Shown here: positions 1 to 58,285 of the stretch, piece by piece | How positions within the stretch are numbered: the stretch's first letter is position 1 | Layout of the letters: every line of letters begins with the position of its first letter | From: Cytophaga sp. FL35 | GTDB taxonomy: Bacteria; Bacteroidota; Bacteroidia; Flavobacteriales; Flavobacteriaceae | Reading direction: 5' to 3' | Assembly: GCF_014349235.1 (NCBI RefSeq) | Contig: NZ_JACSOH010000027.1 | Coordinates: forward strand, 1-58,285 | Length of the DNA stretch: 58,285 nucleotides | The notes under the pieces: generated by a model | Databases searched by the model: none | Told to the model about the DNA's origin: nothing | Seen by the model: the letters and a program-made list of their open reading frames with translations, nothing else | Made by a program: the position numbers and the translations under genes

Positions 1-111
1 TTCAAATAATTAAATTAGACTATCTGATAAAAACGGAATTACCAAAAACCCTTTAAAATATATAGTTCACATAAGATTTCAGGCATGTTGTAAAATATCA
101 AAAATCTAAAG

Positions 112-133
112 TTTCAAGTCCCATCTCGAGTAC
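112..133 (+). other. possible tRNA 3'-end fragment (att-like)
   Basis: The stretch reads like the T-loop and 3' acceptor half of a tRNA (TTCAAGTCCC then CTCGAGTACA). The bases before it cannot form the 5' side of a T-stem, so no complete tRNA is present. A rho-independent terminator follows at once, as is common after tRNAs. A lone tRNA 3' end is what remains on the distal side of an element integrated into a tRNA gene, and such an element would lie left of this window. This is a weak call from pattern alone, and chance resemblance is possible. Confidence 0.25.
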
Positions 134-135
134 AG

Positions 136-172
136 AAAAACCCTCTTAATCCTTCGATTTTGAGGGTTTTTT
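136..172 (+). terminator. rho-independent terminator
   Basis: AAAAACCCTC (136-145) pairs with GAGGGTTTTT (162-171) around a 16-nt loop, and T residues continue to 172. It may work on both strands, because the left arm starts with an A-run. It could end a transcript entering from the left, or back up termination of the long minus-strand PUL operon. Confidence 0.65.
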
Positions 173-201
173 ATTGATTTATAATTTTTTGGCAACCCCA
201 A

Positions 202-275
202 AGGCTTCTACCACCGATTTTAAGCGAATACAGCCCATGAATTCTCCCAGAACATAAATAAATATCCCGGCCTAT
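202..275 (-). pseudogene. decayed 3' end of a gluconate 2-dehydrogenase subunit 3-like gene
   Basis: This stretch aligns with the last ~70 bases of the intact subunit 3 gene (1727-1797). Over the 49-base ungapped core I count 12 mismatches, about 75% identity, and there is a one-base length difference just before it. Read on the minus strand it still gives a recognisable but damaged GCIRLK where the intact gene has GCIPLK, and the frame and stop are lost. Nothing similar to the rest of the gene was seen upstream. It is a remnant of a second, diverged copy, left over from duplication or rearrangement at the end of the PUL. The remaining bases of the 173-390 gap show no gene or clear signal. 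Confidence 0.6.
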
Positions 276-390
276 CCAAAATGGAGGAAGATGGAGAAAT
301 ATTAAAGAATTGTACGGAAGGGTTTAATAGGTACCGCTAAAGTATGATTAGCTGCAAATATTCTTATCATTACAGCAATGCTCAAATTTT

Positions 391-1653
391 CTACCAGTTA
401 AACTCAATACCACTTCGGTATAATTTGATTACCTCGCAACCGGCCAATAAGGTTGCTCCCAACCCGTGGATATCATTCAAAGGTGTAGGCCTATTAGCAT
501 AATAAAAAGTAGCCGTGCTAATACCGGTACCCATACAAATTCCTTCCACCTGCCCATCGGCCAAAATTTTAGAGGATACTCCCTCCCATCCCTGTGCCGC
601 TATATAGGCGTATCGGGAGTCCAACCATCCTTCATTAATGGCTTTTGCAACAGCGTACGTGAAAATAGCCGTTGCCGAAGTTTCCAGATAACTGTTCTCC
701 CGATCAAGTAATTGATGCCACAGTCCCGAACCATCCTGATAGCGACTAAGACCCACAATTTGCCGGATTAAAAGCTCTATTAATTCTTGGCGGCGCGGAT
801 AGTTGGCCGGTAGTTGGTCCAGCAATTCAATCTGTGCCATAATAATCCAACCGTTACAACGGCCCCAATGAGCTACACCATTTTGCTTAATATCATCATA
901 CCAGGCATGATAAAAAAGGTTTGTTTTAGGATTCCAGAGATGCTTGTTGAACAAGACTACCTGCTCGGCTGCTTCATCAAAATACTTTTGCTCTCCTGTA
1001 AGTGCTCCCATTCGCGCCAGAAAAGGAACACTCATATAGAGGTCGTCTCCCCAAACCGTCATATCGGACGGAAACGTGCGTGCATAAGTCCCATCATCCA
1101 ACCGCTTTTCCTTGGTCAAAATGTAGGTAGCCGCACTGTCCAAATATTTACGATAACGCTCTTGGGGCGCTATTTCATGAACCGCCAATACGGATGCGGC
1201 CATAGCGCCCACATCATCTAGCAATGACATTCGGAATTTTTGTTCCATCCCGGTTTTTTGGTTTTGGGAACCGTACAGTTTTTGAAAGAATGTGTCATGG
1301 TCAAAGACAAAATTCACATTTTGTTTAGCGTAATCTATATATTGATCATCCTTTAGCTCCTCACCCATAGCCATAAAACCTATATTCAATACCCCATTCC
1401 AGTACTTCCATTCATTATAGGGGCTTTCTACCACGTAACCCGCTTTTAGAGGCAGTTTTTTTGAGTCTTTGAAAGTTTTGCCCGTTTCCTTGTCAACGAT
1501 TGTAAAGCTGGTGTTCTGAACAATGTTCCCAGCAACGTTCCGCAATACCCGCTCAATATCCTGAACAGGGTCTGGGTGGCTTTTTTGTCCCTGCGTCGTA
1601 AAACTGATCAAACAAATTACCATAATAAAAAAGAGGTTGGTCGCGTTCTTCAT
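391..1653 (-). CDS. GH88/GH105 family unsaturated rhamnogalacturonyl/glucuronyl hydrolase
   Basis: A secreted 420-residue protein with an N-terminal signal peptide (about residues 1-22). The rest fits the (alpha/alpha)6-barrel glycoside hydrolase family 88/105 (YteR/YesR type), which removes 4,5-unsaturated uronic acid from the non-reducing end of oligosaccharides released by polysaccharide lyases. The motif WGDDLYM at 201-207 matches the family's W-x-D-[TD]-x-[FY]-M, where the first Asp is the expected general acid/base. LLDDVGA at 144-150 and HWGRCNGW at 262-269 are other family-like patches. It is the last gene of the long minus-strand PUL operon, 62 bp after the dehydrogenase small subunit. 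No lyase is visible in the window, so the unsaturated substrate must come from a lyase encoded elsewhere. The family is secure. GH105 rather than GH88 is inferred from length and motif. Confidence 0.85.
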   Translation of the reverse strand: MKNATNLFFIMVICLISFTTQGQKSHPDPVQDIERVLRNVAGNIVQNTSFTIVDKETGKTFKDSKKLPLKAGYVVESPYNEWKYWNGVLNIGFMAMGEELKDDQYIDYAKQNVNFVFDHDTFFQKLYGSQNQKTGMEQKFRMSLLDDVGAMAASVLAVHEIAPQERYRKYLDSAATYILTKEKRLDDGTYARTFPSDMTVWGDDLYMSVPFLARMGALTGEQKYFDEAAEQVVLFNKHLWNPKTNLFYHAWYDDIKQNGVAHWGRCNGWIIMAQIELLDQLPANYPRRQELIELLIRQIVGLSRYQDGSGLWHQLLDRENSYLETSATAIFTYAVAKAINEGWLDSRYAYIAAQGWEGVSSKILADGQVEGICMGTGISTATFYYANRPTPLNDIHGLGATLLAGCEVIKLYRSGIEFNW

Positions 1654-1715
1654 AGGTTAGTATAAAAAAGGGTTGTATAATATTATATTAAGTGGCCAAG
1701 GGTCGTTCTTGACCA

Positions 1716-2291
1716 TTACCCTAGCGGCTTCTGCCCCGGTTTTAAGGGAATACAGCCCGTAAATCCTCCCGGAACGGGATTATAGATCCTGGCCTTGGTG
1801 GAACCTATTTCCGAACTGAAATACCCAGACAACGTCAAACTTCTGTAAAGGCTATAAAAATGGTCATCGGTGGGCAATCCTGCCGCCTTTTGTTGCCCAT
1901 AAGCAAAAGCTTCATTGTGATAGTTTTTGAGCAGAAATTCCTTTTTTTCTTTTTCAAGAGATCCAAAATCCGACTTAAATAGTTCAAAGGCATCCGCATC
2001 TATGCGGTTGAGTCCGTTGAGCATCAATTCTTTGTCGTCTTCCTTTAGCATATCGGAATACATCATGAACATGTATTCCCCAGTCTTTGCCGCCTTGGCT
2101 CCCGGCACCTCGTCTTTTCCTGGTAAAATGGCATCGGCAATGTCATTTAGAAGGGGAACATCCTTTTCGGTCACTGTTTCCCTTGGTACTGGCGGTACGG
2201 GTTCACATCCGCTGACCAAAAAGGCGGGGGCAGTGGTGACCGTACCCACGGCCAAGGAACCTGACAATCTTAAAAAATCCTTTCTTTTCAT
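1716..2291 (-). CDS. gluconate 2-dehydrogenase subunit 3 family protein (GMC small subunit)
   Basis: A 191-residue protein that partners the GMC dehydrogenase encoded 3 bp upstream. This family (the gamma subunit of membrane-bound sugar dehydrogenases) escorts or stabilises the flavin subunit during export. The N-terminus KRKDFLRLSGS followed by a hydrophobic stretch resembles a Tat-type signal with a degenerate twin-Arg. It ends in a lipobox-like LVSGC, so a lipid-anchored periplasmic protein is plausible. The middle has the acidic helical repeat typical of the family (PLLNDIADAILPG, about residues 46-58), and the C-terminus is rich in Pro/Gly. The ATG at 2291 is chosen over an adjacent GTG at 2294. 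A decayed copy of its 3' end lies at 202-275. Confidence 0.8.
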   Translation of the reverse strand: MKRKDFLRLSGSLAVGTVTTAPAFLVSGCEPVPPVPRETVTEKDVPLLNDIADAILPGKDEVPGAKAAKTGEYMFMMYSDMLKEDDKELMLNGLNRIDADAFELFKSDFGSLEKEKKEFLLKNYHNEAFAYGQQKAAGLPTDDHFYSLYRSLTLSGYFSSEIGSTKARIYNPVPGGFTGCIPLKPGQKPLG

Positions 2292-2294
2292 CAC

Positions 2295-3992
2295 TTACAG
2301 GTTTTGTTTGTTCAACTCTTTTACCGCAAAATCGACGGCCCTTGCAGTCAAGGCCATATAGGTCAGGGAAGGGTTTTGGCAGGCACTGGAAGTCATACAG
2401 GCACCGTCCGTTACAAAGAGGTTGGGCGTGCCCCACACCTGGTTGTTACCATTAAGGACCGAGGTCTTTGGGTCCCGGCCCATACGAGCAGTTCCCATTT
2501 CATGAATGTTGAGCCCAAAATTACGTCTCTCACCCATATCCCTAACATTCTTGAACCCGAGCGTATCCAACATTTCCATGGCGGCGTTCACCATGTCCTT
2601 TTGCATGTTAAGCTCGTTTTCCCGGTACTGGGCATCGATTTGTAATAACGGCATGCCCCAGGCATCTTTTTGATCCTTGCTCAAGGTCACTTTGTTCTCT
2701 TTGTAGGGCAAGCACTCCCCCATTCCCAACATGTTCCATTTCCAAGGACCTACCTGCAACAGGTTGTCCATAAGGGCATCGCCCATTAAAAAGCGTTGCT
2801 CCGGCGTACCGGCAGTTCTAAAACCGCCACAGGAATAGGCGAATCCCCTCAAATAATCTTTTTGCTTGTCTCCCTTATAATTTCGGAAGCGTGGCAAATA
2901 AGTACTGGTAGGCCTCTTGCCTTCGTAGTACTTGTCCTCAAAACCTACCCAATCGCCTTGAACTCGAGCATTATAATTGTGGTCCATCAAATTTTCGCCC
3001 AATACACCGCTGTCGTTGCCCAGACCTTCTGGATATCTTTCTGAAATGGAGTTCATCAAGACCAAAGTGGAGTTAAGGGTGGCTGCGTTCAGGAAAACGA
3101 TTTTGGCGTAGTACTCCCTAATTTCCTTCGTAATGGCATCCACTACCCGAACCCCAGTGGCTTTGCTGGTTACCGGGTCTATGAGAATGGAATGTACAAC
3201 GGCATGGGTTTTCAGCTCTAAATTTCCGGTTTCCCTCGCTGCAGGCAAAGTTGCCGAATTGGAACTAAAATAACCTCCTAGCGGACAACCGCGTTTACAC
3301 AGATTACGATGTTGGCAAGGGCCCCTACCCTTTTTACCTTCGGTAAGGTTGGCGGTGCGGGAAATGACCAGGTCACGATCAGGAAATTTCTTTTTCAATT
3401 CCCCTTTAAAATGGGTCTCCAAGCAGTTCATATCCATGGGGGGCAGGAATTCCCCATCGGGTATTTGCTCCAAACCGTCTCGGTTACCACTTATCCCCGC
3501 AAACTTCTCCACATAACTGTACCATGGTTCCAAATCTTTATAGCGAATGGGCCAATCCACCGCTATGCCTTCCTTGGCATTGGCCTCAAAATCCAGATCA
3601 CTCCATCGCTGGGTATGGCGCGCCCACATAAGCGATTTTCCGCCTACCTGATAGCCCTTGATCCAATCAAAAGGTTTCTCCTGAACATAGGGATGGACCG
3701 CATCTTTTACGAACAAATCTTCGGTAGCCTCCCTAAAAGCGTAACATCTACTGATAATAGGATTCTCCTTTCGCATCTCAAGCGGAATTTTGTTCCTATG
3801 AGGAAAGTCCCAGATAGGCGTATTGGCCGTTTTATAATCAATTACGTGCTCTAGGTTCCTCCCTCGCTCTAGTACCAAGGTCTTGAGCCCTTTTTCGCAA
3901 AGTTCCTTGGCCGCCCATCCTCCGCTAATTCCAGAGCCAATAACAATGGCGTCATAGGTATTGGCTTTTTTATCCGCTCCGTTAATATTCAT
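2295..3992 (-). CDS. GMC family FAD-dependent sugar/alcohol dehydrogenase
   Basis: A 565-residue glucose-methanol-choline oxidoreductase. The dinucleotide-binding motif GSGISGG is at residues 19-25, with the acidic ribose ligand E42 in LERG. The C-terminal half ends with HEMGTARMG and CQNPSLT, which carry the catalytic His/Asn region of the family. Cysteines C226, C232 and C236 form a cluster (C-x5-C-x3-C) like the iron-sulfur-binding insertion described for bacterial FAD-glucose dehydrogenase catalytic subunits. A [3Fe-4S] centre is therefore possible but inferred. It has no signal peptide of its own and is probably exported with the small subunit encoded directly downstream. The substrate is unknown. 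Its position in a PUL suggests oxidation of a sugar or sugar acid released from the polysaccharide. No dedicated cytochrome subunit follows. Confidence 0.87.
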   Translation of the reverse strand: MNINGADKKANTYDAIVIGSGISGGWAAKELCEKGLKTLVLERGRNLEHVIDYKTANTPIWDFPHRNKIPLEMRKENPIISRCYAFREATEDLFVKDAVHPYVQEKPFDWIKGYQVGGKSLMWARHTQRWSDLDFEANAKEGIAVDWPIRYKDLEPWYSYVEKFAGISGNRDGLEQIPDGEFLPPMDMNCLETHFKGELKKKFPDRDLVISRTANLTEGKKGRGPCQHRNLCKRGCPLGGYFSSNSATLPAARETGNLELKTHAVVHSILIDPVTSKATGVRVVDAITKEIREYYAKIVFLNAATLNSTLVLMNSISERYPEGLGNDSGVLGENLMDHNYNARVQGDWVGFEDKYYEGKRPTSTYLPRFRNYKGDKQKDYLRGFAYSCGGFRTAGTPEQRFLMGDALMDNLLQVGPWKWNMLGMGECLPYKENKVTLSKDQKDAWGMPLLQIDAQYRENELNMQKDMVNAAMEMLDTLGFKNVRDMGERRNFGLNIHEMGTARMGRDPKTSVLNGNNQVWGTPNLFVTDGACMTSSACQNPSLTYMALTARAVDFAVKELNKQNL

Positions 3993-4003
3993 ATGCTTTT
4001 GAT

Positions 4004-4846
4004 TTACTCCAAAATGGAATTCAACATTTTTCCTAATCGCTTGCCCACTTCAATCTGGCCTGGTGTATTGTAATGTAAATTGTCTTCCCGTTTGCTAATA
4101 CCCTCCAGACTCACTATGTTTACGTTTGGCAAGGCCGATGTCATTTTTGATTGTGCCTCCATCACCGCTAGAGCTGCAGGATATCTTTCCGCTGGTGGGT
4201 TTACTTGTCCAATGATGACAGGAACTTCAGGATTTCCCCCGTCTTTACGGAAGCGATGCAGCAAATTTTTAAACCCTTCAAAATATTCCGCTCCCGCTTG
4301 CGGAAAACGCGCATCGGTCTCCCCTTGAATCCACAAAAAGGCGTCCGGTTGTAATTTTCGTCCATCCAACTCCTTAGGTAAGTATTTTAACAGGCTATCA
4401 TAGAGACTTCCAAATTTTGGATGTCCCATTTCCGCAACCTTAGCCGAATCTTGTTCCGGTAACCAATCGTAAAGGGAAGAACCTCCTACAGCATATTTAT
4501 AGACCACAAATTCCTGATTGGGGAACTTTTTTTCAAGTTGAAGCATGATGCCCTGTTCAGGACCAAAAGAATGTGACCCAGGTCTTTTCAACCCTGAGCT
4601 AAAACCTTGATTTACGTAAGTGATATTCGGATAGGATTCCGGCAAATCGGTATTCGTTCTATTACCACCCCCAACCATATTGCTTTGGCCGGCCAAAACA
4701 ATCAATTTGGGACTTTTAACAGCACTTATTTCTTTCGAATGACCTATCTCCTTTTTTGTATTATTTTCTTTACAGGCCGATGTTCCCAAAAGGCATACAC
4801 CCATTCCAACCACAAGAATTTTCAAAACACTTTCTTTCCTCCTCAT
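4004..4846 (-). CDS. sialate O-acetylesterase (SASA/CE6-like) family carbohydrate esterase, lipoprotein
   Basis: A 280-residue SGNH-fold esterase of the SASA domain type, expected to remove acetyl groups from sugars. The nucleophile motif GQSNM is at 53-57 (Ser55). A later WIQGE patch supplies the block-III-like region, and DNLH near the C-terminus supplies the catalytic Asp/His pair. LLGTSAC (19-25) is a lipobox, so the mature protein is probably lipid-anchored in the periplasm or outer membrane. The ATG at 4846 is preferred over an in-frame TTG at 4849. It lies 7 bp after the permuted SGNH gene and 11 bp before the GMC gene, within one operon. The acyl group and sugar specificity cannot be read from sequence. 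Confidence 0.82.
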   Translation of the reverse strand: MRRKESVLKILVVGMGVCLLGTSACKENNTKKEIGHSKEISAVKSPKLIVLAGQSNMVGGGNRTNTDLPESYPNITYVNQGFSSGLKRPGSHSFGPEQGIMLQLEKKFPNQEFVVYKYAVGGSSLYDWLPEQDSAKVAEMGHPKFGSLYDSLLKYLPKELDGRKLQPDAFLWIQGETDARFPQAGAEYFEGFKNLLHRFRKDGGNPEVPVIIGQVNPPAERYPAALAVMEAQSKMTSALPNVNIVSLEGISKREDNLHYNTPGQIEVGKRLGKMLNSILE

Positions 4847-4853
4847 CAATTGC

Positions 4854-5570
4854 TTATTCTTTTTCTGATAAAATTTGTCTTAAGTAGGCCGGATAGGTTT
4901 CGCCCTCTACTGTGCCTTCTCCTTTAACGTCCAATCCAAAAGTGATGGAATCACCAAAACAGACCACCTTTCCGTTCAGTTGCAATTGCTGGTCATCCAA
5001 AGATTTAGCAATAATTTTGGCGATGAACTTGTACCCCTCCGGTGTGGGATGCACCCCATCCCGTTTATTGGAATTTTTTTCGTTCATGATCAATCCATCC
5101 TCATTATGGTCCGGGATATTCGCATTTAGAAATGCTTGAAAAACATCTACCAAGTAAACGCCTTCCTGTTTGCTCGATTTTTGCATACAAGTCCTAACGA
5201 ACTCCAGTTTTTCCCTCGGTGCCTGTTGAAAGTTTTTGGAATTATGGCGCTCAAAAAGGTATATAGAATCCACCGTAGGCGGGGTAACCAAAACTACCGA
5301 AGCTCCATTTATCCTTACTTTTTGAATCAACGAATTCAGGTTTTGTCGATACGCTTCGTAAGAGACAAATTTGTTGGAATTGAGCATATCATTGGTACCC
5401 ACCATCAATAACACCCAATCTGGCTTTTCCTCCAGTACTTGGGGAAGGCGAACCAATAAATCCCTAGTATTGTTTCCGGAAATTCCGGCATTTAATATTT
5501 CCATTTGTTGCGCGTTTATTTGAAAGCATAAAATAAGTGGGGCAAATAGCCCTAAAAGCAATTTCCACAT
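4854..5570 (-). CDS. circularly permuted SGNH/GDSL hydrolase, secreted
   Basis: A 238-residue secreted esterase whose SGNH blocks are in permuted order. After a signal peptide (cleavage near INA-QQ, residues 18-22) the mature chain starts directly with block II (NAGISGNNT, 27-35). Block III (GTND, 58-61) and block V (DGVHPTPEGY, 171-180) follow. Block I, with the nucleophile FGDSITFG (205-212, Ser208), comes last. In ordinary family members block I is N-terminal. Here the C-terminal YPAYLRQIL (226-234) is the helix that normally leads into the strand where this mature protein begins, so the old termini have been joined and new ones opened. All catalytic residues (Ser208, Gly, Asn60, Asp171/His174) are present, so it should be active. 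It starts at an ATG 10 bp after the CstA-like gene. The likely role is deacylation of PUL glycans. Confidence 0.82.
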   Translation of the reverse strand: MWKLLLGLFAPLILCFQINAQQMEILNAGISGNNTRDLLVRLPQVLEEKPDWVLLMVGTNDMLNSNKFVSYEAYRQNLNSLIQKVRINGASVVLVTPPTVDSIYLFERHNSKNFQQAPREKLEFVRTCMQKSSKQEGVYLVDVFQAFLNANIPDHNEDGLIMNEKNSNKRDGVHPTPEGYKFIAKIIAKSLDDQQLQLNGKVVCFGDSITFGLDVKGEGTVEGETYPAYLRQILSEKE

Positions 5571-5580
5571 CGATTAAGGA

Positions 5581-7014
5581 TTAAGCCATTTGCAATCTTC
5601 CCTTGGTAACGTACCATCCAAAAAGCCCAATTACCAATATAGTTATAACGGCCCCACCCCAATAGGCATAGGTATTTTCAATAGAAAAACCTTCGGGGGC
5701 AATCAAAATATAGGTACTGCAAACCATGGTCATAAAAATGGCCGGCACCAAGGACACCACATAATTTTTCTTCTCAAAAATGAGATAGGCTGTAATGGTC
5801 CAGAGTACTACGGTGGCCAGGGTTTGGTTGCTCCATGCAAAATACCGCCAGATAATTCCAAAATCCACCTGCGTAAGGGCAAAAGCGATGACGAACAATG
5901 GCAAGCTTATGTAAAACCTTTTGATATACTTTTTTTGGTCGAGTTGAAAGACATCGGCCAAAATTAGCCTGCACGACCTAAAAGCCGTGTCCCCCGAGGT
6001 TATGGGAGCTGCTATAATTCCTAAAACGGCCAAAATCCCACCTACTTGCCCCAGCATGGATAAGGTAATTTCGTTTGCGGCCCAAGCGGCATTATTGTTA
6101 TTGGCAGCCATGGTGGAATTGAGGGCGCCCACATCCCCAAAACAGACCATAGCGGCAGCCGCCCAAATGAGGGCTACAATACCTTCCGTAATCATAGTAC
6201 CCGAAAAAATGATCCTCCCGTTGCTTTCATTTCTCATACAACGGGCCATTAGAGGCGATTGTGTGGCATGAAAACCTGAAATGGCCCCACAGGCAATGGT
6301 CACGAAAAGCACTGGAAAAATGGGTGTTTCCGTGGGATTGGAGGTCATGTTCCTTAGATTTCCCCAAGTGACTTCTGGTATGGTAAAATCGCCGGTCATT
6401 AGAACAACGAACAATCCCAAAGCCATAATCAGCATGGCCAAACCGAAAACCGGGTACAATTTGCCTATCAGTTTATCTATGGGCAGCAACGTAGACAAAA
6501 AGTAATAGACCAATATTAGTAGCACCCAAAAAGGCACTCCCATGCTCTCACTGGTCAAACCATCTATAATTTTTGCCGGTCCTACCAGGAAAACCGTCCC
6601 CACAAAAATGAGCAGGATGATGGTAAAAGCGCGCATGAGGTGTTTTACCTTGGGTCCTAAATAGATTCCCACGACTTCACTAATGCTTAAACCCTTATGC
6701 CTTACGGACAACATCCCCGAAAAATAATCGTGCGTGGCCCCTGCGAAAATACTACCGAGCACGATCCATAAAAATGCGGACGGCCCGAACATAGCGCCTG
6801 CAATGGCACCAAAAATGGGACCCAGCCCGGCAATATTCAAAAATTGGATCATAAATACCTTCCAGGTGGGTAAAGGGGTATAGTCTACATCATCCCTAAG
6901 TTCATAGGCCGGTGTTTTCTTGTTTTTATCAATACCCAAGACTTTCTCCAAGAATACCCCATACACCAAGTATCCTATGATCAGTACAACTATGGAAAGT
7001 AAGAATGAGACCAT
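5581..7014 (-). CDS. CstA family carbon starvation protein (transporter)
   Basis: A 477-residue polytopic inner-membrane protein of the carbon starvation CstA family. It belongs to the short form (the E. coli protein is about 700 residues). Family patches are visible: FLNIAGLGPIFGAIAGA (about 59-75), ATHDYFSGM, and SGFHATQSPLMARC (about 246-259). CstA proteins have been linked to uptake of peptides and, in E. coli, pyruvate. Its place in the middle of a PUL operon (8 bp after the FAD oxidoreductase, 10 bp before the permuted esterase) is unusual. It suggests import of a small product of the glycan, but that is inference. The name cstA is not assigned because the substrate is unknown. Confidence 0.85.
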   Translation of the reverse strand: MVSFLLSIVVLIIGYLVYGVFLEKVLGIDKNKKTPAYELRDDVDYTPLPTWKVFMIQFLNIAGLGPIFGAIAGAMFGPSAFLWIVLGSIFAGATHDYFSGMLSVRHKGLSISEVVGIYLGPKVKHLMRAFTIILLIFVGTVFLVGPAKIIDGLTSESMGVPFWVLLILVYYFLSTLLPIDKLIGKLYPVFGLAMLIMALGLFVVLMTGDFTIPEVTWGNLRNMTSNPTETPIFPVLFVTIACGAISGFHATQSPLMARCMRNESNGRIIFSGTMITEGIVALIWAAAAMVCFGDVGALNSTMAANNNNAAWAANEITLSMLGQVGGILAVLGIIAAPITSGDTAFRSCRLILADVFQLDQKKYIKRFYISLPLFVIAFALTQVDFGIIWRYFAWSNQTLATVVLWTITAYLIFEKKNYVVSLVPAIFMTMVCSTYILIAPEGFSIENTYAYWGGAVITILVIGLFGWYVTKGRLQMA

Positions 7015-7022
7015 CTAACTTT

Positions 7023-8720
7023 TTATTTATCTTTTTTCGGGGCTTCTAACCGTTGCTCTTTTTGCAACAACTCCTTTTGCAAATCTGCATAGGCCACCTC
7101 CTGAACAGCTTTACCTTGATCAATGGACAATCCGGCCAAGGCCGCCGCACTTTGACCTAAAATCATAAATACCGGCTCCATACGAATAGATCCAAATGCA
7201 ATATGGGAACTGGAAACCGCCACGGGTACTATCAAGTTACTTACTTCCTCTTTTTTAGGAAGAATAGTGCCCAGGGCAATTTTATACGGCTCCTTGGCAT
7301 GTACTCCTATATCCCCTTCATTTTGCACAAAACCTTCCGGAGTAATGTATCGCTGCGTATTATGAGAATCCATGGTATAAGACCCCATTCCTATGGAATT
7401 GGGAACTTCACGTTTTCCTAAAATATCGTTCTCCGTCATTACATAATCCCCGATCATTCTGCGTGCTTCCCGTACATAAATTTGGTGCGGCCAATGACCA
7501 TTGTCCTCAAATTCATCTTTGGCCAAGCCCCATTGTTTAAATTCATTTTGTACCTCTTCAGGAATTCTTTCATCAGTAGCCACAAAATACAAAAGGCCTT
7601 TTTGATAATTCTCGTGCTCCTTGATAATCTCGGCACGCCTTTCATAACTCGCCTCCGGATAATCATAGTTCATACCTATAAAATCCGTACTGAATGGTCC
7701 ATGGTTGTTGGTATCCGTTTTCAGATTGGGAATGGGATCGAATTTTTTAAAGGTCTGGTCCCAACCGGCTTCATATACCCTTGCCAACAATTCATAATTC
7801 TCAGGATTGTACCCGTCCGGTTTTTCAAAGGGCACCCTATTTTCTTCCACCTTGGTCAAGCACATCCTAAAATTATAGGCCTGTACCCTTTTGTCTGCCT
7901 CCCAACGTTTTCCTGGGTCTTCAGTAGATACTCCATTAACTATCCCACTGCTACTATCGCCGGGAATTTTATATGGACTGATATTCATATCGCCAAAATG
8001 ATGCTGATGATGTAAAATACCTACTTGCACACCGTTCCACTCCTCGTTATAGGTTTCTCTGGCCTCTCTGCCCACGGTGTAGGTAACCCCTGCGGCCGCC
8101 ATTAAATCTCCCTCATACGTGGCATCGATAAAAACCTTTCCCCCAAACTTTTTTCCGGATAAGGTCTCTATCCGTGTTATTTTACCATCGTTAAGGGTAA
8201 CGCCATTGGACCGGTCCAAAAATTCCTCCCGGTAAACGGTAATATCGTTTTCAGTAATAAAATCTTCAAAAACCTGCTCCGCTACGTGCGGTTCAAAAAT
8301 CCACATAGTTCTATTGGTACCATCAATGGCCGGCGTGCCTTGACCAACATTTCCGTATTCTTCCTTTTTTTGCCACTGCCAAGTTTCATCCTTTTGGTAA
8401 TACTGATATATTTTTTGATAAAACTCACGTGCCAAACCTCCGATTACTTCTTTATTTCCGGTATCCGTATATCCTAAACCGGAAGAGGACAAACCGCCCA
8501 AATGCTTATCCGGTGAAACCACCAATACGGATTTGCCCATTTGCTTTGCTTGAACCGCTGTGGTTACCGCTGCCGAAGTTCCCCCATAAACAATGACATC
8601 TGCCGTAAATAGATTTTCCTCTACCACGGTCTTTTCTTCCTTGCAAGCTACTAAAAGCACTGTTAAAGCCGTTAGGGCCAGGAGACGCGAGATTTTTTTA
8701 TAATATCTTATACTTTTCAT
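7023..8720 (-). CDS. FAD-dependent oxidoreductase (FAD_oxidored family), lipoprotein
   Basis: A 565-residue flavoprotein of the FAD_oxidored type, often mislabelled 'xanthan lyase' in databases. A lipobox (LLVAC, Cys26) predicts a lipid-anchored periplasmic protein. The FAD-binding segment starts just after it: VIVYGGTSAAVTTA with the usual Gly-rich turn, then GLSSSGLG and a second FAD patch FIDATYEGDLMAAAG. The C-terminal part VPVAVSSSHIAFGSIRMEPVF-like closes the flavin site. The substrate is unknown. Members are frequent in PULs and planctomycete sugar-degradation clusters, which fits oxidation of a glycan-derived sugar. It lies 26 bp after the sulfatase gene and is co-oriented with the operon. 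Confidence 0.82.
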   Translation of the reverse strand: MKSIRYYKKISRLLALTALTVLLVACKEEKTVVEENLFTADVIVYGGTSAAVTTAVQAKQMGKSVLVVSPDKHLGGLSSSGLGYTDTGNKEVIGGLAREFYQKIYQYYQKDETWQWQKKEEYGNVGQGTPAIDGTNRTMWIFEPHVAEQVFEDFITENDITVYREEFLDRSNGVTLNDGKITRIETLSGKKFGGKVFIDATYEGDLMAAAGVTYTVGREARETYNEEWNGVQVGILHHQHHFGDMNISPYKIPGDSSSGIVNGVSTEDPGKRWEADKRVQAYNFRMCLTKVEENRVPFEKPDGYNPENYELLARVYEAGWDQTFKKFDPIPNLKTDTNNHGPFSTDFIGMNYDYPEASYERRAEIIKEHENYQKGLLYFVATDERIPEEVQNEFKQWGLAKDEFEDNGHWPHQIYVREARRMIGDYVMTENDILGKREVPNSIGMGSYTMDSHNTQRYITPEGFVQNEGDIGVHAKEPYKIALGTILPKKEEVSNLIVPVAVSSSHIAFGSIRMEPVFMILGQSAAALAGLSIDQGKAVQEVAYADLQKELLQKEQRLEAPKKDK

Positions 8721-8746
8721 TTTTTACTTTTATTGGTATGGTTCGG

Positions 8747-10279
8747 TTAAAGGTATTGTTGCAATTCATCGTGCATTTCCGCCACTTTTTTCGGATGTTT
8801 TTCGGCCAGATTGTTCAATTCGCTGGGATCGTCCTGTAAGTTATACAACTCATAGAAATAATTAACTATACCATCCGTATTACCATCCTTTAAAACAATT
8901 AGTTTCCAGTTACCCTTTCTGTAACCAAAGACGTTATTACCAGATTGGATTACCAATGATTTCCTTCCCTCACCTGAACCTTCCAAAGCAGAAAAATGGT
9001 TTTCGCCATCCATTTTCATATCCACGGGAAAATTATAATTCAACATGGAAGCTAGACTGGGCAGTACATCGTTCAAGGCAAAAATAGCCTCACTTTTACC
9101 TCCTTCAGGAAAACGACCCGGCCATCTGGCAATAAAAGGAGTGCGGACACCACCTTCCCATCCGGTGCGTTTCCACCCTCGGAGTCCACCGTTGGGTATA
9201 TGTTTAAAATCAGGAGCTTGCAAATCTGGATAGCTATCGCCAACAGTATCCTTATAATGACCAGGAACCCTATTGTTATCATCAGAAGCTGTCATCCCCT
9301 TGTAAGTTTCCCTAAAAACGGAACCATTATCACTTGCAAAAAGAACCATAGTATTGTCTTTTAAGCCTCTGTTTTCCAATTCTTTTAGCAATTTACCAAT
9401 ATTAAAATCCAATTCATTCACATAATCCCCGTAAGTACCGGCTTCCGTAGTTCCTAAAAAAGGCTCACTAACGGCCAATGGAACATGTGGCACATAGGGC
9501 GCGTAATACAAAAAGAATGGTTCTTGGTTTTTGTTAGATTCCTTTGAAATAAATTCCAAGGAACGATCGGTTATTTCATTTAAAAAGCCATCCATGGGAA
9601 TAGGCTGTAATTTGTCTGAACCCGGGGCCTTCTCAACCGTGTAATAATCGTGCTCCAAATAGGCTTTTACCTTATCATTTTCAAAAATCCAGCATTCACT
9701 GGCGCAACTAAAACCGTACCATTGGTCAAAACCGTGATCGGTAGGACCATCGGAAACAGGCTTGGAAAAATCTAGGTTAGCCCCATTATTAGCTGCATAA
9801 AATTTCCCGTAACCCATTGGTTTTTCCCCATCCAAGGTCGGAAAAGTGGTACCTAAATGCCATTTTCCAAATCCGCCCGTACGGTATCCCGATTGCTGAA
9901 ACATTTCTGCTAAAGTAACCATATCGGCCTCCATCATAGAAGGCTCATAGTTTCTCATTACTCCATGTTTATTCCAACTTCTCCACGGATAAACACCCGT
10001 CATTAAGGCATATCTTGATGGTGAACAAACAGAAATAGGGCAATATGCATTGGTGAGCATCATTCCCTCTTTGGCCAATTGGTCAAGATTAGGGGTAGGT
10101 ATTTTTGAATTAGTATTGTAGGCACCAATATCCCCATAGCCTAAATCGTCTGCCAAGATAAAAATAACATTAGGCTTTGCCGGAGCTTTTTCTTTAGCTT
10201 CCTTACAAGAAAAGCTTGCTAAAATGGCAAAAAAAGCAAATGGTAAGAATTTGGTTTTTGGTAGTTGGTAGATTTTCAT
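8747..10279 (-). CDS. type I (S1) sulfatase, lipoprotein
   Basis: A 510-residue arylsulfatase-family enzyme that should cleave sulfate esters from a polysaccharide. The signature C-S-P-S-R is at 85-89, with Cys85 the residue converted to formylglycine. The metal-binding DDLGYGD is at 44-50, GKWHLG supplies the Lys/His pair, and FASDNG supplies the second Asp-Asn metal patch. A lipobox (ASFSC, Cys25) predicts a lipid-anchored protein. No catalytically competent maturase is encoded in the window; the two FGE-fold proteins here lack the active cysteines. A hairpin lies in the 111-bp gap behind susD. This enzyme indicates that the target glycan is sulfated. The subfamily cannot be read by eye. 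Confidence 0.93.
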   Translation of the reverse strand: MKIYQLPKTKFLPFAFFAILASFSCKEAKEKAPAKPNVIFILADDLGYGDIGAYNTNSKIPTPNLDQLAKEGMMLTNAYCPISVCSPSRYALMTGVYPWRSWNKHGVMRNYEPSMMEADMVTLAEMFQQSGYRTGGFGKWHLGTTFPTLDGEKPMGYGKFYAANNGANLDFSKPVSDGPTDHGFDQWYGFSCASECWIFENDKVKAYLEHDYYTVEKAPGSDKLQPIPMDGFLNEITDRSLEFISKESNKNQEPFFLYYAPYVPHVPLAVSEPFLGTTEAGTYGDYVNELDFNIGKLLKELENRGLKDNTMVLFASDNGSVFRETYKGMTASDDNNRVPGHYKDTVGDSYPDLQAPDFKHIPNGGLRGWKRTGWEGGVRTPFIARWPGRFPEGGKSEAIFALNDVLPSLASMLNYNFPVDMKMDGENHFSALEGSGEGRKSLVIQSGNNVFGYRKGNWKLIVLKDGNTDGIVNYFYELYNLQDDPSELNNLAEKHPKKVAEMHDELQQYL

Positions 10280-10326
10280 TGTTTATTTTCAAGCAATTGA
10301 ATTAAAAGTTAATTCCCCAATAAATA

Positions 10327-10357
10327 AACCGGACCGACCTTAATTACGGCCCGGCTT
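10327..10357 (-). terminator. intercistronic hairpin between susD and sulfatase
   Basis: On the minus strand CCGGGCCG (10354-10347) pairs with CGGTCCGG (10336-10329), allowing one G-U pair, around a 10-nt loop. TTTATTTATT follows. It looks like a leaky terminator or 3'-end stabiliser that lets susC-susD be expressed above the enzyme genes. Confidence 0.5.
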
Positions 10358-10390
10358 ATAGAAACTAACATCAACTAACAGTAATCATGA

Positions 10391-11872
10391 TCAATACCCT
10401 GGGTTCTGATCGCCAGGACCCATGGCCGGATTATTATTTATTTCATCAATTGGCAAGGGCAGTAAAAGTGATACATCACTCCACGTTTTACCAGTGGCCT
10501 CTACAAATTCTTGTGCCCTACCTGTTCTAAGAAGATCGTTCCAGCGTTTCATCTCCAGGTTCATTTCATACACCCTTTCATCCAGTACGGCATTTTTAAA
10601 GTCCGTAGCGGACATTCCTGAAGGATAATCCTCCACAGAAGCAGCATTCAAAGGAAAACCATAGCCCCTTCTACGAACAATATTCAATCTCTCCGTTGCC
10701 AAAGAAGTTGGCGCCCCACTGGCTTCGGCGGTAGCCTCCGCATAGATTAGGTACATTTCGGGGAGTCTGTAAAACGGAATATTGTTTCTACTCTGTGGCC
10801 CACTAGCCGCTCCCGGATCACGATATTTATGAAATAACAAGGGGGAATCCTCGGGTAATTGCTGTACCTCCCCGTTATCGTCTATATATTCCGTATAGAG
10901 GCTAAATTGTCTACGTAAATCATTAGTATCCCATGAACCTAATATAGAATTCTGAACAGGCAACCAAGCGTGAAAACCACCAATAGAGAAGCCCGTATTG
11001 GCCCTATGAATAAATCTTGGGACGTCCATACCATTGGTCTCCGAATAGTGCGCCGAAAAGATATCTTCGGAATGGGTAACCACTTCAGGACCATAAATAT
11101 TCATAAAATCATCGGCTACAGCCACCTCCACTAAGGTATAAGGCCCGTTTACAATGATATCATCTGCCGTATCCGCAGCCAATTGCCAGTTTTCTGTATT
11201 CAAATAGGCATCTGCCAAGGCAGCCTTGGCCGTCCATGAGGTAGCCCTACCGGAATCTGAATCTGAAAAACTATCGGCCAAATCAGGAATCACCGCATTT
11301 AGCTCACTGATGATAAATTCCCAAACCTCGTCTACGGAAGCTCTTGGAGCCGGAATCTGGTCCAAACTGGTAAATTCTTCAGTTCTTAAAGGAACACCGC
11401 CCCAATACTTGACCAAGTTCATATAGAAAAAAGCCCTTAAAAAACGCGCTTCGGCCACGTATTGCTTTCGAAGGTCTTCTTTCATATCCTCAATTTTTGC
11501 CACATTGGATATGACCGAATTTGCCCTATTTACACCAAGGTAAATATCATTATAAGCTGCAAACACACGCTCTTGGCTGGTATTGTCCAGAGGCCCATCG
11601 TAATTACTGAAACCTGCTTGGCTACCTCGTCCGTTTGAATATTCCGCTCTATTTTCCAAGGTGGCCATAAAATAGGTAACCGGGAAATAACGGTCTCCTC
11701 CAGAACGAAAGGTTCCGTAAACTGCTGCCAGGGCCGAAAAGGCATCCGTTTCGTTCTTGTAAAAATTCTCTTTTACCAAAAGGCTTTCGGGCTCTTCCAT
11801 CAAGGCCTCTTCACACGAAGTGAACAGCAGCCCCAAAACCAAACCGCTTATGATGTATATATATTTTTTCAT
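10391..11872 (-). CDS. SusD/RagB family glycan-binding outer-membrane lipoprotein
   Basis: A 493-residue SusD-family lipoprotein that forms the lid over its SusC partner and binds the glycan at the cell surface. A lipobox is visible at LLFTSC (Cys20), followed by an acidic stretch (EEALMEEPESL) as in surface-exported Bacteroidota lipoproteins. ARFLRAFFYMNLVKYWGGVPL (the TPR helix pair with the conserved W-GG-P) and the C-terminal RRRGYGFP and ERVYEMNLEMKRWNDLLRTGR-type region are family hallmarks. It is encoded 23 bp after susC. The specific ligand is unknown. Confidence 0.95.
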   Translation of the reverse strand: MKKYIYIISGLVLGLLFTSCEEALMEEPESLLVKENFYKNETDAFSALAAVYGTFRSGGDRYFPVTYFMATLENRAEYSNGRGSQAGFSNYDGPLDNTSQERVFAAYNDIYLGVNRANSVISNVAKIEDMKEDLRKQYVAEARFLRAFFYMNLVKYWGGVPLRTEEFTSLDQIPAPRASVDEVWEFIISELNAVIPDLADSFSDSDSGRATSWTAKAALADAYLNTENWQLAADTADDIIVNGPYTLVEVAVADDFMNIYGPEVVTHSEDIFSAHYSETNGMDVPRFIHRANTGFSIGGFHAWLPVQNSILGSWDTNDLRRQFSLYTEYIDDNGEVQQLPEDSPLLFHKYRDPGAASGPQSRNNIPFYRLPEMYLIYAEATAEASGAPTSLATERLNIVRRRGYGFPLNAASVEDYPSGMSATDFKNAVLDERVYEMNLEMKRWNDLLRTGRAQEFVEATGKTWSDVSLLLPLPIDEINNNPAMGPGDQNPGY

Positions 11873-11895
11873 CTCTTTAAATTGTTTTGTAAAAA

Positions 11896-14800
11896 TTAAA
11901 GCTTCAGATTCATACCTACCGTAATGGTACGTGAACTTGGGTAAGAGGTCTGTGCAATACCCAGTCTTAGGTCACCGGCACCGCCCCTTGTATTTACATC
12001 TGGATCCAAACCTGGAAAATCCGTAACGGTAAATACGTTTTGGGCGCTCAGGTACACTTGCAACCCTGCAATATCCGGTTGAATATTTTTTACCGGGATG
12101 TTGTAGGCCAGTTTAATGTTCTTCAACCTTAAATAAGAGGCGTCTTTAACAAAGCGATCGGAAACTCTTAACTGTGCCCTATTTTCACTTGGAGCAGGAT
12201 AGGCGGCATCCGTATTCTGGGGTGTCCAATAATCATTATAGACATCTACAATTTGGTTACCCCCTGTACTGAAAGAGTTGGCTATATATCCTCCTGTAGC
12301 CCAGAACAGTTCATTACCTTCAGAACCTTCAAAGAATAGGTTTAGACTCAACGCCTTGTAATTAAGCGTTGTGTTCAAAGCATAAATAAAATCTGGATAT
12401 GGCCCTCCTAGAATGGTCTGATCTTCATTGGTTACCTCACCATCCCCATTCAAGTCCTTGTACTGAATAACCCCTTGGTCATCATATCCATCTTCTTGAA
12501 AGCCGTAGAACATACCCAACGGTTCACCTTCTCTAGCTATGTTCACCGGAGAGTTGAATGGAATATCCAAAGAACCTCCAAAAATATCCTCTCCAATGGT
12601 AATCACCTCATTCTTGTTAAAGGACAACTGTGCATTGACATCCCAAGTAAAATCACTCTTGCCAAAGGTGGCTCCAGCACTAAATTCCATACCTGTATTC
12701 TCAATTTCACCCAAGTTGGTTACCAAAGATGTAAAACCTGTTGAACCTGGCAACGGAATTATAGCCAATAAATCGTTGGTGTTTTTCTTGTAGTAATCAA
12801 TTGTGAAACGGTATTTACCTTCCAAGAAAGAGGCATCAATACCAGCCCCCATTTGTGCGGTAGTTTCCCATTTTAAATCGGGGTTTGGAGCGGAAACATT
12901 GGCAAAACCTACTACATCTGAATTACCAAAAGTAGTTCTGGCCTCACCCAACGTATTCAATGATTGGTAAGGATTAATAGCGGTACTACCGGTTTCACCG
13001 TAACCTACCCTTAGTTTTAGATCCGAAAGGGATTCCCAATTTGAAAGGAATTCCTCATTGCTCAACCTCCATGCGAAAGACCCTGAGGAGAATACCCCCC
13101 ATTTGTTGTTATCGCCAAATCGAGAGGAACCATCTGCTCGTACACTAGCAGTAAACAAATATTTGTTATTAAGGCTGTAATTGACCCTCCCTAACCATGA
13201 ATACAGTTTCCAATCGCTTACGTCACTAGAGTTTGGCAAGGTACTTTCTGCGGTACCCAAAGCGTTATCCTGTAGAATATCCGTAGTAAAGCCTGTTGCA
13301 CTGGATTCATTAGTTTTACCTCTAAACGTTTGAGCGGTAAAACCTGCCACAGCAGACAACCTATCATCTTCACCAATAGTGGCATCATAGGAAAGGGTAT
13401 TTTCATTTAGATAGGAAATGCCCCTGAACATATTGAAAGTGGCCGATCCTTGAGGCGTTCTTTTTTTCAAGATGGACGGAGAGTAAAAATTACGCTCCCT
13501 AAATTCCTGTTCCGTACCACCCAAAACCTTCAATTTTAAACGGTCTGCCAGTTCAAATTCCACAGCAATATTCCCCAAAACCTTGGAGGTAAAGACTTCA
13601 TCCTTAACTTCGGCATACAACAATGGGTTATCAATGGAAACCGGGCTAAAATCATAGAAATCAATCTCGCTATAATTTCCATCGGCATCAAAAGGAGCTA
13701 CTGTTGGTGGTGCCTGTAAGGTAGCCGACCAAATATTGTTTCCGGAATTACCATTGTTTACATTCGCCCTATTGGTCTTGCTACGTGTCAATACCGTATT
13801 GGCACTCAATCTGATCCAATCATTTACTTGATTATCCATGGACAATCTTACGGATCCCCTTTTTTGTCCCGTATTCAAGATAATACCCTCTTGCTCAAAA
13901 TAGTTGGCAGAAGCGGAATAGGAAGAACTTTCACTACCACCGGAAAATGTCAATGTATGGCTTTGGATCGGCGCCGCCCTAAAGGCCTCGTCTTGCCAGT
14001 TTGTATAGACATTGGGAAGATTGTTCAAGTCAAAAGGTTCTGTATTTCCCTCATTAACGGCCGCTACGTTCGCTAATTCCGCAAACTGTCGAGAATTGAG
14101 CATGTCATAGGTTTTCATCACATTTTGAATACCATAGTAACTCTGTACATCTACCACACCCCTTTGACCTTTTTTACCTTTTTTGGTAGTAATCATGACG
14201 ACCCCATTGGCGCCCCTAGAACCATATATGGCAGTAGCTGAGGCATCTTTAAGAATATCTATGGACTCAATATCGGAAGGATTTAAAAAATCAATGCCGC
14301 CCGTAATAGGAAAACCATCTACTACATAAAGAGGATTGTTATCACCTAAATAAGAATTTCCACCACGTATCTGAATTTGAACCGAAGAACCAGGTTGACC
14401 CGAATTCTGGGTAACCCTAACACCGGCAGACCTACCTTTTAAGGCCTGTTGCACATCTGTGGTAGGCAAGGCTGTAATTTCCTCGGCGTCAACCGTGGAA
14501 ACAGAGCCGGTAAGATCGCTCCTATTAACGGAACCATAACCTACAACTACCACTTCTTCCAAACCTTGGGCACTTTCTTTTAAAGTTACATTTAGTTCAG
14601 TGCTATCGCCTACCAATACCTCTTTGGTTTCAAAACCTAGGTAACTGAACACGAGTACCGTTTCCCTTCCGGCAACCGAAATAGAATAATTTCCATCAAA
14701 ATCGGAAATCTGTCCGTTTCCGGTTCCCTTTTCTACAATGTTTACACCGGCCAACGGCGTACCTGCTTCATCTGTCACAGTTCCGGAAACCTCCAATTGT

Positions 14801-15195
14801 TGCGGAGGTGCAACCTTGGTTTCCATAGCAGCCCTTTCACCGGCCTTTTTTGGCAACAACAAGATTTTGTCTCTGTAAATTTCATAATCAATAAGGCTTT
14901 GCTTAAAAACCATATTCAAGACCCTATTGATTTCTCCGTTGCGAATGCGCAAGCTTAATACCCTATTGGTATTGACAGTTTCTGAGTTAAAGATGAATTT
15001 AAAGTCTGTATTCGCTTCAATTTCATCTATGACCCTTGAGAGAGTGACGTTCTCCAAATCAAGGGTTATCTTTTTCTGGGAATAAGTTGAGTTGGCTTGC
15101 ATCGCAATGGTCACCGTAAGGAGTAATAGCGATAATTTCATCTGTAATTTGAATAGACAGGACGTTCTTCCTGCGGAATTCAACCGTTTTTTCAT
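11896..15195 (-). CDS. SusC/RagA family TonB-dependent receptor with STN signalling domain
   Basis: A 1099-residue outer-membrane transporter for oligosaccharides. Domains in order are a signal peptide (to about residue 40), an STN/secretin-like signalling domain (about 44-115), a carboxypeptidase-regulatory-like domain (about 134-205), a TonB-dependent plug (about 215-330, with EEVVVVGYG and NPLYVVDGFPI), and the beta-barrel, which ends in an aromatic/basic strand (TITVGMNLKL). The STN domain is the feature that contacts a FecR-type anti-sigma factor. The fecR gene lies directly upstream and an ECF sigma factor gene diverges from that, so glycan sensing by this receptor probably controls the locus. 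The start is the ATG at 15195. Confidence 0.96.
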   Translation of the reverse strand: MKKRLNSAGRTSCLFKLQMKLSLLLLTVTIAMQANSTYSQKKITLDLENVTLSRVIDEIEANTDFKFIFNSETVNTNRVLSLRIRNGEINRVLNMVFKQSLIDYEIYRDKILLLPKKAGERAAMETKVAPPQQLEVSGTVTDEAGTPLAGVNIVEKGTGNGQISDFDGNYSISVAGRETVLVFSYLGFETKEVLVGDSTELNVTLKESAQGLEEVVVVGYGSVNRSDLTGSVSTVDAEEITALPTTDVQQALKGRSAGVRVTQNSGQPGSSVQIQIRGGNSYLGDNNPLYVVDGFPITGGIDFLNPSDIESIDILKDASATAIYGSRGANGVVMITTKKGKKGQRGVVDVQSYYGIQNVMKTYDMLNSRQFAELANVAAVNEGNTEPFDLNNLPNVYTNWQDEAFRAAPIQSHTLTFSGGSESSSYSASANYFEQEGIILNTGQKRGSVRLSMDNQVNDWIRLSANTVLTRSKTNRANVNNGNSGNNIWSATLQAPPTVAPFDADGNYSEIDFYDFSPVSIDNPLLYAEVKDEVFTSKVLGNIAVEFELADRLKLKVLGGTEQEFRERNFYSPSILKKRTPQGSATFNMFRGISYLNENTLSYDATIGEDDRLSAVAGFTAQTFRGKTNESSATGFTTDILQDNALGTAESTLPNSSDVSDWKLYSWLGRVNYSLNNKYLFTASVRADGSSRFGDNNKWGVFSSGSFAWRLSNEEFLSNWESLSDLKLRVGYGETGSTAINPYQSLNTLGEARTTFGNSDVVGFANVSAPNPDLKWETTAQMGAGIDASFLEGKYRFTIDYYKKNTNDLLAIIPLPGSTGFTSLVTNLGEIENTGMEFSAGATFGKSDFTWDVNAQLSFNKNEVITIGEDIFGGSLDIPFNSPVNIAREGEPLGMFYGFQEDGYDDQGVIQYKDLNGDGEVTNEDQTILGGPYPDFIYALNTTLNYKALSLNLFFEGSEGNELFWATGGYIANSFSTGGNQIVDVYNDYWTPQNTDAAYPAPSENRAQLRVSDRFVKDASYLRLKNIKLAYNIPVKNIQPDIAGLQVYLSAQNVFTVTDFPGLDPDVNTRGGAGDLRLGIAQTSYPSSRTITVGMNLKL

Positions 15196-15208
15196 AATTT
15201 TGAATATC

Positions 15209-15275
15209 TAGAGTGGTTATTATTGATAATCGCTTACAATCGGAGGATGGTGCGAACATTCTCCGATTTTTCTTT
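15209..15275 (+). ncRNA. candidate small RNA antisense to the susC leader
   Basis: A short plus-strand transcript is suggested by TAATTTTG (15195-15202), which fits the Bacteroidota -7 box TAnnTTTG, and by an intrinsic terminator about 60 nt downstream (15238-15275). No TTG-type -33 box is visible at the right distance. It would be about 65-70 nt and fully antisense to the susC 5' leader. That is the arrangement of PUL-linked antisense RNAs described in Bacteroides (DonS type). No expression evidence is available, so this is a candidate only. Confidence 0.2.
15238..15275 (+). terminator. hairpin with T-run on the strand opposite susC leader
   Basis: AATCGGAG (15238-15245) and CTCCGATT (15261-15268) form a perfect 8-bp stem with a 15-nt loop, followed on the plus strand by TTTCTTTTTT. 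On the minus strand the same stem sits in the susC leader without a following T-run, so it would be a 5'-UTR structure there. As a terminator it works only for plus-strand transcription, for which there is no gene. Confidence 0.55.
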
Positions 15276-15337
15276 TTTCGATCATTGAACCCTTTTTGCC
15301 GGGTTGCGCTGGCTTTAACTAAGTCATTTCATAAGCC

Positions 15338-16498
15338 CTATTTTTTAATGATGGTTATTTTATCTTCCGATATTTGGAATTGAACATTGTGGATTTTACT
15401 GAAGTATTCCAAAACCTGCCCAATGGATTCATTCTGCACATCTATGGTAGCATTGAACCGCTCCCCTTCCAAATGGTTTTGGGGGTTGGAAATAACCACA
15501 TTGTAATGTCTTTCCAATTTTCTTAAAATATTGTTGAAAGGCGCATTCCTGAACACTACATACCCATTTACCCAAGAGGTGTACAAATCAGTAGGTACTT
15601 CTACCGTTTCAATTTTGGACGAGTTCTTATAAAAAGTCCCCTTGAAACCCGGTTTTAAAAGCACGGGTTTTTCTTCTTTCGATTTATTGGGTACCAACTG
15701 AACCGAACCGGAAACAAGAACCACTTCCGTAGTGGCATCCTCATTGTAGTTGGCCACATTAAAAGTGGTACCCAACACTTGAACATCCAAGCTATCTAAA
15801 GCCACCACAAAAGGATGTGTTTTATCATGGCTTACCTTAAAAAAAGCTTCACCGGATAATTTCACCTTTCTTTTTAATCCTTTTTTAAACTGGGAAGGAA
15901 AGGTCATACGGCTACCGGCGTTCATGGTAACCTCCGTACTGTCCGAAAGGGCCACGGTTATATTTTTACCGTAGGGTACCGTAATGGTATTGTAAACAAT
16001 TTCTTTAGCGGGCTTGTTAGATTGAAAACTGATTCTATTACCAGTTTGATTGGCAATAACACTCCCATCCTTGTCCTTAATGGATACAGAACCTAATTCT
16101 GATATTTCTTCTACCATACCATTGGAGTGCTCCAAGGTGATGGTATTTTCTTTAGGTAAAATGTTTGTCTCCTCAACTTGGTCACTACCATTGTACAAAT
16201 ACAGTCCCACTGCTAAAAAGCAAAGCAAAATAGCCGCATATTGAAGCCCAGTATATACATTTCTGCGTAGAGTGAGTCTTTTGTCTTTCCTGATTTCCTT
16301 TAGGAGCTCTTTTTTTGTTTCCTCCAGATTTGGTTGGTTCATTTTATATAAAGCAACAAAGTGCGTTTTTAAATAGTTCTTGATGAAGGCCTTGTATTCT
16401 TCCTTGCCAAAATATGTATCCAGCTCATCTAAATCCTCACCATTGGCAGAATTACCCAAAAATTTAATAAGAAGCCTTTCGAGGGAACTTAAATTCAT
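15338..16498 (-). CDS. FecR family anti-sigma factor
   Basis: A 386-residue single-pass inner-membrane regulator. The N-terminal cytoplasmic part (to about residue 85) should bind the ECF sigma factor. One transmembrane segment follows (about 87-104, YAAILLCFLAVGLYLYNG region). The periplasmic part contains the FecR domain (TVPYGKNITVALSDST through VLGTTFNVANYNED, VVLVSGSVQLV) and the DUF4974 C-terminal domain (about 310-386), which contacts the STN domain of the receptor. It is encoded 142 bp before susC on the same strand and diverges from the sigma factor gene. It is expected to hold the sigma factor inactive until SusC signals ligand. No clear TAnnTTTG promoter is seen; a loose match with a 3-nt spacer lies at 16533-16541. 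Confidence 0.93.
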   Translation of the reverse strand: MNLSSLERLLIKFLGNSANGEDLDELDTYFGKEEYKAFIKNYLKTHFVALYKMNQPNLEETKKELLKEIRKDKRLTLRRNVYTGLQYAAILLCFLAVGLYLYNGSDQVEETNILPKENTITLEHSNGMVEEISELGSVSIKDKDGSVIANQTGNRISFQSNKPAKEIVYNTITVPYGKNITVALSDSTEVTMNAGSRMTFPSQFKKGLKRKVKLSGEAFFKVSHDKTHPFVVALDSLDVQVLGTTFNVANYNEDATTEVVLVSGSVQLVPNKSKEEKPVLLKPGFKGTFYKNSSKIETVEVPTDLYTSWVNGYVVFRNAPFNNILRKLERHYNVVISNPQNHLEGERFNATIDVQNESIGQVLEYFSKIHNVQFQISEDKITIIKK

Positions 16499-16615
16499 AC
16501 AAGTTTTTAATTGCTCTTTTAATTATTACGTTCAAAATTTACAATACACTTACTTTTTCTTGATAATTTTTTATATTCAACCAATTTTTAGTTCAATATT
16601 TAGTATATCATCAAT

Positions 16616-17212
16616 ATGCAGAAATACGATAACAATGAGGTTTTAATCAATGGATTAAGCAAAGGAAAGGAAGATGCATATATATTTTTACTGGAAAAAT
16701 ATCATAAAAAACTCTTCAGCTATACCCTCACTTTAATCCATGATCGCAGCCTAGCCCAGGATATTGTCCAGAACACTTTCATTAAAACTTGGCGTTTTAG
16801 AAAAAAACTAAAACCCGAACATTCCATCCAGAGTTTTTTATATAAAATGGCCTATCATGAATTTGTTGATGAATACAGGCAGGGTAAAAAACTACTTCCT
16901 CTTGAGGATAAATATTACAAGCACATGTTCGAGGTTCTTGAGGAAACCAATGAATACAAATTAGAACGTTTTCTGGGGCTTCTTTCCAAAGAAATAGAAA
17001 AACTCCCCCCCAAGTGCAGAGAAATATTTACACTAAGCAAACAGGAGGGACTTACCAATAAGGAAATCTCAGAACACCTATCCATATCCATTAGAACGGT
17101 TGAAGTTCAAATGAGAAAGGCCTATAACAGACTTCGAGATAGCCTTGGTGACCAATACGAGACTGTCTTTTTCTTTATATTTAATAAAAAAGAGTTTACG
17201 GTAAGGAACTAA
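16616..17212 (+). CDS. ECF-type RNA polymerase sigma factor (sigma-70 family)
   Basis: A 198-residue extracytoplasmic-function sigma factor of the Bacteroidota FecI-like group. Region 2 is seen at about residues 20-85, with the core-binding helix around QDIVQNTFIKTW and -10-recognition in the YKMAYHEFVDEYR stretch. Region 4 is at about 125-180, with the helix-turn-helix LTNKEISEHLSISIRTVEVQMRKA-type sequence. It diverges from fecR with a 117-bp gap and should activate the susC operon when FecR is inactivated. Its stop overlaps the end of the convergent SDR gene by 4 bp. No consensus housekeeping promoter was seen before it. Confidence 0.94.
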   Translation: MQKYDNNEVLINGLSKGKEDAYIFLLEKYHKKLFSYTLTLIHDRSLAQDIVQNTFIKTWRFRKKLKPEHSIQSFLYKMAYHEFVDEYRQGKKLLPLEDKYYKHMFEVLEETNEYKLERFLGLLSKEIEKLPPKCREIFTLSKQEGLTNKEISEHLSISIRTVEVQMRKAYNRLRDSLGDQYETVFFFIFNKKEFTVRN

Positions 17213-17985
17213 TCCCCGTTTAAACGAATAAAACCGCCATCTATGGGAAAATCGGTTCCCGTAACAAAAGACGCTTCATCTGAACACAAATAAAGGGCCA
17301 GATCGGCTATTTCTTGAGGTTTACCCATTCTACCTATTGGCTGTGTCCTGGAAAGTTGTTGAAACTTTTCCTCAATGGCATCCGGAAAATTGTTTTTTAA
17401 ATAACCATCCACAAAAGGAGTATGTACCCTAGCTGGAGATATGCTATTACAACGGATGTTATATTCCAAATAGTCCTTTGCTACCGAATACATCATGGTC
17501 AAGGCCGCTCCTTTTGACATGGAATAGGCAAACCTATCTTTTATACCCACGGTAGCGGCAATGGAAGCCATATTGATGATGGAACCTCCCTTTTCTTTCA
17601 TAAAAGGAATAACGGAATGAATACAATTGTAAACCCCTTTGACGTTTACCTGATAAATTCTATCAAAATCTTCTTCCTTTGTGAGCTCAACATTGCCAAT
17701 ATGGGCAATACCGGCGTTGTTCACTAAAATATCAATCCCATGACCGGAGGCCACCTTTTCTACCGCTTGTTTTACTTCTTTTTGGACTGAAACATTACAT
17801 TCATGCACAAAGCCTTTTCCTCCTTTTCCCTCAATTTCGCCCAATACTTCCTTAGCGTTGGTTGCCTTTAGTTCCAAAATATGCACCTCAGCGCCCTGAA
17901 GGGCCAAGTTTGCCGAAATGGCTCTTCCTATTCCACTACCACCACCTGTGACAATGGCTTTTTTTCCCGATAAATCAAACTTCAT
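17209..17985 (-). CDS. SDR family NAD(P)-dependent oxidoreductase
   Basis: A 258-residue classical short-chain dehydrogenase. The cofactor motif TGGGSGIG is at 13-20, NNAG at 89-92, and the catalytic Ser141 with Y154-x-x-x-K158. An acidic residue at the end of beta-2 (HILELK, E38) suggests NAD(H) rather than NADP(H). The ATG at 17985 is chosen because the longer reading begins at a TTG inside the upstream gene and adds 13 residues without homology to the fold. The gene starts 1 bp after the stop of the haem/LRR gene, so it is almost certainly translated with the redox module. It is cytoplasmic. The substrate is unknown and is likely a sugar or sugar acid, by context. Confidence 0.9.
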   Translation of the reverse strand: MKFDLSGKKAIVTGGGSGIGRAISANLALQGAEVHILELKATNAKEVLGEIEGKGGKGFVHECNVSVQKEVKQAVEKVASGHGIDILVNNAGIAHIGNVELTKEEDFDRIYQVNVKGVYNCIHSVIPFMKEKGGSIINMASIAATVGIKDRFAYSMSKGAALTMMYSVAKDYLEYNIRCNSISPARVHTPFVDGYLKNNFPDAIEEKFQQLSRTQPIGRMGKPQEIADLALYLCSDEASFVTGTDFPIDGGFIRLNGD

Positions 17986-17986
17986 T

Positions 17987-19426
17987 TTACTTTTCTTTGG
18001 AAGACAAGGTATCTTTTGAAACAAAAAAGTCTTTTATCTCATTATCCATACCATTGTCAATTTTTACACTTGGTTTTTGGTTTGTCAATTCTTCCAAGCC
18101 TTTGCTTGAAATTTTGGTTCCCCAAATGTAAAGCCTTTTTAGATTTTGAAAGGCGAGTAAAGTAGAAATGCTTTTATCAGTTACGGACGTCTCGTATAAT
18201 TTTAAGAGACTCAGGTTGTTTAGTGATTTCAATTGACCTAAATCTTGGTCTGTGATTGGGGTCTTATCCAATTCAAGCCATTCTAAATTTTGGCATTTTG
18301 CTAATAGATTTACCTCTTCAGCTCCAATAGGAATACCACTCAAATCAAATTCCACAATATTTCCGGCAATTCTTTCCAAGTTACGTATGGGTTTGGAGTC
18401 ATATTCAGGCGGTAAATAGACATCAATACTCAAAGCATTGGAATTACCTGCCATTCGCGTAATTGTCAAATAATCACTGGCCAAGTTTTGCAGCGTACTA
18501 TCCGCAACTATAGGCAATTCTTTCCATCTATCTTCGGCACTTGGCTCCATTAATTTTTTTACCAAGGCCTGTAAAGGTTCCGTCGGTGGAAGTGAAGCAT
18601 ATTTCAAGGTATCGGAAGCACCCAAAGCAATCCAACTTTCCAAAATGGCAATCTCATCAGAATCCAATTGGGTCTTCCCCTCCGGCGGCATGTGCTCCTC
18701 TTCTTCAAGCGGGAGGTGCAACCGTTTTATTAACTCACTTTCTTCTGGATTTCCAATGACAAGCGTATTACCATGCTCCCCTCCTTTAAATAAACCTTCA
18801 AGGTTATGCATTAACAATGCTCCTTTTTGCTTGTTAGGATTATGGCAGGAAACACATTTATCTTCTAAAATAGGAGCCACCACATGCGCGTATATCAAAG
18901 GGTTTTCTGGTAATTCCTTTGATTTCTTACCTGTAGGAAGCGCTAAATAATCTTCGCCGTGTGTCACCATACCGCCGTAGTGGCCCGTTAAACTTACCAA
19001 CACCAGCATGAACACCAAGAGCGTTTTTTTTACAATCGCCTTACCCAACAACCTCCTTTCTACCTGATAAAAAATTACCAACAGAAAAGCTAATCCTGCA
19101 CCTAGCCATTGATGCCAAAAAAGTAAATCGCCCTTTTCACCGGCTTCCTTCCCAAGAAAGAAACCCGAAATGGCAGTAACCAAAACAGAAATCACCATGA
19201 TTTCCAGCAGGAGTTTCGGAAAAGTCATTTTCGTAAAACCAAGGAAAACGGTAATGATAATCAAAACTATGGGAAAGTGCAGTATCAATGGATGCCAACG
19301 GCCCAACCAACCTACCAGGCTTGGAAGTTCTATACGGGATTCAAAAATGAGGCAAAAAACCAGAAAAATGGATAGACCCAAAATGACATAATCCACCCAT
19401 GAACTTTTAGAATTTGAGTCTGTCAT
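17987..19426 (-). CDS. membrane-anchored planctomycete-type cytochrome c / leucine-rich repeat fusion protein
   Basis: A 479-residue fusion. The N-terminal ~155 residues are a four-to-five-helix membrane domain resembling DUF2231, with buried-looking histidines (RWHPLILHFP H45/H50, WHQWLG H105, GHYGG H149, THGED H156) that could bind haem b. Next is a planctomycete-type cytochrome c (PSD1) domain with CVSCH at 191-195 and the distal Met in MPPEG at 246-250. The C-terminal third (about 345-465) has four or more LRR-like units (LEWLELDKTPITDQDLGQLKSL pattern). The ATG overlaps the stop of the DUF1501 gene by one base, and the SDR gene follows after 1 bp. Haem c attachment in the periplasm is expected. 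The electron partner is unknown. Confidence 0.8.
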   Translation of the reverse strand: MTDSNSKSSWVDYVILGLSIFLVFCLIFESRIELPSLVGWLGRWHPLILHFPIVLIIITVFLGFTKMTFPKLLLEIMVISVLVTAISGFFLGKEAGEKGDLLFWHQWLGAGLAFLLVIFYQVERRLLGKAIVKKTLLVFMLVLVSLTGHYGGMVTHGEDYLALPTGKKSKELPENPLIYAHVVAPILEDKCVSCHNPNKQKGALLMHNLEGLFKGGEHGNTLVIGNPEESELIKRLHLPLEEEEHMPPEGKTQLDSDEIAILESWIALGASDTLKYASLPPTEPLQALVKKLMEPSAEDRWKELPIVADSTLQNLASDYLTITRMAGNSNALSIDVYLPPEYDSKPIRNLERIAGNIVEFDLSGIPIGAEEVNLLAKCQNLEWLELDKTPITDQDLGQLKSLNNLSLLKLYETSVTDKSISTLLAFQNLKRLYIWGTKISSKGLEELTNQKPSVKIDNGMDNEIKDFFVSKDTLSSKEK

Positions 19427-20886
19427 TACGATAAAAGGTCTTTAACTACATTTCCAGCAACATCGGTCAACCTAAACCTTCTGCCCTGATATTTATAGGT
19501 AAGTTGTTCATGATCCAAACCAAGGGCATGCATAAGGGTGGCATGAAAATCATTGATATGAACCGGATTTTCTACTACATTATAACCAAACTCATCCGTC
19601 TGTCCATAGTTAAGACCCGGTTTAATACCGCCTCCAGCCATCCAAATACTGAAAGCCCTTGGGTGATGGTCCCTACCATAATTGGCAGGATCAAATTTAC
19701 CTTGGCAGTAATTGCCACGGCCAAATTCGCCACCCCAGATAACTAAAGTGTCCTCTAACATACCCCGTTGTTTTAAATCCATAACCAAAGCTGCCGAAGC
19801 TTGATCTACATCTTTTGCCTGGCCGGCCATTTCATTGGGCAGATTGCCGTGTTGGTCCCAACCTTGATGGTACAATTGTATAAATCGCACCCCGTTTTCT
19901 GCCAACCTTCTTGCCTGTAAAGCGTTTGCCGCGTAGGTGCCGGGCACTTGACAATCTTCACCGTACAATTTTACAATGGACTCCGGTTCTTTTGAAATAT
20001 CCATCACGTCAGGAACGGACATTTGCATGCGATAGGCCATTTCATATTGTGCAATTCTAGATTCTATCTCATCATCTCCCGTTTCCACATGGTGGAGTTT
20101 GTTGAGTTCTGAAACCTCGTTTAGAAAATCGCGCTTTTCGCTTCGGGAAATTCCGTCAGGATCATTTAAATACAAAACCGGATCTTTACCTGAGCGCAAC
20201 AAAACCCCTTGGTGCTTAGAATCTAAAAAGCCACTGGACCATAACTTGGAATACAAACCTTGGCTATTGCCTTTTCCTCTAGAGGTCAACACCACAAAAG
20301 AGGGTAAGTTTTTATTTTCACTACCCAAACCGTAACTGAGCCAAGACCCCATACTAGGACGTCCGGAAATCTGACTCCCCGTTTGAAAAAAGGTAATGGC
20401 GGGATCGTGGTTAATGGCTTCCGTATGCATACTTCTGACTACCGTAATCTCATCGGCAATTTTAGCAATGTGAGGAAAAAAATCACTGATCCATGTTCCG
20501 CTTTGTCCGTACTGTTTAAAATTGACAGCGGGAGGCATTAATGGAAATTTTGCCTGATTAGCGGTCATCCCCGTTAACCGCTGCCCGTTTCTAATGGACT
20601 CCGGCAAATCCTCTCCCATGCGTTTGCGCAGGGTAGGTTTATAATCAAAAGTTTCCAATTGCGAAGGAGCACCTGCCTGAAAAAGGTAAATGACGCGCTT
20701 GGCCTTAGGTGCAAAATGCGGGATGCCCAAAGGCATATCTGCACTTATTTTTCCTTCGTTTTTAAATAAATCGGGTATCAATAAAGAACCTAGTGCCAAC
20801 GATCCAATACCTACACTCAATTGTGAGAAAAAATGTCTCCTATTGACCTTTAAAGGATTTTCTTTCTGTTCGTTCTTCTCTTTCAT
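19426..20886 (-). CDS. DUF1501 domain-containing protein
   Basis: A 486-residue DUF1501 protein, a member of the alkaline-phosphatase/sulfatase-like superfamily almost always encoded beside PSD1-DUF1549-DUF1553 proteins. NRRHFFSQLSVGIGSLALGSLL at the N-terminus is a Tat-type signal (RR-x-F-F). Family patches include LFQAGAPSQLETFDYKP, MHTEAINHDPA, LYHQGWDQHGNLP and VIWGGEFGRG, with many His/Asp residues that could hold metal ions. DHHPRAFSIWMAGGGIK near the C-terminus is also characteristic. The gene begins 3 bp after the DUF1553 gene and overlaps the next gene by one base. No biochemical function is established for the family. Confidence 0.88.
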   Translation of the reverse strand: MKEKNEQKENPLKVNRRHFFSQLSVGIGSLALGSLLIPDLFKNEGKISADMPLGIPHFAPKAKRVIYLFQAGAPSQLETFDYKPTLRKRMGEDLPESIRNGQRLTGMTANQAKFPLMPPAVNFKQYGQSGTWISDFFPHIAKIADEITVVRSMHTEAINHDPAITFFQTGSQISGRPSMGSWLSYGLGSENKNLPSFVVLTSRGKGNSQGLYSKLWSSGFLDSKHQGVLLRSGKDPVLYLNDPDGISRSEKRDFLNEVSELNKLHHVETGDDEIESRIAQYEMAYRMQMSVPDVMDISKEPESIVKLYGEDCQVPGTYAANALQARRLAENGVRFIQLYHQGWDQHGNLPNEMAGQAKDVDQASAALVMDLKQRGMLEDTLVIWGGEFGRGNYCQGKFDPANYGRDHHPRAFSIWMAGGGIKPGLNYGQTDEFGYNVVENPVHINDFHATLMHALGLDHEQLTYKYQGRRFRLTDVAGNVVKDLLS

Positions 20887-20889
20887 AGC

Positions 20890-23229
20890 TTATTCTTTGG
20901 TAATGGTTTCGTCTAAATTGTAAATAACTTGGGCCGTTAACATGAGGGCAGCCGTTTTAGATGGGTCTACCTTCAATTTTTCGTAATTGCCTACAGCCAC
21001 CAATTTTTCAGCTTCCACCAAATTCTCAGTATAGGTTTTTAGGGCATCATGGTAGTAGGCTGTCAAAGTGAGCAACTCTTCTTTTTTAGGACTACGAACC
21101 AATATTCTTTTAAATACCTTGGATACGTAATCCTTATCCTCTGGATTCTCATGAACCATTTTCTCTGCCATGACACGGGCCGCCTCTAAAATCTGAACGT
21201 CATTTTGTAGGACCAGCGCCTGCAAGGGCGTATTTGTCTTTTGTCTCCTTACCTCGGAAAAATCACGGTTGGGTGCATCAAAAATGGTCATGGAAGGCGG
21301 AGGTAAAGTTCGTTTCCAAAAAGTGTACAATGAGCGCCTATACAAATCATCGCCTTCATCAGGTATGTATTTGGTCAAAACCCCTCTGTTTCCACCGGCG
21401 TTGGTTTCCTCCCACAACCCTTCAGGTTGATAGGGACGTACGCTAGGTCCACCTATTTCCTTGTTAAGGAGGCCACTTGTGGCCAAAACGTAATCCCTGA
21501 TCATCTCACCGCTCATACGAAACCGCTCCGCCCTGGCCAACCAAATATTCTCGGGGTCGGCTTTTTTCAATTCGGGGGTTAGCTCGGATTTCTGCTGATA
21601 AGTAGCGGAAAGCATTATTTTCTTAAGCAAATATTTAACGTCCCAACCATTTTCCATAAAGTCAACCGCCAACCAATCCAGCAATTCCGGATGCGTAGGC
21701 AAGCTCCCTTGCACCCCAAAATCCTCTGCTGTTTCCACGAGACCTTTTCCGAAAAGCATTCCCCAAATTCGGTTAACAAAAACCCTTGCCGTTAACGGAT
21801 TCTTGCTATCGGTTAACCACTGGGCCAATCCTAAGCGGTTTTTCGGTAAATCTTCCGAAAAAGGAAAAATATTAGATGGCGTACCGGGATAAACAGAATC
21901 CGTAGGTTGATCATATTCTCCCCTATTTAAGACATAAGTAGTTTTAGGGGCGGAATCGTTCATCACCATCACGTTCAATTTTTCGGTCTTGTGCATATTT
22001 ATAAATGACAGAACATCCAACGTGTCCTTGGCACTTACTTCAATAAATGGAGGATCGGCAAAAAACTTTTGGTTTTTAGCCTGTACGGCATCCATTTGCA
22101 GGCCTTTTTCGTCTACCTGATTGAAAAAAGCATAAAACTGAAAATAGTCCTTTTGCGAAATTGCATCATACTTATGGTCATGACAACGGGCACATTCCAA
22201 GGTAAGTCCCATAATGCCCTTACCCAATGTATTGGTACGGTCCAAGACATAGTTTACGCGGTATTCTTCTTGAATAACCCCACCCTCTTGGGTAATGGGA
22301 TGATTTCTATTGAAGGCGGTTGCCAATACTTGCTCTTTAGTGGCATTGGGGAGTAAATCTCCTGCTATTTGCCATGTTAAAAAATCGTCGTAAGGAAGGT
22401 TGCTGTTAAAAGCATGGATGACCCAATCCCTCCAAGGCCACATGGTGCGGTAACTATCATCTTGATATCCGTGGGAATCTGCATACCTGGCAACATCCAA
22501 CCAAGATTGTGTCATACGTTCGCCATATGCGGGTGAGGCCAAAAATGCATCAATGACCTTTTCAATTCTTTCTTCGGAAGTATCTTTCATTAGCTTTTCT
22601 ACCATTTCCGGAGAAGGCGGCAAACCTGTGACATCTAGACTAATTCGCCTGATTAGAATTTCGTCCGAAGCTTTTTCCGAAGGCTGAAGTTCTTTTTCCT
22701 CTAATTTTTCAAGTACAAAGGCATCGATTTCATTATTTCCCCAATCCGATATTTCACTTTGGGGAAGCTCTTCTTTTTTGGGAACGATATAGGCCCAATG
22801 TTTTTCAAATTCGGCTCCTTGCTCAATCCACTTCTTAATTAAATCTTTTTCGTACGTACTTAATGATAGTTTTGAATCAGTGGGTGGCATTATAATTTTG
22901 GGGTCATCGCTAATAATTACCTCATAGACCTTACTTTTATGAGGTTTTCCTTTCACCAAGGCATAACCGGAACTTTCGGAAAGCTCCTCGAAAGCGGTCT
23001 CTTCTATATCCAAACGCAATCCAGCTTTTCTTTTATTCGCATCCGGACCGTGACAGGTATAGCAATTATCGGAAAGAATAGGTTTGATATGAAAGTTGTA
23101 ATCCACAACCTCGGGAATTTTTAAGGAAGCATATTCTTTTGGCTTGGGAGAAAACCACCCATCCACATAGCCGTATAGTACAACTATCAACAATAAGAAA
23201 ATGAGAGGTAATGTAAATTTGAGTTTCAT
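20890..23229 (-). CDS. PSD1 - DUF1549 - DUF1553 domain cytochrome c protein
   Basis: A 779-residue periplasmic protein with an N-terminal hydrophobic anchor (about 5-22). A planctomycete-type cytochrome c domain has CYTCH at 56-60 and the Met ligand in MPPTDS at 114-119. DUF1549 (about 165-375) contains a second C-x-x-C-H motif (CARCH at 346-350), and DUF1553 (about 465-725) includes NRIWGMLFGKGLVETAEDFG. It is the first gene of the redox module. Such proteins are abundant in Planctomycetes and Verrucomicrobia, where they accompany sulfatases and sugar oxidoreductases. Their reaction is unknown. Two possible c-type haems suggest electron transfer. A candidate promoter lies at 23260-23291. Confidence 0.9.
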   Translation of the reverse strand: MKLKFTLPLIFLLLIVVLYGYVDGWFSPKPKEYASLKIPEVVDYNFHIKPILSDNCYTCHGPDANKRKAGLRLDIEETAFEELSESSGYALVKGKPHKSKVYEVIISDDPKIIMPPTDSKLSLSTYEKDLIKKWIEQGAEFEKHWAYIVPKKEELPQSEISDWGNNEIDAFVLEKLEEKELQPSEKASDEILIRRISLDVTGLPPSPEMVEKLMKDTSEERIEKVIDAFLASPAYGERMTQSWLDVARYADSHGYQDDSYRTMWPWRDWVIHAFNSNLPYDDFLTWQIAGDLLPNATKEQVLATAFNRNHPITQEGGVIQEEYRVNYVLDRTNTLGKGIMGLTLECARCHDHKYDAISQKDYFQFYAFFNQVDEKGLQMDAVQAKNQKFFADPPFIEVSAKDTLDVLSFINMHKTEKLNVMVMNDSAPKTTYVLNRGEYDQPTDSVYPGTPSNIFPFSEDLPKNRLGLAQWLTDSKNPLTARVFVNRIWGMLFGKGLVETAEDFGVQGSLPTHPELLDWLAVDFMENGWDVKYLLKKIMLSATYQQKSELTPELKKADPENIWLARAERFRMSGEMIRDYVLATSGLLNKEIGGPSVRPYQPEGLWEETNAGGNRGVLTKYIPDEGDDLYRRSLYTFWKRTLPPPSMTIFDAPNRDFSEVRRQKTNTPLQALVLQNDVQILEAARVMAEKMVHENPEDKDYVSKVFKRILVRSPKKEELLTLTAYYHDALKTYTENLVEAEKLVAVGNYEKLKVDPSKTAALMLTAQVIYNLDETITKE

Positions 23230-23259
23230 AGTTAGTAATTGGTGAGGTAAATTGGCATT

Positions 23260-23291
23260 TAAATGTAGTGATTTTAAACACTCTTGTCCAA
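23260..23291 (-). promoter_or_regulatory. candidate promoter of the redox module
   Basis: On the minus strand TTG (23291-23289), 21 nt, then TACATTTA (23267-23260) approximates the Bacteroidota pattern TTTG-N19-TAnnTTTG, with the last base off. It lies about 30 nt before the start codon. Confidence 0.35.
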
Positions 23292-23391
23292 TGCTATTTA
23301 TGCAATGAATGGCCCAATTTATACCACAAACTCAAAATTAGGGGGAGTTCAGGAAGAAAAAGAAAGAAAATTACTATAGAAGGTATAAAAT

Positions 23392-24582
23392 TTACAATTG
23401 GGACAAAGCCAAAAAAGCCATTAACCCGCCGCCTATTTCCATGGCACTTTCGTCTATATTAAAAGTGGGAGTGTGCAAGCCAGAAACAATGCCCTTTTCA
23501 ATATTGCCAACACCCAACATATAAAAACAAGAGGGGCCCTTTTGGGTATAGTAGGCAAAATCTTCAGCCGCCATCCATTGATCCATTTCAACCACATTTT
23601 CGGGACCCAAATATTCCATAGCTTTTTGTTGAAGTAAGGGGGTTAGATGGGCATTATTTATCAAATGAGGATAGCCATTTTTAAAAGTCAGTTCAGCGGT
23701 GCCTCCCATAGACTCTGCAATGCCCTCTATCAACTTTTCCAGTTTTTTTAGGGCTTCTGACCTCCAGGCCTCATCCATAGTTCTAAAAGTACCTTCAATA
23801 TAAACTTCATTAGGAAGCACATTAATGGCTCCATCGGCAATCACTTTACCAAATGAAAGCACAGAAGGTGTTTTAGGCGATGCCATTCTACTTACCAGCT
23901 GTTGAGCGGCCACTATAATATGCGAACTGATCAAAACGGGGTCTACAGCCATTTCTGGCATGGCCGCGTGACCTCCTTTTCCTTTCACGGTAAGGAAAAT
24001 TTCATCCATACTTGCCATAAACTTACCAGAACGGAAACCCACCTTACCTATGGGCAAATCTGGTCTCACATGTTGCCCAACATGCGGTATTGCACCCAAA
24101 TCCTTATAGGCCTTTTCTTCTAGCACCTTAGTTGCTCCCCCCGGCCATAACTCTTCCGCTGGCTGAAACAACAATTGCACCTCGCCCACAAACTCGTTTT
24201 TTAGCTGTATCAGTATTTTGGCGCACATGAGAAGCGAAGCCATATGCGCGTCATGTCCGCAAGCATGCATAACTCCCAAATTTTGTGATGCAAACTCAAA
24301 GGTATTTTCTTCGGTGATGGGCAGGGCGTCCATATCCGAACGCAATAAAACGGAAGGTCCTTTGGATTTCCCTTGTATGGTAGCCAGTAATCCGGTATTT
24401 GCCACTGATTTTATTGCATCTACACCTATAGAATTCAAATAATTTCGAAGGTATGTAGATGTTTCAAACTCTTGAAAAGACAGCTCTGGATGGGAATGAA
24501 GATGCCTTCTCACCGAAATAAATTCTGGCAAGAAGGACTTTGATAGATTCTTTAATTCTTCAATTAGATGGGCATTTTGCAT
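23392..24582 (-). CDS. M20 family metallo-amidohydrolase
   Basis: A 396-residue enzyme of the M20D amidohydrolase group (N-acyl-amino-acid/hippurate/IAA-amino-acid hydrolase type). Metal ligands are seen in SDMDALP (82-88) and MHACGHDAHMAS (105-116), with PAEELWPGGA carrying the catalytic Glu-Glu pair. The dimerisation-domain motif GKGGHAAMPE follows, and AEDFAYYTQKGP supplies the last metal region. No signal peptide is present, so it is cytoplasmic. It is encoded 17 bp after the YceI gene. The exact acyl substrate cannot be told. It could release an amino acid from an N-acyl conjugate. Confidence 0.9.
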   Translation of the reverse strand: MQNAHLIEELKNLSKSFLPEFISVRRHLHSHPELSFQEFETSTYLRNYLNSIGVDAIKSVANTGLLATIQGKSKGPSVLLRSDMDALPITEENTFEFASQNLGVMHACGHDAHMASLLMCAKILIQLKNEFVGEVQLLFQPAEELWPGGATKVLEEKAYKDLGAIPHVGQHVRPDLPIGKVGFRSGKFMASMDEIFLTVKGKGGHAAMPEMAVDPVLISSHIIVAAQQLVSRMASPKTPSVLSFGKVIADGAINVLPNEVYIEGTFRTMDEAWRSEALKKLEKLIEGIAESMGGTAELTFKNGYPHLINNAHLTPLLQQKAMEYLGPENVVEMDQWMAAEDFAYYTQKGPSCFYMLGVGNIEKGIVSGLHTPTFNIDESAMEIGGGLMAFLALSQL

Positions 24583-24599
24583 AGAAGCTTAGCGCTTTA

Positions 24600-25127
24600 T
24601 CACTTTGAAAAATACAAATCGAATTCCACCTCCACTTTTTCACCAACTACTATCTGTCCGAACATGGCAGTTGGAGGTTCGATACCAAAATCAGCCAATG
24701 CTATTCCGTATTTTCCAGCGAGTTTGATGTTATCTCCCTTATGATCTAACGTTACAGGGATTTCCACATTTTTACTTTGCCCTGCAATGCTAAGTGCACC
24801 CACTAAAACCGATGATTTTTTCACCTCTTTGAGCGTAAAGTTAATTTTAGGATGTTCATCTTTCTTAAGGGCATCGTACATTTTATTGTCCATTGTAGGC
24901 CCCCTCTCACTTTTAATTCCCTCAACAACTACATCAAAATCAATTGACTTTGGAGCATTGCTATCTGCCGTCAATTTTCCATTGAGCTGCTCAGCTGCCA
25001 CCGTCCAATCGTGTATGGTAGAGGTGCCATTTATTTTCAAGGTACTATCATCTTGTAGGCTGTACGTTTCTTGTGCCTGAAGACAAAATGAGGAAACAAC
25101 CAAAACAAGGGTCATCAAAAATTTCAT
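24600..25127 (-). CDS. YceI family protein
   Basis: A 175-residue secreted protein with a signal peptide (about 1-18, ending SFCLQAQ). The rest fits the YceI lipocalin-like fold, which binds isoprenoid or long-chain lipids in the periplasm. Recognisable patches are SLQDDSTLKINGTSTIHDW, the MDNKMYDALKKDEHPKI region and the C-terminal VGEKVEVEFDLYF. It lies 63 bp after the FGE-like lipoprotein gene and 17 bp before the M20 gene, co-oriented. The ligand is unknown. Confidence 0.9.
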   Translation of the reverse strand: MKFLMTLVLVVSSFCLQAQETYSLQDDSTLKINGTSTIHDWTVAAEQLNGKLTADSNAPKSIDFDVVVEGIKSERGPTMDNKMYDALKKDEHPKINFTLKEVKKSSVLVGALSIAGQSKNVEIPVTLDHKGDNIKLAGKYGIALADFGIEPPTAMFGQIVVGEKVEVEFDLYFSK

Positions 25128-25190
25128 TTGTATATTTTTTAATGGATATTCTCCGGATTATTGTTTATCAGAATACTAAGAAGAAACGAC

Positions 25191-26234
25191 CTACTCATCT
25201 AGAACAGTTTGCCAAAATTTCTTCTGATCGTCAGCGGAAGGCTGTTCTTTTGGACTTACCAATCGCATACCAACATAATTGGAATCTGTAAACCACCAGA
25301 AACTTTTTGGAATTTGAGGGTCTCTTTTTTGCTGCTTTAAGCTAGAGGCGGTTCTTGCGGCAGACCGCAATTTATCGGCATCATCATCCCATGACCCGCC
25401 TCTATACGAACGAGGGTGAATTACCGTAGGTGTCACCCAAGGATTTTTAGGGTCTGTCTTGGCATAAGCATCTTCCTTGTACTCGTCCAACGTCCATTCG
25501 GCGACATTGCCATGCATGTCGTGCAGCCCCCATGGGTTTGGTTTTTTACTTCCTGCCTTGGCATATTTGCTTTCACTGTTCTTATAATAAACCGCATATT
25601 CATCCATTTGGCTCAAATCATCGCCAAAGCTATAAGCGGTGGTAGTACCTGCTCTTGCCGCATATTCCCATTCCGCTTCCGTGGGCAACCGATAAAACTT
25701 GCCCGTGATGGTACTTAACCATTTACAAAAAACCAATGCCGAATAAGCAGACATACTTACCGCGGGAAAGCCATCTTTCCCCATTCCATAGGAAGGATCC
25801 TCGTAAGGCGGGCTTGGTCTGGTAATGGCATCAACCTTCATGACCCTATCATTTTCCAGCTTTACGAACATTTCTTTATTCTGTTTGAAAAACAGCTCAA
25901 AAAGGTCCCAGGTAACCTCATACTTCCCCATATAGAAAGCATCTAGCTCCACATTCTTCTGAGGGCCTTCATCTGCTTTTCTATTTGCTTCGGATTCAGG
26001 ACTACCCATCATGAAACTTCCGGCAGGTATGGCCACCATATCAAAACTTACTTCGGTAGCCGGTACTGTTTCGGTATAGCCATTGGCATTAGAACTTTGG
26101 GCAGGCGAAAGTAATTTTGGGGCTTCCTGCGTTTCACTAACGGTTTCAGGGGTTTTTTCAACTGCCACCTTTTTGGCCGTACATGAATAGGTAAGGGTTC
26201 CGACGATGGCCAGGCAGTAAATAATTTTCTTCAT
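25191..26234 (-). CDS. FGE/SUMF1-fold lipoprotein without active-site cysteines
   Basis: A 347-residue lipoprotein (lipobox LTYSC, Cys18) with a formylglycine-generating-enzyme-type domain from about residue 70. IPAGSFMMGSPESEANRKADEGP, YEVTWDLFELF, LPTEAEWEYAARAGT, PWGLHDMHGNVAEWTLDEY and YRGGSWDDDADKLRSAAR are fold hallmarks. The C-terminal segment has no cysteine at all, while true FGEs need a Cys pair there. It is therefore not expected to mature the sulfatase of this window. GldJ/GldK-like structural roles are typical of such cysteine-less members in Flavobacteriia. The N-terminal ~50 residues after the lipobox are a Ser/Pro/Glu-rich linker. It is the first gene of the set with yceI and the M20 gene. 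Confidence 0.85.
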   Translation of the reverse strand: MKKIIYCLAIVGTLTYSCTAKKVAVEKTPETVSETQEAPKLLSPAQSSNANGYTETVPATEVSFDMVAIPAGSFMMGSPESEANRKADEGPQKNVELDAFYMGKYEVTWDLFELFFKQNKEMFVKLENDRVMKVDAITRPSPPYEDPSYGMGKDGFPAVSMSAYSALVFCKWLSTITGKFYRLPTEAEWEYAARAGTTTAYSFGDDLSQMDEYAVYYKNSESKYAKAGSKKPNPWGLHDMHGNVAEWTLDEYKEDAYAKTDPKNPWVTPTVIHPRSYRGGSWDDDADKLRSAARTASSLKQQKRDPQIPKSFWWFTDSNYVGMRLVSPKEQPSADDQKKFWQTVLDE

Positions 26235-26401
26235 TTAGATAGTTTAAATTGTTTGGATTTCGCTAAAATTAAAGGTTTTTTCCGATCAAAAAAGCAAAAT
26301 AAACTCTTAATCGATACAGAAGTGCCATACTTGTTCGGCTTATAACTTATCGCTATGACACACTGATTTTTATAACAAGAATACCATATACCTAAATGAA
26401 T

Positions 26402-26409
26402 TATCTTTG
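26402..26409 (+). promoter_or_regulatory. -7 box of the GIN-domain gene promoter
   Basis: TATCTTTG matches the Bacteroidota -7 consensus TAnnTTTG, 25 nt before the ATG at 26435. No TTG-type -33 element is evident at the usual distance. Confidence 0.45.
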
Positions 26410-26434
26410 AAGCAGCACACATCAAACCAAAGAA

Positions 26435-27118
26435 ATGAAAAAATCAGTACTTATCATTTGTACCTTCTTGGCCACTACACCACTTTTGTCACAAAAAGCC
26501 AATACCAAAACCCTTGAAAAATTCACCGAGTTAAAAGCCTATGACAGAATAGTGGTTACCTTGGTCAAGAGTTCGGAGAACAAACTCGTGATTACCGGAG
26601 ACGATAAGGATGAAGTCAATATTTCCAATAAAAACGGACTCCTCAAAATAAAAATGGAATTTGACAATTTCATGGACGGGGACGAAGCAAAAGCAACACT
26701 ATATTACACGGAAGATTTGGCACTTATTGACGCCAATGAAAATGCAAAAATCAATTCTGACGAGGTCTTAAAACAAAACGGACGCATAGAAATTAAAACC
26801 CAAGAGGGAGGCAAAATTGACCTGAAGGTTGCATTGAATGATTTATATACCAAGTCTATTTCCGGTGGAGAGATCACCTTAAACGGTTCTGCAAACACCC
26901 AAGAGGTAATGGTCAATACCGGTGGAAAAATTTACAACAAACAACTGGATACCAAAGAGACCGTAGTGGTGGTGAATGCGGGTGGCCGTGCAGACATTAA
27001 AGCATCGGACAAAGTAGAAGCAAAAGTAAGAGCGGGAGGTTCCATTTATATCTATGGTACCCCAAGAGAAATACAAAAGGATAAAGTTTTTGGAGGTAAA
27101 ATAGAAGAAGTGGACTAA
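26435..27118 (+). CDS. GIN/DUF2807 domain-containing secreted protein
   Basis: A 227-residue protein with a signal peptide (about 1-19) and a putative auto-transporter-adhesin head GIN domain (DUF2807), a right-handed beta-helix-like repeat fold. The visible repeat units carry GGKI/GGEI/GGRA turns (EGGKIDLKV, SGGEITLNG, TGGKIYNKQ, AGGRADIKA, AGGSIYIYG). The family is very common in Flavobacteriia and probably envelope-associated, but its function is not established. It stops 2 bp before the stop of the convergent CPXCG gene, with no terminator visible between them. Confidence 0.85.
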   Translation: MKKSVLIICTFLATTPLLSQKANTKTLEKFTELKAYDRIVVTLVKSSENKLVITGDDKDEVNISNKNGLLKIKMEFDNFMDGDEAKATLYYTEDLALIDANENAKINSDEVLKQNGRIEIKTQEGGKIDLKVALNDLYTKSISGGEITLNGSANTQEVMVNTGGKIYNKQLDTKETVVVVNAGGRADIKASDKVEAKVRAGGSIYIYGTPREIQKDKVFGGKIEEVD

Positions 27119-27120
27119 TC

Positions 27121-27303
27121 CTATTGCTCTATGCTTCGGGCTTCAAAAGCGATCAGTTCAGAGTTTTCAAAAATTGGCTCCACTTCTATTGGATTGCAAC
27201 AAACCTCACAATCTTCCACATATACCTGTCTGGTTATTGAAGGGTCTACCAGCATTGAAATATCTTCCCAGCAGTAGGGGCATTGAAAAAAATGCTCGTA
27301 CAT
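27121..27303 (-). CDS. CPXCG motif-containing cysteine-rich protein
   Basis: A 60-residue small cytoplasmic protein with two cysteine clusters, C8-P-Y-C11 and C32-E-V-C35-C36, which probably bind one zinc as a ribbon. It matches the CPXCG family, which is widespread in Bacteroidota and Proteobacteria and has no assigned function. It follows the Gfo/Idh/MocA gene after 10 bp on the same strand, so the two are probably co-transcribed. Confidence 0.85.
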
Positions 27304-27313
27304 TCTATAGATT

Positions 27314-28330
27314 TTAGAGATGCACTAATTCACCTTTCCTCGAAGAATCATATATGGCATTGATCACTGCGACCGCTTTACGGGCTTCTGTTCCATTTAC
27401 CATGGGCTCTCCTCCTGCCAAAATCACTTGAAGCATATTTGCCAAGACTTCCTTATGGTTTTGATGACCTATGGCGGTAGGGTCTGCGGCACCTGAAGCA
27501 TCTCCGCTTTGGACTATTGTTGGGGAATCTGTACCAGGAACATTCCATTGTACAATTTTACCGGCCTCCATGAGCACACTACCTTTTTCCCCATAGATTT
27601 CAAGTCTTTCCGGATAACCAGGGACCAAAGCGGTTCCTGCTGTTATATTGCCGATAGCCCCGTTTTCAAATTCAACAATAGCACTACCTACATCTTCTCC
27701 TTCTATGGGATGAACACTTGTTTTTACTTTACCATACACAGATTTGGCATCTCCCAATAGATTTGTTAACAGATCTATGGTATGAATTCCCTGATTCATA
27801 AAAGCTGCACCTCCATCATATTCAAGAGTTCCTCTCCAATCGCTACCCGCGTAATATTCATGCGAACGGTACCAGTTAATATGGGCATTGCCCATTAAGA
27901 TTTTTCCTAGTCTCCCCTCATTTACTGCCTTCTCTAACAAACGATAATCTGCACTGCATCTGTTTTGCAGCACACAACCAAGTTGCACTCCCTGCTTTTT
28001 ACAAATCTCTATAGCTTGATCAATTTTTTGGGTCGTAACTTCCAATGGCTTTTCACTTAGCACATGTTTTCCCGCTAAGGCTGCAGCTTCAATGGCTTCA
28101 CCATGTCTACCACTTTCATTACAAATACACACTAACTGTATATCTTGGGAGAGAAATTCATCCATATTACTAAAGGCCGCGACCCCAAATTGCTTTTTTA
28201 CCGCCTCTACCCTATCGGATGATTTGGTGAAAAGAGCCACCAAATGGGCATTTTCCAACTCAGAAATGCATTTGATGTAATTATTAACGATCGACCCTGT
28301 ACCTACAATTCCTATTCCTATGGATGACAT
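27314..28330 (-). CDS. Gfo/Idh/MocA family oxidoreductase
   Basis: A 338-residue NAD(P)-dependent sugar or inositol dehydrogenase-type protein. The Rossmann motif GIVGTGSI is at about 7-14. The family EKP motif is at 93-95 (LSEKPLEVT), and the C-terminal alpha/beta domain carries [16 protein letters not shown], with the active-site His. No signal peptide is seen, so it is cytoplasmic. The substrate cannot be told. Such enzymes often act on sugars released by PULs, but the gene is separated from the PUL by about 11 kb. Confidence 0.9.
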
Positions 28331-28420
28331 GTGCAGTTAAATTAAGTTACGACTATGTTACAAAGAATTTAGTTTATCTGCAACCTAGAGTCCATGTCCA
28401 TTTAGGAATAGGTCTTTGAT

Positions 28421-29776
28421 TTAAATCTGAATATTTAGCAGTTGACCGGTTAGCTGAAGTAATTGAAGCTCTGCAAGCTTAGCGTCATACTTGGCCAAGT
28501 TCTTATTGGTTTGGGCATTTAAAAGATTGATTTGCGCCTGCCTAAATTCTATGGATGTAATACGGCCCAGCTGAAACTGTTCTTTGGAACGATCAAAGTT
28601 GTTTTGGTTGGTAAGTACATTCTGTTCCTGAATCTGAAAGATATTCAACCTGTTTTCATAAATGGCCAAGGCATTTTGGATATCCCTTTCTACTTGAAGT
28701 TCAATCTGCTCCAGTACTAATTCTTGGGTATCGTAAGCTATTTTAGCATTTTTCATTCGGACCGTAGTTCCACCTCCATCAAACAGATTCCAGGTTAGAC
28801 TAGCACCTAGACCAAAATTCCAAGTTTCATTGTTAGTACCGGGAAAAAATGCAGAGGGAGCGCTTTGGTTCAAATTCCAACCATAGGTCCCATTAAGCCC
28901 CACAGTGGGTAGATATCCTGATCTACTTACTTTTATATCATACTCATTAATGGTTAGATTTTTTTGCGATTGCAAAATGGCAACGTTGTTCATCTGCGCT
29001 TGGGAAACCAATTCTTCCAATTGTAATTTTGGTATAAAAGAAATAAGCGTGTCTACTTCAAATCCGGCATTTAAATCCCTGTTAAGTACCACATTTAAAT
29101 CTCTTTTGGTATTTTCCAATTGCTGTAGGGTATTCAAAAGGTTGATGCTGTCGTTAGTAACATCTACCTGGGCATTTAAGATATCCAATTTGGTATTCTG
29201 GCCGTACTCAAAAGAATACTCGGCCCTTGTAATTCGCTGTGTACTAATTTCCAAAGCCTGCTGTAATACATTTTTATTTTCTGTTAGGCGAGCCACTTCA
29301 AAGTACACGCTAAATAATTGAAGTAGGGTATTCTCTATAGTTTCCCTGGCCTGAAGTTCACTTAGCTGGTATTGCTCCTTCAACTGTTTGTAGGTATACA
29401 ACCTTCCTAAACCATCAAAAAGAGTATAGTTGACGTTGACGGCCGAATTGTATCGTTGTGCTTCTGCCTTGTACAGGCTTAAATCTGGCCTGGGACTTCC
29501 ATCGTCCAAAGTTTGACCCGGGAATTCAATTGTGGAGTCATCCCTGGAATAATTTGCACCAGAAGTTGCTGTAACCGTTGGTAAATAACCGGAATTAAGA
29601 ACGCTCTTATTATTCTTTGCCACATCTACTTGATTACGGGCTATCTTAATATCAAAATTATTGAGCAGCGCCAATTTTATGGCGTCGTCCTTGGAAAGAA
29701 GTTCTTGTTCTTGGGCAGTTGTAGCAACCGATATTAAGATTGCCCCTAAGAAAAAACACTTTTTTAGTAAACTCAT
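28421..29776 (-). CDS. TolC family outer-membrane efflux channel
   Basis: A 451-residue TolC-type protein with a signal peptide (about 1-21). It has the duplicated helical-hairpin/beta-barrel pattern of the family: an N-terminal repeat with NNFDIKIARNQVDVAKN and a second repeat with NLTINEYDIKVSRSGYLPTVGLNG. LNLFDGGGT-like sequence (TWNLFDGGGTTVRMKNA) precedes the second long helix. It is the third gene of a tripartite efflux operon, 6 bp after the RND pump gene. It should form the exit duct through the outer membrane. Confidence 0.93.
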   Translation of the reverse strand: MSLLKKCFFLGAILISVATTAQEQELLSKDDAIKLALLNNFDIKIARNQVDVAKNNKSVLNSGYLPTVTATSGANYSRDDSTIEFPGQTLDDGSPRPDLSLYKAEAQRYNSAVNVNYTLFDGLGRLYTYKQLKEQYQLSELQARETIENTLLQLFSVYFEVARLTENKNVLQQALEISTQRITRAEYSFEYGQNTKLDILNAQVDVTNDSINLLNTLQQLENTKRDLNVVLNRDLNAGFEVDTLISFIPKLQLEELVSQAQMNNVAILQSQKNLTINEYDIKVSRSGYLPTVGLNGTYGWNLNQSAPSAFFPGTNNETWNFGLGASLTWNLFDGGGTTVRMKNAKIAYDTQELVLEQIELQVERDIQNALAIYENRLNIFQIQEQNVLTNQNNFDRSKEQFQLGRITSIEFRQAQINLLNAQTNKNLAKYDAKLAELQLLQLTGQLLNIQI

Positions 29777-29782
29777 TAGCTG

Positions 29783-32700
29783 TTATTCTTTACCCTGTAA
29801 TTCAATTACTACGGGCTCTTCATGGCTAGAAGTTCCATTTAAGGATGGTCTGGCCACTTTATTCATTTCTTCTTCCTCCTTTTGTTCCTTAATTGCCCTT
29901 TCAACTTCTTCTTTGGTAACATCCCCTCCTTTAATCAACCATTTTTTACCTACCTTGATCCTGTTGCTAAAGGAAAGAAAAAGGGGCAATAACAACAATG
30001 TTAGAATAGTTGCAAACCCAATTCCGTAGGAAATTGAAATAGCCATAGGTTTTAAAAACTGTGCCTGCCTACTCTTCTCCAATAACAAAGGTGCTAAACC
30101 CGCAATGGTCGTTACAGAGGTCAAGAATATGGCACGAAAACGGGAACGCCCGGCATCATAAATAGCATCATCGAACTTCATACCATCCCTAAGATTACCA
30201 TTGAATTTACTAATGAGGACCAAGCCGTCATTTACCATAATTCCAATAAGTGCAATAATTCCCAAAAGAGATAGCATATTCACAGGGAAGCCATGAATAT
30301 AATGGCCCCATCCAACAGCAGTAAGACTAAACGGAACCATTAAAAGCAAAAGTAATGGCTGACTAAAGCTTCTAAAGGTGAAGGCAATAGTTATATAAAT
30401 AAGTAGCAGTACAGATAACCCTACCACCCTTAAAGAGCTCGTCATTTTATTGGCCTCCCTATTCTGCCCCTCATAAGAAGCGGTAACCGTTGGGTATTTA
30501 GACTGTATTTCCGGCATGACATTTTCCTTTATGTCACTCATTATATCAGCCGCCGTGGTTGTTTTTTCGTCCTTTAAATCTGCAGAAACCTGTATTTCCC
30601 GTTGGCCTTCCAAATGGTTAATGGCCACATCACCCCGTTCAATGGTATAGTTGGCAATTTCATTTAAAGGAACTTTGCTTCCACTTGGGGTGGTAATCCG
30701 CATTTCATCCAAATCCGTAATAGAAGACCTATTGGTTCTATCATACCTTACCCAGACCCGAATTTCATCCTGACCTCTCTGAAAGCGCTGTGCCTGAGCA
30801 CCAAAAAAACCGGCTCTCACCTGATTCATAACTGTTTGAAGGTCCAACCCCAATAAATACGCATTTTCTTTTAACTCCAGCCTTATTTCCTTGATTCCGG
30901 CCGGGTCATTGTCCGCCACATCCTTTAATAGGGAATTGTTCAGCAGCTCTGCTTTTAATTCTGCTTTGGCCGCCTTTAATTCCTCAATGTTGTTACCTAA
31001 TAGACTTACGGAAACCGGATTACCTCCAAAATTGCCACCACTGCCATAAATAAGGCTTTCTACTCCTACTACAGGCCCTACCAATTCTTGAAGCCTATTG
31101 GTTACCATGTCCGACCTAATTTCATCCGGTCTTTCCTCACCAGGTAATAAATTGATGGTCAAAGTGGCGGTTGAAGAACCGGGGCCTAATCTACGAATGG
31201 TATTTTCAAATAATTCCTTACCCGTACCCTTCAAGTACTTTTCAGATAATTCTTGATTTACAATTATTGACTTTTCCTCTATTAAAGAAATGATGGAATC
31301 AGTCACATCTTCGTGGGTACCATTGGGCATGGAAAGCTCTACTGAAACCCTATCACTCGCTACTCTTGGGAAAAAAGAGGTCCGGACTATACCACCCCCC
31401 ATAGAACCTATGGTTAAAATAAGGGCCATGGCGAAGAAAGAGAACGTCAAAATTTTATTCTTTAGTCCAAATCGAAGCGCCGGGCTATACATTTTATCTC
31501 GCATCCATAGCATTAGACGGTCTCCCATTTCATTGATATTTCGAAGCTTGGCAAATGCCATCCCTATTTTTGTTTTTGGCTTCTTGGGCATCGGGGCAAG
31601 AGCCTTGGAGTGGGCCAAATGTGCCGGAAGAATGATGAGTGCCTCTACTAGAGAAACAACCAACGTTAGAATTACAATGACCGATACTTCACTGAAAAAC
31701 TCCCCAATTCTACCATCAAGAAAAAGAAAGATGGAAAAAGCCAATATAGTGGTGATAATTGCCGAAACAATGGGAGGTATTACCTCCATTGTACCATCGA
31801 TAGCCGCCTGTATGGGCGATTTTCCCTTCTCGTAATGCTGGTATATATTTTCGGCAATAACAATTCCATCATCCACCAAAATACCAATGACAATTATCAT
31901 TCCGAACAAGGACAGCACGTTAATGGTAACATCAAAATTTCCCGCAAGCATGAACATTCCCAAGAAGGAAACCGGTAGACCAAAGGCCACCCAAAAGGCC
32001 AACCTTGTATTTAGGAACAAGGAGAGGAAAATAAGTACCAGAATCATCCCTACAATAGCGTTCTCCGTTAGCAGTTCGGTACGTTGATTAAGCGTCTTTG
32101 ATTGATCGCTTACCACATGCAATTGAACGTTATTGTATTTATGGTTAAAATCTTCAATGTATTCCTTCACATGATCTGCCGAAGAAATAAGGTCTTCTGT
32201 ATTGGTACTTGTAATTTCGGTATTTACGGAAAGTTCACCATTGAAATAAGAGGCATTGGGAGATTCTGCAAAGCGGTCGCGCACAATGGCAACATCCTTT
32301 AATCGTACCGTTTGGCCAGACGCATCTGCCTTAATTATCAAGTTGGACAACTCCTTGCCGTAATAGGAACGGTTATTGGCCCTGATCAAATACTCTTCGG
32401 CATCAGTCTTGATATTTCCGCCAGTTACCAGAATATTGGCCCTTGAAACAGCTTGGGCTACATCACTAAAGCTGAGGTCATATGCCAAGAGGCTATTTTC
32501 GTTTAAGGCTATTTCGATTTCTTCATCTGGAAAACCGGTCATTTCTATCTGACTTATTCCATCTATAGCCCTAAGTTCATTTTCTACCTGTCTACCTATT
32601 TGCTTAAGTGTAGCCAACGGAACGTTCTCCCCGCTCAAAGCAAAGCTAATGGTCTGCCTAATTGCCTCCAACTTCGAAACCACTAGGGGCTCCATACCTG

Positions 32701-33061
32701 TTGGGAAAGAAGGCACACGGTCTACCGCATTCTTCACTTCCAAAAGCATGAAGTCTATATTGCGGCCCTTTTCAATTTCCACATTAATAATACCGCTATT
32801 CTCTCGGGAAGTGGAAGTGACCCTATCTATACCCTCTAAACCTTTAAGGTTATCCTCGATCTTTAGAACAATACCCTCTTCCACCTCTTGAGGGGATGCT
32901 CCAGGATAGGTAATATTGATAGTAATATTTTTTGAATCCGAAAGCGGGAAGTAGGAAGAGTTAAGGCTTAGCATTCCAAACACCCCAAAGATGAAGAACG
33001 CAATTATGAAAACATCTACCGCTACATGGTACTTTATAAAATAGGAAATTATACTCCTCAT
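29783..33061 (-). CDS. efflux RND transporter permease subunit
   Basis: A 1092-residue inner-membrane proton-driven pump of the AcrB/MexB (HAE) superfamily. Two halves each carry one helix, a large periplasmic loop and about five further helices. The proton-relay motif is seen in the fourth helix of the first half (GILVDDGIVIAEN, about 393-405). The start is the ATG 10 bp after the adaptor gene stop. The C-terminal ~45 residues are charged and cytoplasmic. The substrate cannot be told; drug, bile-salt-like or lipid substrates are all possible. The periplasmic loops look like the HAE rather than the metal-ion HME type. Confidence 0.94.
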   Translation of the reverse strand: MRSIISYFIKYHVAVDVFIIAFFIFGVFGMLSLNSSYFPLSDSKNITINITYPGASPQEVEEGIVLKIEDNLKGLEGIDRVTSTSRENSGIINVEIEKGRNIDFMLLEVKNAVDRVPSFPTGMEPLVVSKLEAIRQTISFALSGENVPLATLKQIGRQVENELRAIDGISQIEMTGFPDEEIEIALNENSLLAYDLSFSDVAQAVSRANILVTGGNIKTDAEEYLIRANNRSYYGKELSNLIIKADASGQTVRLKDVAIVRDRFAESPNASYFNGELSVNTEITSTNTEDLISSADHVKEYIEDFNHKYNNVQLHVVSDQSKTLNQRTELLTENAIVGMILVLIFLSLFLNTRLAFWVAFGLPVSFLGMFMLAGNFDVTINVLSLFGMIIVIGILVDDGIVIAENIYQHYEKGKSPIQAAIDGTMEVIPPIVSAIITTILAFSIFLFLDGRIGEFFSEVSVIVILTLVVSLVEALIILPAHLAHSKALAPMPKKPKTKIGMAFAKLRNINEMGDRLMLWMRDKMYSPALRFGLKNKILTFSFFAMALILTIGSMGGGIVRTSFFPRVASDRVSVELSMPNGTHEDVTDSIISLIEEKSIIVNQELSEKYLKGTGKELFENTIRRLGPGSSTATLTINLLPGEERPDEIRSDMVTNRLQELVGPVVGVESLIYGSGGNFGGNPVSVSLLGNNIEELKAAKAELKAELLNNSLLKDVADNDPAGIKEIRLELKENAYLLGLDLQTVMNQVRAGFFGAQAQRFQRGQDEIRVWVRYDRTNRSSITDLDEMRITTPSGSKVPLNEIANYTIERGDVAINHLEGQREIQVSADLKDEKTTTAADIMSDIKENVMPEIQSKYPTVTASYEGQNREANKMTSSLRVVGLSVLLLIYITIAFTFRSFSQPLLLLLMVPFSLTAVGWGHYIHGFPVNMLSLLGIIALIGIMVNDGLVLISKFNGNLRDGMKFDDAIYDAGRSRFRAIFLTSVTTIAGLAPLLLEKSRQAQFLKPMAISISYGIGFATILTLLLLPLFLSFSNRIKVGKKWLIKGGDVTKEEVERAIKEQKEEEEMNKVARPSLNGTSSHEEPVVIELQGKE

Positions 33062-33071
33062 TCCTTAAATG

Positions 33072-34199
33072 TTAGGGGTTGCTTTTTTCTTCAAACACCT
33101 TAACCAGCATGCCTACATAGGCACCAACCACAGGCTTGGAAACAATGGTTGTGCCATCTGGCACTTCCTTTAACACTACCTTTTTTTCTGAAAAATAAAC
33201 AGGTTTAACATCTATTTGATCTAGAATGGAATCACGAACCACAAATATTTTATCATTCTCTAGAAGCAAGTTTCTATCTACTTCTATGGCATCTTCTTCA
33301 GATTTTGCATTGAGATTGGCCTCCAAATACATACCTTCCCTTAAATTGCTATCTTTAACATCTATATAGGCCTTTATGGTTTGTGAAGCTTGGTCTACAC
33401 TTCCATTGATTCTTGCCACTTTACCCTCATACGTTTTTGTTCTATCCAGATTTACGAGTTCAACCGTTTCCCCTACTTTTAAAAGATCGCTGTAGGTTTT
33501 ACTCACGGAAACTTCCAACTCGTATATTCCCGTATCTATGAACTCACCTAATTTTTGACCGGACCTGATCAAGGTGCCTTCGGTTACCAAAGCTTCTGTA
33601 AGCACACCATTAAAAGGAGCTGAAATGGTATACTTAGCCAAACGCTGCTCAAGATTTTTAATATTGTAATAATCCGTTAGAATTCCTCTTCCGGATATAA
33701 AGAATTTCTCCTTTTCGGTGGTCATTTCCGGTAAGGCCGGAGTTGTTTTATTTACATCAAAACTTAACAGATACTCCTGCCATTTAGGATAGATTTCCGG
33801 ATAATCCAACCTTAAATCCGGCATTATGGAAGTTATAAGATTGTAAAGATTGCTTTTGGCAGATTGAACACTTGCTGAATACTCCGCAGCATCTATTCTT
33901 ATGATGGTTTGCCCAGCTCTATATCTTTGGCCGGGCTTAAACAAATGAGCGCCTTTTCTAAATACACCTTGTACCTCAGAGTATAATTCCACACGTTGCT
34001 TGGCAATAAGATTACCATTGGTTGGAACTTTAATAAGAACTTGCCCATTTATAACTGTATCCACAAACACAGTTTTCACAATTTTCTGGGGCCTAGGTTT
34101 AGGAGTAGTTTTGCTGTCTATGATTGCCTTTGCCGCGAAGACAGAAGCAATAATCAATAACACCCCAATTACCGAAAGGGTAATTTTACGCGTATCCAT
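33072..34199 (-). CDS. RND efflux periplasmic adaptor subunit (membrane fusion protein)
   Basis: A 375-residue membrane-fusion protein with an N-terminal anchor (about 7-25). It has a lipoyl-like half-motif (TNGNLIAKQRVELYSEVQG), a helical hairpin, the second lipoyl half (YTISAPFNGVLTEALVTEGTLIRSGQKLGEF) and a beta-barrel domain. It bridges the RND pump and the TolC channel. It is the first gene of the operon, and a good -7 box lies about 30 nt upstream (34228-34235). Confidence 0.93.
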   Translation of the reverse strand: MDTRKITLSVIGVLLIIASVFAAKAIIDSKTTPKPRPQKIVKTVFVDTVINGQVLIKVPTNGNLIAKQRVELYSEVQGVFRKGAHLFKPGQRYRAGQTIIRIDAAEYSASVQSAKSNLYNLITSIMPDLRLDYPEIYPKWQEYLLSFDVNKTTPALPEMTTEKEKFFISGRGILTDYYNIKNLEQRLAKYTISAPFNGVLTEALVTEGTLIRSGQKLGEFIDTGIYELEVSVSKTYSDLLKVGETVELVNLDRTKTYEGKVARINGSVDQASQTIKAYIDVKDSNLREGMYLEANLNAKSEEDAIEVDRNLLLENDKIFVVRDSILDQIDVKPVYFSEKKVVLKEVPDGTTIVSKPVVGAYVGMLVKVFEEKSNP

Positions 34200-34227
34200 A
34201 AGTTCAAGTTAGCTGGTGGTTAGACCA

Positions 34228-34235
34228 CAAATCTA
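34228..34235 (-). promoter_or_regulatory. -7 box of the RND efflux operon promoter
   Basis: The minus strand reads TAGATTTG, a full match to TAnnTTTG, about 28 nt before the adaptor start at 34199. No convincing -33 TTG is visible. Confidence 0.5.
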
Positions 34236-34297
34236 TCCAATAGTTTAAGCGAGATAAGTTAAATGTATCTTAAATGTAGGTCTTTTTAATTTTTCGT

Positions 34298-34326
34298 AAA
34301 AAAAAAGGACGCATAATTGCGTCCCT
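34298..34326 (-). terminator. rho-independent terminator of the LRR gene
   Basis: On the minus strand GGACGCA (34324-34318), loop ATTA, TGCGTCC (34313-34307), then nine T residues. It lies 33 bp past the stop of the LRR gene and separates it from the efflux operon. Confidence 0.85.
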
Positions 34327-34358
34327 TTTAACCAAACTAACTAATAAATTATGGTAAT

Positions 34359-35243
34359 CTATTCATCTATACCTTCATCTTCAAATTTAGTATCCGCCAT
34401 TCTAGTTTCGCTAAAATTCGGGTCTTTAAAGTCAATATTCAACTCCTCTTTATCATAATCAAAGACCAGGTAATCATTGGCAGATTTCATATACTCCAAA
34501 TTCTTTACAGATTTAAATTTGTTGTTCTGGATTTGAAATACTTCCAAACTTGCTAATTGACCAAATTCTGCCGGCACTTCCCCTCCAAGGCTATTATTGG
34601 CCAAAACCAATTCTTTCAATTTACTAAGCCTACCCATTTCTGACGGAATTTGACCCTCCAAAGTATTTTCAAATAGTCCTAGGCTTTCCAATGAAGAAAG
34701 ACTTCCCATGGACTTTGGAATACTTCCATTTAAACTATTGCTGGAAAGGTTCAAAACTTTTAAATTTTTGATATTTCCGATACTACTTGGGATAGTGCCC
34801 GTTAAAAAATTATTGAATGCCGTGAACTCCTCAAGGCTTTTAAGTTTTCCGATAGATTCTGGCAACTCCCCTTTAATTCTGTTCATTTCCAGCTTTAATA
34901 TTCTCAATTTGGAAAGGTTCACCAATTCCAATGGTAATTCTCCGGTCAAAGAATTAAAAGCAAGATTAAGGGAGCGAAGGTTTTTCAATTCTCCTATTTT
35001 GGATGAAATAACTCCACTAAGGTTGTTCCTGAACAAATTGATCTCTGTAACGTGATCATTAACAACCGTTACTCCGTACCATTTGGAAACATCTGTATCT
35101 AAATTCCATTTATTGGTCCAATCCGATCCATTTGTAGAATTGAATAAATCAATTAGGGCTTGTTTTTCTGATTCTGGCACCTCAGCCTTTAGGACTTGAG
35201 AAGAGGAGAATAAAACTATAAAAAGTAAAAGTAGGTTTTTCAT
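34359..35243 (-). CDS. secreted leucine-rich repeat protein, plant-type repeats
   Basis: A 294-residue secreted protein with a signal peptide (about 1-20). An N-terminal cap of the type ALIDLFNSTNGSDWTNKW...WYGVTV is followed by seven to eight 24-residue LRRs (about 65-245). Their consensus LxxLxLxxNxLxGxIPxxxGxL is the plant-specific LRR class (LNLSSNSLNGSIPKSMG is a clear unit). A short acidic tail without repeats follows (about 250-294), with no T9SS C-terminal sorting domain recognisable. It is monocistronic, with its own terminator. The function is unknown. LRR proteins of this kind usually bind other proteins. Confidence 0.82.
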   Translation of the reverse strand: MKNLLLLFIVLFSSSQVLKAEVPESEKQALIDLFNSTNGSDWTNKWNLDTDVSKWYGVTVVNDHVTEINLFRNNLSGVISSKIGELKNLRSLNLAFNSLTGELPLELVNLSKLRILKLEMNRIKGELPESIGKLKSLEEFTAFNNFLTGTIPSSIGNIKNLKVLNLSSNSLNGSIPKSMGSLSSLESLGLFENTLEGQIPSEMGRLSKLKELVLANNSLGGEVPAEFGQLASLEVFQIQNNKFKSVKNLEYMKSANDYLVFDYDKEELNIDFKDPNFSETRMADTKFEDEGIDE

Positions 35244-35406
35244 AATTGGATAATCACTTATGTAAGTAAAATTGGGTTTTTAAAGAAACACCCTACAAAC
35301 TACGTTCATAAGTAGACAAAAACCAAAAAATATCGGTCAACTACCCTATAATGTTGTGAAACCTAGTTATTTTGTGGTGAAGGAAAATTAGGTCTTTCTA
35401 CTTCAT

Positions 35407-37326
35407 TTAATGGGCTCCTATTTCTTCCAATTCCAAGGTGATCAATTCCCATTTTTCCATTAAGCCTTCCAAATCCCTTTTCTTTCGTTGGTAGCCGTCA
35501 AAGAAATTAGGTTTCGCGATGGTAGCATCGTAATCCATTAACAACTCATGGTCTATTTCTGCTATTTCCTTTTCCAATGTGGCAATTTTGCTCTCAACGG
35601 AACTTAACTTGTTTTTTAAGGATTTCATTTTTTTCTGATCCTTAAATTCGTTGCCACCCTTGGTTTTTTCTTTCCCCTTCTTATCCGATTCAGATTTTTG
35701 TTCAATTTTCCTAAAATCTTCGGCCTTTCTTTGTTCCAGATAAAAGTCAATGTCCCCTAGGTATTCTTTGATTTTTTTATCCTTGAATTCGTATACTTTG
35801 TTGGTAAGTCCCTGTAGAAAATCCCTATCATGGGAAACGACCACCAATGTTCCCCCAAAATTCTTTAGAGCTTGCTTAAGCACATTTTTAGACTTAATAT
35901 CCAAATGGTTGGTAGGCTCATCCATTACGAGTACGTTAAATGGTTGCAATAACATTTTGGCCAATGCCAATCTATTACGCTCCCCACCGGATAAAACCTT
36001 TACGTACTTTTCAACATCATCCCCCTGAAATAAAAAAGAACCTAAAACATCCCTGACCGTACTTCTATTCTTTTCATTGGCCGCATCTATCATGGTATCT
36101 AAAATGGTCTTATTACCGTCTAGATACTCCGCTTGATTTTGAGCAAAATATCCAATTTGCACATTATGGCCCAGCTTCATTTTGCCCTGATGTTCAATTT
36201 CGCCTACCATAATCTTGGCCAATGTGGATTTCCCTTGACCATTTTGTCCTACAAAGGCTGTCTTGCTATCGCGCTCAATAAGCAAATTGATATTTTTCAA
36301 GACTTCTTTCTCACCATAATTTTTTGACAAGCTTTCAATCTCCGCTACCACTTTACCCGGTGTAATAGAAACAGGAAAACGCAGGTTCATTACGGCATTA
36401 TCATCTTGATCAACTTCTATCCGCTCCATCTTATCAAGTTTTTTGATAAGGGATTGCGCCATAGAAGCCTTACTACTCTTGGCCCTAAACTTTTCAATCA
36501 ACCTTTCTGCCTGTTGAATCTCCCTTTCTTGGTTCTTTAAGGCATTCATCTGCTGCTCCTTGATCTCTGAGCGCAGTTCCAAAAATTTGGAATAAGGCTT
36601 GTTATAATCATAAATACGCCCCAAGGATATTTCAATGGTACGGTTGGTAACATTATCCAAGAACATTTTATCGTGCGAAACAATGACTACGGCCCCGGAA
36701 TAATTATTCAAAAACTGCTCCAACCAAATTATGGATTCAATATCCAAATGGTTGGTAGGCTCATCCAGAAGTAACACATCATTACTTTGTAGCAAAAGCT
36801 TTGCGAGTTCTATTCGCATTCTCCATCCTCCCGAAAATGTTTCGGTTTGTCTATCAAAATCCGCTCGCTTAAAACCTAAACCAAGGAGAATCTTTTCTGT
36901 ATCCCCCTGGTAATTATATCCCCCAAGAATTTCGTACCGATGTGTGAGGTCGCTTAAATCTATAATGAGCTGATTATATCCTTCGCTTTCATAATCAGTT
37001 CGTTCTGCCAATTGTTCATTTACATTATCCAATTGGAGTTCCAACTCTTTTATCTCTTCAAAAGCTTGATATGCCTCTTCCAGAACGGTTCTACCCAGTT
37101 CAAAATCGATATCCTGTCTAAGAAAACCGATTCTAATATTTTTCTCCGTCGCAATGGTACCTGTGTCCGGAGCAAAATCCTTTGCCAAGAGTTTCAATAA
37201 AGTTGACTTTCCCGCACCATTTTTACCAATTAACCCAACACGGTCACCTCCGTTTAACCTAAAAGATATTTCCTCAAAAAGATATTCTCCCCCAAAAGAG
37301 ACGGAAAGATTATGAATATTCAACAT
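35407..37326 (-). CDS. ABC-F family ATP-binding protein (translation factor type)
   Basis: A 639-residue soluble ATPase with two ABC domains and no membrane part. Walker A motifs are at GKNGAGKS (34-41) and GQNGQGKS (second domain). The signature sequences are FSGGWRMRIELAKLL and LSGGERNRLALAKML, each followed by a LLLDEPTNHLDI / VMDEPTNHLDI Walker B. A linker between the domains matches the P-site tRNA-interaction motif region, and a charged coiled-coil C-terminal extension (about 545-635) is of the Uup/YheS type. ABC-F proteins act on the ribosome. Which member this is (EttA, Uup or YheS-like) cannot be settled here; the C-terminal coiled coil favours Uup/YheS-like. Confidence 0.92.
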   Translation of the reverse strand: MLNIHNLSVSFGGEYLFEEISFRLNGGDRVGLIGKNGAGKSTLLKLLAKDFAPDTGTIATEKNIRIGFLRQDIDFELGRTVLEEAYQAFEEIKELELQLDNVNEQLAERTDYESEGYNQLIIDLSDLTHRYEILGGYNYQGDTEKILLGLGFKRADFDRQTETFSGGWRMRIELAKLLLQSNDVLLLDEPTNHLDIESIIWLEQFLNNYSGAVVIVSHDKMFLDNVTNRTIEISLGRIYDYNKPYSKFLELRSEIKEQQMNALKNQEREIQQAERLIEKFRAKSSKASMAQSLIKKLDKMERIEVDQDDNAVMNLRFPVSITPGKVVAEIESLSKNYGEKEVLKNINLLIERDSKTAFVGQNGQGKSTLAKIMVGEIEHQGKMKLGHNVQIGYFAQNQAEYLDGNKTILDTMIDAANEKNRSTVRDVLGSFLFQGDDVEKYVKVLSGGERNRLALAKMLLQPFNVLVMDEPTNHLDIKSKNVLKQALKNFGGTLVVVSHDRDFLQGLTNKVYEFKDKKIKEYLGDIDFYLEQRKAEDFRKIEQKSESDKKGKEKTKGGNEFKDQKKMKSLKNKLSSVESKIATLEKEIAEIDHELLMDYDATIAKPNFFDGYQRKKRDLEGLMEKWELITLELEEIGAH

Positions 37327-37431
37327 TTGGCAAGCATTATTTTATTTGGCCAAGGCCTATTATCACTATTTGCACCCTTACAAAACACCAGGGAAACCAA
37401 GAAAAGCAACCTGTAAATTTAGGGTTATACT

Positions 37432-37439
37432 TATCTTTG
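37432..37439 (+). promoter_or_regulatory. -7 box before the DUF983 gene
   Basis: TATCTTTG, a full match to TAnnTTTG, lies 15 nt before the ATG at 37455. It argues against the longer TTG-initiated reading from 37437, which would start inside the promoter. Confidence 0.5.
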
Positions 37440-37454
37440 CATAAAGTTTTGCAA

Positions 37455-37844
37455 ATGTTAAAAAAAGGAAACAAACTATACAGCATTTTAACAGGAAGTT
37501 GCCCTAGATGTAATGAGGAGAGCATGTATACCACTAAGAATCCTTATAGTTTTGGAAATCTTTTTAAAATGCACGAACGTTGTTCACATTGCGGTCTTAA
37601 ATATAAAATGGAACCGTCTTTTTTTTATGGGGCCATGTATGTAAGTTATGCCGTTGGGGTTGCATTTGCAGTCGCAGCCTTTGTAATTAGCTATTTAATG
37701 GTAGGTGCTTCACTTATCAACTCCTTTTTTGCAATTGTAGGTACCTTAGTTGTCTTTCTGCCAATAATTATTAGACTCTCCAGAAATATCTGGATCAATC
37801 TATTTGTAAAATTTGACTCGAAAAAACGGGAGGTCAACGGCTAA
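37455..37844 (+). CDS. DUF983 domain-containing membrane protein
   Basis: A 129-residue protein with an N-terminal zinc-ribbon-like pair of cysteine knuckles (C16-x-x-C19 and C43-x-x-C46). Two transmembrane helices follow (about 61-83 and 88-110). It fits DUF983, a family of unknown function common in Bacteroidota and Alphaproteobacteria. The ATG at 37455 is chosen because a -7 promoter box overlaps the upstream TTG. Its 3' end overlaps the convergent FAD oxidoreductase gene by 11 bp. Confidence 0.85.
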   Translation: MLKKGNKLYSILTGSCPRCNEESMYTTKNPYSFGNLFKMHERCSHCGLKYKMEPSFFYGAMYVSYAVGVAFAVAAFVISYLMVGASLINSFFAIVGTLVVFLPIIIRLSRNIWINLFVKFDSKKREVNG

Positions 37845-38889
37845 CCCACTTTTTAGAGAAACGATTTACGTCCATTTCTGGTTCCAAAGCCCCTCCATTC
37901 TCTATGAAATTATACAGTTGAGCTGTAGCAAACGGAGCTATAAGCACACCTCTTGATCCAAAACCATTGAGTAAAAACAAGTTCTCTTTCTCTGGATGAG
38001 CTCCTATCAAAGGTCTTCGATCACTAACCGTGGGTCTTACTCCCGCCATTTGGCCTACAACTTCATAATCGCACCTAATTAATTTATCAAGTCGTTCCAA
38101 TACCCAATCCCTGCCTTTTGGTGTAGGGGAGTTGGTTTTATCCTTCCATTCATAATTAGCTCCAACCTGATATAGATCATCACCTAATGGGATTACGAAC
38201 AACGAGGATTTGATGGCCTTCTCCTCATTTAATTTCTCGGACTTAATAATTACATACTCGCCCTTACTACCGTTTACAGGCAAATAATTGAAATAGGGAT
38301 TAGCCTTAAGCCCGTAACCCTCTGCAAAAACAATTCTTTTAGCAGTAATATCCTTATATACCACTTGAGAAGCTTCAACAAGAAGATTTTGATACTGAAA
38401 TGTTTCTTGAATCAACAGCTGCTTTTTTAACAACTCACTATTATAGGCCTGAATTAGCAAACGGGTATCTATCCTACCGGCATTCAAAACCTCACCATAA
38501 CCCAATGGCGCATCTATACTTTCATTTTTGTTGCTATGGAGTGTTGTGGAAAGAAATGGGCTAAGCGACTTTTTATCGGCTGCCTCAAACCATTGGTTTT
38601 GTTCTTCTATGGAATTGAATCTTCTAAAAATTCTAAGGGGATAATCCAATTGCACCCCTAGTTTTCGTTCCAGGGAACCATAAAAAGGTTTGGCCAATTG
38701 CAATTGCTCGTCCGCCTTCCAAGCTAACGTAAATCGCTTTAAAATTACCGGATTGTACAAACCTCCAGCCACAAGGGAAGAGTTTTGGGATGAATCACTA
38801 ATTACCTTAAAGGATTTTCCATTTTCCGATAGTTTCTCACAGAACGAAACCCCGGCCAAACCCAAGCCAACGATTAAATAATCTACCAT
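37834..38889 (-). CDS. DAO-family FAD-dependent oxidoreductase
   Basis: A 351-residue flavoprotein of the D-amino-acid oxidase/glycine oxidase fold. The N-terminal FAD motif VDYLIVGLGLAGVSF (about 2-16) has the G-x-G-x-x-G turn. The C-terminal VGQMAGVRPTVSDRRPLIGAHP and LLNGFGSRGVLIAPF are the second flavin patch. The ATG at 38889 is used because the longer reading begins at a TTG within the promoter-like TACCTTTG. The substrate is unknown. It sits downstream of the gld operon terminator as a separate unit. Confidence 0.85.
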   Translation of the reverse strand: MVDYLIVGLGLAGVSFCEKLSENGKSFKVISDSSQNSSLVAGGLYNPVILKRFTLAWKADEQLQLAKPFYGSLERKLGVQLDYPLRIFRRFNSIEEQNQWFEAADKKSLSPFLSTTLHSNKNESIDAPLGYGEVLNAGRIDTRLLIQAYNSELLKKQLLIQETFQYQNLLVEASQVVYKDITAKRIVFAEGYGLKANPYFNYLPVNGSKGEYVIIKSEKLNEEKAIKSSLFVIPLGDDLYQVGANYEWKDKTNSPTPKGRDWVLERLDKLIRCDYEVVGQMAGVRPTVSDRRPLIGAHPEKENLFLLNGFGSRGVLIAPFATAQLYNFIENGGALEPEMDVNRFSKKWVSR

Positions 38890-38894
38890 CTGCA

Positions 38895-38902
38895 CAAAGG
38901 TA
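38895..38902 (-). promoter_or_regulatory. -7 box very close to a start codon
   Basis: The minus strand reads TACCTTTG, a full TAnnTTTG match, ending 5 nt before the ATG at 38889. If used, the mRNA would be nearly leaderless. Confidence 0.4.
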
Positions 38903-38949
38903 ACCAATCAGCCCTGTGCACTGAATTATATTCGTAGAAAACCCTAAAA

Positions 38950-38990
38950 AGATAAAATCCCCGAAAGTTGTAGCTTTCGGGGATTTTACT
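38950..38990 (-). terminator. rho-independent terminator of the gldKLMN operon
   Basis: AAAATCCCCGAAAG (38954-38967) and CTTTCGGGGATTTT (38974-38987) form a perfect 14-bp stem with a 6-nt loop, 26 bp past the gldN stop. The stem ends in four T residues on the minus strand. Confidence 0.85.
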
Positions 38991-39015
38991 ATTGAATTGG
39001 AATATTTTTTAAGGC

Positions 39016-39918
39016 TTAGTAGGCCCACATGTCTTGTTCGCGGTCTCTAATGACTTCTTGAATTCTATTGGCTTCTAGCAATTGAAACAATGCATTATCC
39101 GGTATATAATCGTTCACTTTTCGATCTCCATGAACATTATCTTCCCTATAGATTACACCATTGAACCTACGTGCGTTCAACAACATATCAAATGATATGG
39201 GTTGCGCAGAGTTTCTTTGGTTGAAGACCTTGGCCTCATGAAGAATTTTTCTTGCATCTGGATACCATACCCAGAACAACTCAACCTTGGCATCAGCAGG
39301 ATCCATAGAATCATCATCTATAAAGTTGACATCCGGTGCTACTGGGGCTATACCTAAAAGGCGGTATTTTAATTCCCCTTGGCGTTTGTCAAAATACCAC
39401 ATACCCTTGATGCGATATTCTTCAATATCGGCAGCTGTGATATCTCTTTTCATGATAAACTCAGGAGAAACTTGTTCCCCGGCATTTAATTGCTCATAGC
39501 CGTAATCCGTAGTATCTACCTTTTGCAAAGTAGCGGAAAGGTCACTGAATTTTCGTTTGTCGGTAAAGTAAGAATCAGCATATACATCTTCTAATTCACC
39601 ATTTTTAATACTTTTTAATAACACATCGTAAAGGGACCTACGGTCATTACCTATATCAATGGTATCGGTTGGATAATATAATGGAAAATTCACCCTTTCA
39701 TCTAGATCAACCACTTCCCAAACGGTCTTGGACCATAAGATATCGCGATCATCTACGTAACCATATTCCAATGGAGCGTCATTGTCCAAGGCTTTTTGTG
39801 CCTCTGTCTTTACACCAATATCCTCAGGCTTCTTGGCGTTCAATATGTTCGCCTGGGCCATAAGGGAAACAGGCAACAAGGTTACTGCTCCTATTAGTAA
39901 AACATTCTTCCAATTCAT
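39016..39918 (-). CDS. gldN: gliding motility / type IX secretion protein GldN
   Basis: A 300-residue secreted protein with a signal peptide (about 1-22, VSLMAQA). It corresponds to GldN (PorN in Porphyromonas), which forms the periplasmic ring of the type IX secretion system with GldK. Family patches include DDRDILWSKTVWEVVDLDERVNFPLYYP and FWVWYPDARKIL. It is the last gene of gldKLMN. The ATG at 39918 is used instead of an upstream in-frame TTG at 39927. A strong hairpin lies between gldM and this gene. Confidence 0.95.
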   Translation of the reverse strand: MNWKNVLLIGAVTLLPVSLMAQANILNAKKPEDIGVKTEAQKALDNDAPLEYGYVDDRDILWSKTVWEVVDLDERVNFPLYYPTDTIDIGNDRRSLYDVLLKSIKNGELEDVYADSYFTDKRKFSDLSATLQKVDTTDYGYEQLNAGEQVSPEFIMKRDITAADIEEYRIKGMWYFDKRQGELKYRLLGIAPVAPDVNFIDDDSMDPADAKVELFWVWYPDARKILHEAKVFNQRNSAQPISFDMLLNARRFNGVIYREDNVHGDRKVNDYIPDNALFQLLEANRIQEVIRDREQDMWAY

Positions 39919-39938
39919 GTTTTTCAATTTTTAAAATT

Positions 39939-39964
39939 ACCGGGTGGTCCTGGGACCACCCGGT
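39939..39964 (-). terminator. strong intercistronic hairpin between gldM and gldN
   Basis: ACCGGGTGGTCC (39939-39950) and GGACCACCCGGT (39953-39964) form a perfect 12-bp stem. It lies 14 bp after the gldM stop and 21 bp before the gldN start. The bases after it on the minus strand (TAATTTTAAAAATTG) are only partly T-rich, so partial termination or mRNA 3'-end protection is more likely than full termination. Confidence 0.6.
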
Positions 39965-39978
39965 TTTCAACATATTTA

Positions 39979-41526
39979 TTAGTTTGTAATCTCCACAACT
40001 ACAGGAGATACTTTTTTAAGCTTGTAGCTTTTGTTATTGGTAATATAAGCTTGGATATCAAAAATCTGAACTACATCACCTCTCTTAGCTCTCTTAAGAG
40101 CAGTTTTGGCCATACCGTTCAATTTGTTACCGTTGACGCTTACAGTAGGTTGACCAGGAACTTTGAATTTAAAACCACTAACAGCCAAGTTCAAATCAAA
40201 GTCAAAGTCTTCCAACATTGCACCGATAGTAGCGATTTCCATGTTGTTTCTTGGCATTTTAACCGTACCATCTTGCTTACTTACAGTACCTGCAGGTCTT
40301 GGAATATCCTTAATTCTGAATTCAGACTTAGAAGAAACCGTTTGACCATCCGGTAACTTACCGCTAGCGGTGATAGTTACAGTTCTACCCGTACTTGGGT
40401 TCATAACGTATTTACTACCTCCAGCTGATTTAAGACCAGGAGCAGATGCAGTAACCTTGTTATTAGGAATACCAGGAATAGAGATAGACATTGGGTTAGC
40501 AACACCTCTATAAACTACGTTCATTTTATCGGCGGCTATTAAAGCAGCATTTGGCTTACTGATAGTTGCAAAAGTGTTGTTTACAGGTACTTCGATTTCC
40601 TCACCATCTTGAGAAAAGAAAAGCTTTCCTTTCACTTCGTGGTCACCAGGAGAACCGGCACTGATCAACATTTTAACACCACCTTCTTCCAATTGGTAGT
40701 CTGAACCTTCTGAAAGCTTACGACCATCCAAAGTCAACTCTGCTCTTACAGGCTTAGAACTGTTATCAGTTTTGCTAATGATGATCTTACCATCGTATTT
40801 CTCTCCACTGTAGTAAGCAGACTTACTACCGAACAAAGAAGTTTGAAAATTCTTCAAGGATACTTGATCGCTCAACTCACCTTCCAGCATCGCCTTTAAA
40901 GCAGACTCTTCGGTAGCCTTAATATCGGCTTGTAGCGCAGTCAATTTGGCCAAAGAAGCCACTTGAGGGAAGCCTTCGTAGTGATAATTGATCCAATCTT
41001 GCTTAGAACCGTCACGAGTGGTAACCTCGTTAGTCTCAAACCTTGCTTCAACAGATGATTTAATACCATCAGGAACAATAGCCGCTACTTGTGTACGGTA
41101 ATCCTGAATTCTCTTCATGAATTCTTGTCCACCTTCTGAAAGGCCATCTCCTTGGAAGAATTTCTGATCCAAATAATCTGACTTATCCATTACCATGTAG
41201 TCTTTTGGATCTTCAACTTCTGCCATCATCTCAGTTTTCAAACCTTCCAAATAGTCATAATACTCTTTGGACATGGTTTTTATCTGCTGAGCTTTAGCGT
41301 ACAAATCTTTGTACTTAGCTGCATTTTCTTCCGCTTTTACTCCTAAGTTCGCCAAGTAGGCTTCGTTACTCTCTATAGTTTTGGCGTTGGAAGCCTCAAG
41401 CTTTTCGTTCATAATACCGAAAGCCGAAAGTACTTCCTTACTCATGTTCAACGCCAACATTGCGATGAAAACCAGGTACATTAGGTTAATCATCTTCTGA
41501 CGTGGTGATTGTTTTCCTCCTGCCAT
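39979..41526 (-). CDS. gldM: gliding motility / type IX secretion motor protein GldM
   Basis: A 515-residue inner-membrane protein with one N-terminal helix (about 12-33, MINLMYLVFIAMLALNMS) and a long periplasmic part folded as a string of domains. It forms the proton-driven rotary motor with GldL and reaches to the GldK/GldN ring. The N-terminus MAGGKQSPRQKMINLMYLV is highly characteristic. It lies 56 bp after gldL and before the gldM-gldN hairpin. Confidence 0.97.
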   Translation of the reverse strand: MAGGKQSPRQKMINLMYLVFIAMLALNMSKEVLSAFGIMNEKLEASNAKTIESNEAYLANLGVKAEENAAKYKDLYAKAQQIKTMSKEYYDYLEGLKTEMMAEVEDPKDYMVMDKSDYLDQKFFQGDGLSEGGQEFMKRIQDYRTQVAAIVPDGIKSSVEARFETNEVTTRDGSKQDWINYHYEGFPQVASLAKLTALQADIKATEESALKAMLEGELSDQVSLKNFQTSLFGSKSAYYSGEKYDGKIIISKTDNSSKPVRAELTLDGRKLSEGSDYQLEEGGVKMLISAGSPGDHEVKGKLFFSQDGEEIEVPVNNTFATISKPNAALIAADKMNVVYRGVANPMSISIPGIPNNKVTASAPGLKSAGGSKYVMNPSTGRTVTITASGKLPDGQTVSSKSEFRIKDIPRPAGTVSKQDGTVKMPRNNMEIATIGAMLEDFDFDLNLAVSGFKFKVPGQPTVSVNGNKLNGMAKTALKRAKRGDVVQIFDIQAYITNNKSYKLKKVSPVVVEITN

Positions 41527-41582
41527 GTTTTCTAATTAGATTTTGATTAAATAAATGATTTGGGGTAACTACTAATATCTAA

Positions 41583-42236
41583 TTAGTTTCTGTTCATTGC
41601 AGTCAACATACCACCGTAAACACCGTTCAAGCTAGAAAGGTTGGTAGCCAAAGACTCCATTTGGTCTTTAAGGGCAGCAGCATTTTGAACTACTTCCTCG
41701 TTTACGGAAGCTTGCTTGCTAGCACTCTCCAACTGTACTTTATAAAGACTGTTCAAAGACTCCATTTGAGCGGCAGCTTGTACCATTTCTTCAGAGTACT
41801 TTCTTGTAGATTCCATTGCATCAACCGTAGGAGCGATTCCTTTAGCAGCACCTTCAAAATTACGGATGCTAGAACCTAAGCTTTCCATTAAGTTGGCATC
41901 TACACCAGCTTCTTTCAATAAGTTATCCAATTTAGCTGATAAGGAAGCTTCAGCTTCTTTGATTTCAGCAGCTTGGTTGCTCTTTTTACCTTGAGATTCG
42001 CCACCGGCCAATTCTGGATATACCAAAGACCAATCGTACTCGTCATCAACTGGTTCAAAGGCACTAATAGCGAAAATAAGTGCTTCAGTAATAAGACCAA
42101 TAGCTAATAGAACTCCACCGTTAAGAGGTCCAAGTTCCCAGTGTAGGATTTTAAATAACGCACCAATAATTACTACCGATGCTCCAAGGCCGTAGGCCAT
42201 GTTAAACAGTTTCTTTGTTGATTTTGACTGTGCCAT
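41583..42236 (-). CDS. gldL: gliding motility / type IX secretion motor protein GldL
   Basis: A 217-residue inner-membrane protein with two N-terminal helices (about 11-31 and 36-58). The conserved glutamate of the proton path is visible in the second helix (GLITEALIFAISAFEP). The cytoplasmic C-terminal half is helical and Ala/Ser-rich. Five GldL subunits surround the GldM dimer. The gene starts 170 bp after gldK, and no promoter consensus is obvious in that gap. Confidence 0.96.
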   Translation of the reverse strand: MAQSKSTKKLFNMAYGLGASVVIIGALFKILHWELGPLNGGVLLAIGLITEALIFAISAFEPVDDEYDWSLVYPELAGGESQGKKSNQAAEIKEAEASLSAKLDNLLKEAGVDANLMESLGSSIRNFEGAAKGIAPTVDAMESTRKYSEEMVQAAAQMESLNSLYKVQLESASKQASVNEEVVQNAAALKDQMESLATNLSSLNGVYGGMLTAMNRN

Positions 42237-42406
42237 AATTTAAGATTTAATTTGAAATTTAATGTTAAAAATAAAGATTTGGTTTTACGTTTGTATTTTT
42301 GTTCTGGACTAAGATAAAACACTATAATTCAGAACGGTGTATTTGAAAAAATTATTATGTGCCTTTCCCAAGGGCAATTTTAGCCGTTAAGCATGGGAAA
42401 TATTTT

Positions 42407-43762
42407 TTATTGTGTTGAATCTTCTTCACCCATGTAATCCTGTACGGTTCTAAAGCCAATATAACTTCTAGCAGAATCTGCATACTCATAATCCCTTGTA
42501 CTTACCTGTAGGAAGTAAGCAACATCCTTCCAAGAACCTCCACGGATCACTTTTCTTTCGTTGGCGCCATCACCACCGTTAGGGTTCATAGTAGACACAA
42601 ATTCATAAGAGTTGGGATCATAGCTGGAGTTGGTCCACTCAGAAACATTACCCGCCATATTGTAAAGGTTAAAGTCGTTAGGCTCATAAGACTTAGCTTC
42701 CACTGTATACAAAGCTGCATCAGCAGCGTAATCTCCTCTCTGAGGTTTAAAGTTGGCCATAAAACAACCCGTATCACTAATTACGTAAGGACCACCCCAA
42801 GGATAAGTTCCACCTTCAATACCACCTCTTGCGGCATATTCCCATTCTGCTTCGGTAGGCAACCTAAATTGGTTCACAAATTGCTTGCCTCTGCTTTTTT
42901 GGTCGTCATTCTTGAATTTGGTTCTCCAGTTACAAAAAGCTCTTGCCTGATCCCAGGACACTCCCACTACAGGATAGTCACTATAGGCATCGTGCCAAAA
43001 ATAATCATTGTGCATTGGCTCATTGTAAGAGTATTCAAAATCTCTGATCCAAACGGTAGTATCTGGGTAGATTTCCAATTCTTCCTGACGGATGAAGTCC
43101 TTTCTACTTCCTTTTCTAGAGCGAGCAGCGGCCTCAATATCCATCCAACTGTACTTATACTTCAATTTAGTAACGTCTACTGTACGCTGACCGTTATACG
43201 ATTCCTCTTCAGGAATGTACAATGAGTCCATTACCTCAGTATAGTACTCATCTGGATAATCGGAAATATCCCAAATAAGATTTTCGTCCTTATTCAAGCT
43301 TCTTCCTTCAAAACCGGTTTCTCCCATTCCGGCATAGTTATCCAACATGTATTTATCGTATGCAGAAAGTTTAGTAGTATCCGCATCCTTAAATGCATAG
43401 TCCCCAATACCTCCATCCTCTGGGCCCAAGCCCAATTCATCTGCAAGAATCGCCAATCTTGTTCTGGTAATGGAGTCCTTTACCCATTCTACAAACTGAC
43501 GATATTCACTATTCGTAATTTCGGTATCATCCATATAGAACGATCGAACCGTTACGGTCTTTGTTGGCGCGTTCAAGAGCTTGGCCTGGTCCTCCTCGGT
43601 TTTACCCATAATAAAGGAACCTCTTGGAATGAGCTCCATACCATAAGGCTTTTCCGGGTACCACTTATTACCTTGGGCCCCTACTAGCTCTCCTTTTGTT
43701 CTTGAGCCGCAACTGCTCAGCAAAAAGACAAACGCTATAGATGATAACAATAGCTTTTTCAT
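42407..43762 (-). CDS. gldK: gliding motility / type IX secretion lipoprotein GldK
   Basis: A 451-residue outer-membrane lipoprotein (lipobox LLSSC, about residue 18) with an FGE-like fold: PRGSFIMGKTEED, LPTEAEWEYAARGG, NMAGNVSEWTNSSY, IRGGSWKDVAYFL. It forms the T9SS ring with GldN. The cysteines needed for formylglycine formation are absent, as in other GldK proteins, so its role is structural. It is the first gene of the operon. A loose -7 element (TAGTATTTG, 43807-43799 on the minus strand, spacer 3) lies upstream. Confidence 0.96.
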   Translation of the reverse strand: MKKLLLSSIAFVFLLSSCGSRTKGELVGAQGNKWYPEKPYGMELIPRGSFIMGKTEEDQAKLLNAPTKTVTVRSFYMDDTEITNSEYRQFVEWVKDSITRTRLAILADELGLGPEDGGIGDYAFKDADTTKLSAYDKYMLDNYAGMGETGFEGRSLNKDENLIWDISDYPDEYYTEVMDSLYIPEEESYNGQRTVDVTKLKYKYSWMDIEAAARSRKGSRKDFIRQEELEIYPDTTVWIRDFEYSYNEPMHNDYFWHDAYSDYPVVGVSWDQARAFCNWRTKFKNDDQKSRGKQFVNQFRLPTEAEWEYAARGGIEGGTYPWGGPYVISDTGCFMANFKPQRGDYAADAALYTVEAKSYEPNDFNLYNMAGNVSEWTNSSYDPNSYEFVSTMNPNGGDGANERKVIRGGSWKDVAYFLQVSTRDYEYADSARSYIGFRTVQDYMGEEDSTQ

Positions 43763-43952
43763 ACTTTAGGTTAAATTTCGATTCTTGGTTATTAACTGCA
43801 AATACTATGCTTTAATTCTACACTCTAAAACTGTGATTTATTTAAAATATTGTATCAACAGGATATATACTTAATTTTTTTTCGGCTTCTCTACTTTTTG
43901 ATTTGATTCTTTCCAAAACCCTTGTACAACAGCCTTTTGAAACAAACCTTAA

Positions 43953-45110
43953 TTAATTGAACCCTTTTTTATAGGCTTTTAACCATCTTTCTGGTATTAT
44001 TTGGTCACAAGCCTGTAAATAGTCAGTTTTTGTGCAAGGTAATAACGCTACTGAATTGGTTTTAGTGTGTGGTGTCAAGATCGAAGGAACTTCTACCCAC
44101 CACCTATTGGTAAGACTACTTTTATGAAAGGTTAGCTGCTCCGTATCGCAGGGCACATTGTACTTGGTAAAATTATCCAGTTCCTCAAGTGGGCTTTCTG
44201 TTATCCTAAAATTAAAACCTTCTATAAAGTACCATATAATCTGAGCTATCAATTGACTGGATTGGTTGGCGTTCTCCATCTCATAAATACCAAAAACACT
44301 TACTTTATCCCCAAAACCGGCGTATCTGGCAATGGCACAAATTTCGCGACCCGTAAAGCCATTAGGTGAAAAACTATCTGAGTAGCCCATTTCACTGGCT
44401 CTAACCGCCCGGGCATCCAAACTTACCATATGAGCGTTTCTCAACACCGGTTCTGCCAATGTTATATCGTTACCCAATTCCCCTAAGCGGTAGGCATCAA
44501 AGAATAACCTTTCCATTAAATCCATTTCTTCTTGGGCATTGAAATAGCTCTGATACCCAATATTGGAAAAGTTATATAGATTGTTAGGCTTGTCCGTTAT
44601 GATTTTGCTCATATAGGAATGGGAAGAAATGAGCTCATCGTCCATTCCAAAATCGAACCTGCTATCTATGGAAACAAGGTTGACCAAACTTTTTAAATCA
44701 TCAAAAGCCCTGTAGGCGGGATAGGTAATATCTTGGGTGGCACCTAAAATGATGGGTACAATATCTTCCTTTAGCAGGGCCGCAACGGTGCTTTTCACCA
44801 CAAAATATGTATCCTCTACGGTTGCCCCTTCCTCAATGTCCCCAATATCTGCCAAGCTGGTATTCCAATTGCCCAACAACAGTTTGTACAATTGAATTCT
44901 AATAGCGGATACGTCTAGTTTTTCCGGCTTTTTTTCAAAAGCGTTCCTGGATTCTTTCACACCCAAAATAGCCAGAGCAACCCCATGCATCTGGGGCATG
45001 CCTTCCTGTCTTGAATGTATTTTTACATGTTTACCAATAGCTTGTTGGGGAAGAAGTTCGCAATGGGCCAAAACCCTATCATCCACCGGCACTAAAAAAT
45101 CTAGTTCCAT
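43953..45110 (-). CDS. arginase/formimidoylglutamase-fold protein with degenerate metal site
   Basis: A 385-residue member of the ureohydrolase (arginase-agmatinase-formimidoylglutamase) fold, by length and by the order of its motifs. Compared with the canonical binuclear Mn site, GGDHS is replaced by GATQD (123-127), DAHxD by DSRFD (149-153), and SxDxD by SLDAR (230-234). Three of six metal ligands (His, His, Asp) are therefore Gln126, Arg151 and Arg234. It probably does not hydrolyse guanidino or formimino substrates, and the usual label 'formimidoylglutamase' is doubtful. No histidine-degradation genes are nearby. It lies between topA and gldK, co-oriented, with its own -7 box at 45155-45162. 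Confidence 0.8.
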   Translation of the reverse strand: MELDFLVPVDDRVLAHCELLPQQAIGKHVKIHSRQEGMPQMHGVALAILGVKESRNAFEKKPEKLDVSAIRIQLYKLLLGNWNTSLADIGDIEEGATVEDTYFVVKSTVAALLKEDIVPIILGATQDITYPAYRAFDDLKSLVNLVSIDSRFDFGMDDELISSHSYMSKIITDKPNNLYNFSNIGYQSYFNAQEEMDLMERLFFDAYRLGELGNDITLAEPVLRNAHMVSLDARAVRASEMGYSDSFSPNGFTGREICAIARYAGFGDKVSVFGIYEMENANQSSQLIAQIIWYFIEGFNFRITESPLEELDNFTKYNVPCDTEQLTFHKSSLTNRWWVEVPSILTPHTKTNSVALLPCTKTDYLQACDQIIPERWLKAYKKGFN

Positions 45111-45154
45111 TACTTAAAAAGTTTGCGAGTAGTCTAGGTTACGTTCAATAAATT

Positions 45155-45162
45155 CAAAGATA
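45155..45162 (-). promoter_or_regulatory. -7 box of the arginase-like gene promoter
   Basis: The minus strand reads TATCTTTG, a full TAnnTTTG match, about 45 nt before the start at 45110. The -33 element is not evident. Confidence 0.45.
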
Positions 45163-45206
45163 ACTATCACTTTGAAAGTTTACGACTGAAAAGGGGCTTT
45201 AAAAGA

Positions 45207-45244
45207 AAAAAAGCAGGCTCCCTTGAATCTGAGGCCTGCTTTTT
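45207..45244 (-). terminator. rho-independent terminator of topA
   Basis: AGCAGGC (45212-45218) pairs with GCCTGCT (45234-45240), flanked by A-runs and T-runs on both sides. It lies about 26 bp past the topA stop. The T-run on the minus strand is the complement of 45205-45212. Confidence 0.85.
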
Positions 45245-45265
45245 ATTCCTTTTGAGAAAAAACTT

Positions 45266-47749
45266 CTATTTCTTCTTCTTTGCTCGCGTTTTCTTTTTTG
45301 GAGTTTTGGCCTCAATTAAAGATTTGGCCTCTTCCAATGACATTTTTGCGGCATCCACGGTTTTGGCCAATTCTACTTTGACCCTACCTTTTATAATATT
45401 ATGTCTTCCCCAACGGGCCTTTTCTATCCTAATCCCTTCTTCTTCCCAATTTTGGACAACCTTTTCAATCTCTTTTTGCTTCTTTTGTTCAATGAGTTCA
45501 ATTAGGTCGGCTTCAGAAAGGTTATCAAAATCATACTTCTTGTTCACATTTATGAACATTCCGTCCCATTTGATAAAAGGCCCAAAACGACCAACACCCT
45601 TGGTTACATCCTTATCCTCGTATTTATAAATTGGGGCATCTGCCTTTTGCTTTTCCTTAATTAGCTCTACGGCCCTCTCAAAATCCACATCAAAAGCACT
45701 TTCCCCTTTCTCCAAGGATACGAACTTTTTACCAAAACGCACATAAGGCCCAAACCTACCTACATTGGCCTCTACCTCCTCTCCTTCATAAACCCCTAAC
45801 TTTCTAGGCAGCTTAAAGAGTTCCATTGCCTCATCATAGGTGATGGTATTTAGGGATTGATCTGGCAAAAGGCTTGCAAATTGTGGCTTTTCCTCATCTT
45901 CTACTGTACCTATCTGTACCATGGGCCCAAAACGACCTAATCTAACCGAGACCTGACGACCCGATTTTGGATCTTCTCCCAATATACGTTCTCCACTGGC
46001 TCGATCGGCGTTTTCCTCCACATCCAGCACGGTAGGGTGAAAATCCTTATAGAATTCCTTCATTACCTTTTGCCAATCTTCTACTCCTTCCGCGATTTCA
46101 TCAAAATCCTCTTCTACCTTGGCCGTAAAATTGTAATCTAAAATGTTGGCAAAGTGACTTACCAAAAAGTCGTTTACGATCATTCCTATATCCGTAGGTA
46201 CCAATTTGCCCTTATCGGAACCGACCATCTCCGATAATTTCTTTTCCTGAACGGAATTTGCTTCAAGCAATAACTGCACATAAGCGCGTTCTGTTCCTTC
46301 TATCGTACCTTTTTCTACATATCCCCTATTCTGAATGGTTGAAATGGTTGGAGCATACGTAGAAGGTCTCCCGATACCCAACTCCTCCAACTTTTTCACC
46401 AAAGAAGCTTCCGTAAAACGATACGGGGCTCTCGAGAATCTTTCGGTAGCGGTGATATAGTTATTGGAAACAGCCTCCCCTTCTACCATGGCAGGAAGCA
46501 TTCCTTCTTGTTCCTCGACGAGGTCCTCCTCATCTACCCCTTCCATATACACTTTAAGGAAACCATCAAACTTGATAACCTCCCCGTTGGCACTAAACTG
46601 CTCTTGATGGGTATTGGCCACCACTTTCACATTGGTCCTTTCTAATTGGGCATCACTCATTTGCGATGCAATGGTCCTTTTCCAGATAAGCTCATAAAGC
46701 TTCATCTGATCTCGTTCCAAAGAAGGTGACTGATTGGTGATATCTGTAGGGCGTATGGCTTCGTGTGCTTCTTGGGCACCTTTGCTTTTGCCCTTAAAAT
46801 TACGAACAGTGCTATAGTTCTCCCCGTAATTTTTAATTATTGCATCCTTTGCTGCATTTATGGCCTCGCCGGATAGATTAACACTATCCGTTCTCATGTA
46901 GGTTATAAGACCGGCCTCATATAAACGTTGGGCAACTTGCATGGTCCTGGACACCGAGAAATACAATTTCCTGGAGGCTTCCTGTTGCAGAGTTGATGTT
47001 GTAAAAGGTGCGGATGGCGACTTTTTTGCCGGTTTTTTATCCAGGCTTCCAACGGAAAAATCAGCACCTATATTCTGCTCCAAAAAGTTTTGAGCTTCCT
47101 GTTTTGATGCAAAAGTCTTATTCAACTTTGCAGTAAACGTACTGCCTTCTTTTGTTTTAAATTCTGCCGATATACGAAAAGACGCCTCCGGGGTAAAAGC
47201 TTCTATATCCCTTTCCCTTTCAACGATCAAACGCACGGCAACTGATTGTACCCTACCTGCGGAAAGGCCCGGTTTTATCTTTTTCCAAAGCACTGGTGAA
47301 AGTTCATAACCTACCAAACGATCCAACACCCTCCTTGCCTGTTGGGCATTTACCAAATTATAATTAATGGTACGCGGGTTCTCTATTGCTTTTTGAATGG
47401 CACTTTTAGTAATAGAATTGAAAACAATTCTTTTGGTCTTGTCCCTATCCAGTTTTAGCGTTTCTGCCAAATGCCATGAAATAGCCTCTCCCTCCCGGTC
47501 CTCATCACTTGCCAACCATATAGTGTCTGCCTTGTTGGCCAAATCCCGTAATTTCTTAACTAAGGATTTCTTGTCAGAATCAACAATATACTTGGGTTCA
47601 AAATCATTGTCTACATCCACGCCAAGTTCTTTGGAAGGTAAATCTGCAATATGCCCAAAACTGGACTCAACTTTAAAATCCTTTCCTAAAAACTTTTCTA
47701 TGGTCTTTGCCTTTGCGGGCGACTCTACTATTACTAAATTCTTGGCCAT
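45266..47749 (-). CDS. topA: DNA topoisomerase I
   Basis: An 827-residue type IA topoisomerase that relaxes negative supercoils. The Toprim domain has E9 in VESPAKAKTIEKF and DEDREGE at 82-88. The catalytic tyrosine is Y284 in ITYMRTDS. The C-terminal third lacks classic tetracysteine zinc fingers and instead has repeated GRFGP-Y-V/I-R/K-F/W units (topo I C-terminal repeat), as is usual in Bacteroidota. It ends in a lysine-rich tail (KKKTRAKKKK). A promoter is proposed at 47769-47802. Confidence 0.97.
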   Translation of the reverse strand: MAKNLVIVESPAKAKTIEKFLGKDFKVESSFGHIADLPSKELGVDVDNDFEPKYIVDSDKKSLVKKLRDLANKADTIWLASDEDREGEAISWHLAETLKLDRDKTKRIVFNSITKSAIQKAIENPRTINYNLVNAQQARRVLDRLVGYELSPVLWKKIKPGLSAGRVQSVAVRLIVERERDIEAFTPEASFRISAEFKTKEGSTFTAKLNKTFASKQEAQNFLEQNIGADFSVGSLDKKPAKKSPSAPFTTSTLQQEASRKLYFSVSRTMQVAQRLYEAGLITYMRTDSVNLSGEAINAAKDAIIKNYGENYSTVRNFKGKSKGAQEAHEAIRPTDITNQSPSLERDQMKLYELIWKRTIASQMSDAQLERTNVKVVANTHQEQFSANGEVIKFDGFLKVYMEGVDEEDLVEEQEGMLPAMVEGEAVSNNYITATERFSRAPYRFTEASLVKKLEELGIGRPSTYAPTISTIQNRGYVEKGTIEGTERAYVQLLLEANSVQEKKLSEMVGSDKGKLVPTDIGMIVNDFLVSHFANILDYNFTAKVEEDFDEIAEGVEDWQKVMKEFYKDFHPTVLDVEENADRASGERILGEDPKSGRQVSVRLGRFGPMVQIGTVEDEEKPQFASLLPDQSLNTITYDEAMELFKLPRKLGVYEGEEVEANVGRFGPYVRFGKKFVSLEKGESAFDVDFERAVELIKEKQKADAPIYKYEDKDVTKGVGRFGPFIKWDGMFINVNKKYDFDNLSEADLIELIEQKKQKEIEKVVQNWEEEGIRIEKARWGRHNIIKGRVKVELAKTVDAAKMSLEEAKSLIEAKTPKKKTRAKKKK

Positions 47750-47768
47750 TAATGGTTTTTTGATGCAA

Positions 47769-47802
47769 CAAAAGTAATTGAAATTTTTAATTTGCCTTAC
47801 AA
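47769..47802 (-). promoter_or_regulatory. topA promoter
   Basis: On the minus strand TTG (47802-47800), 23 nt, then TACTTTTG (47776-47769), a full TAnnTTTG match about 20 nt before the topA ATG. The spacing is at the long end of the known range. Confidence 0.5.
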
Positions 47803-47818
47803 TAGCTATGCTAGCAAA

Positions 47819-47848
47819 ATAAAAACGCCCCGATAAAACGGGGCGTTA
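47819..47848 (-). terminator. rho-independent terminator of the LVIVD gene
   Basis: AACGCCCCG (47824-47832) and CGGGGCGTT (47839-47847) form a perfect 9-bp stem with a 6-nt loop, followed on the minus strand by TTTATTTT. It lies 21 bp past the stop. Confidence 0.85.
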
Positions 47849-47867
47849 AAAGCTTTATTATGTAAAA

Positions 47868-49169
47868 TTAGTTAAGACTATATTCACTTAAGAGTTCAAT
47901 ATTCCCTTCAGAATAGGCATATTGATAGAGTACCCCATCCCCAATCATCAACAAACTCTGTGATAGCGGTATAACATCATAAGTAACTATATCTTTAAAA
48001 TGATTTATTAGTTGAATGTTGCCCACATCGCTCTTATCAAAGACCTTTAGACCATCCGCCCCATCGCAAACAAACAATAAATCCTCTTTAAAGCCCAAAC
48101 CAAAAGGTCCGGATAACGGATAAAATCTAAACAAGGATGGATTTGCCAAATTGGACACATCTACTATATAAAGACCACTCTCTGTATTGCCACAAAAAGT
48201 ATCTCCCCTGAGTGTAACAAAAGCCCAATCACCATCGACCACTACGGGGTCACACGCTGTGCCGTGTTGAAAGTCCGATACATAAACCGGTTTTTCAGGA
48301 TTACTAATATCGTAGATGTACATTCCCTGTGGTCCTCCTAAGAACAGAATTTCACCCTGATTATAAATAGTCTCGATGGCACCGTTGGTATACACATCTT
48401 CTAAGGTAACGGGGTTATCCAAATCCGTAATATCAAAAATACTGATACTGGACCATTCAACTGCATATAAATAGTTTCCCACAATCTTGAACCTGGCCAA
48501 GGAGCCACTCTGTCCGGTACTGTTATCGGAAGCAGTACTTTCACCTCTTGCAGACTCACTGAAAGCAATACCATCTTGCAATGCCAAATCATTATAACCA
48601 AACCTACTTTCAAACTCTGCTTGGCTCAGGCGTTCTCTTTTCACTTCCCAACCAACTATAGCTTCATTTCCGGCATCAAACTCGCTATAATCAAAATAAT
48701 CGGCCTCAGGCCAATCCACATCGAAACCTACCGTACACCAAAATTCTTGGTAAATAGCATTTTCAATTCTTTTCGCCGCAGGTATATCATTGATGTCCGA
48801 GATATCAAAAATTACCAAATCACCATAACTATCCGCATACAATCTATCGTTTTTAATAGAGATGTCATTGTTACCCTCCAACTTAATGAAAGCTATATTT
48901 TGCGGACTGGACGGATTACTATTATCAATAACATGGATACCTCTGTAAAGGTCATTAACGAACACATAGTCTTGGTATGCATAAATCTTGCCGAATTGCT
49001 GTATGGGTTCTGGTTCCATAACATCAACGGCCTCTTCTTTAAAAACCCTTAAATCCGAAGTAAGGGGTACCGCTACGAGATATTCCTTTTTTTCAGCGTT
49101 ATCATCATCTGAGCAAGAGGTAAATAGTGCCGAGAAGGCTACGAACAATACTAGAAAAGTCTTTTTCAT
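47868..49169 (-). CDS. LVIVD repeat beta-propeller lipoprotein
   Basis: A 433-residue lipoprotein (lipobox ALFTSC, about residue 20, then SDDD). Several LVIVD-type repeats follow, each about 40-45 residues with a hydrophobic strand, ID/FDISD/DVSN and a Pro turn (VIDNSNPSSPQNIAFI, IFDISDINDIPAAKRI, IFDITDLDNPVTL, IYDISNPEKPVYVSDF, IVDVSNLANPSLF). These should fold as a beta-propeller. The function is unknown; surface location is likely because of the acidic residues after Cys. The ATG at 49169 is chosen because the longer reading begins at a TTG and would bury the signal peptide. Confidence 0.87.
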   Translation of the reverse strand: MKKTFLVLFVAFSALFTSCSDDDNAEKKEYLVAVPLTSDLRVFKEEAVDVMEPEPIQQFGKIYAYQDYVFVNDLYRGIHVIDNSNPSSPQNIAFIKLEGNNDISIKNDRLYADSYGDLVIFDISDINDIPAAKRIENAIYQEFWCTVGFDVDWPEADYFDYSEFDAGNEAIVGWEVKRERLSQAEFESRFGYNDLALQDGIAFSESARGESTASDNSTGQSGSLARFKIVGNYLYAVEWSSISIFDITDLDNPVTLEDVYTNGAIETIYNQGEILFLGGPQGMYIYDISNPEKPVYVSDFQHGTACDPVVVDGDWAFVTLRGDTFCGNTESGLYIVDVSNLANPSLFRFYPLSGPFGLGFKEDLLFVCDGADGLKVFDKSDVGNIQLINHFKDIVTYDVIPLSQSLLMIGDGVLYQYAYSEGNIELLSEYSLN

Positions 49170-49240
49170 AATAGCAAGTGGTTTGTTTCCCAAAAGATGA
49201 AAAATTCATCATTTAGTTGCGTAACATAACTATTATTTAA

Positions 49241-49978
49241 CTAAATAGTTTCTGTTTCAGAATTACGTTCCACAGCATCCATGTAAATAAAATACATGGG
49301 TATTTTAGATAGCATAGCGGTGAACAAAATCCCAACAAAACAAAGAATAATGCCTAGCTCCGCAATGATTCCCGTTAGCAGTATCAATCCAAAAATGACC
49401 AACCAATTCTTATTGGCCAATTGCAAACTGGCTTTTGTAATTTCAACAGGTGAAAGACCTTCGGTAAAAGCAAAAAATGCGGGCAACAAAGAAATGGGCA
49501 CTATAAAATAAATAATACCTACCCCACACATCATTGCTCCCACAATTGCCATAACTAGCATAATTAGCCCAAGAAGCAAACTCTTCTTCCACCTGCCATT
49601 TTTAAAAAAATAAAAATAATCATCCGGCACATCCAGATTGTGGTACTTATGATGGCAAATTCTTAGAAAAGCAGCATTTAAGGCGATGGCCGTGGTCATG
49701 GCAGCAACCACTAAAATTGGCATTAACCCCATCATCATTAACCCCAAAACCGGACTCATTTCTTCGGATTTCAACATTTCAGGCTCAGTTACTCCGGCCG
49801 CAATCATGGGCATATATAGCAGTATGTAAAATGGCGCAATCAATACAAGTCCAAATAATAGGGTAATAAAACCTTGAAGCCATACTTTTTTATACAATTC
49901 AAAAGTCTTGGTCAAAATAGTTCCGAATTCCAATTTATTGCTTTTTGAAATTCGGGAGGTAACTTCGTTAAAATCCAT
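49241..49978 (-). CDS. multi-pass membrane protein of unknown function
   Basis: A 245-residue protein with about six hydrophobic segments in three paired blocks. A charged N-terminus (FGTILTKTFELYKKVW) precedes the first pair, as in the YciC/DUF975-like group of integral membrane proteins. No catalytic motif is seen. The ATG at 49978 is chosen because the upstream TATATTTG promoter box (50012-50019) overlaps the longer reading. It diverges from miaB. I do not recognise the family with certainty. Confidence 0.75.
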   Translation of the reverse strand: MDFNEVTSRISKSNKLEFGTILTKTFELYKKVWLQGFITLLFGLVLIAPFYILLYMPMIAAGVTEPEMLKSEEMSPVLGLMMMGLMPILVVAAMTTAIALNAAFLRICHHKYHNLDVPDDYFYFFKNGRWKKSLLLGLIMLVMAIVGAMMCGVGIIYFIVPISLLPAFFAFTEGLSPVEITKASLQLANKNWLVIFGLILLTGIIAELGIILCFVGILFTAMLSKIPMYFIYMDAVERNSETETI

Positions 49979-50011
49979 AATTAATGTGGTGGTTGGTTGA
50001 TTGTTTTGAAA

Positions 50012-50019
50012 CAAATATA
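50012..50019 (-). promoter_or_regulatory. -7 box of the membrane protein gene
   Basis: The minus strand reads TATATTTG, a full TAnnTTTG match, 33 nt before the ATG at 49978. A TTTT stands about 18 nt upstream, where TTTG is expected. Confidence 0.5.
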
Positions 50020-50063
50020 AGGAACTGACCTTTGTTTAAAATACCATTAAAATTCACTGTCAA

Positions 50064-50096
50064 TTTGTCACACTGATGGATAAAGCCCTATATTTG
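50064..50096 (+). promoter_or_regulatory. miaB promoter (-33 and -7 boxes)
   Basis: TTTG (50064-50067), 21 nt, then TATATTTG (50089-50096) is a full match to the Bacteroidota consensus. Transcription should start near 50100, which rules out the ATG at 50076 as the miaB start. Confidence 0.65.
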
Positions 50097-50123
50097 CAGC
50101 CCGCATTTATGATGGAAAAATAC

Positions 50124-51572
50124 ATGGAAAAAACAATTGACGAATCTATACAAGGTTCTGCACTTTCCCTAGACGGCAAAAATGGCAATGCAAGAAAGCT
50201 TTATATTGAAAGTTACGGTTGCCAAATGAATTTTTCGGATAGTGAGATAGTGGCCTCCATTCTTTCAAAAGAAGGCTTTGATACCACACAACAGCTTAAT
50301 GAGGCAGACCTGGTATTGGTAAACACCTGCTCCATTCGAGAAAAAGCAGAGCTTACCGTTAGAAAGCGATTAGAGAAATTCAATGCGATAAAAAAAGAAA
50401 GGCCTCATTTAAAAGTGGGCGTTCTTGGCTGTATGGCGGAACGACTCAAGCATAAATTTCTGGAAGAGGAAAAAATTGTGGATATGGTTGTTGGGCCGGA
50501 CGCTTATAAAGACCTGCCCAATTTAATTCAAGAAATAGATGAAGGTCGCAATGCAGTGAACGTCATTCTATCCAAGGAAGAAACCTATGGAGACGTTGCA
50601 CCGGTAAGACTTAATACAAACGGAATCACGGCCTTTGTTTCCATTACCCGCGGTTGTGACAATATGTGTACCTTTTGCGTGGTACCCTTTACTAGAGGAA
50701 GGGAACGCAGCAGAGACCCCCAGTCCATTATCCAAGAAGTGAACGATCTATGGGACAAAGGCTTCAAGGAAATTACCCTATTGGGCCAGAATGTGGACAG
50801 CTATCTATGGTATGGTGGAGGGCTTAAAAAAGACTTTGACAAAGCTTCGGAAATGGAACGCGCCACGGCCGTTAACTTTTCAAAATTATTGGAAAAAGTG
50901 GCCTTGGCACAGCCTAAAATGCGTATTAGGTTTTCAACCTCCAATCCACAGGACATGACCTTGGATGTTATTCACACCATGGCCAAATATGAAAATATCT
51001 GTAATTACATCCACCTTCCCGTTCAAAGTGGTAGTGACCGTATTTTGAAGGCCATGAACCGCCTACATACACGTGCAGAATATTTTGAACTGATAGACAA
51101 CATTAAAAGGATTATACCGGATTGTGCCATATCACAGGATATGATCGCAGGTTTCCCAACGGAAACGGAAGAAGACCACCAAGATACTTTGTCCTTAATG
51201 GAATATGTAAAATACGAATATGGTTTTATGTTCGCCTATTCCGAAAGGCCAGGTACACTTGCTGAGAGAAAATTGGAGGATGATGTGCCCGACGATATTA
51301 AAAAAAGAAGGCTTACAGAAATTATTGACCTACAAAGACAACACTCCTTTGAACGCATTCAAGCCAACTTGGGAAAAGTTCAAGAAGTTCTAATTGAGGG
51401 AAGTTCTAAGCGATCAGACGACCATTGGATGGGGCGAACCTCGCAAAATACGGTTGCCGTTTTTCCAAAGGAACATTACCAAGTGGGTGATTTTGTCATG
51501 GTCGAAATGGAGGATTGTACTTCTGCCACGCTTTTGGGCAAGGCCGTTGGCTATTCAAAAAATCAGGGTTAA
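50124..51572 (+). CDS. miaB: tRNA-2-methylthio-N6-dimethylallyladenosine synthase
   Basis: A 482-residue radical-SAM methylthiotransferase that modifies A37 of tRNAs reading UNN codons. The N-terminal MTTase domain holds the auxiliary-cluster cysteines C33, C69 and C103 ([31 protein letters not shown]). The radical-SAM motif C-x3-C-x2-C is C178/C182/C185, and a C-terminal TRAM domain follows. The start at 50124 is chosen over 50076 because the promoter lies downstream of the latter; 50112 is also possible. It is the first gene of the operon with the sigma-54 activator and lptE. Confidence 0.97.
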
Positions 51573-51623
51573 CCCCAATTCATATATTAATAACAGTACC
51601 GTTTTTTAACGGTTAGGCATATT

Positions 51624-52892
51624 ATGGAAAGTGTACAGGCTATAAAGCAACGTTTTGAACTTATTGGCAATGACCCCAAACTTAATAGGGCCATAGAAAA
51701 AGCGGTTCAGGTAGCACCAACGGATATTTCCGTATTGGTTACAGGAGAAAGTGGGGTTGGTAAGGAGTCCATTCCAAAGATTATTCACTCCCTAAGCCAT
51801 AGAAAACATGCTAAATATATTGCCGTTAACTGCGGTGCTATTCCAGAAGGAACCATAGACAGTGAGCTTTTTGGTCACGAAAAAGGCGCTTTTACAGGAG
51901 CTACCCAAACCCGCAGCGGTTATTTTGAAGTGGCGGATGGCGGTACCATCTTTTTGGACGAGGTTGGGGAATTGCCCCTGACCACACAAGTAAGGCTTTT
52001 AAGGGTTTTGGAAAATGGTGAATTTCTAAAAGTAGGTTCTTCCCAAGTGCAAAAGACCAATGTACGTATTGTGGCCGCAACCAACGTACATATGTACGAG
52101 GCCATAAAAAAGGAAAAGTTTCGCGAAGACCTTTATTACAGATTAAGTACGGTAGAAATAAACATTCCGCCGTTACGGGAAAGACAGGAAGACATTCACC
52201 TTCTTTTTAGAAAGTTCGCCTCAGATTTTGGTCAGAAATACAAAATGCCCACCATCCGTTTGGATGATGATGCCGTACAACTGTTGCTCAAATATCGCTG
52301 GCCGGGTAATATTAGGCAGCTCAGAAACATCGCCGAACAAATTTCGGTTCTTGAGGAAAGCAGGCAGGTTTCTTGGTCTACCTTAAATAGTTATTTACCA
52401 AATTCCGGAAGCACCAATTTGCCGGCTGTGGTGAACCAGAAGAAAGCGGAAAGCGATTTTAGCAACGAGCGCGAAATTCTGTACAAGGTTCTTTTTGATA
52501 TGAAAAGCGACCTCAACGACCTTAAAAAATTAACCTTAGAGCTCATGAAGAATGACAATGGCGAAAAGGTACAGGAAGAAAATGAAGGTTTAATTAGAAA
52601 AATCTACGGAGAAAACGGCGAAGATGTAGAAGACATGGACCGCTCTTCACTAGAGGTACTGCATTTACCTGAACCCAAAGTAGAAGCACCGGTGAGCAGA
52701 CCTCCAGTAGAGGACAAGTACCACTTTGCCGAGGAAATAGAGGAAGAAGAAACCCTATCTTTACAGGAAAAGGAAGTAGAACTCATTAAAAAATCCTTGG
52801 AGCGTAACCGTGGAAAAAGAAAGGCTGCTGCTGCGGAGCTGGGCATTTCTGAACGTACCCTGTATAGAAAAATAAAGCAGTACGATCTGTAA
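51624..52892 (+). CDS. sigma-54-interacting AAA+ transcriptional activator without sensor domain
   Basis: A 422-residue bacterial enhancer-binding protein. The AAA+ domain begins almost at the N-terminus: Walker A GESGVGKE (41-48), the sigma-54-contacting loop GAFTGAT (88-94), Walker B GGTIFLDEVGE (106-116) and the arginine-finger region FREDLYYRL. A low-complexity acidic linker (about 315-385) leads to a Fis-type helix-turn-helix at 390-422 (RKAAAAELGISERTLYRKI). There is no receiver, PAS or GAF domain, so activity must be set by expression or a partner. It lies 51 bp after miaB and 28 bp before lptE. Possible targets include the -24/-12-like site before groES. Confidence 0.92.
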   Translation: MESVQAIKQRFELIGNDPKLNRAIEKAVQVAPTDISVLVTGESGVGKESIPKIIHSLSHRKHAKYIAVNCGAIPEGTIDSELFGHEKGAFTGATQTRSGYFEVADGGTIFLDEVGELPLTTQVRLLRVLENGEFLKVGSSQVQKTNVRIVAATNVHMYEAIKKEKFREDLYYRLSTVEINIPPLRERQEDIHLLFRKFASDFGQKYKMPTIRLDDDAVQLLLKYRWPGNIRQLRNIAEQISVLEESRQVSWSTLNSYLPNSGSTNLPAVVNQKKAESDFSNEREILYKVLFDMKSDLNDLKKLTLELMKNDNGEKVQEENEGLIRKIYGENGEDVEDMDRSSLEVLHLPEPKVEAPVSRPPVEDKYHFAEEIEEEETLSLQEKEVELIKKSLERNRGKRKAAAAELGISERTLYRKIKQYDL

Positions 52893-52920
52893 ATTCATTC
52901 ATATCTTAAGAACTAGAATC

Positions 52921-53439
52921 TTGAAAAGCATTTTATATTATCTTGGTTGCATGGCACTCACCCTTAGTTTAAGTGGTTGTGGCGTATATAATTTTACGGG
53001 GGGTAATGTAGGTACAGCAACCACCTTTAGTGTACCCAGATTTCAAAATTATGCCACGCAAAGTCCGGGTTCCACCTTTGAACCGGGCCTTGACCGTGAT
53101 TTCACCCTGGCCTTGCAAGACCGTATTCAAAACCAGACCAGTCTAAACTTGGTATCTTCCGGAGGGGATTTGCTCTATGAAGGTGAAATAGTAGAATTTA
53201 GAATTTCACCCATGAGTGCAACGGCACAGCAAACGGCTGCACAAAATAGACTTTCCATGGCAGTGAAGGTGAGATTTTATAATAAAACCAAAGAAGATGC
53301 AGATTTTGACCAACGATTTTCTTTCTTTTATGATTATGCCGATAATCTGCAGCTATCTGCCGTTAAGGACGAAGCCTTAGAAGTAATTTTTGAACGAATT
53401 ACCCAAGATATTTTTAATGCCTCTTTGGCAGATTGGTAG
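52921..53439 (+). CDS. lptE: LPS-assembly lipoprotein LptE
   Basis: A 172-residue lipoprotein that plugs the LptD barrel in the outer membrane. The lipobox is LSLSGC (Cys20), followed by GVYNFTGG, typical of the flavobacterial LptE. The start is a TTG at 52921. The only nearby ATG (52951) would leave nine residues before the lipobox and no basic N-region, so the TTG is preferred. It is encoded between the sigma-54 activator and the gene of unknown function, co-oriented. Confidence 0.88.
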   Translation: MKSILYYLGCMALTLSLSGCGVYNFTGGNVGTATTFSVPRFQNYATQSPGSTFEPGLDRDFTLALQDRIQNQTSLNLVSSGGDLLYEGEIVEFRISPMSATAQQTAAQNRLSMAVKVRFYNKTKEDADFDQRFSFFYDYADNLQLSAVKDEALEVIFERITQDIFNASLADW

Positions 53440-53462
53440 TCTAAGCCTACTAGCAAAGCTCT

Positions 53463-54383
53463 ATGAATGTAAAGGATTTTACATACTTATTACAAAACCC
53501 GGAAAAGGTGGTAAACCCTGTTCAGACCAATCAGCTGGAAGAGGTTCTGGAGGAGTACCCCTATTTTCAGGCGTCACGGGCATTGCATTTAAAGGGCCTA
53601 AAAAACCTCAACAGTTTTAAGTACAACAACGCCCTTAAATTGACCGCGGCTTACACCACGGATCGTGATGTACTTTTCGATTTTATAACTTCCCAAGATT
53701 TTTTACAAAATGCCATTGCAGATACCATATCCGGAAAGTCCACTTCCTTGGAAGATACAGAAATTATCTCCGAGGAAATTTTAATCGATAAAGCAGAAGA
53801 GGACACCAAAGAACCTATACCCATTTCCAAACAGGAGGCGGATAGTATTCTTGACCCGCAACTTTTTTCTTCCAAAGACCCCAGTATTGATGCTGAAATT
53901 GCCAGGTCCAAGCAAAAGGCGGAGAAAGACTTGGAAATTGGCGAACCCCTACCTTTCACAAAACGGGAAAAATACAGTTTTGGAGAGTGGCTTCAGCTTA
54001 CTGCATTTAAATCCGTTAAGCGAGAAGATACCCCGAAAGAGACTTCTAAAAACAAACCAAAGAAAGAATCAAACAAAGAAGATAGTTCTTTGGAAGAAGA
54101 GGTACTCAAAAAGAAGAAATTTGACCTAATTGATAAGTTCATAGCGGAAAACCCCAAAATTAAACCCAAAGAAAACGTACCAAAAGTAGTTATTTCAGAT
54201 TCGATAAAAATCGACAAAAAAGAGCTAATGACGGAGACTTTGGCAAAGGTGTACCTCGAGCAAAAGAAGTATAAAAAAGCCATTCAAGCCTATAAAATTT
54301 TAAGTTTGAAATATCCGGAAAAAAGTGGTTTCTTTGCAGACCGAATTAAAGCGGTGGAAAGAATTCAATTAGATAACAAGTAA
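53463..54383 (+). CDS. conserved hypothetical protein with C-terminal TPR-like region
   Basis: A 306-residue protein without a signal peptide. The N-terminal ~85 residues are helical (FTYLLQNPEKV, LEEVLEEYPYFQASRALHLKGL), the middle (about 90-235) is charged and probably disordered, and the C-terminal ~60 residues contain one TPR-like helix pair (LAKVYLEQKKYKKAIQAYKILSLKYP). I recall the gene as standing between lptE and secG in other Flavobacteriia, but no function is known to me. It ends 7 bp before secG, so co-translation is likely. Confidence 0.8.
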   Translation: MNVKDFTYLLQNPEKVVNPVQTNQLEEVLEEYPYFQASRALHLKGLKNLNSFKYNNALKLTAAYTTDRDVLFDFITSQDFLQNAIADTISGKSTSLEDTEIISEEILIDKAEEDTKEPIPISKQEADSILDPQLFSSKDPSIDAEIARSKQKAEKDLEIGEPLPFTKREKYSFGEWLQLTAFKSVKREDTPKETSKNKPKKESNKEDSSLEEEVLKKKKFDLIDKFIAENPKIKPKENVPKVVISDSIKIDKKELMTETLAKVYLEQKKYKKAIQAYKILSLKYPEKSGFFADRIKAVERIQLDNK

Positions 54384-54390
54384 GGAAGTT

Positions 54391-54753
54391 ATGAGCACGT
54401 TTACCATTTTTTTAATCCTTATCATCATCGTTTGCTTTTTGTTGGTTCTGGTCATTATGGTACAGAACCCTAAAGGCGGAGGATTATCTTCTTCTTTTGG
54501 AGGTGGCGGAAGCCAAGTTGTTGGAGGTGTAAAAAAGACAGGGGATTTTCTGGATAAAAGTACATGGACCTTGGCCATTTTGTTGGTAGTTCTCATCTTA
54601 GCTTCCAACATTGCGCTTAAAGGTAACTTTGGCACCAACGATTCCAAGTTATTAAATGGGGATGACATAGAGACAACGGTTCCCGAAACCGTACCGGAAT
54701 CACTTCCCGAAGAAGTTCCTGCACCGGCAACTACGCCGTCTGACAGCCTTTAA
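54391..54753 (+). CDS. secG: preprotein translocase subunit SecG
   Basis: A 120-residue inner-membrane subunit of SecYEG. There are two helices (about 3-23 and 52-72) separated by the conserved loop VQNPKGGGLSSSFGGGG (about 28-44), which is diagnostic. The C-terminal tail is rich in Pro, Glu and Thr and longer than in E. coli SecG. A good AGGAAG ribosome-binding site stands just before the ATG. A terminator follows at 54771-54806. Confidence 0.95.
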   Translation: MSTFTIFLILIIIVCFLLVLVIMVQNPKGGGLSSSFGGGGSQVVGGVKKTGDFLDKSTWTLAILLVVLILASNIALKGNFGTNDSKLLNGDDIETTVPETVPESLPEEVPAPATTPSDSL

Positions 54754-54770
54754 CAAGAGATAATATTGTA

Positions 54771-54806
54771 TAAAATGCCAGCTTGAATGACAAGCTGGCA
54801 TTTTTG
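54771..54806 (+). terminator. rho-independent terminator after secG
   Basis: TGCCAGCTTG (54776-54785), loop AATGA, CAAGCTGGCA (54791-54800), then TTTTTG. It is a perfect 10-bp stem that ends the miaB-secG transcript. Confidence 0.9.
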
Positions 54807-54833
54807 TTTAACAATGTGTCAGTTTTTAGTGCA

Positions 54834-54848
54834 TGGCATAATTTCTGC
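54834..54848 (+). promoter_or_regulatory. -24/-12 (sigma-54-like) element before groES
   Basis: TGGCAT-N5-CTGC has GG and GC separated by exactly 10 nt, as in the sigma-54 consensus TGGCAC-N5-TTGC, with two mismatches. It lies about 48 nt before the groES ATG. No standard TAnnTTTG box was seen in the same gap. TGTCAGTTTTT just upstream (54817-54827) may be a further element. Confidence 0.4.
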
Positions 54849-54895
54849 CAAACAGGATACGAGTTTAATAATGTTTCAAACTAAAAACTAAAAAT

Positions 54896-55174
54896 ATGGC
54901 AAAAGTCAACATTAAACCATTGGCAGATAGAGTACTTATCGAGCCTATGGCTGCTGAGACAAAAACAGCGTCCGGCATTTACATTCCAGACACAGCAAAA
55001 GAAAAGCCGCAACAAGGTAAGGTTGTTGCCGTGGGTCCTGGTACTAAGGACGAAAAAGTGACCCTAAAAGTAGGTGACACCGTTCTTTACGGAAAATATG
55101 CCGGTACTGAGCTAAAATTGGAAGGTGCAGACTACCTTATGATGCGCGAAAGCGACGTTTTGGCAATTGTCTAA
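54896..55174 (+). CDS. groES: co-chaperonin GroES
   Basis: A 92-residue Cpn10 that caps the GroEL ring. [11 protein letters not shown] at 7-17 and the mobile-loop region around 20-34 ([15 protein letters not shown]) are typical, as is the C-terminal [14 protein letters not shown]. It precedes groEL by 105 bp, and the two form the usual operon. Confidence 0.97.
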
Positions 55175-55273
55175 GCTAAAAAATCAACAACACTTAAATA
55201 CAAATAAATTCCAAGAATTATCCTAGAACTCGTGGTGTAGGATTATTGGACTTTAAATTTTAAAAAACGATAA

Positions 55274-56917
<1,644 letters not shown>

Positions 56918-56935
56918 TTCCATCATCCAAAAAAA

Positions 56936-56973
56936 CAAAAAGCCGTTCCAAAATTTTTGGAACGGCTTTTTTT
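56936..56973 (+). terminator. rho-independent terminator of groESL
   Basis: AGCCGTTCCAAAA (56941-56953) and TTTTGGAACGGCT (56955-56967) form a perfect 13-bp stem with a minimal loop, preceded by an A-rich stretch and followed by a T-run. It may also stop the convergent gene to its right. Confidence 0.92.
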
Positions 56974-57008
56974 ATTCAACGTAATTCAAGATTCAATATT
57001 GAAAGAAT

Positions 57009-57078
57009 ACATCCCCCGCCCTTCGCCCCCCCTTCAAAGGGGGAATTATTGTCCCCTTGAGGGGACTTTAGGGGTGTT
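57009..57078. repeat. C/G-block double-hairpin intergenic repeat
   Basis: Two neighbouring hairpins are present: CCCCCTT (57028-57034) with AAGGGGG (57037-57043), and GTCCCC (57051-57056) with GGGGAC (57061-57066). Flanking C-rich and G-rich runs (57013-57017, 57071-57074) could form an outer stem. I recall similar CCCCTTC/GGGG elements between genes in many Flavobacteriia genomes. Only one copy is in this window. Confidence 0.6.
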
Positions 57079-57132
57079 CTGTAATTGTTTTAGCTTATTA
57101 TAAATCCTTGCCTTTACTTTTTTCTACTGTTG

Positions 57133-57153
57133 GCACGAGCGTGACGATCGTGC
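57133..57153. repeat. REP-like short palindrome
   Basis: GCACGAGCG (57133-57141), TGA, CGATCGTGC (57145-57153) is an inverted repeat with one mismatch, followed by TAGCGGGGG. It resembles the REP-type palindromes of Bacteroidota that are associated with REP-associated tyrosine transposases. No transposase gene is present here. Confidence 0.5.
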
Positions 57154-57164
57154 TAGCGGGGGTA

Positions 57165-58268
57165 TTAACTTATGGTATTGTCAATATTCTCCTTTTCAAA
57201 AATGTGTAAGGTGTTATTCCAATCTAAATGATATAATTTATCGTTGGCATACTGTGGGATATCCGTTTTTAACGCTTCATTGTCTTTAAATTGTTGTTTC
57301 CAGTCTATTGCTAGAGTTTCTTTATTTATTGCAATTAAACAATCTAACCTACGGTTTAGCTGTTCTTTAAAACTGGTTTTGGCCGAAATTATATAATGTG
57401 TTGTATTAACCACAAACCCTTTTATATGATGAATTGAATATAAATCTTGGACTTTAAATTGTTCTTGTAAATCAAAGGCTGATAGTTTTGCAGTTTGTAA
57501 ATCAATTTTCCACAAGGTAAAGTGATTAAACCCTATTAATTTATTCTCTTGTTCATCTAACATACTACAACAAGAAGGGTTTATTTTAGATACGGTATAA
57601 CCGCTCATGGTGAAACTACTTGGGTATGCCGACCATTGGTGTAACAACTTACCATTGTTAACATCAATAGAAATAATAAGCCCAGAAAAACAAGATGCCA
57701 ATAATTGGTTTTGCCATACACCTATAAATTTATCTACGGTATAAGGTTTTTCTTCTTTTTTATCGTTTAGCCACGTGCCTAATGTTTCTATATTGAATTG
57801 CCATTTAGGAGTGGCTTCGGGGAGGGTGTAGGCGCGAAATTTAAAATCAAATGTGAAACTTATGATTATCTTTTCAATGTTGAATATTATTCTTTCATTA
57901 TCAATGTTTTTAAGTTCTAAAATAAATTCATTTGAGTTTAAATTATATAATGCATTTTTATAAGATGATTTAAAGGTGTCTGTGCAAAATGTATGATTAT
58001 AACTAGCAAATACTTGATTAGAGTTATTTAAAGTAGGTGTAAAATCAACAATTTTATTTGATTTATTTTCAATTTTGTATAATCGAAAATTCCCATCATT
58101 ATCATGATAGAATATATAATTCTTATCAAACCAAAATGAATGACACTCTAAATCATCAATTATAACATCCTTATTTTCATTAAGGAGCTTATTTGCAGAA
58201 CAATAATACAATCCATTCTCATTTCCTTTAACAGAAGAAACATTTTTTATTTTATCAATCCATTTCAT
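57165..58268 (-). CDS. hypothetical beta-propeller-like protein
   Basis: A 367-residue protein without a signal peptide or membrane segment. Repeated strand patterns with hydrophobic-aromatic patches every 40-50 residues (GVWQNQLLASCFSGLIISIDVNNGKLLHQW, CLIAINKETLAIDWKQQF, KLYHLDWNNTLHIFEKE) suggest a WD40/PQQ-like propeller. Base composition is clearly more AT-rich than the groESL and miaB neighbours. It is separated from them by repetitive hairpin elements, which may indicate a different history. The family is not recognised. The gene is complete, with its ATG 17 bp from the window edge, so its promoter is out of view. Confidence 0.7.
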   Translation of the reverse strand: MKWIDKIKNVSSVKGNENGLYYCSANKLLNENKDVIIDDLECHSFWFDKNYIFYHDNDGNFRLYKIENKSNKIVDFTPTLNNSNQVFASYNHTFCTDTFKSSYKNALYNLNSNEFILELKNIDNERIIFNIEKIIISFTFDFKFRAYTLPEATPKWQFNIETLGTWLNDKKEEKPYTVDKFIGVWQNQLLASCFSGLIISIDVNNGKLLHQWSAYPSSFTMSGYTVSKINPSCCSMLDEQENKLIGFNHFTLWKIDLQTAKLSAFDLQEQFKVQDLYSIHHIKGFVVNTTHYIISAKTSFKEQLNRRLDCLIAINKETLAIDWKQQFKDNEALKTDIPQYANDKLYHLDWNNTLHIFEKENIDNTIS

Positions 58269-58285
58269 TTACTCTACATTAATAT

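Follow-up and report, generated by a model that had tools for sequence, protein, structure and literature searches.

A candidate carbohydrate esterase family of Bacteroidota with a circularly permuted SGNH block order (G-N-H-S)

Results

A gene with rearranged SGNH blocks within a PUL

The DNA analysed here, hereafter called the window, is a 58,285-nt stretch, contig NZ_JACSOH010000027.1 of the marine bacterium Cytophaga sp. FL35. The product of positions 4854-5570 is referred to as the window protein. The gene, its parts and its neighbours are as follows, in the order of their coordinates:

391..1653, minus strand: GH88, downstream, same direction
1716..2294, minus strand: gluconate 2-dehydrogenase subunit 3-like protein, downstream, same direction
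2295..3992, minus strand: GMC oxidoreductase, downstream, same direction
4004..4849, minus strand: SASA-family (PF03629) esterase, 4 bases downstream of the permuted gene
4854..5570, minus strand: circularly permuted SGNH hydrolase gene, 238 aa
4860..4895, minus strand: C-terminal helix 226-237, equivalent to the helix that normally follows block I (DSSP of the model)
4941..4955, minus strand: block I GDSIT (206-210) with nucleophile Ser208, at the C-terminal end (motif and alignment; model strand 201-206)
5049..5060, minus strand: block V DGVH (171-174) with Asp171 and His174 (motif positions and family alignment)
5388..5399, minus strand: block III GTND (58-61) with oxyanion Asn60 (motif positions and family alignment)
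5469..5492, minus strand: block II NAGISGNN (27-34) with oxyanion Gly29 (motif positions and family alignment)
5508..5570, minus strand: putative N-terminal signal peptide, about residues 1-21, read by eye from the sequence
5581..7014, minus strand: CstA-family transporter (PF02554), 10 bases upstream of the permuted gene
7023..8720, minus strand: FAD_oxidored (PF12831) protein (Pfam), a recurrent neighbour of the permuted gene
8747..10279, minus strand: sulfatase (PF00884; Pfam)
10391..11872, minus strand: SusD (Pfam)
11896..15195, minus strand: SusC-type TonB-dependent receptor (Pfam)

When the gene was re-read from the sequence, the coordinates, frame and motif positions given in the original prediction were all correct. 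The window protein possesses all SGNH catalytic residues (Ser, Gly, Asn, His and the Asp of DxxH), arranged in the block order II-III-V-I (G-N-H-S). The canonical linear S-G-N-H order is absent from it and is restored by rotation. As had been predicted, the nucleophile lies close to the C-terminus (Ser208, followed by 30 of the 238 residues), and a leader resembling a signal peptide, as judged by eye, occupies the new N-terminus, so placed that the mature protein would begin at the block II strand. The protein scored above the cut-offs of both Pfam PF13472 and PF00657, while the two NCBIfam families that it matched were not near theirs (44.9 of 270 and 28.7 of 700 bits).

The genes run in one direction, from SusC, SusD, sulfatase, FAD oxidoreductase and CstA through the permuted SGNH gene to the SASA esterase, the GMC oxidoreductase, the gluconate 2-dehydrogenase subunit 3-like protein and GH88. 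Since only 10 bases separate the permuted gene from CstA and 4 from the SASA gene, it is probably part of an operon. The PUL setting proposed earlier is borne out by the SusC/SusD pair, the sulfatase and GH88 in the same gene run. Beside the PUL, at 17987-23229, the window also carries a cluster of planctomycete-type cytochrome (PSCyt1), DUF1501 and PSD1/PSCyt2 proteins.

Rotation restores the canonical alignment

We compared the native protein with a rotated version, in which the C-terminal 44 residues were moved to the front and the first 21 dropped. In the native protein, residues 23-181 align to positions 34-177 of the 178 of PF13472, the front of the profile being missing, with 86.5 bits; after rotation a single stretch covers positions 1-177 with 99.0 bits. 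Similarly, PF00657 rose from 76.5 bits (33-207 of 208) to 89.8 bits (1-207). The best E-value against PDB sequences improved from 8.2e-12 to 2.1e-13, the rotated alignment starting at chain residue 3; some chains were nearly unchanged (3p94, 43.3 to 43.5 bits; 4hf7, 26.0 to 26.2 bits). In the native search, which covered 42 distinct sequences with E up to 1, no best stretch spanned block II through block I: the stretches end by residue 196 or, for 4tx1 and 4rw0, cover block I alone. Thus, no solved relative with the G-N-H-S order was found by sequence.

Moreover, we built a profile from 19 related canonical proteins and used it to score all rotations of 38 related permuted proteins (described below). 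Rotation raised the score in 38/38, by 11.3 to 32.6 bits (median 24.8), with the best rotation cut between DxxH and GDS in each protein, and a leave-one-out control on the 19 canonical proteins gave a gain of at most 0.2 bits.

The permuted order defines a Bacteroidota family

The original prediction left to a homologue search whether the block order of the gene is that of a family. Such a family was found, and the gene is thus not a single oddity: 57 related proteins could be classified by block order, 38 as permuted (G-N-H-S) and 19 as canonical, none having both orders or neither. No S-G-N-H-S intermediate of a tandem duplication occurs among these 57, from which duplicates (L001, L002, L007, L008, L024, L055, L062, L063), the broken L004 and the loci from a search with the FdlA-like domain (see below) were left out. 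The 38 permuted proteins all belong to Bacteroidota and share 30-84% identity with the window protein. A related-locus search yielded seven loci, all seven with the permuted order, including the excluded L004, whose gene copy (L004:5974-6732, Gramella sp. AN32) is interrupted by an in-frame stop close to block II.

The following counts are not independent frequencies, since the genome samples overlap, the genome of the window is itself part of several, and a permuted protein or profile served as query: at E <= 1e-20, 12/397 genomes at the family level (14 matches, all permuted), 9/395 at the class level (4 matches permuted, 5 canonical) and 9/395 at the phylum level (4 permuted, 5 canonical, including G862 from another class); at E <= 1e-22, 20/151 genomes in the family to which G751 belongs (21 matches, of which 17 are permuted and 4 canonical) and 1/145 in the class of G862. 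As this single genome is G862 itself, its copy may have been acquired. Among the sampled genomes, permuted genes occur in six families (f1, f36, f41, f57, f63 and f90) from two classes. The rotated window protein matched 7/100 genomes of its family at 1e-9 and, besides the window's own permuted gene, these were distant matches to canonical proteins (best E 9.1e-11, 28-34% identity). Plasmids gave no match at 1e-10.

Gly29, Asn60, Asp171, His174 and Ser208 are invariant in 38/38 in the alignment of permuted proteins, as are, among others, Asp61, Cys204, Gly206, Asp207, Thr210, Tyr226 and Pro227. The DxxH-to-GDS spacing is 34-36 residues in 38/38, and the nucleophile lies 19-38 residues from the C-terminus in 37/38. 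The exception, L023, has a long C-terminal extension; it carries 283 residues after the nucleophile with a Por secretion tail (PF18962) at the end, and sits on a long tree branch. Between the window gene and L001, dN and dS were 0.077 and 0.417 for the gene and 0.061 and 0.280 for the C-terminal 37 codons, values that indicate purifying selection across the C-terminal segment. In trees of the block II-V part, whose canonical branches are very long, the best tree splits the permuted proteins (3 changes, not one clade), and a single permuted clade was not rejected (p-AU 0.276). By eye, the putative leaders of the 38 vary, from ordinary signal peptides to lipoprotein-like cysteine motifs (for example L027, L034, L066, L067 and L078) and twin-arginine starts, the last in many members from the family of G751 (L068, L069, L071, L073-L077 and L083).

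The rotation gain, the canonical controls and the family of the same order together uphold the predicted circular permutation with catalytic residues kept; judged by sequence, the window protein is a circular permutation and not an artefact.

We also examined the neighbours. An FAD oxidoreductase of at least 60% identity to that of the window adjoins the permuted gene, or lies one CstA gene away, in 12/24 loci (the window, L003-L007 and L037-L054, with L001/L002 duplicating L037/L038), a count made over flanks that differ in length and are in some cases cut by contig ends. Of 30 chosen neighbours, 10 had no Pfam match at 1e-5, and those matched include GH95 (three), GH3, GH141-type, heparinase II/III-like and alginate-lyase-like proteins.

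Some relatives are fused to an FdlA-like domain

In six loci (L003, L005, L006, L007/L064, L021 and L022), single open frames of ~670 aa encode an N-terminal beta-helix domain of ~450 residues, homologous to the fucoidan lyase FdlA, with the permuted SGNH domain behind it. The homology is strong for both the A2 profile (E 4.3e-69 against 7XZF) and L005 alone (E 9.6e-66). FdlA (7XZ7 to 7XZF) has this N-terminal domain in common with the fused relatives, whereas the C-terminal part of FdlA is, by its description in PMC9410043, an F5/8 type C domain with a secretion tail and not a permuted SGNH domain, and the window protein lacks the lyase domain. According to that paper, FdlA cleaves sulfated fuco-glucuronomannan by a lytic mechanism, with Lys141 and Tyr242 as proposed catalytic residues; in another study (PMC6267234) the enzyme is reported to degrade other fucoidans with no unsaturated products seen, and possible acetylation of the hydroxyls of fucoidan is mentioned.

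FdlA-like matches were also found in G323, G335, G173, G1171, G370, G236 and G227. Three of these genomes (G323, G335 and G173) hold large sets of FdlA-like paralogues and also carry permuted esterase genes. In the window's genome, the search at E <= 1e-10 found only the permuted gene and no FdlA-like match, so the substrate of the fusion partner need not be that of the window enzyme.

The predicted structure is an SGNH fold

An AF2 model of the window protein, built from 7 sequences, had a mean pLDDT of 79.5 and a pTM of 0.78; a model of one fused relative was poor (pLDDT 43). The model shows the alpha/beta/alpha fold of the SGNH superfamily, with strands at 24-27, 52-56, 91-95, 139-141 and 201-206 and a helix at 226-237, and pLDDT falls below 50 at 158-165 and 210-222, the latter being the loop after the nucleophile. 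In the canonical SGNH sheet the strand order is 2-1-3-4-5 and the strand of block II has that of block I as its sole partner, and a DSSP strand label requires a partner strand. The labels at both 24-27 and 201-206 are consistent with an arrangement in which the moved strand lies between 24-27 and 52-56. They bear indirectly on the structural condition named in the original prediction, that the C-terminal GDS strand sit in the central sheet beside the block II strand.

Foldseek and VIA-align matched the model to SGNH hydrolases, VIA-align leaving room for families outside its listing. In the first 11 VIA-align rows the target range starts at entry residue 36-68, except for 9hi5_C (23), and in row 12 (1vjg) it starts at 5. 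Such late starts may hint at a missing front, given that entry numbering varies and that a range gives only its ends.

Discussion

The G-N-H-S cut compared with known SGNH proteins

By sequence and fold, the closest solved relatives of the window protein include canonical SGNH/GDSL proteins, namely the acetylxylan esterases Axe2 (3W7V) and AlAXEase (7DDY) and the GDSL-like 1YZF, 3P94 and 4IYJ. These match it in the fold over blocks II-V, in the four blocks and in the catalytic residues; they differ in that block I is N-terminal (S-G-N-H), whereas it is C-terminal in the window protein. In the available text of PMC13276840, CE25 (BcCE25) and CE17 (RiCE17) are SGNH deacetylases for beta-mannans from gut bacteria, whose serine is N-terminal and not permuted (BcCE25, Ser37 and Asp238-His241; RiCE17, Ser41 and Asp190-His193). 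Their likeness to the window protein, itself a putative esterase, is that of SGNH carbohydrate deacetylases as a class.

Circular permutation of the SGNH fold is common to the window family and to AlgJ, AlgX, PatB1 (DHHW) and WssI, described as O-acetyltransferases with the order H-S-G-N in the portions available of PMC9487903, PMC4148444, PMC5697884 and PMC10302187. The position of the cut differs, falling between blocks III and V in those proteins and between I and II here. The H-S-G-N order is absent from the permuted family, in which blocks II and III precede both DxxH and GDS. In AlgX and AlgJ the blocks are also altered (GTSYS, DxH, Tyr in place of Asn) and there are a cap and two additional long strands, whereas the blocks of the window family are hydrolase-like. 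Nor does this family have a DxH/DHHW block V together with loss of the block III Asn: Asn60 is invariant in 38/38, as are both Asp and His in the DxxH motif.

We found no description of the G-N-H-S cut in the literature searched for permuted SGNH/GDSL esterases, within which subscription journals are thinly covered; the only permuted SGNH proteins met there were those of order H-S-G-N. Permuted SGNH proteins are not named in the available text of PMC12419801 and PMC3779223, and 'permuted' has other meanings in that of PMC5408684 and PMC2848206. Within that search the claim that no enzyme so arranged had been described stands for G-N-H-S, and permuted SGNH proteins as such are already described; given the known H-S-G-N proteins, only the G-N-H-S cut point looks new.

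Proposed function

We propose, with a probability of roughly 0.87, that 4854-5570 encodes an active, exported SGNH serine esterase with a circularly permuted chain and a rebuilt triad, acting on carbohydrate O-acyl groups; the term esterase is suggested by the residues. The new termini would derive from the canonical loop between the post-block-I helix and the block II strand, with a short linker (~residues 194-200) bridging the old ones. In space, the fold would be rebuilt together with the Ser208-His174-Asp171 triad and its Gly29/Asn60 oxyanion hole, and the site would then work as that of an ordinary SGNH acyl esterase. Ser208 would attack an O-acyl group, most likely O-acetyl, on a carbohydrate handled by the SusCD system, and its removal would open the sugar to other enzymes of the locus. 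The analysis shows the block order, the residues invariant across the family, the gain on rotation, the gene context and the fusions in relatives; for the window protein, we infer where in the sheet the moved strand lies, as well as export, catalysis, specificity for acetyl groups and substrate.

It is improbable that the protein forms a domain-swapped dimer, in which the C-terminal strand and helix would be exchanged between subunits and the active site completed in trans. The moved piece does follow the last helix on a short linker (~194-200), and the loop after it is poorly predicted; the single-chain model with its two strand labels and the constant DxxH-to-GDS spacing in 38/38 argue for one chain, neither being decisive. 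We give slightly less credence still to an O-acyltransferase like AlgX, AlgJ, PatB1 and WssI. Although the permuted SGNH proteins in print have been described as such, at least in the text available, the permutation point differs here, the block III Asn and DxxH are invariant, unlike the Tyr and DxH of AlgX and AlgJ, the gene lies in catabolic surroundings (sulfatase, GH88, SusCD and the lyase fusion in relatives), and no MBOAT family occurs in the part of the neighbours scanned with Pfam.

We regard it as next to impossible that a frameshift or misassembly fused the end of one SGNH gene with the beginning of a second, an error that the original prediction had named as its possible refutation. 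Many genomes sequenced apart from each other share this architecture (38 distinct proteins of separate assemblies, their C-terminal residues invariant), which excludes such an error, and purifying selection over the C-terminal segment also speaks against it. An origin by chance or artefact was likewise ruled out by the 38 same-order proteins, the rotation gain with its controls and the invariant residues.

The best reading is thus an exported family of carbohydrate O-acyl (probably acetyl) esterases with a new permuted topology, whose activity and substrate we infer. More tentatively, and at somewhat less than even odds, these proteins could form a Bacteroidota family of carbohydrate esterases not described before, with G-N-H-S as a third SGNH topology, deacetylating sulfated algal or related glycans, partly within bifunctional fucoidan lyase-esterases; through the permutation the N-terminus would have come to lie at the edge of block II, a place that could allow fusion behind other domains.

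The SGNH fold is usually read by block order, and a family profile run on the window protein, its best stretch confined to positions 34-177, misses the nucleophile. If G-N-H-S is a natural family, the SGNH fold can accommodate a second cut point that leaves the nucleophile near the C-terminus, and the members of the family are candidate esterases for acetylated algal polysaccharides, including the lyase-esterase fusions.
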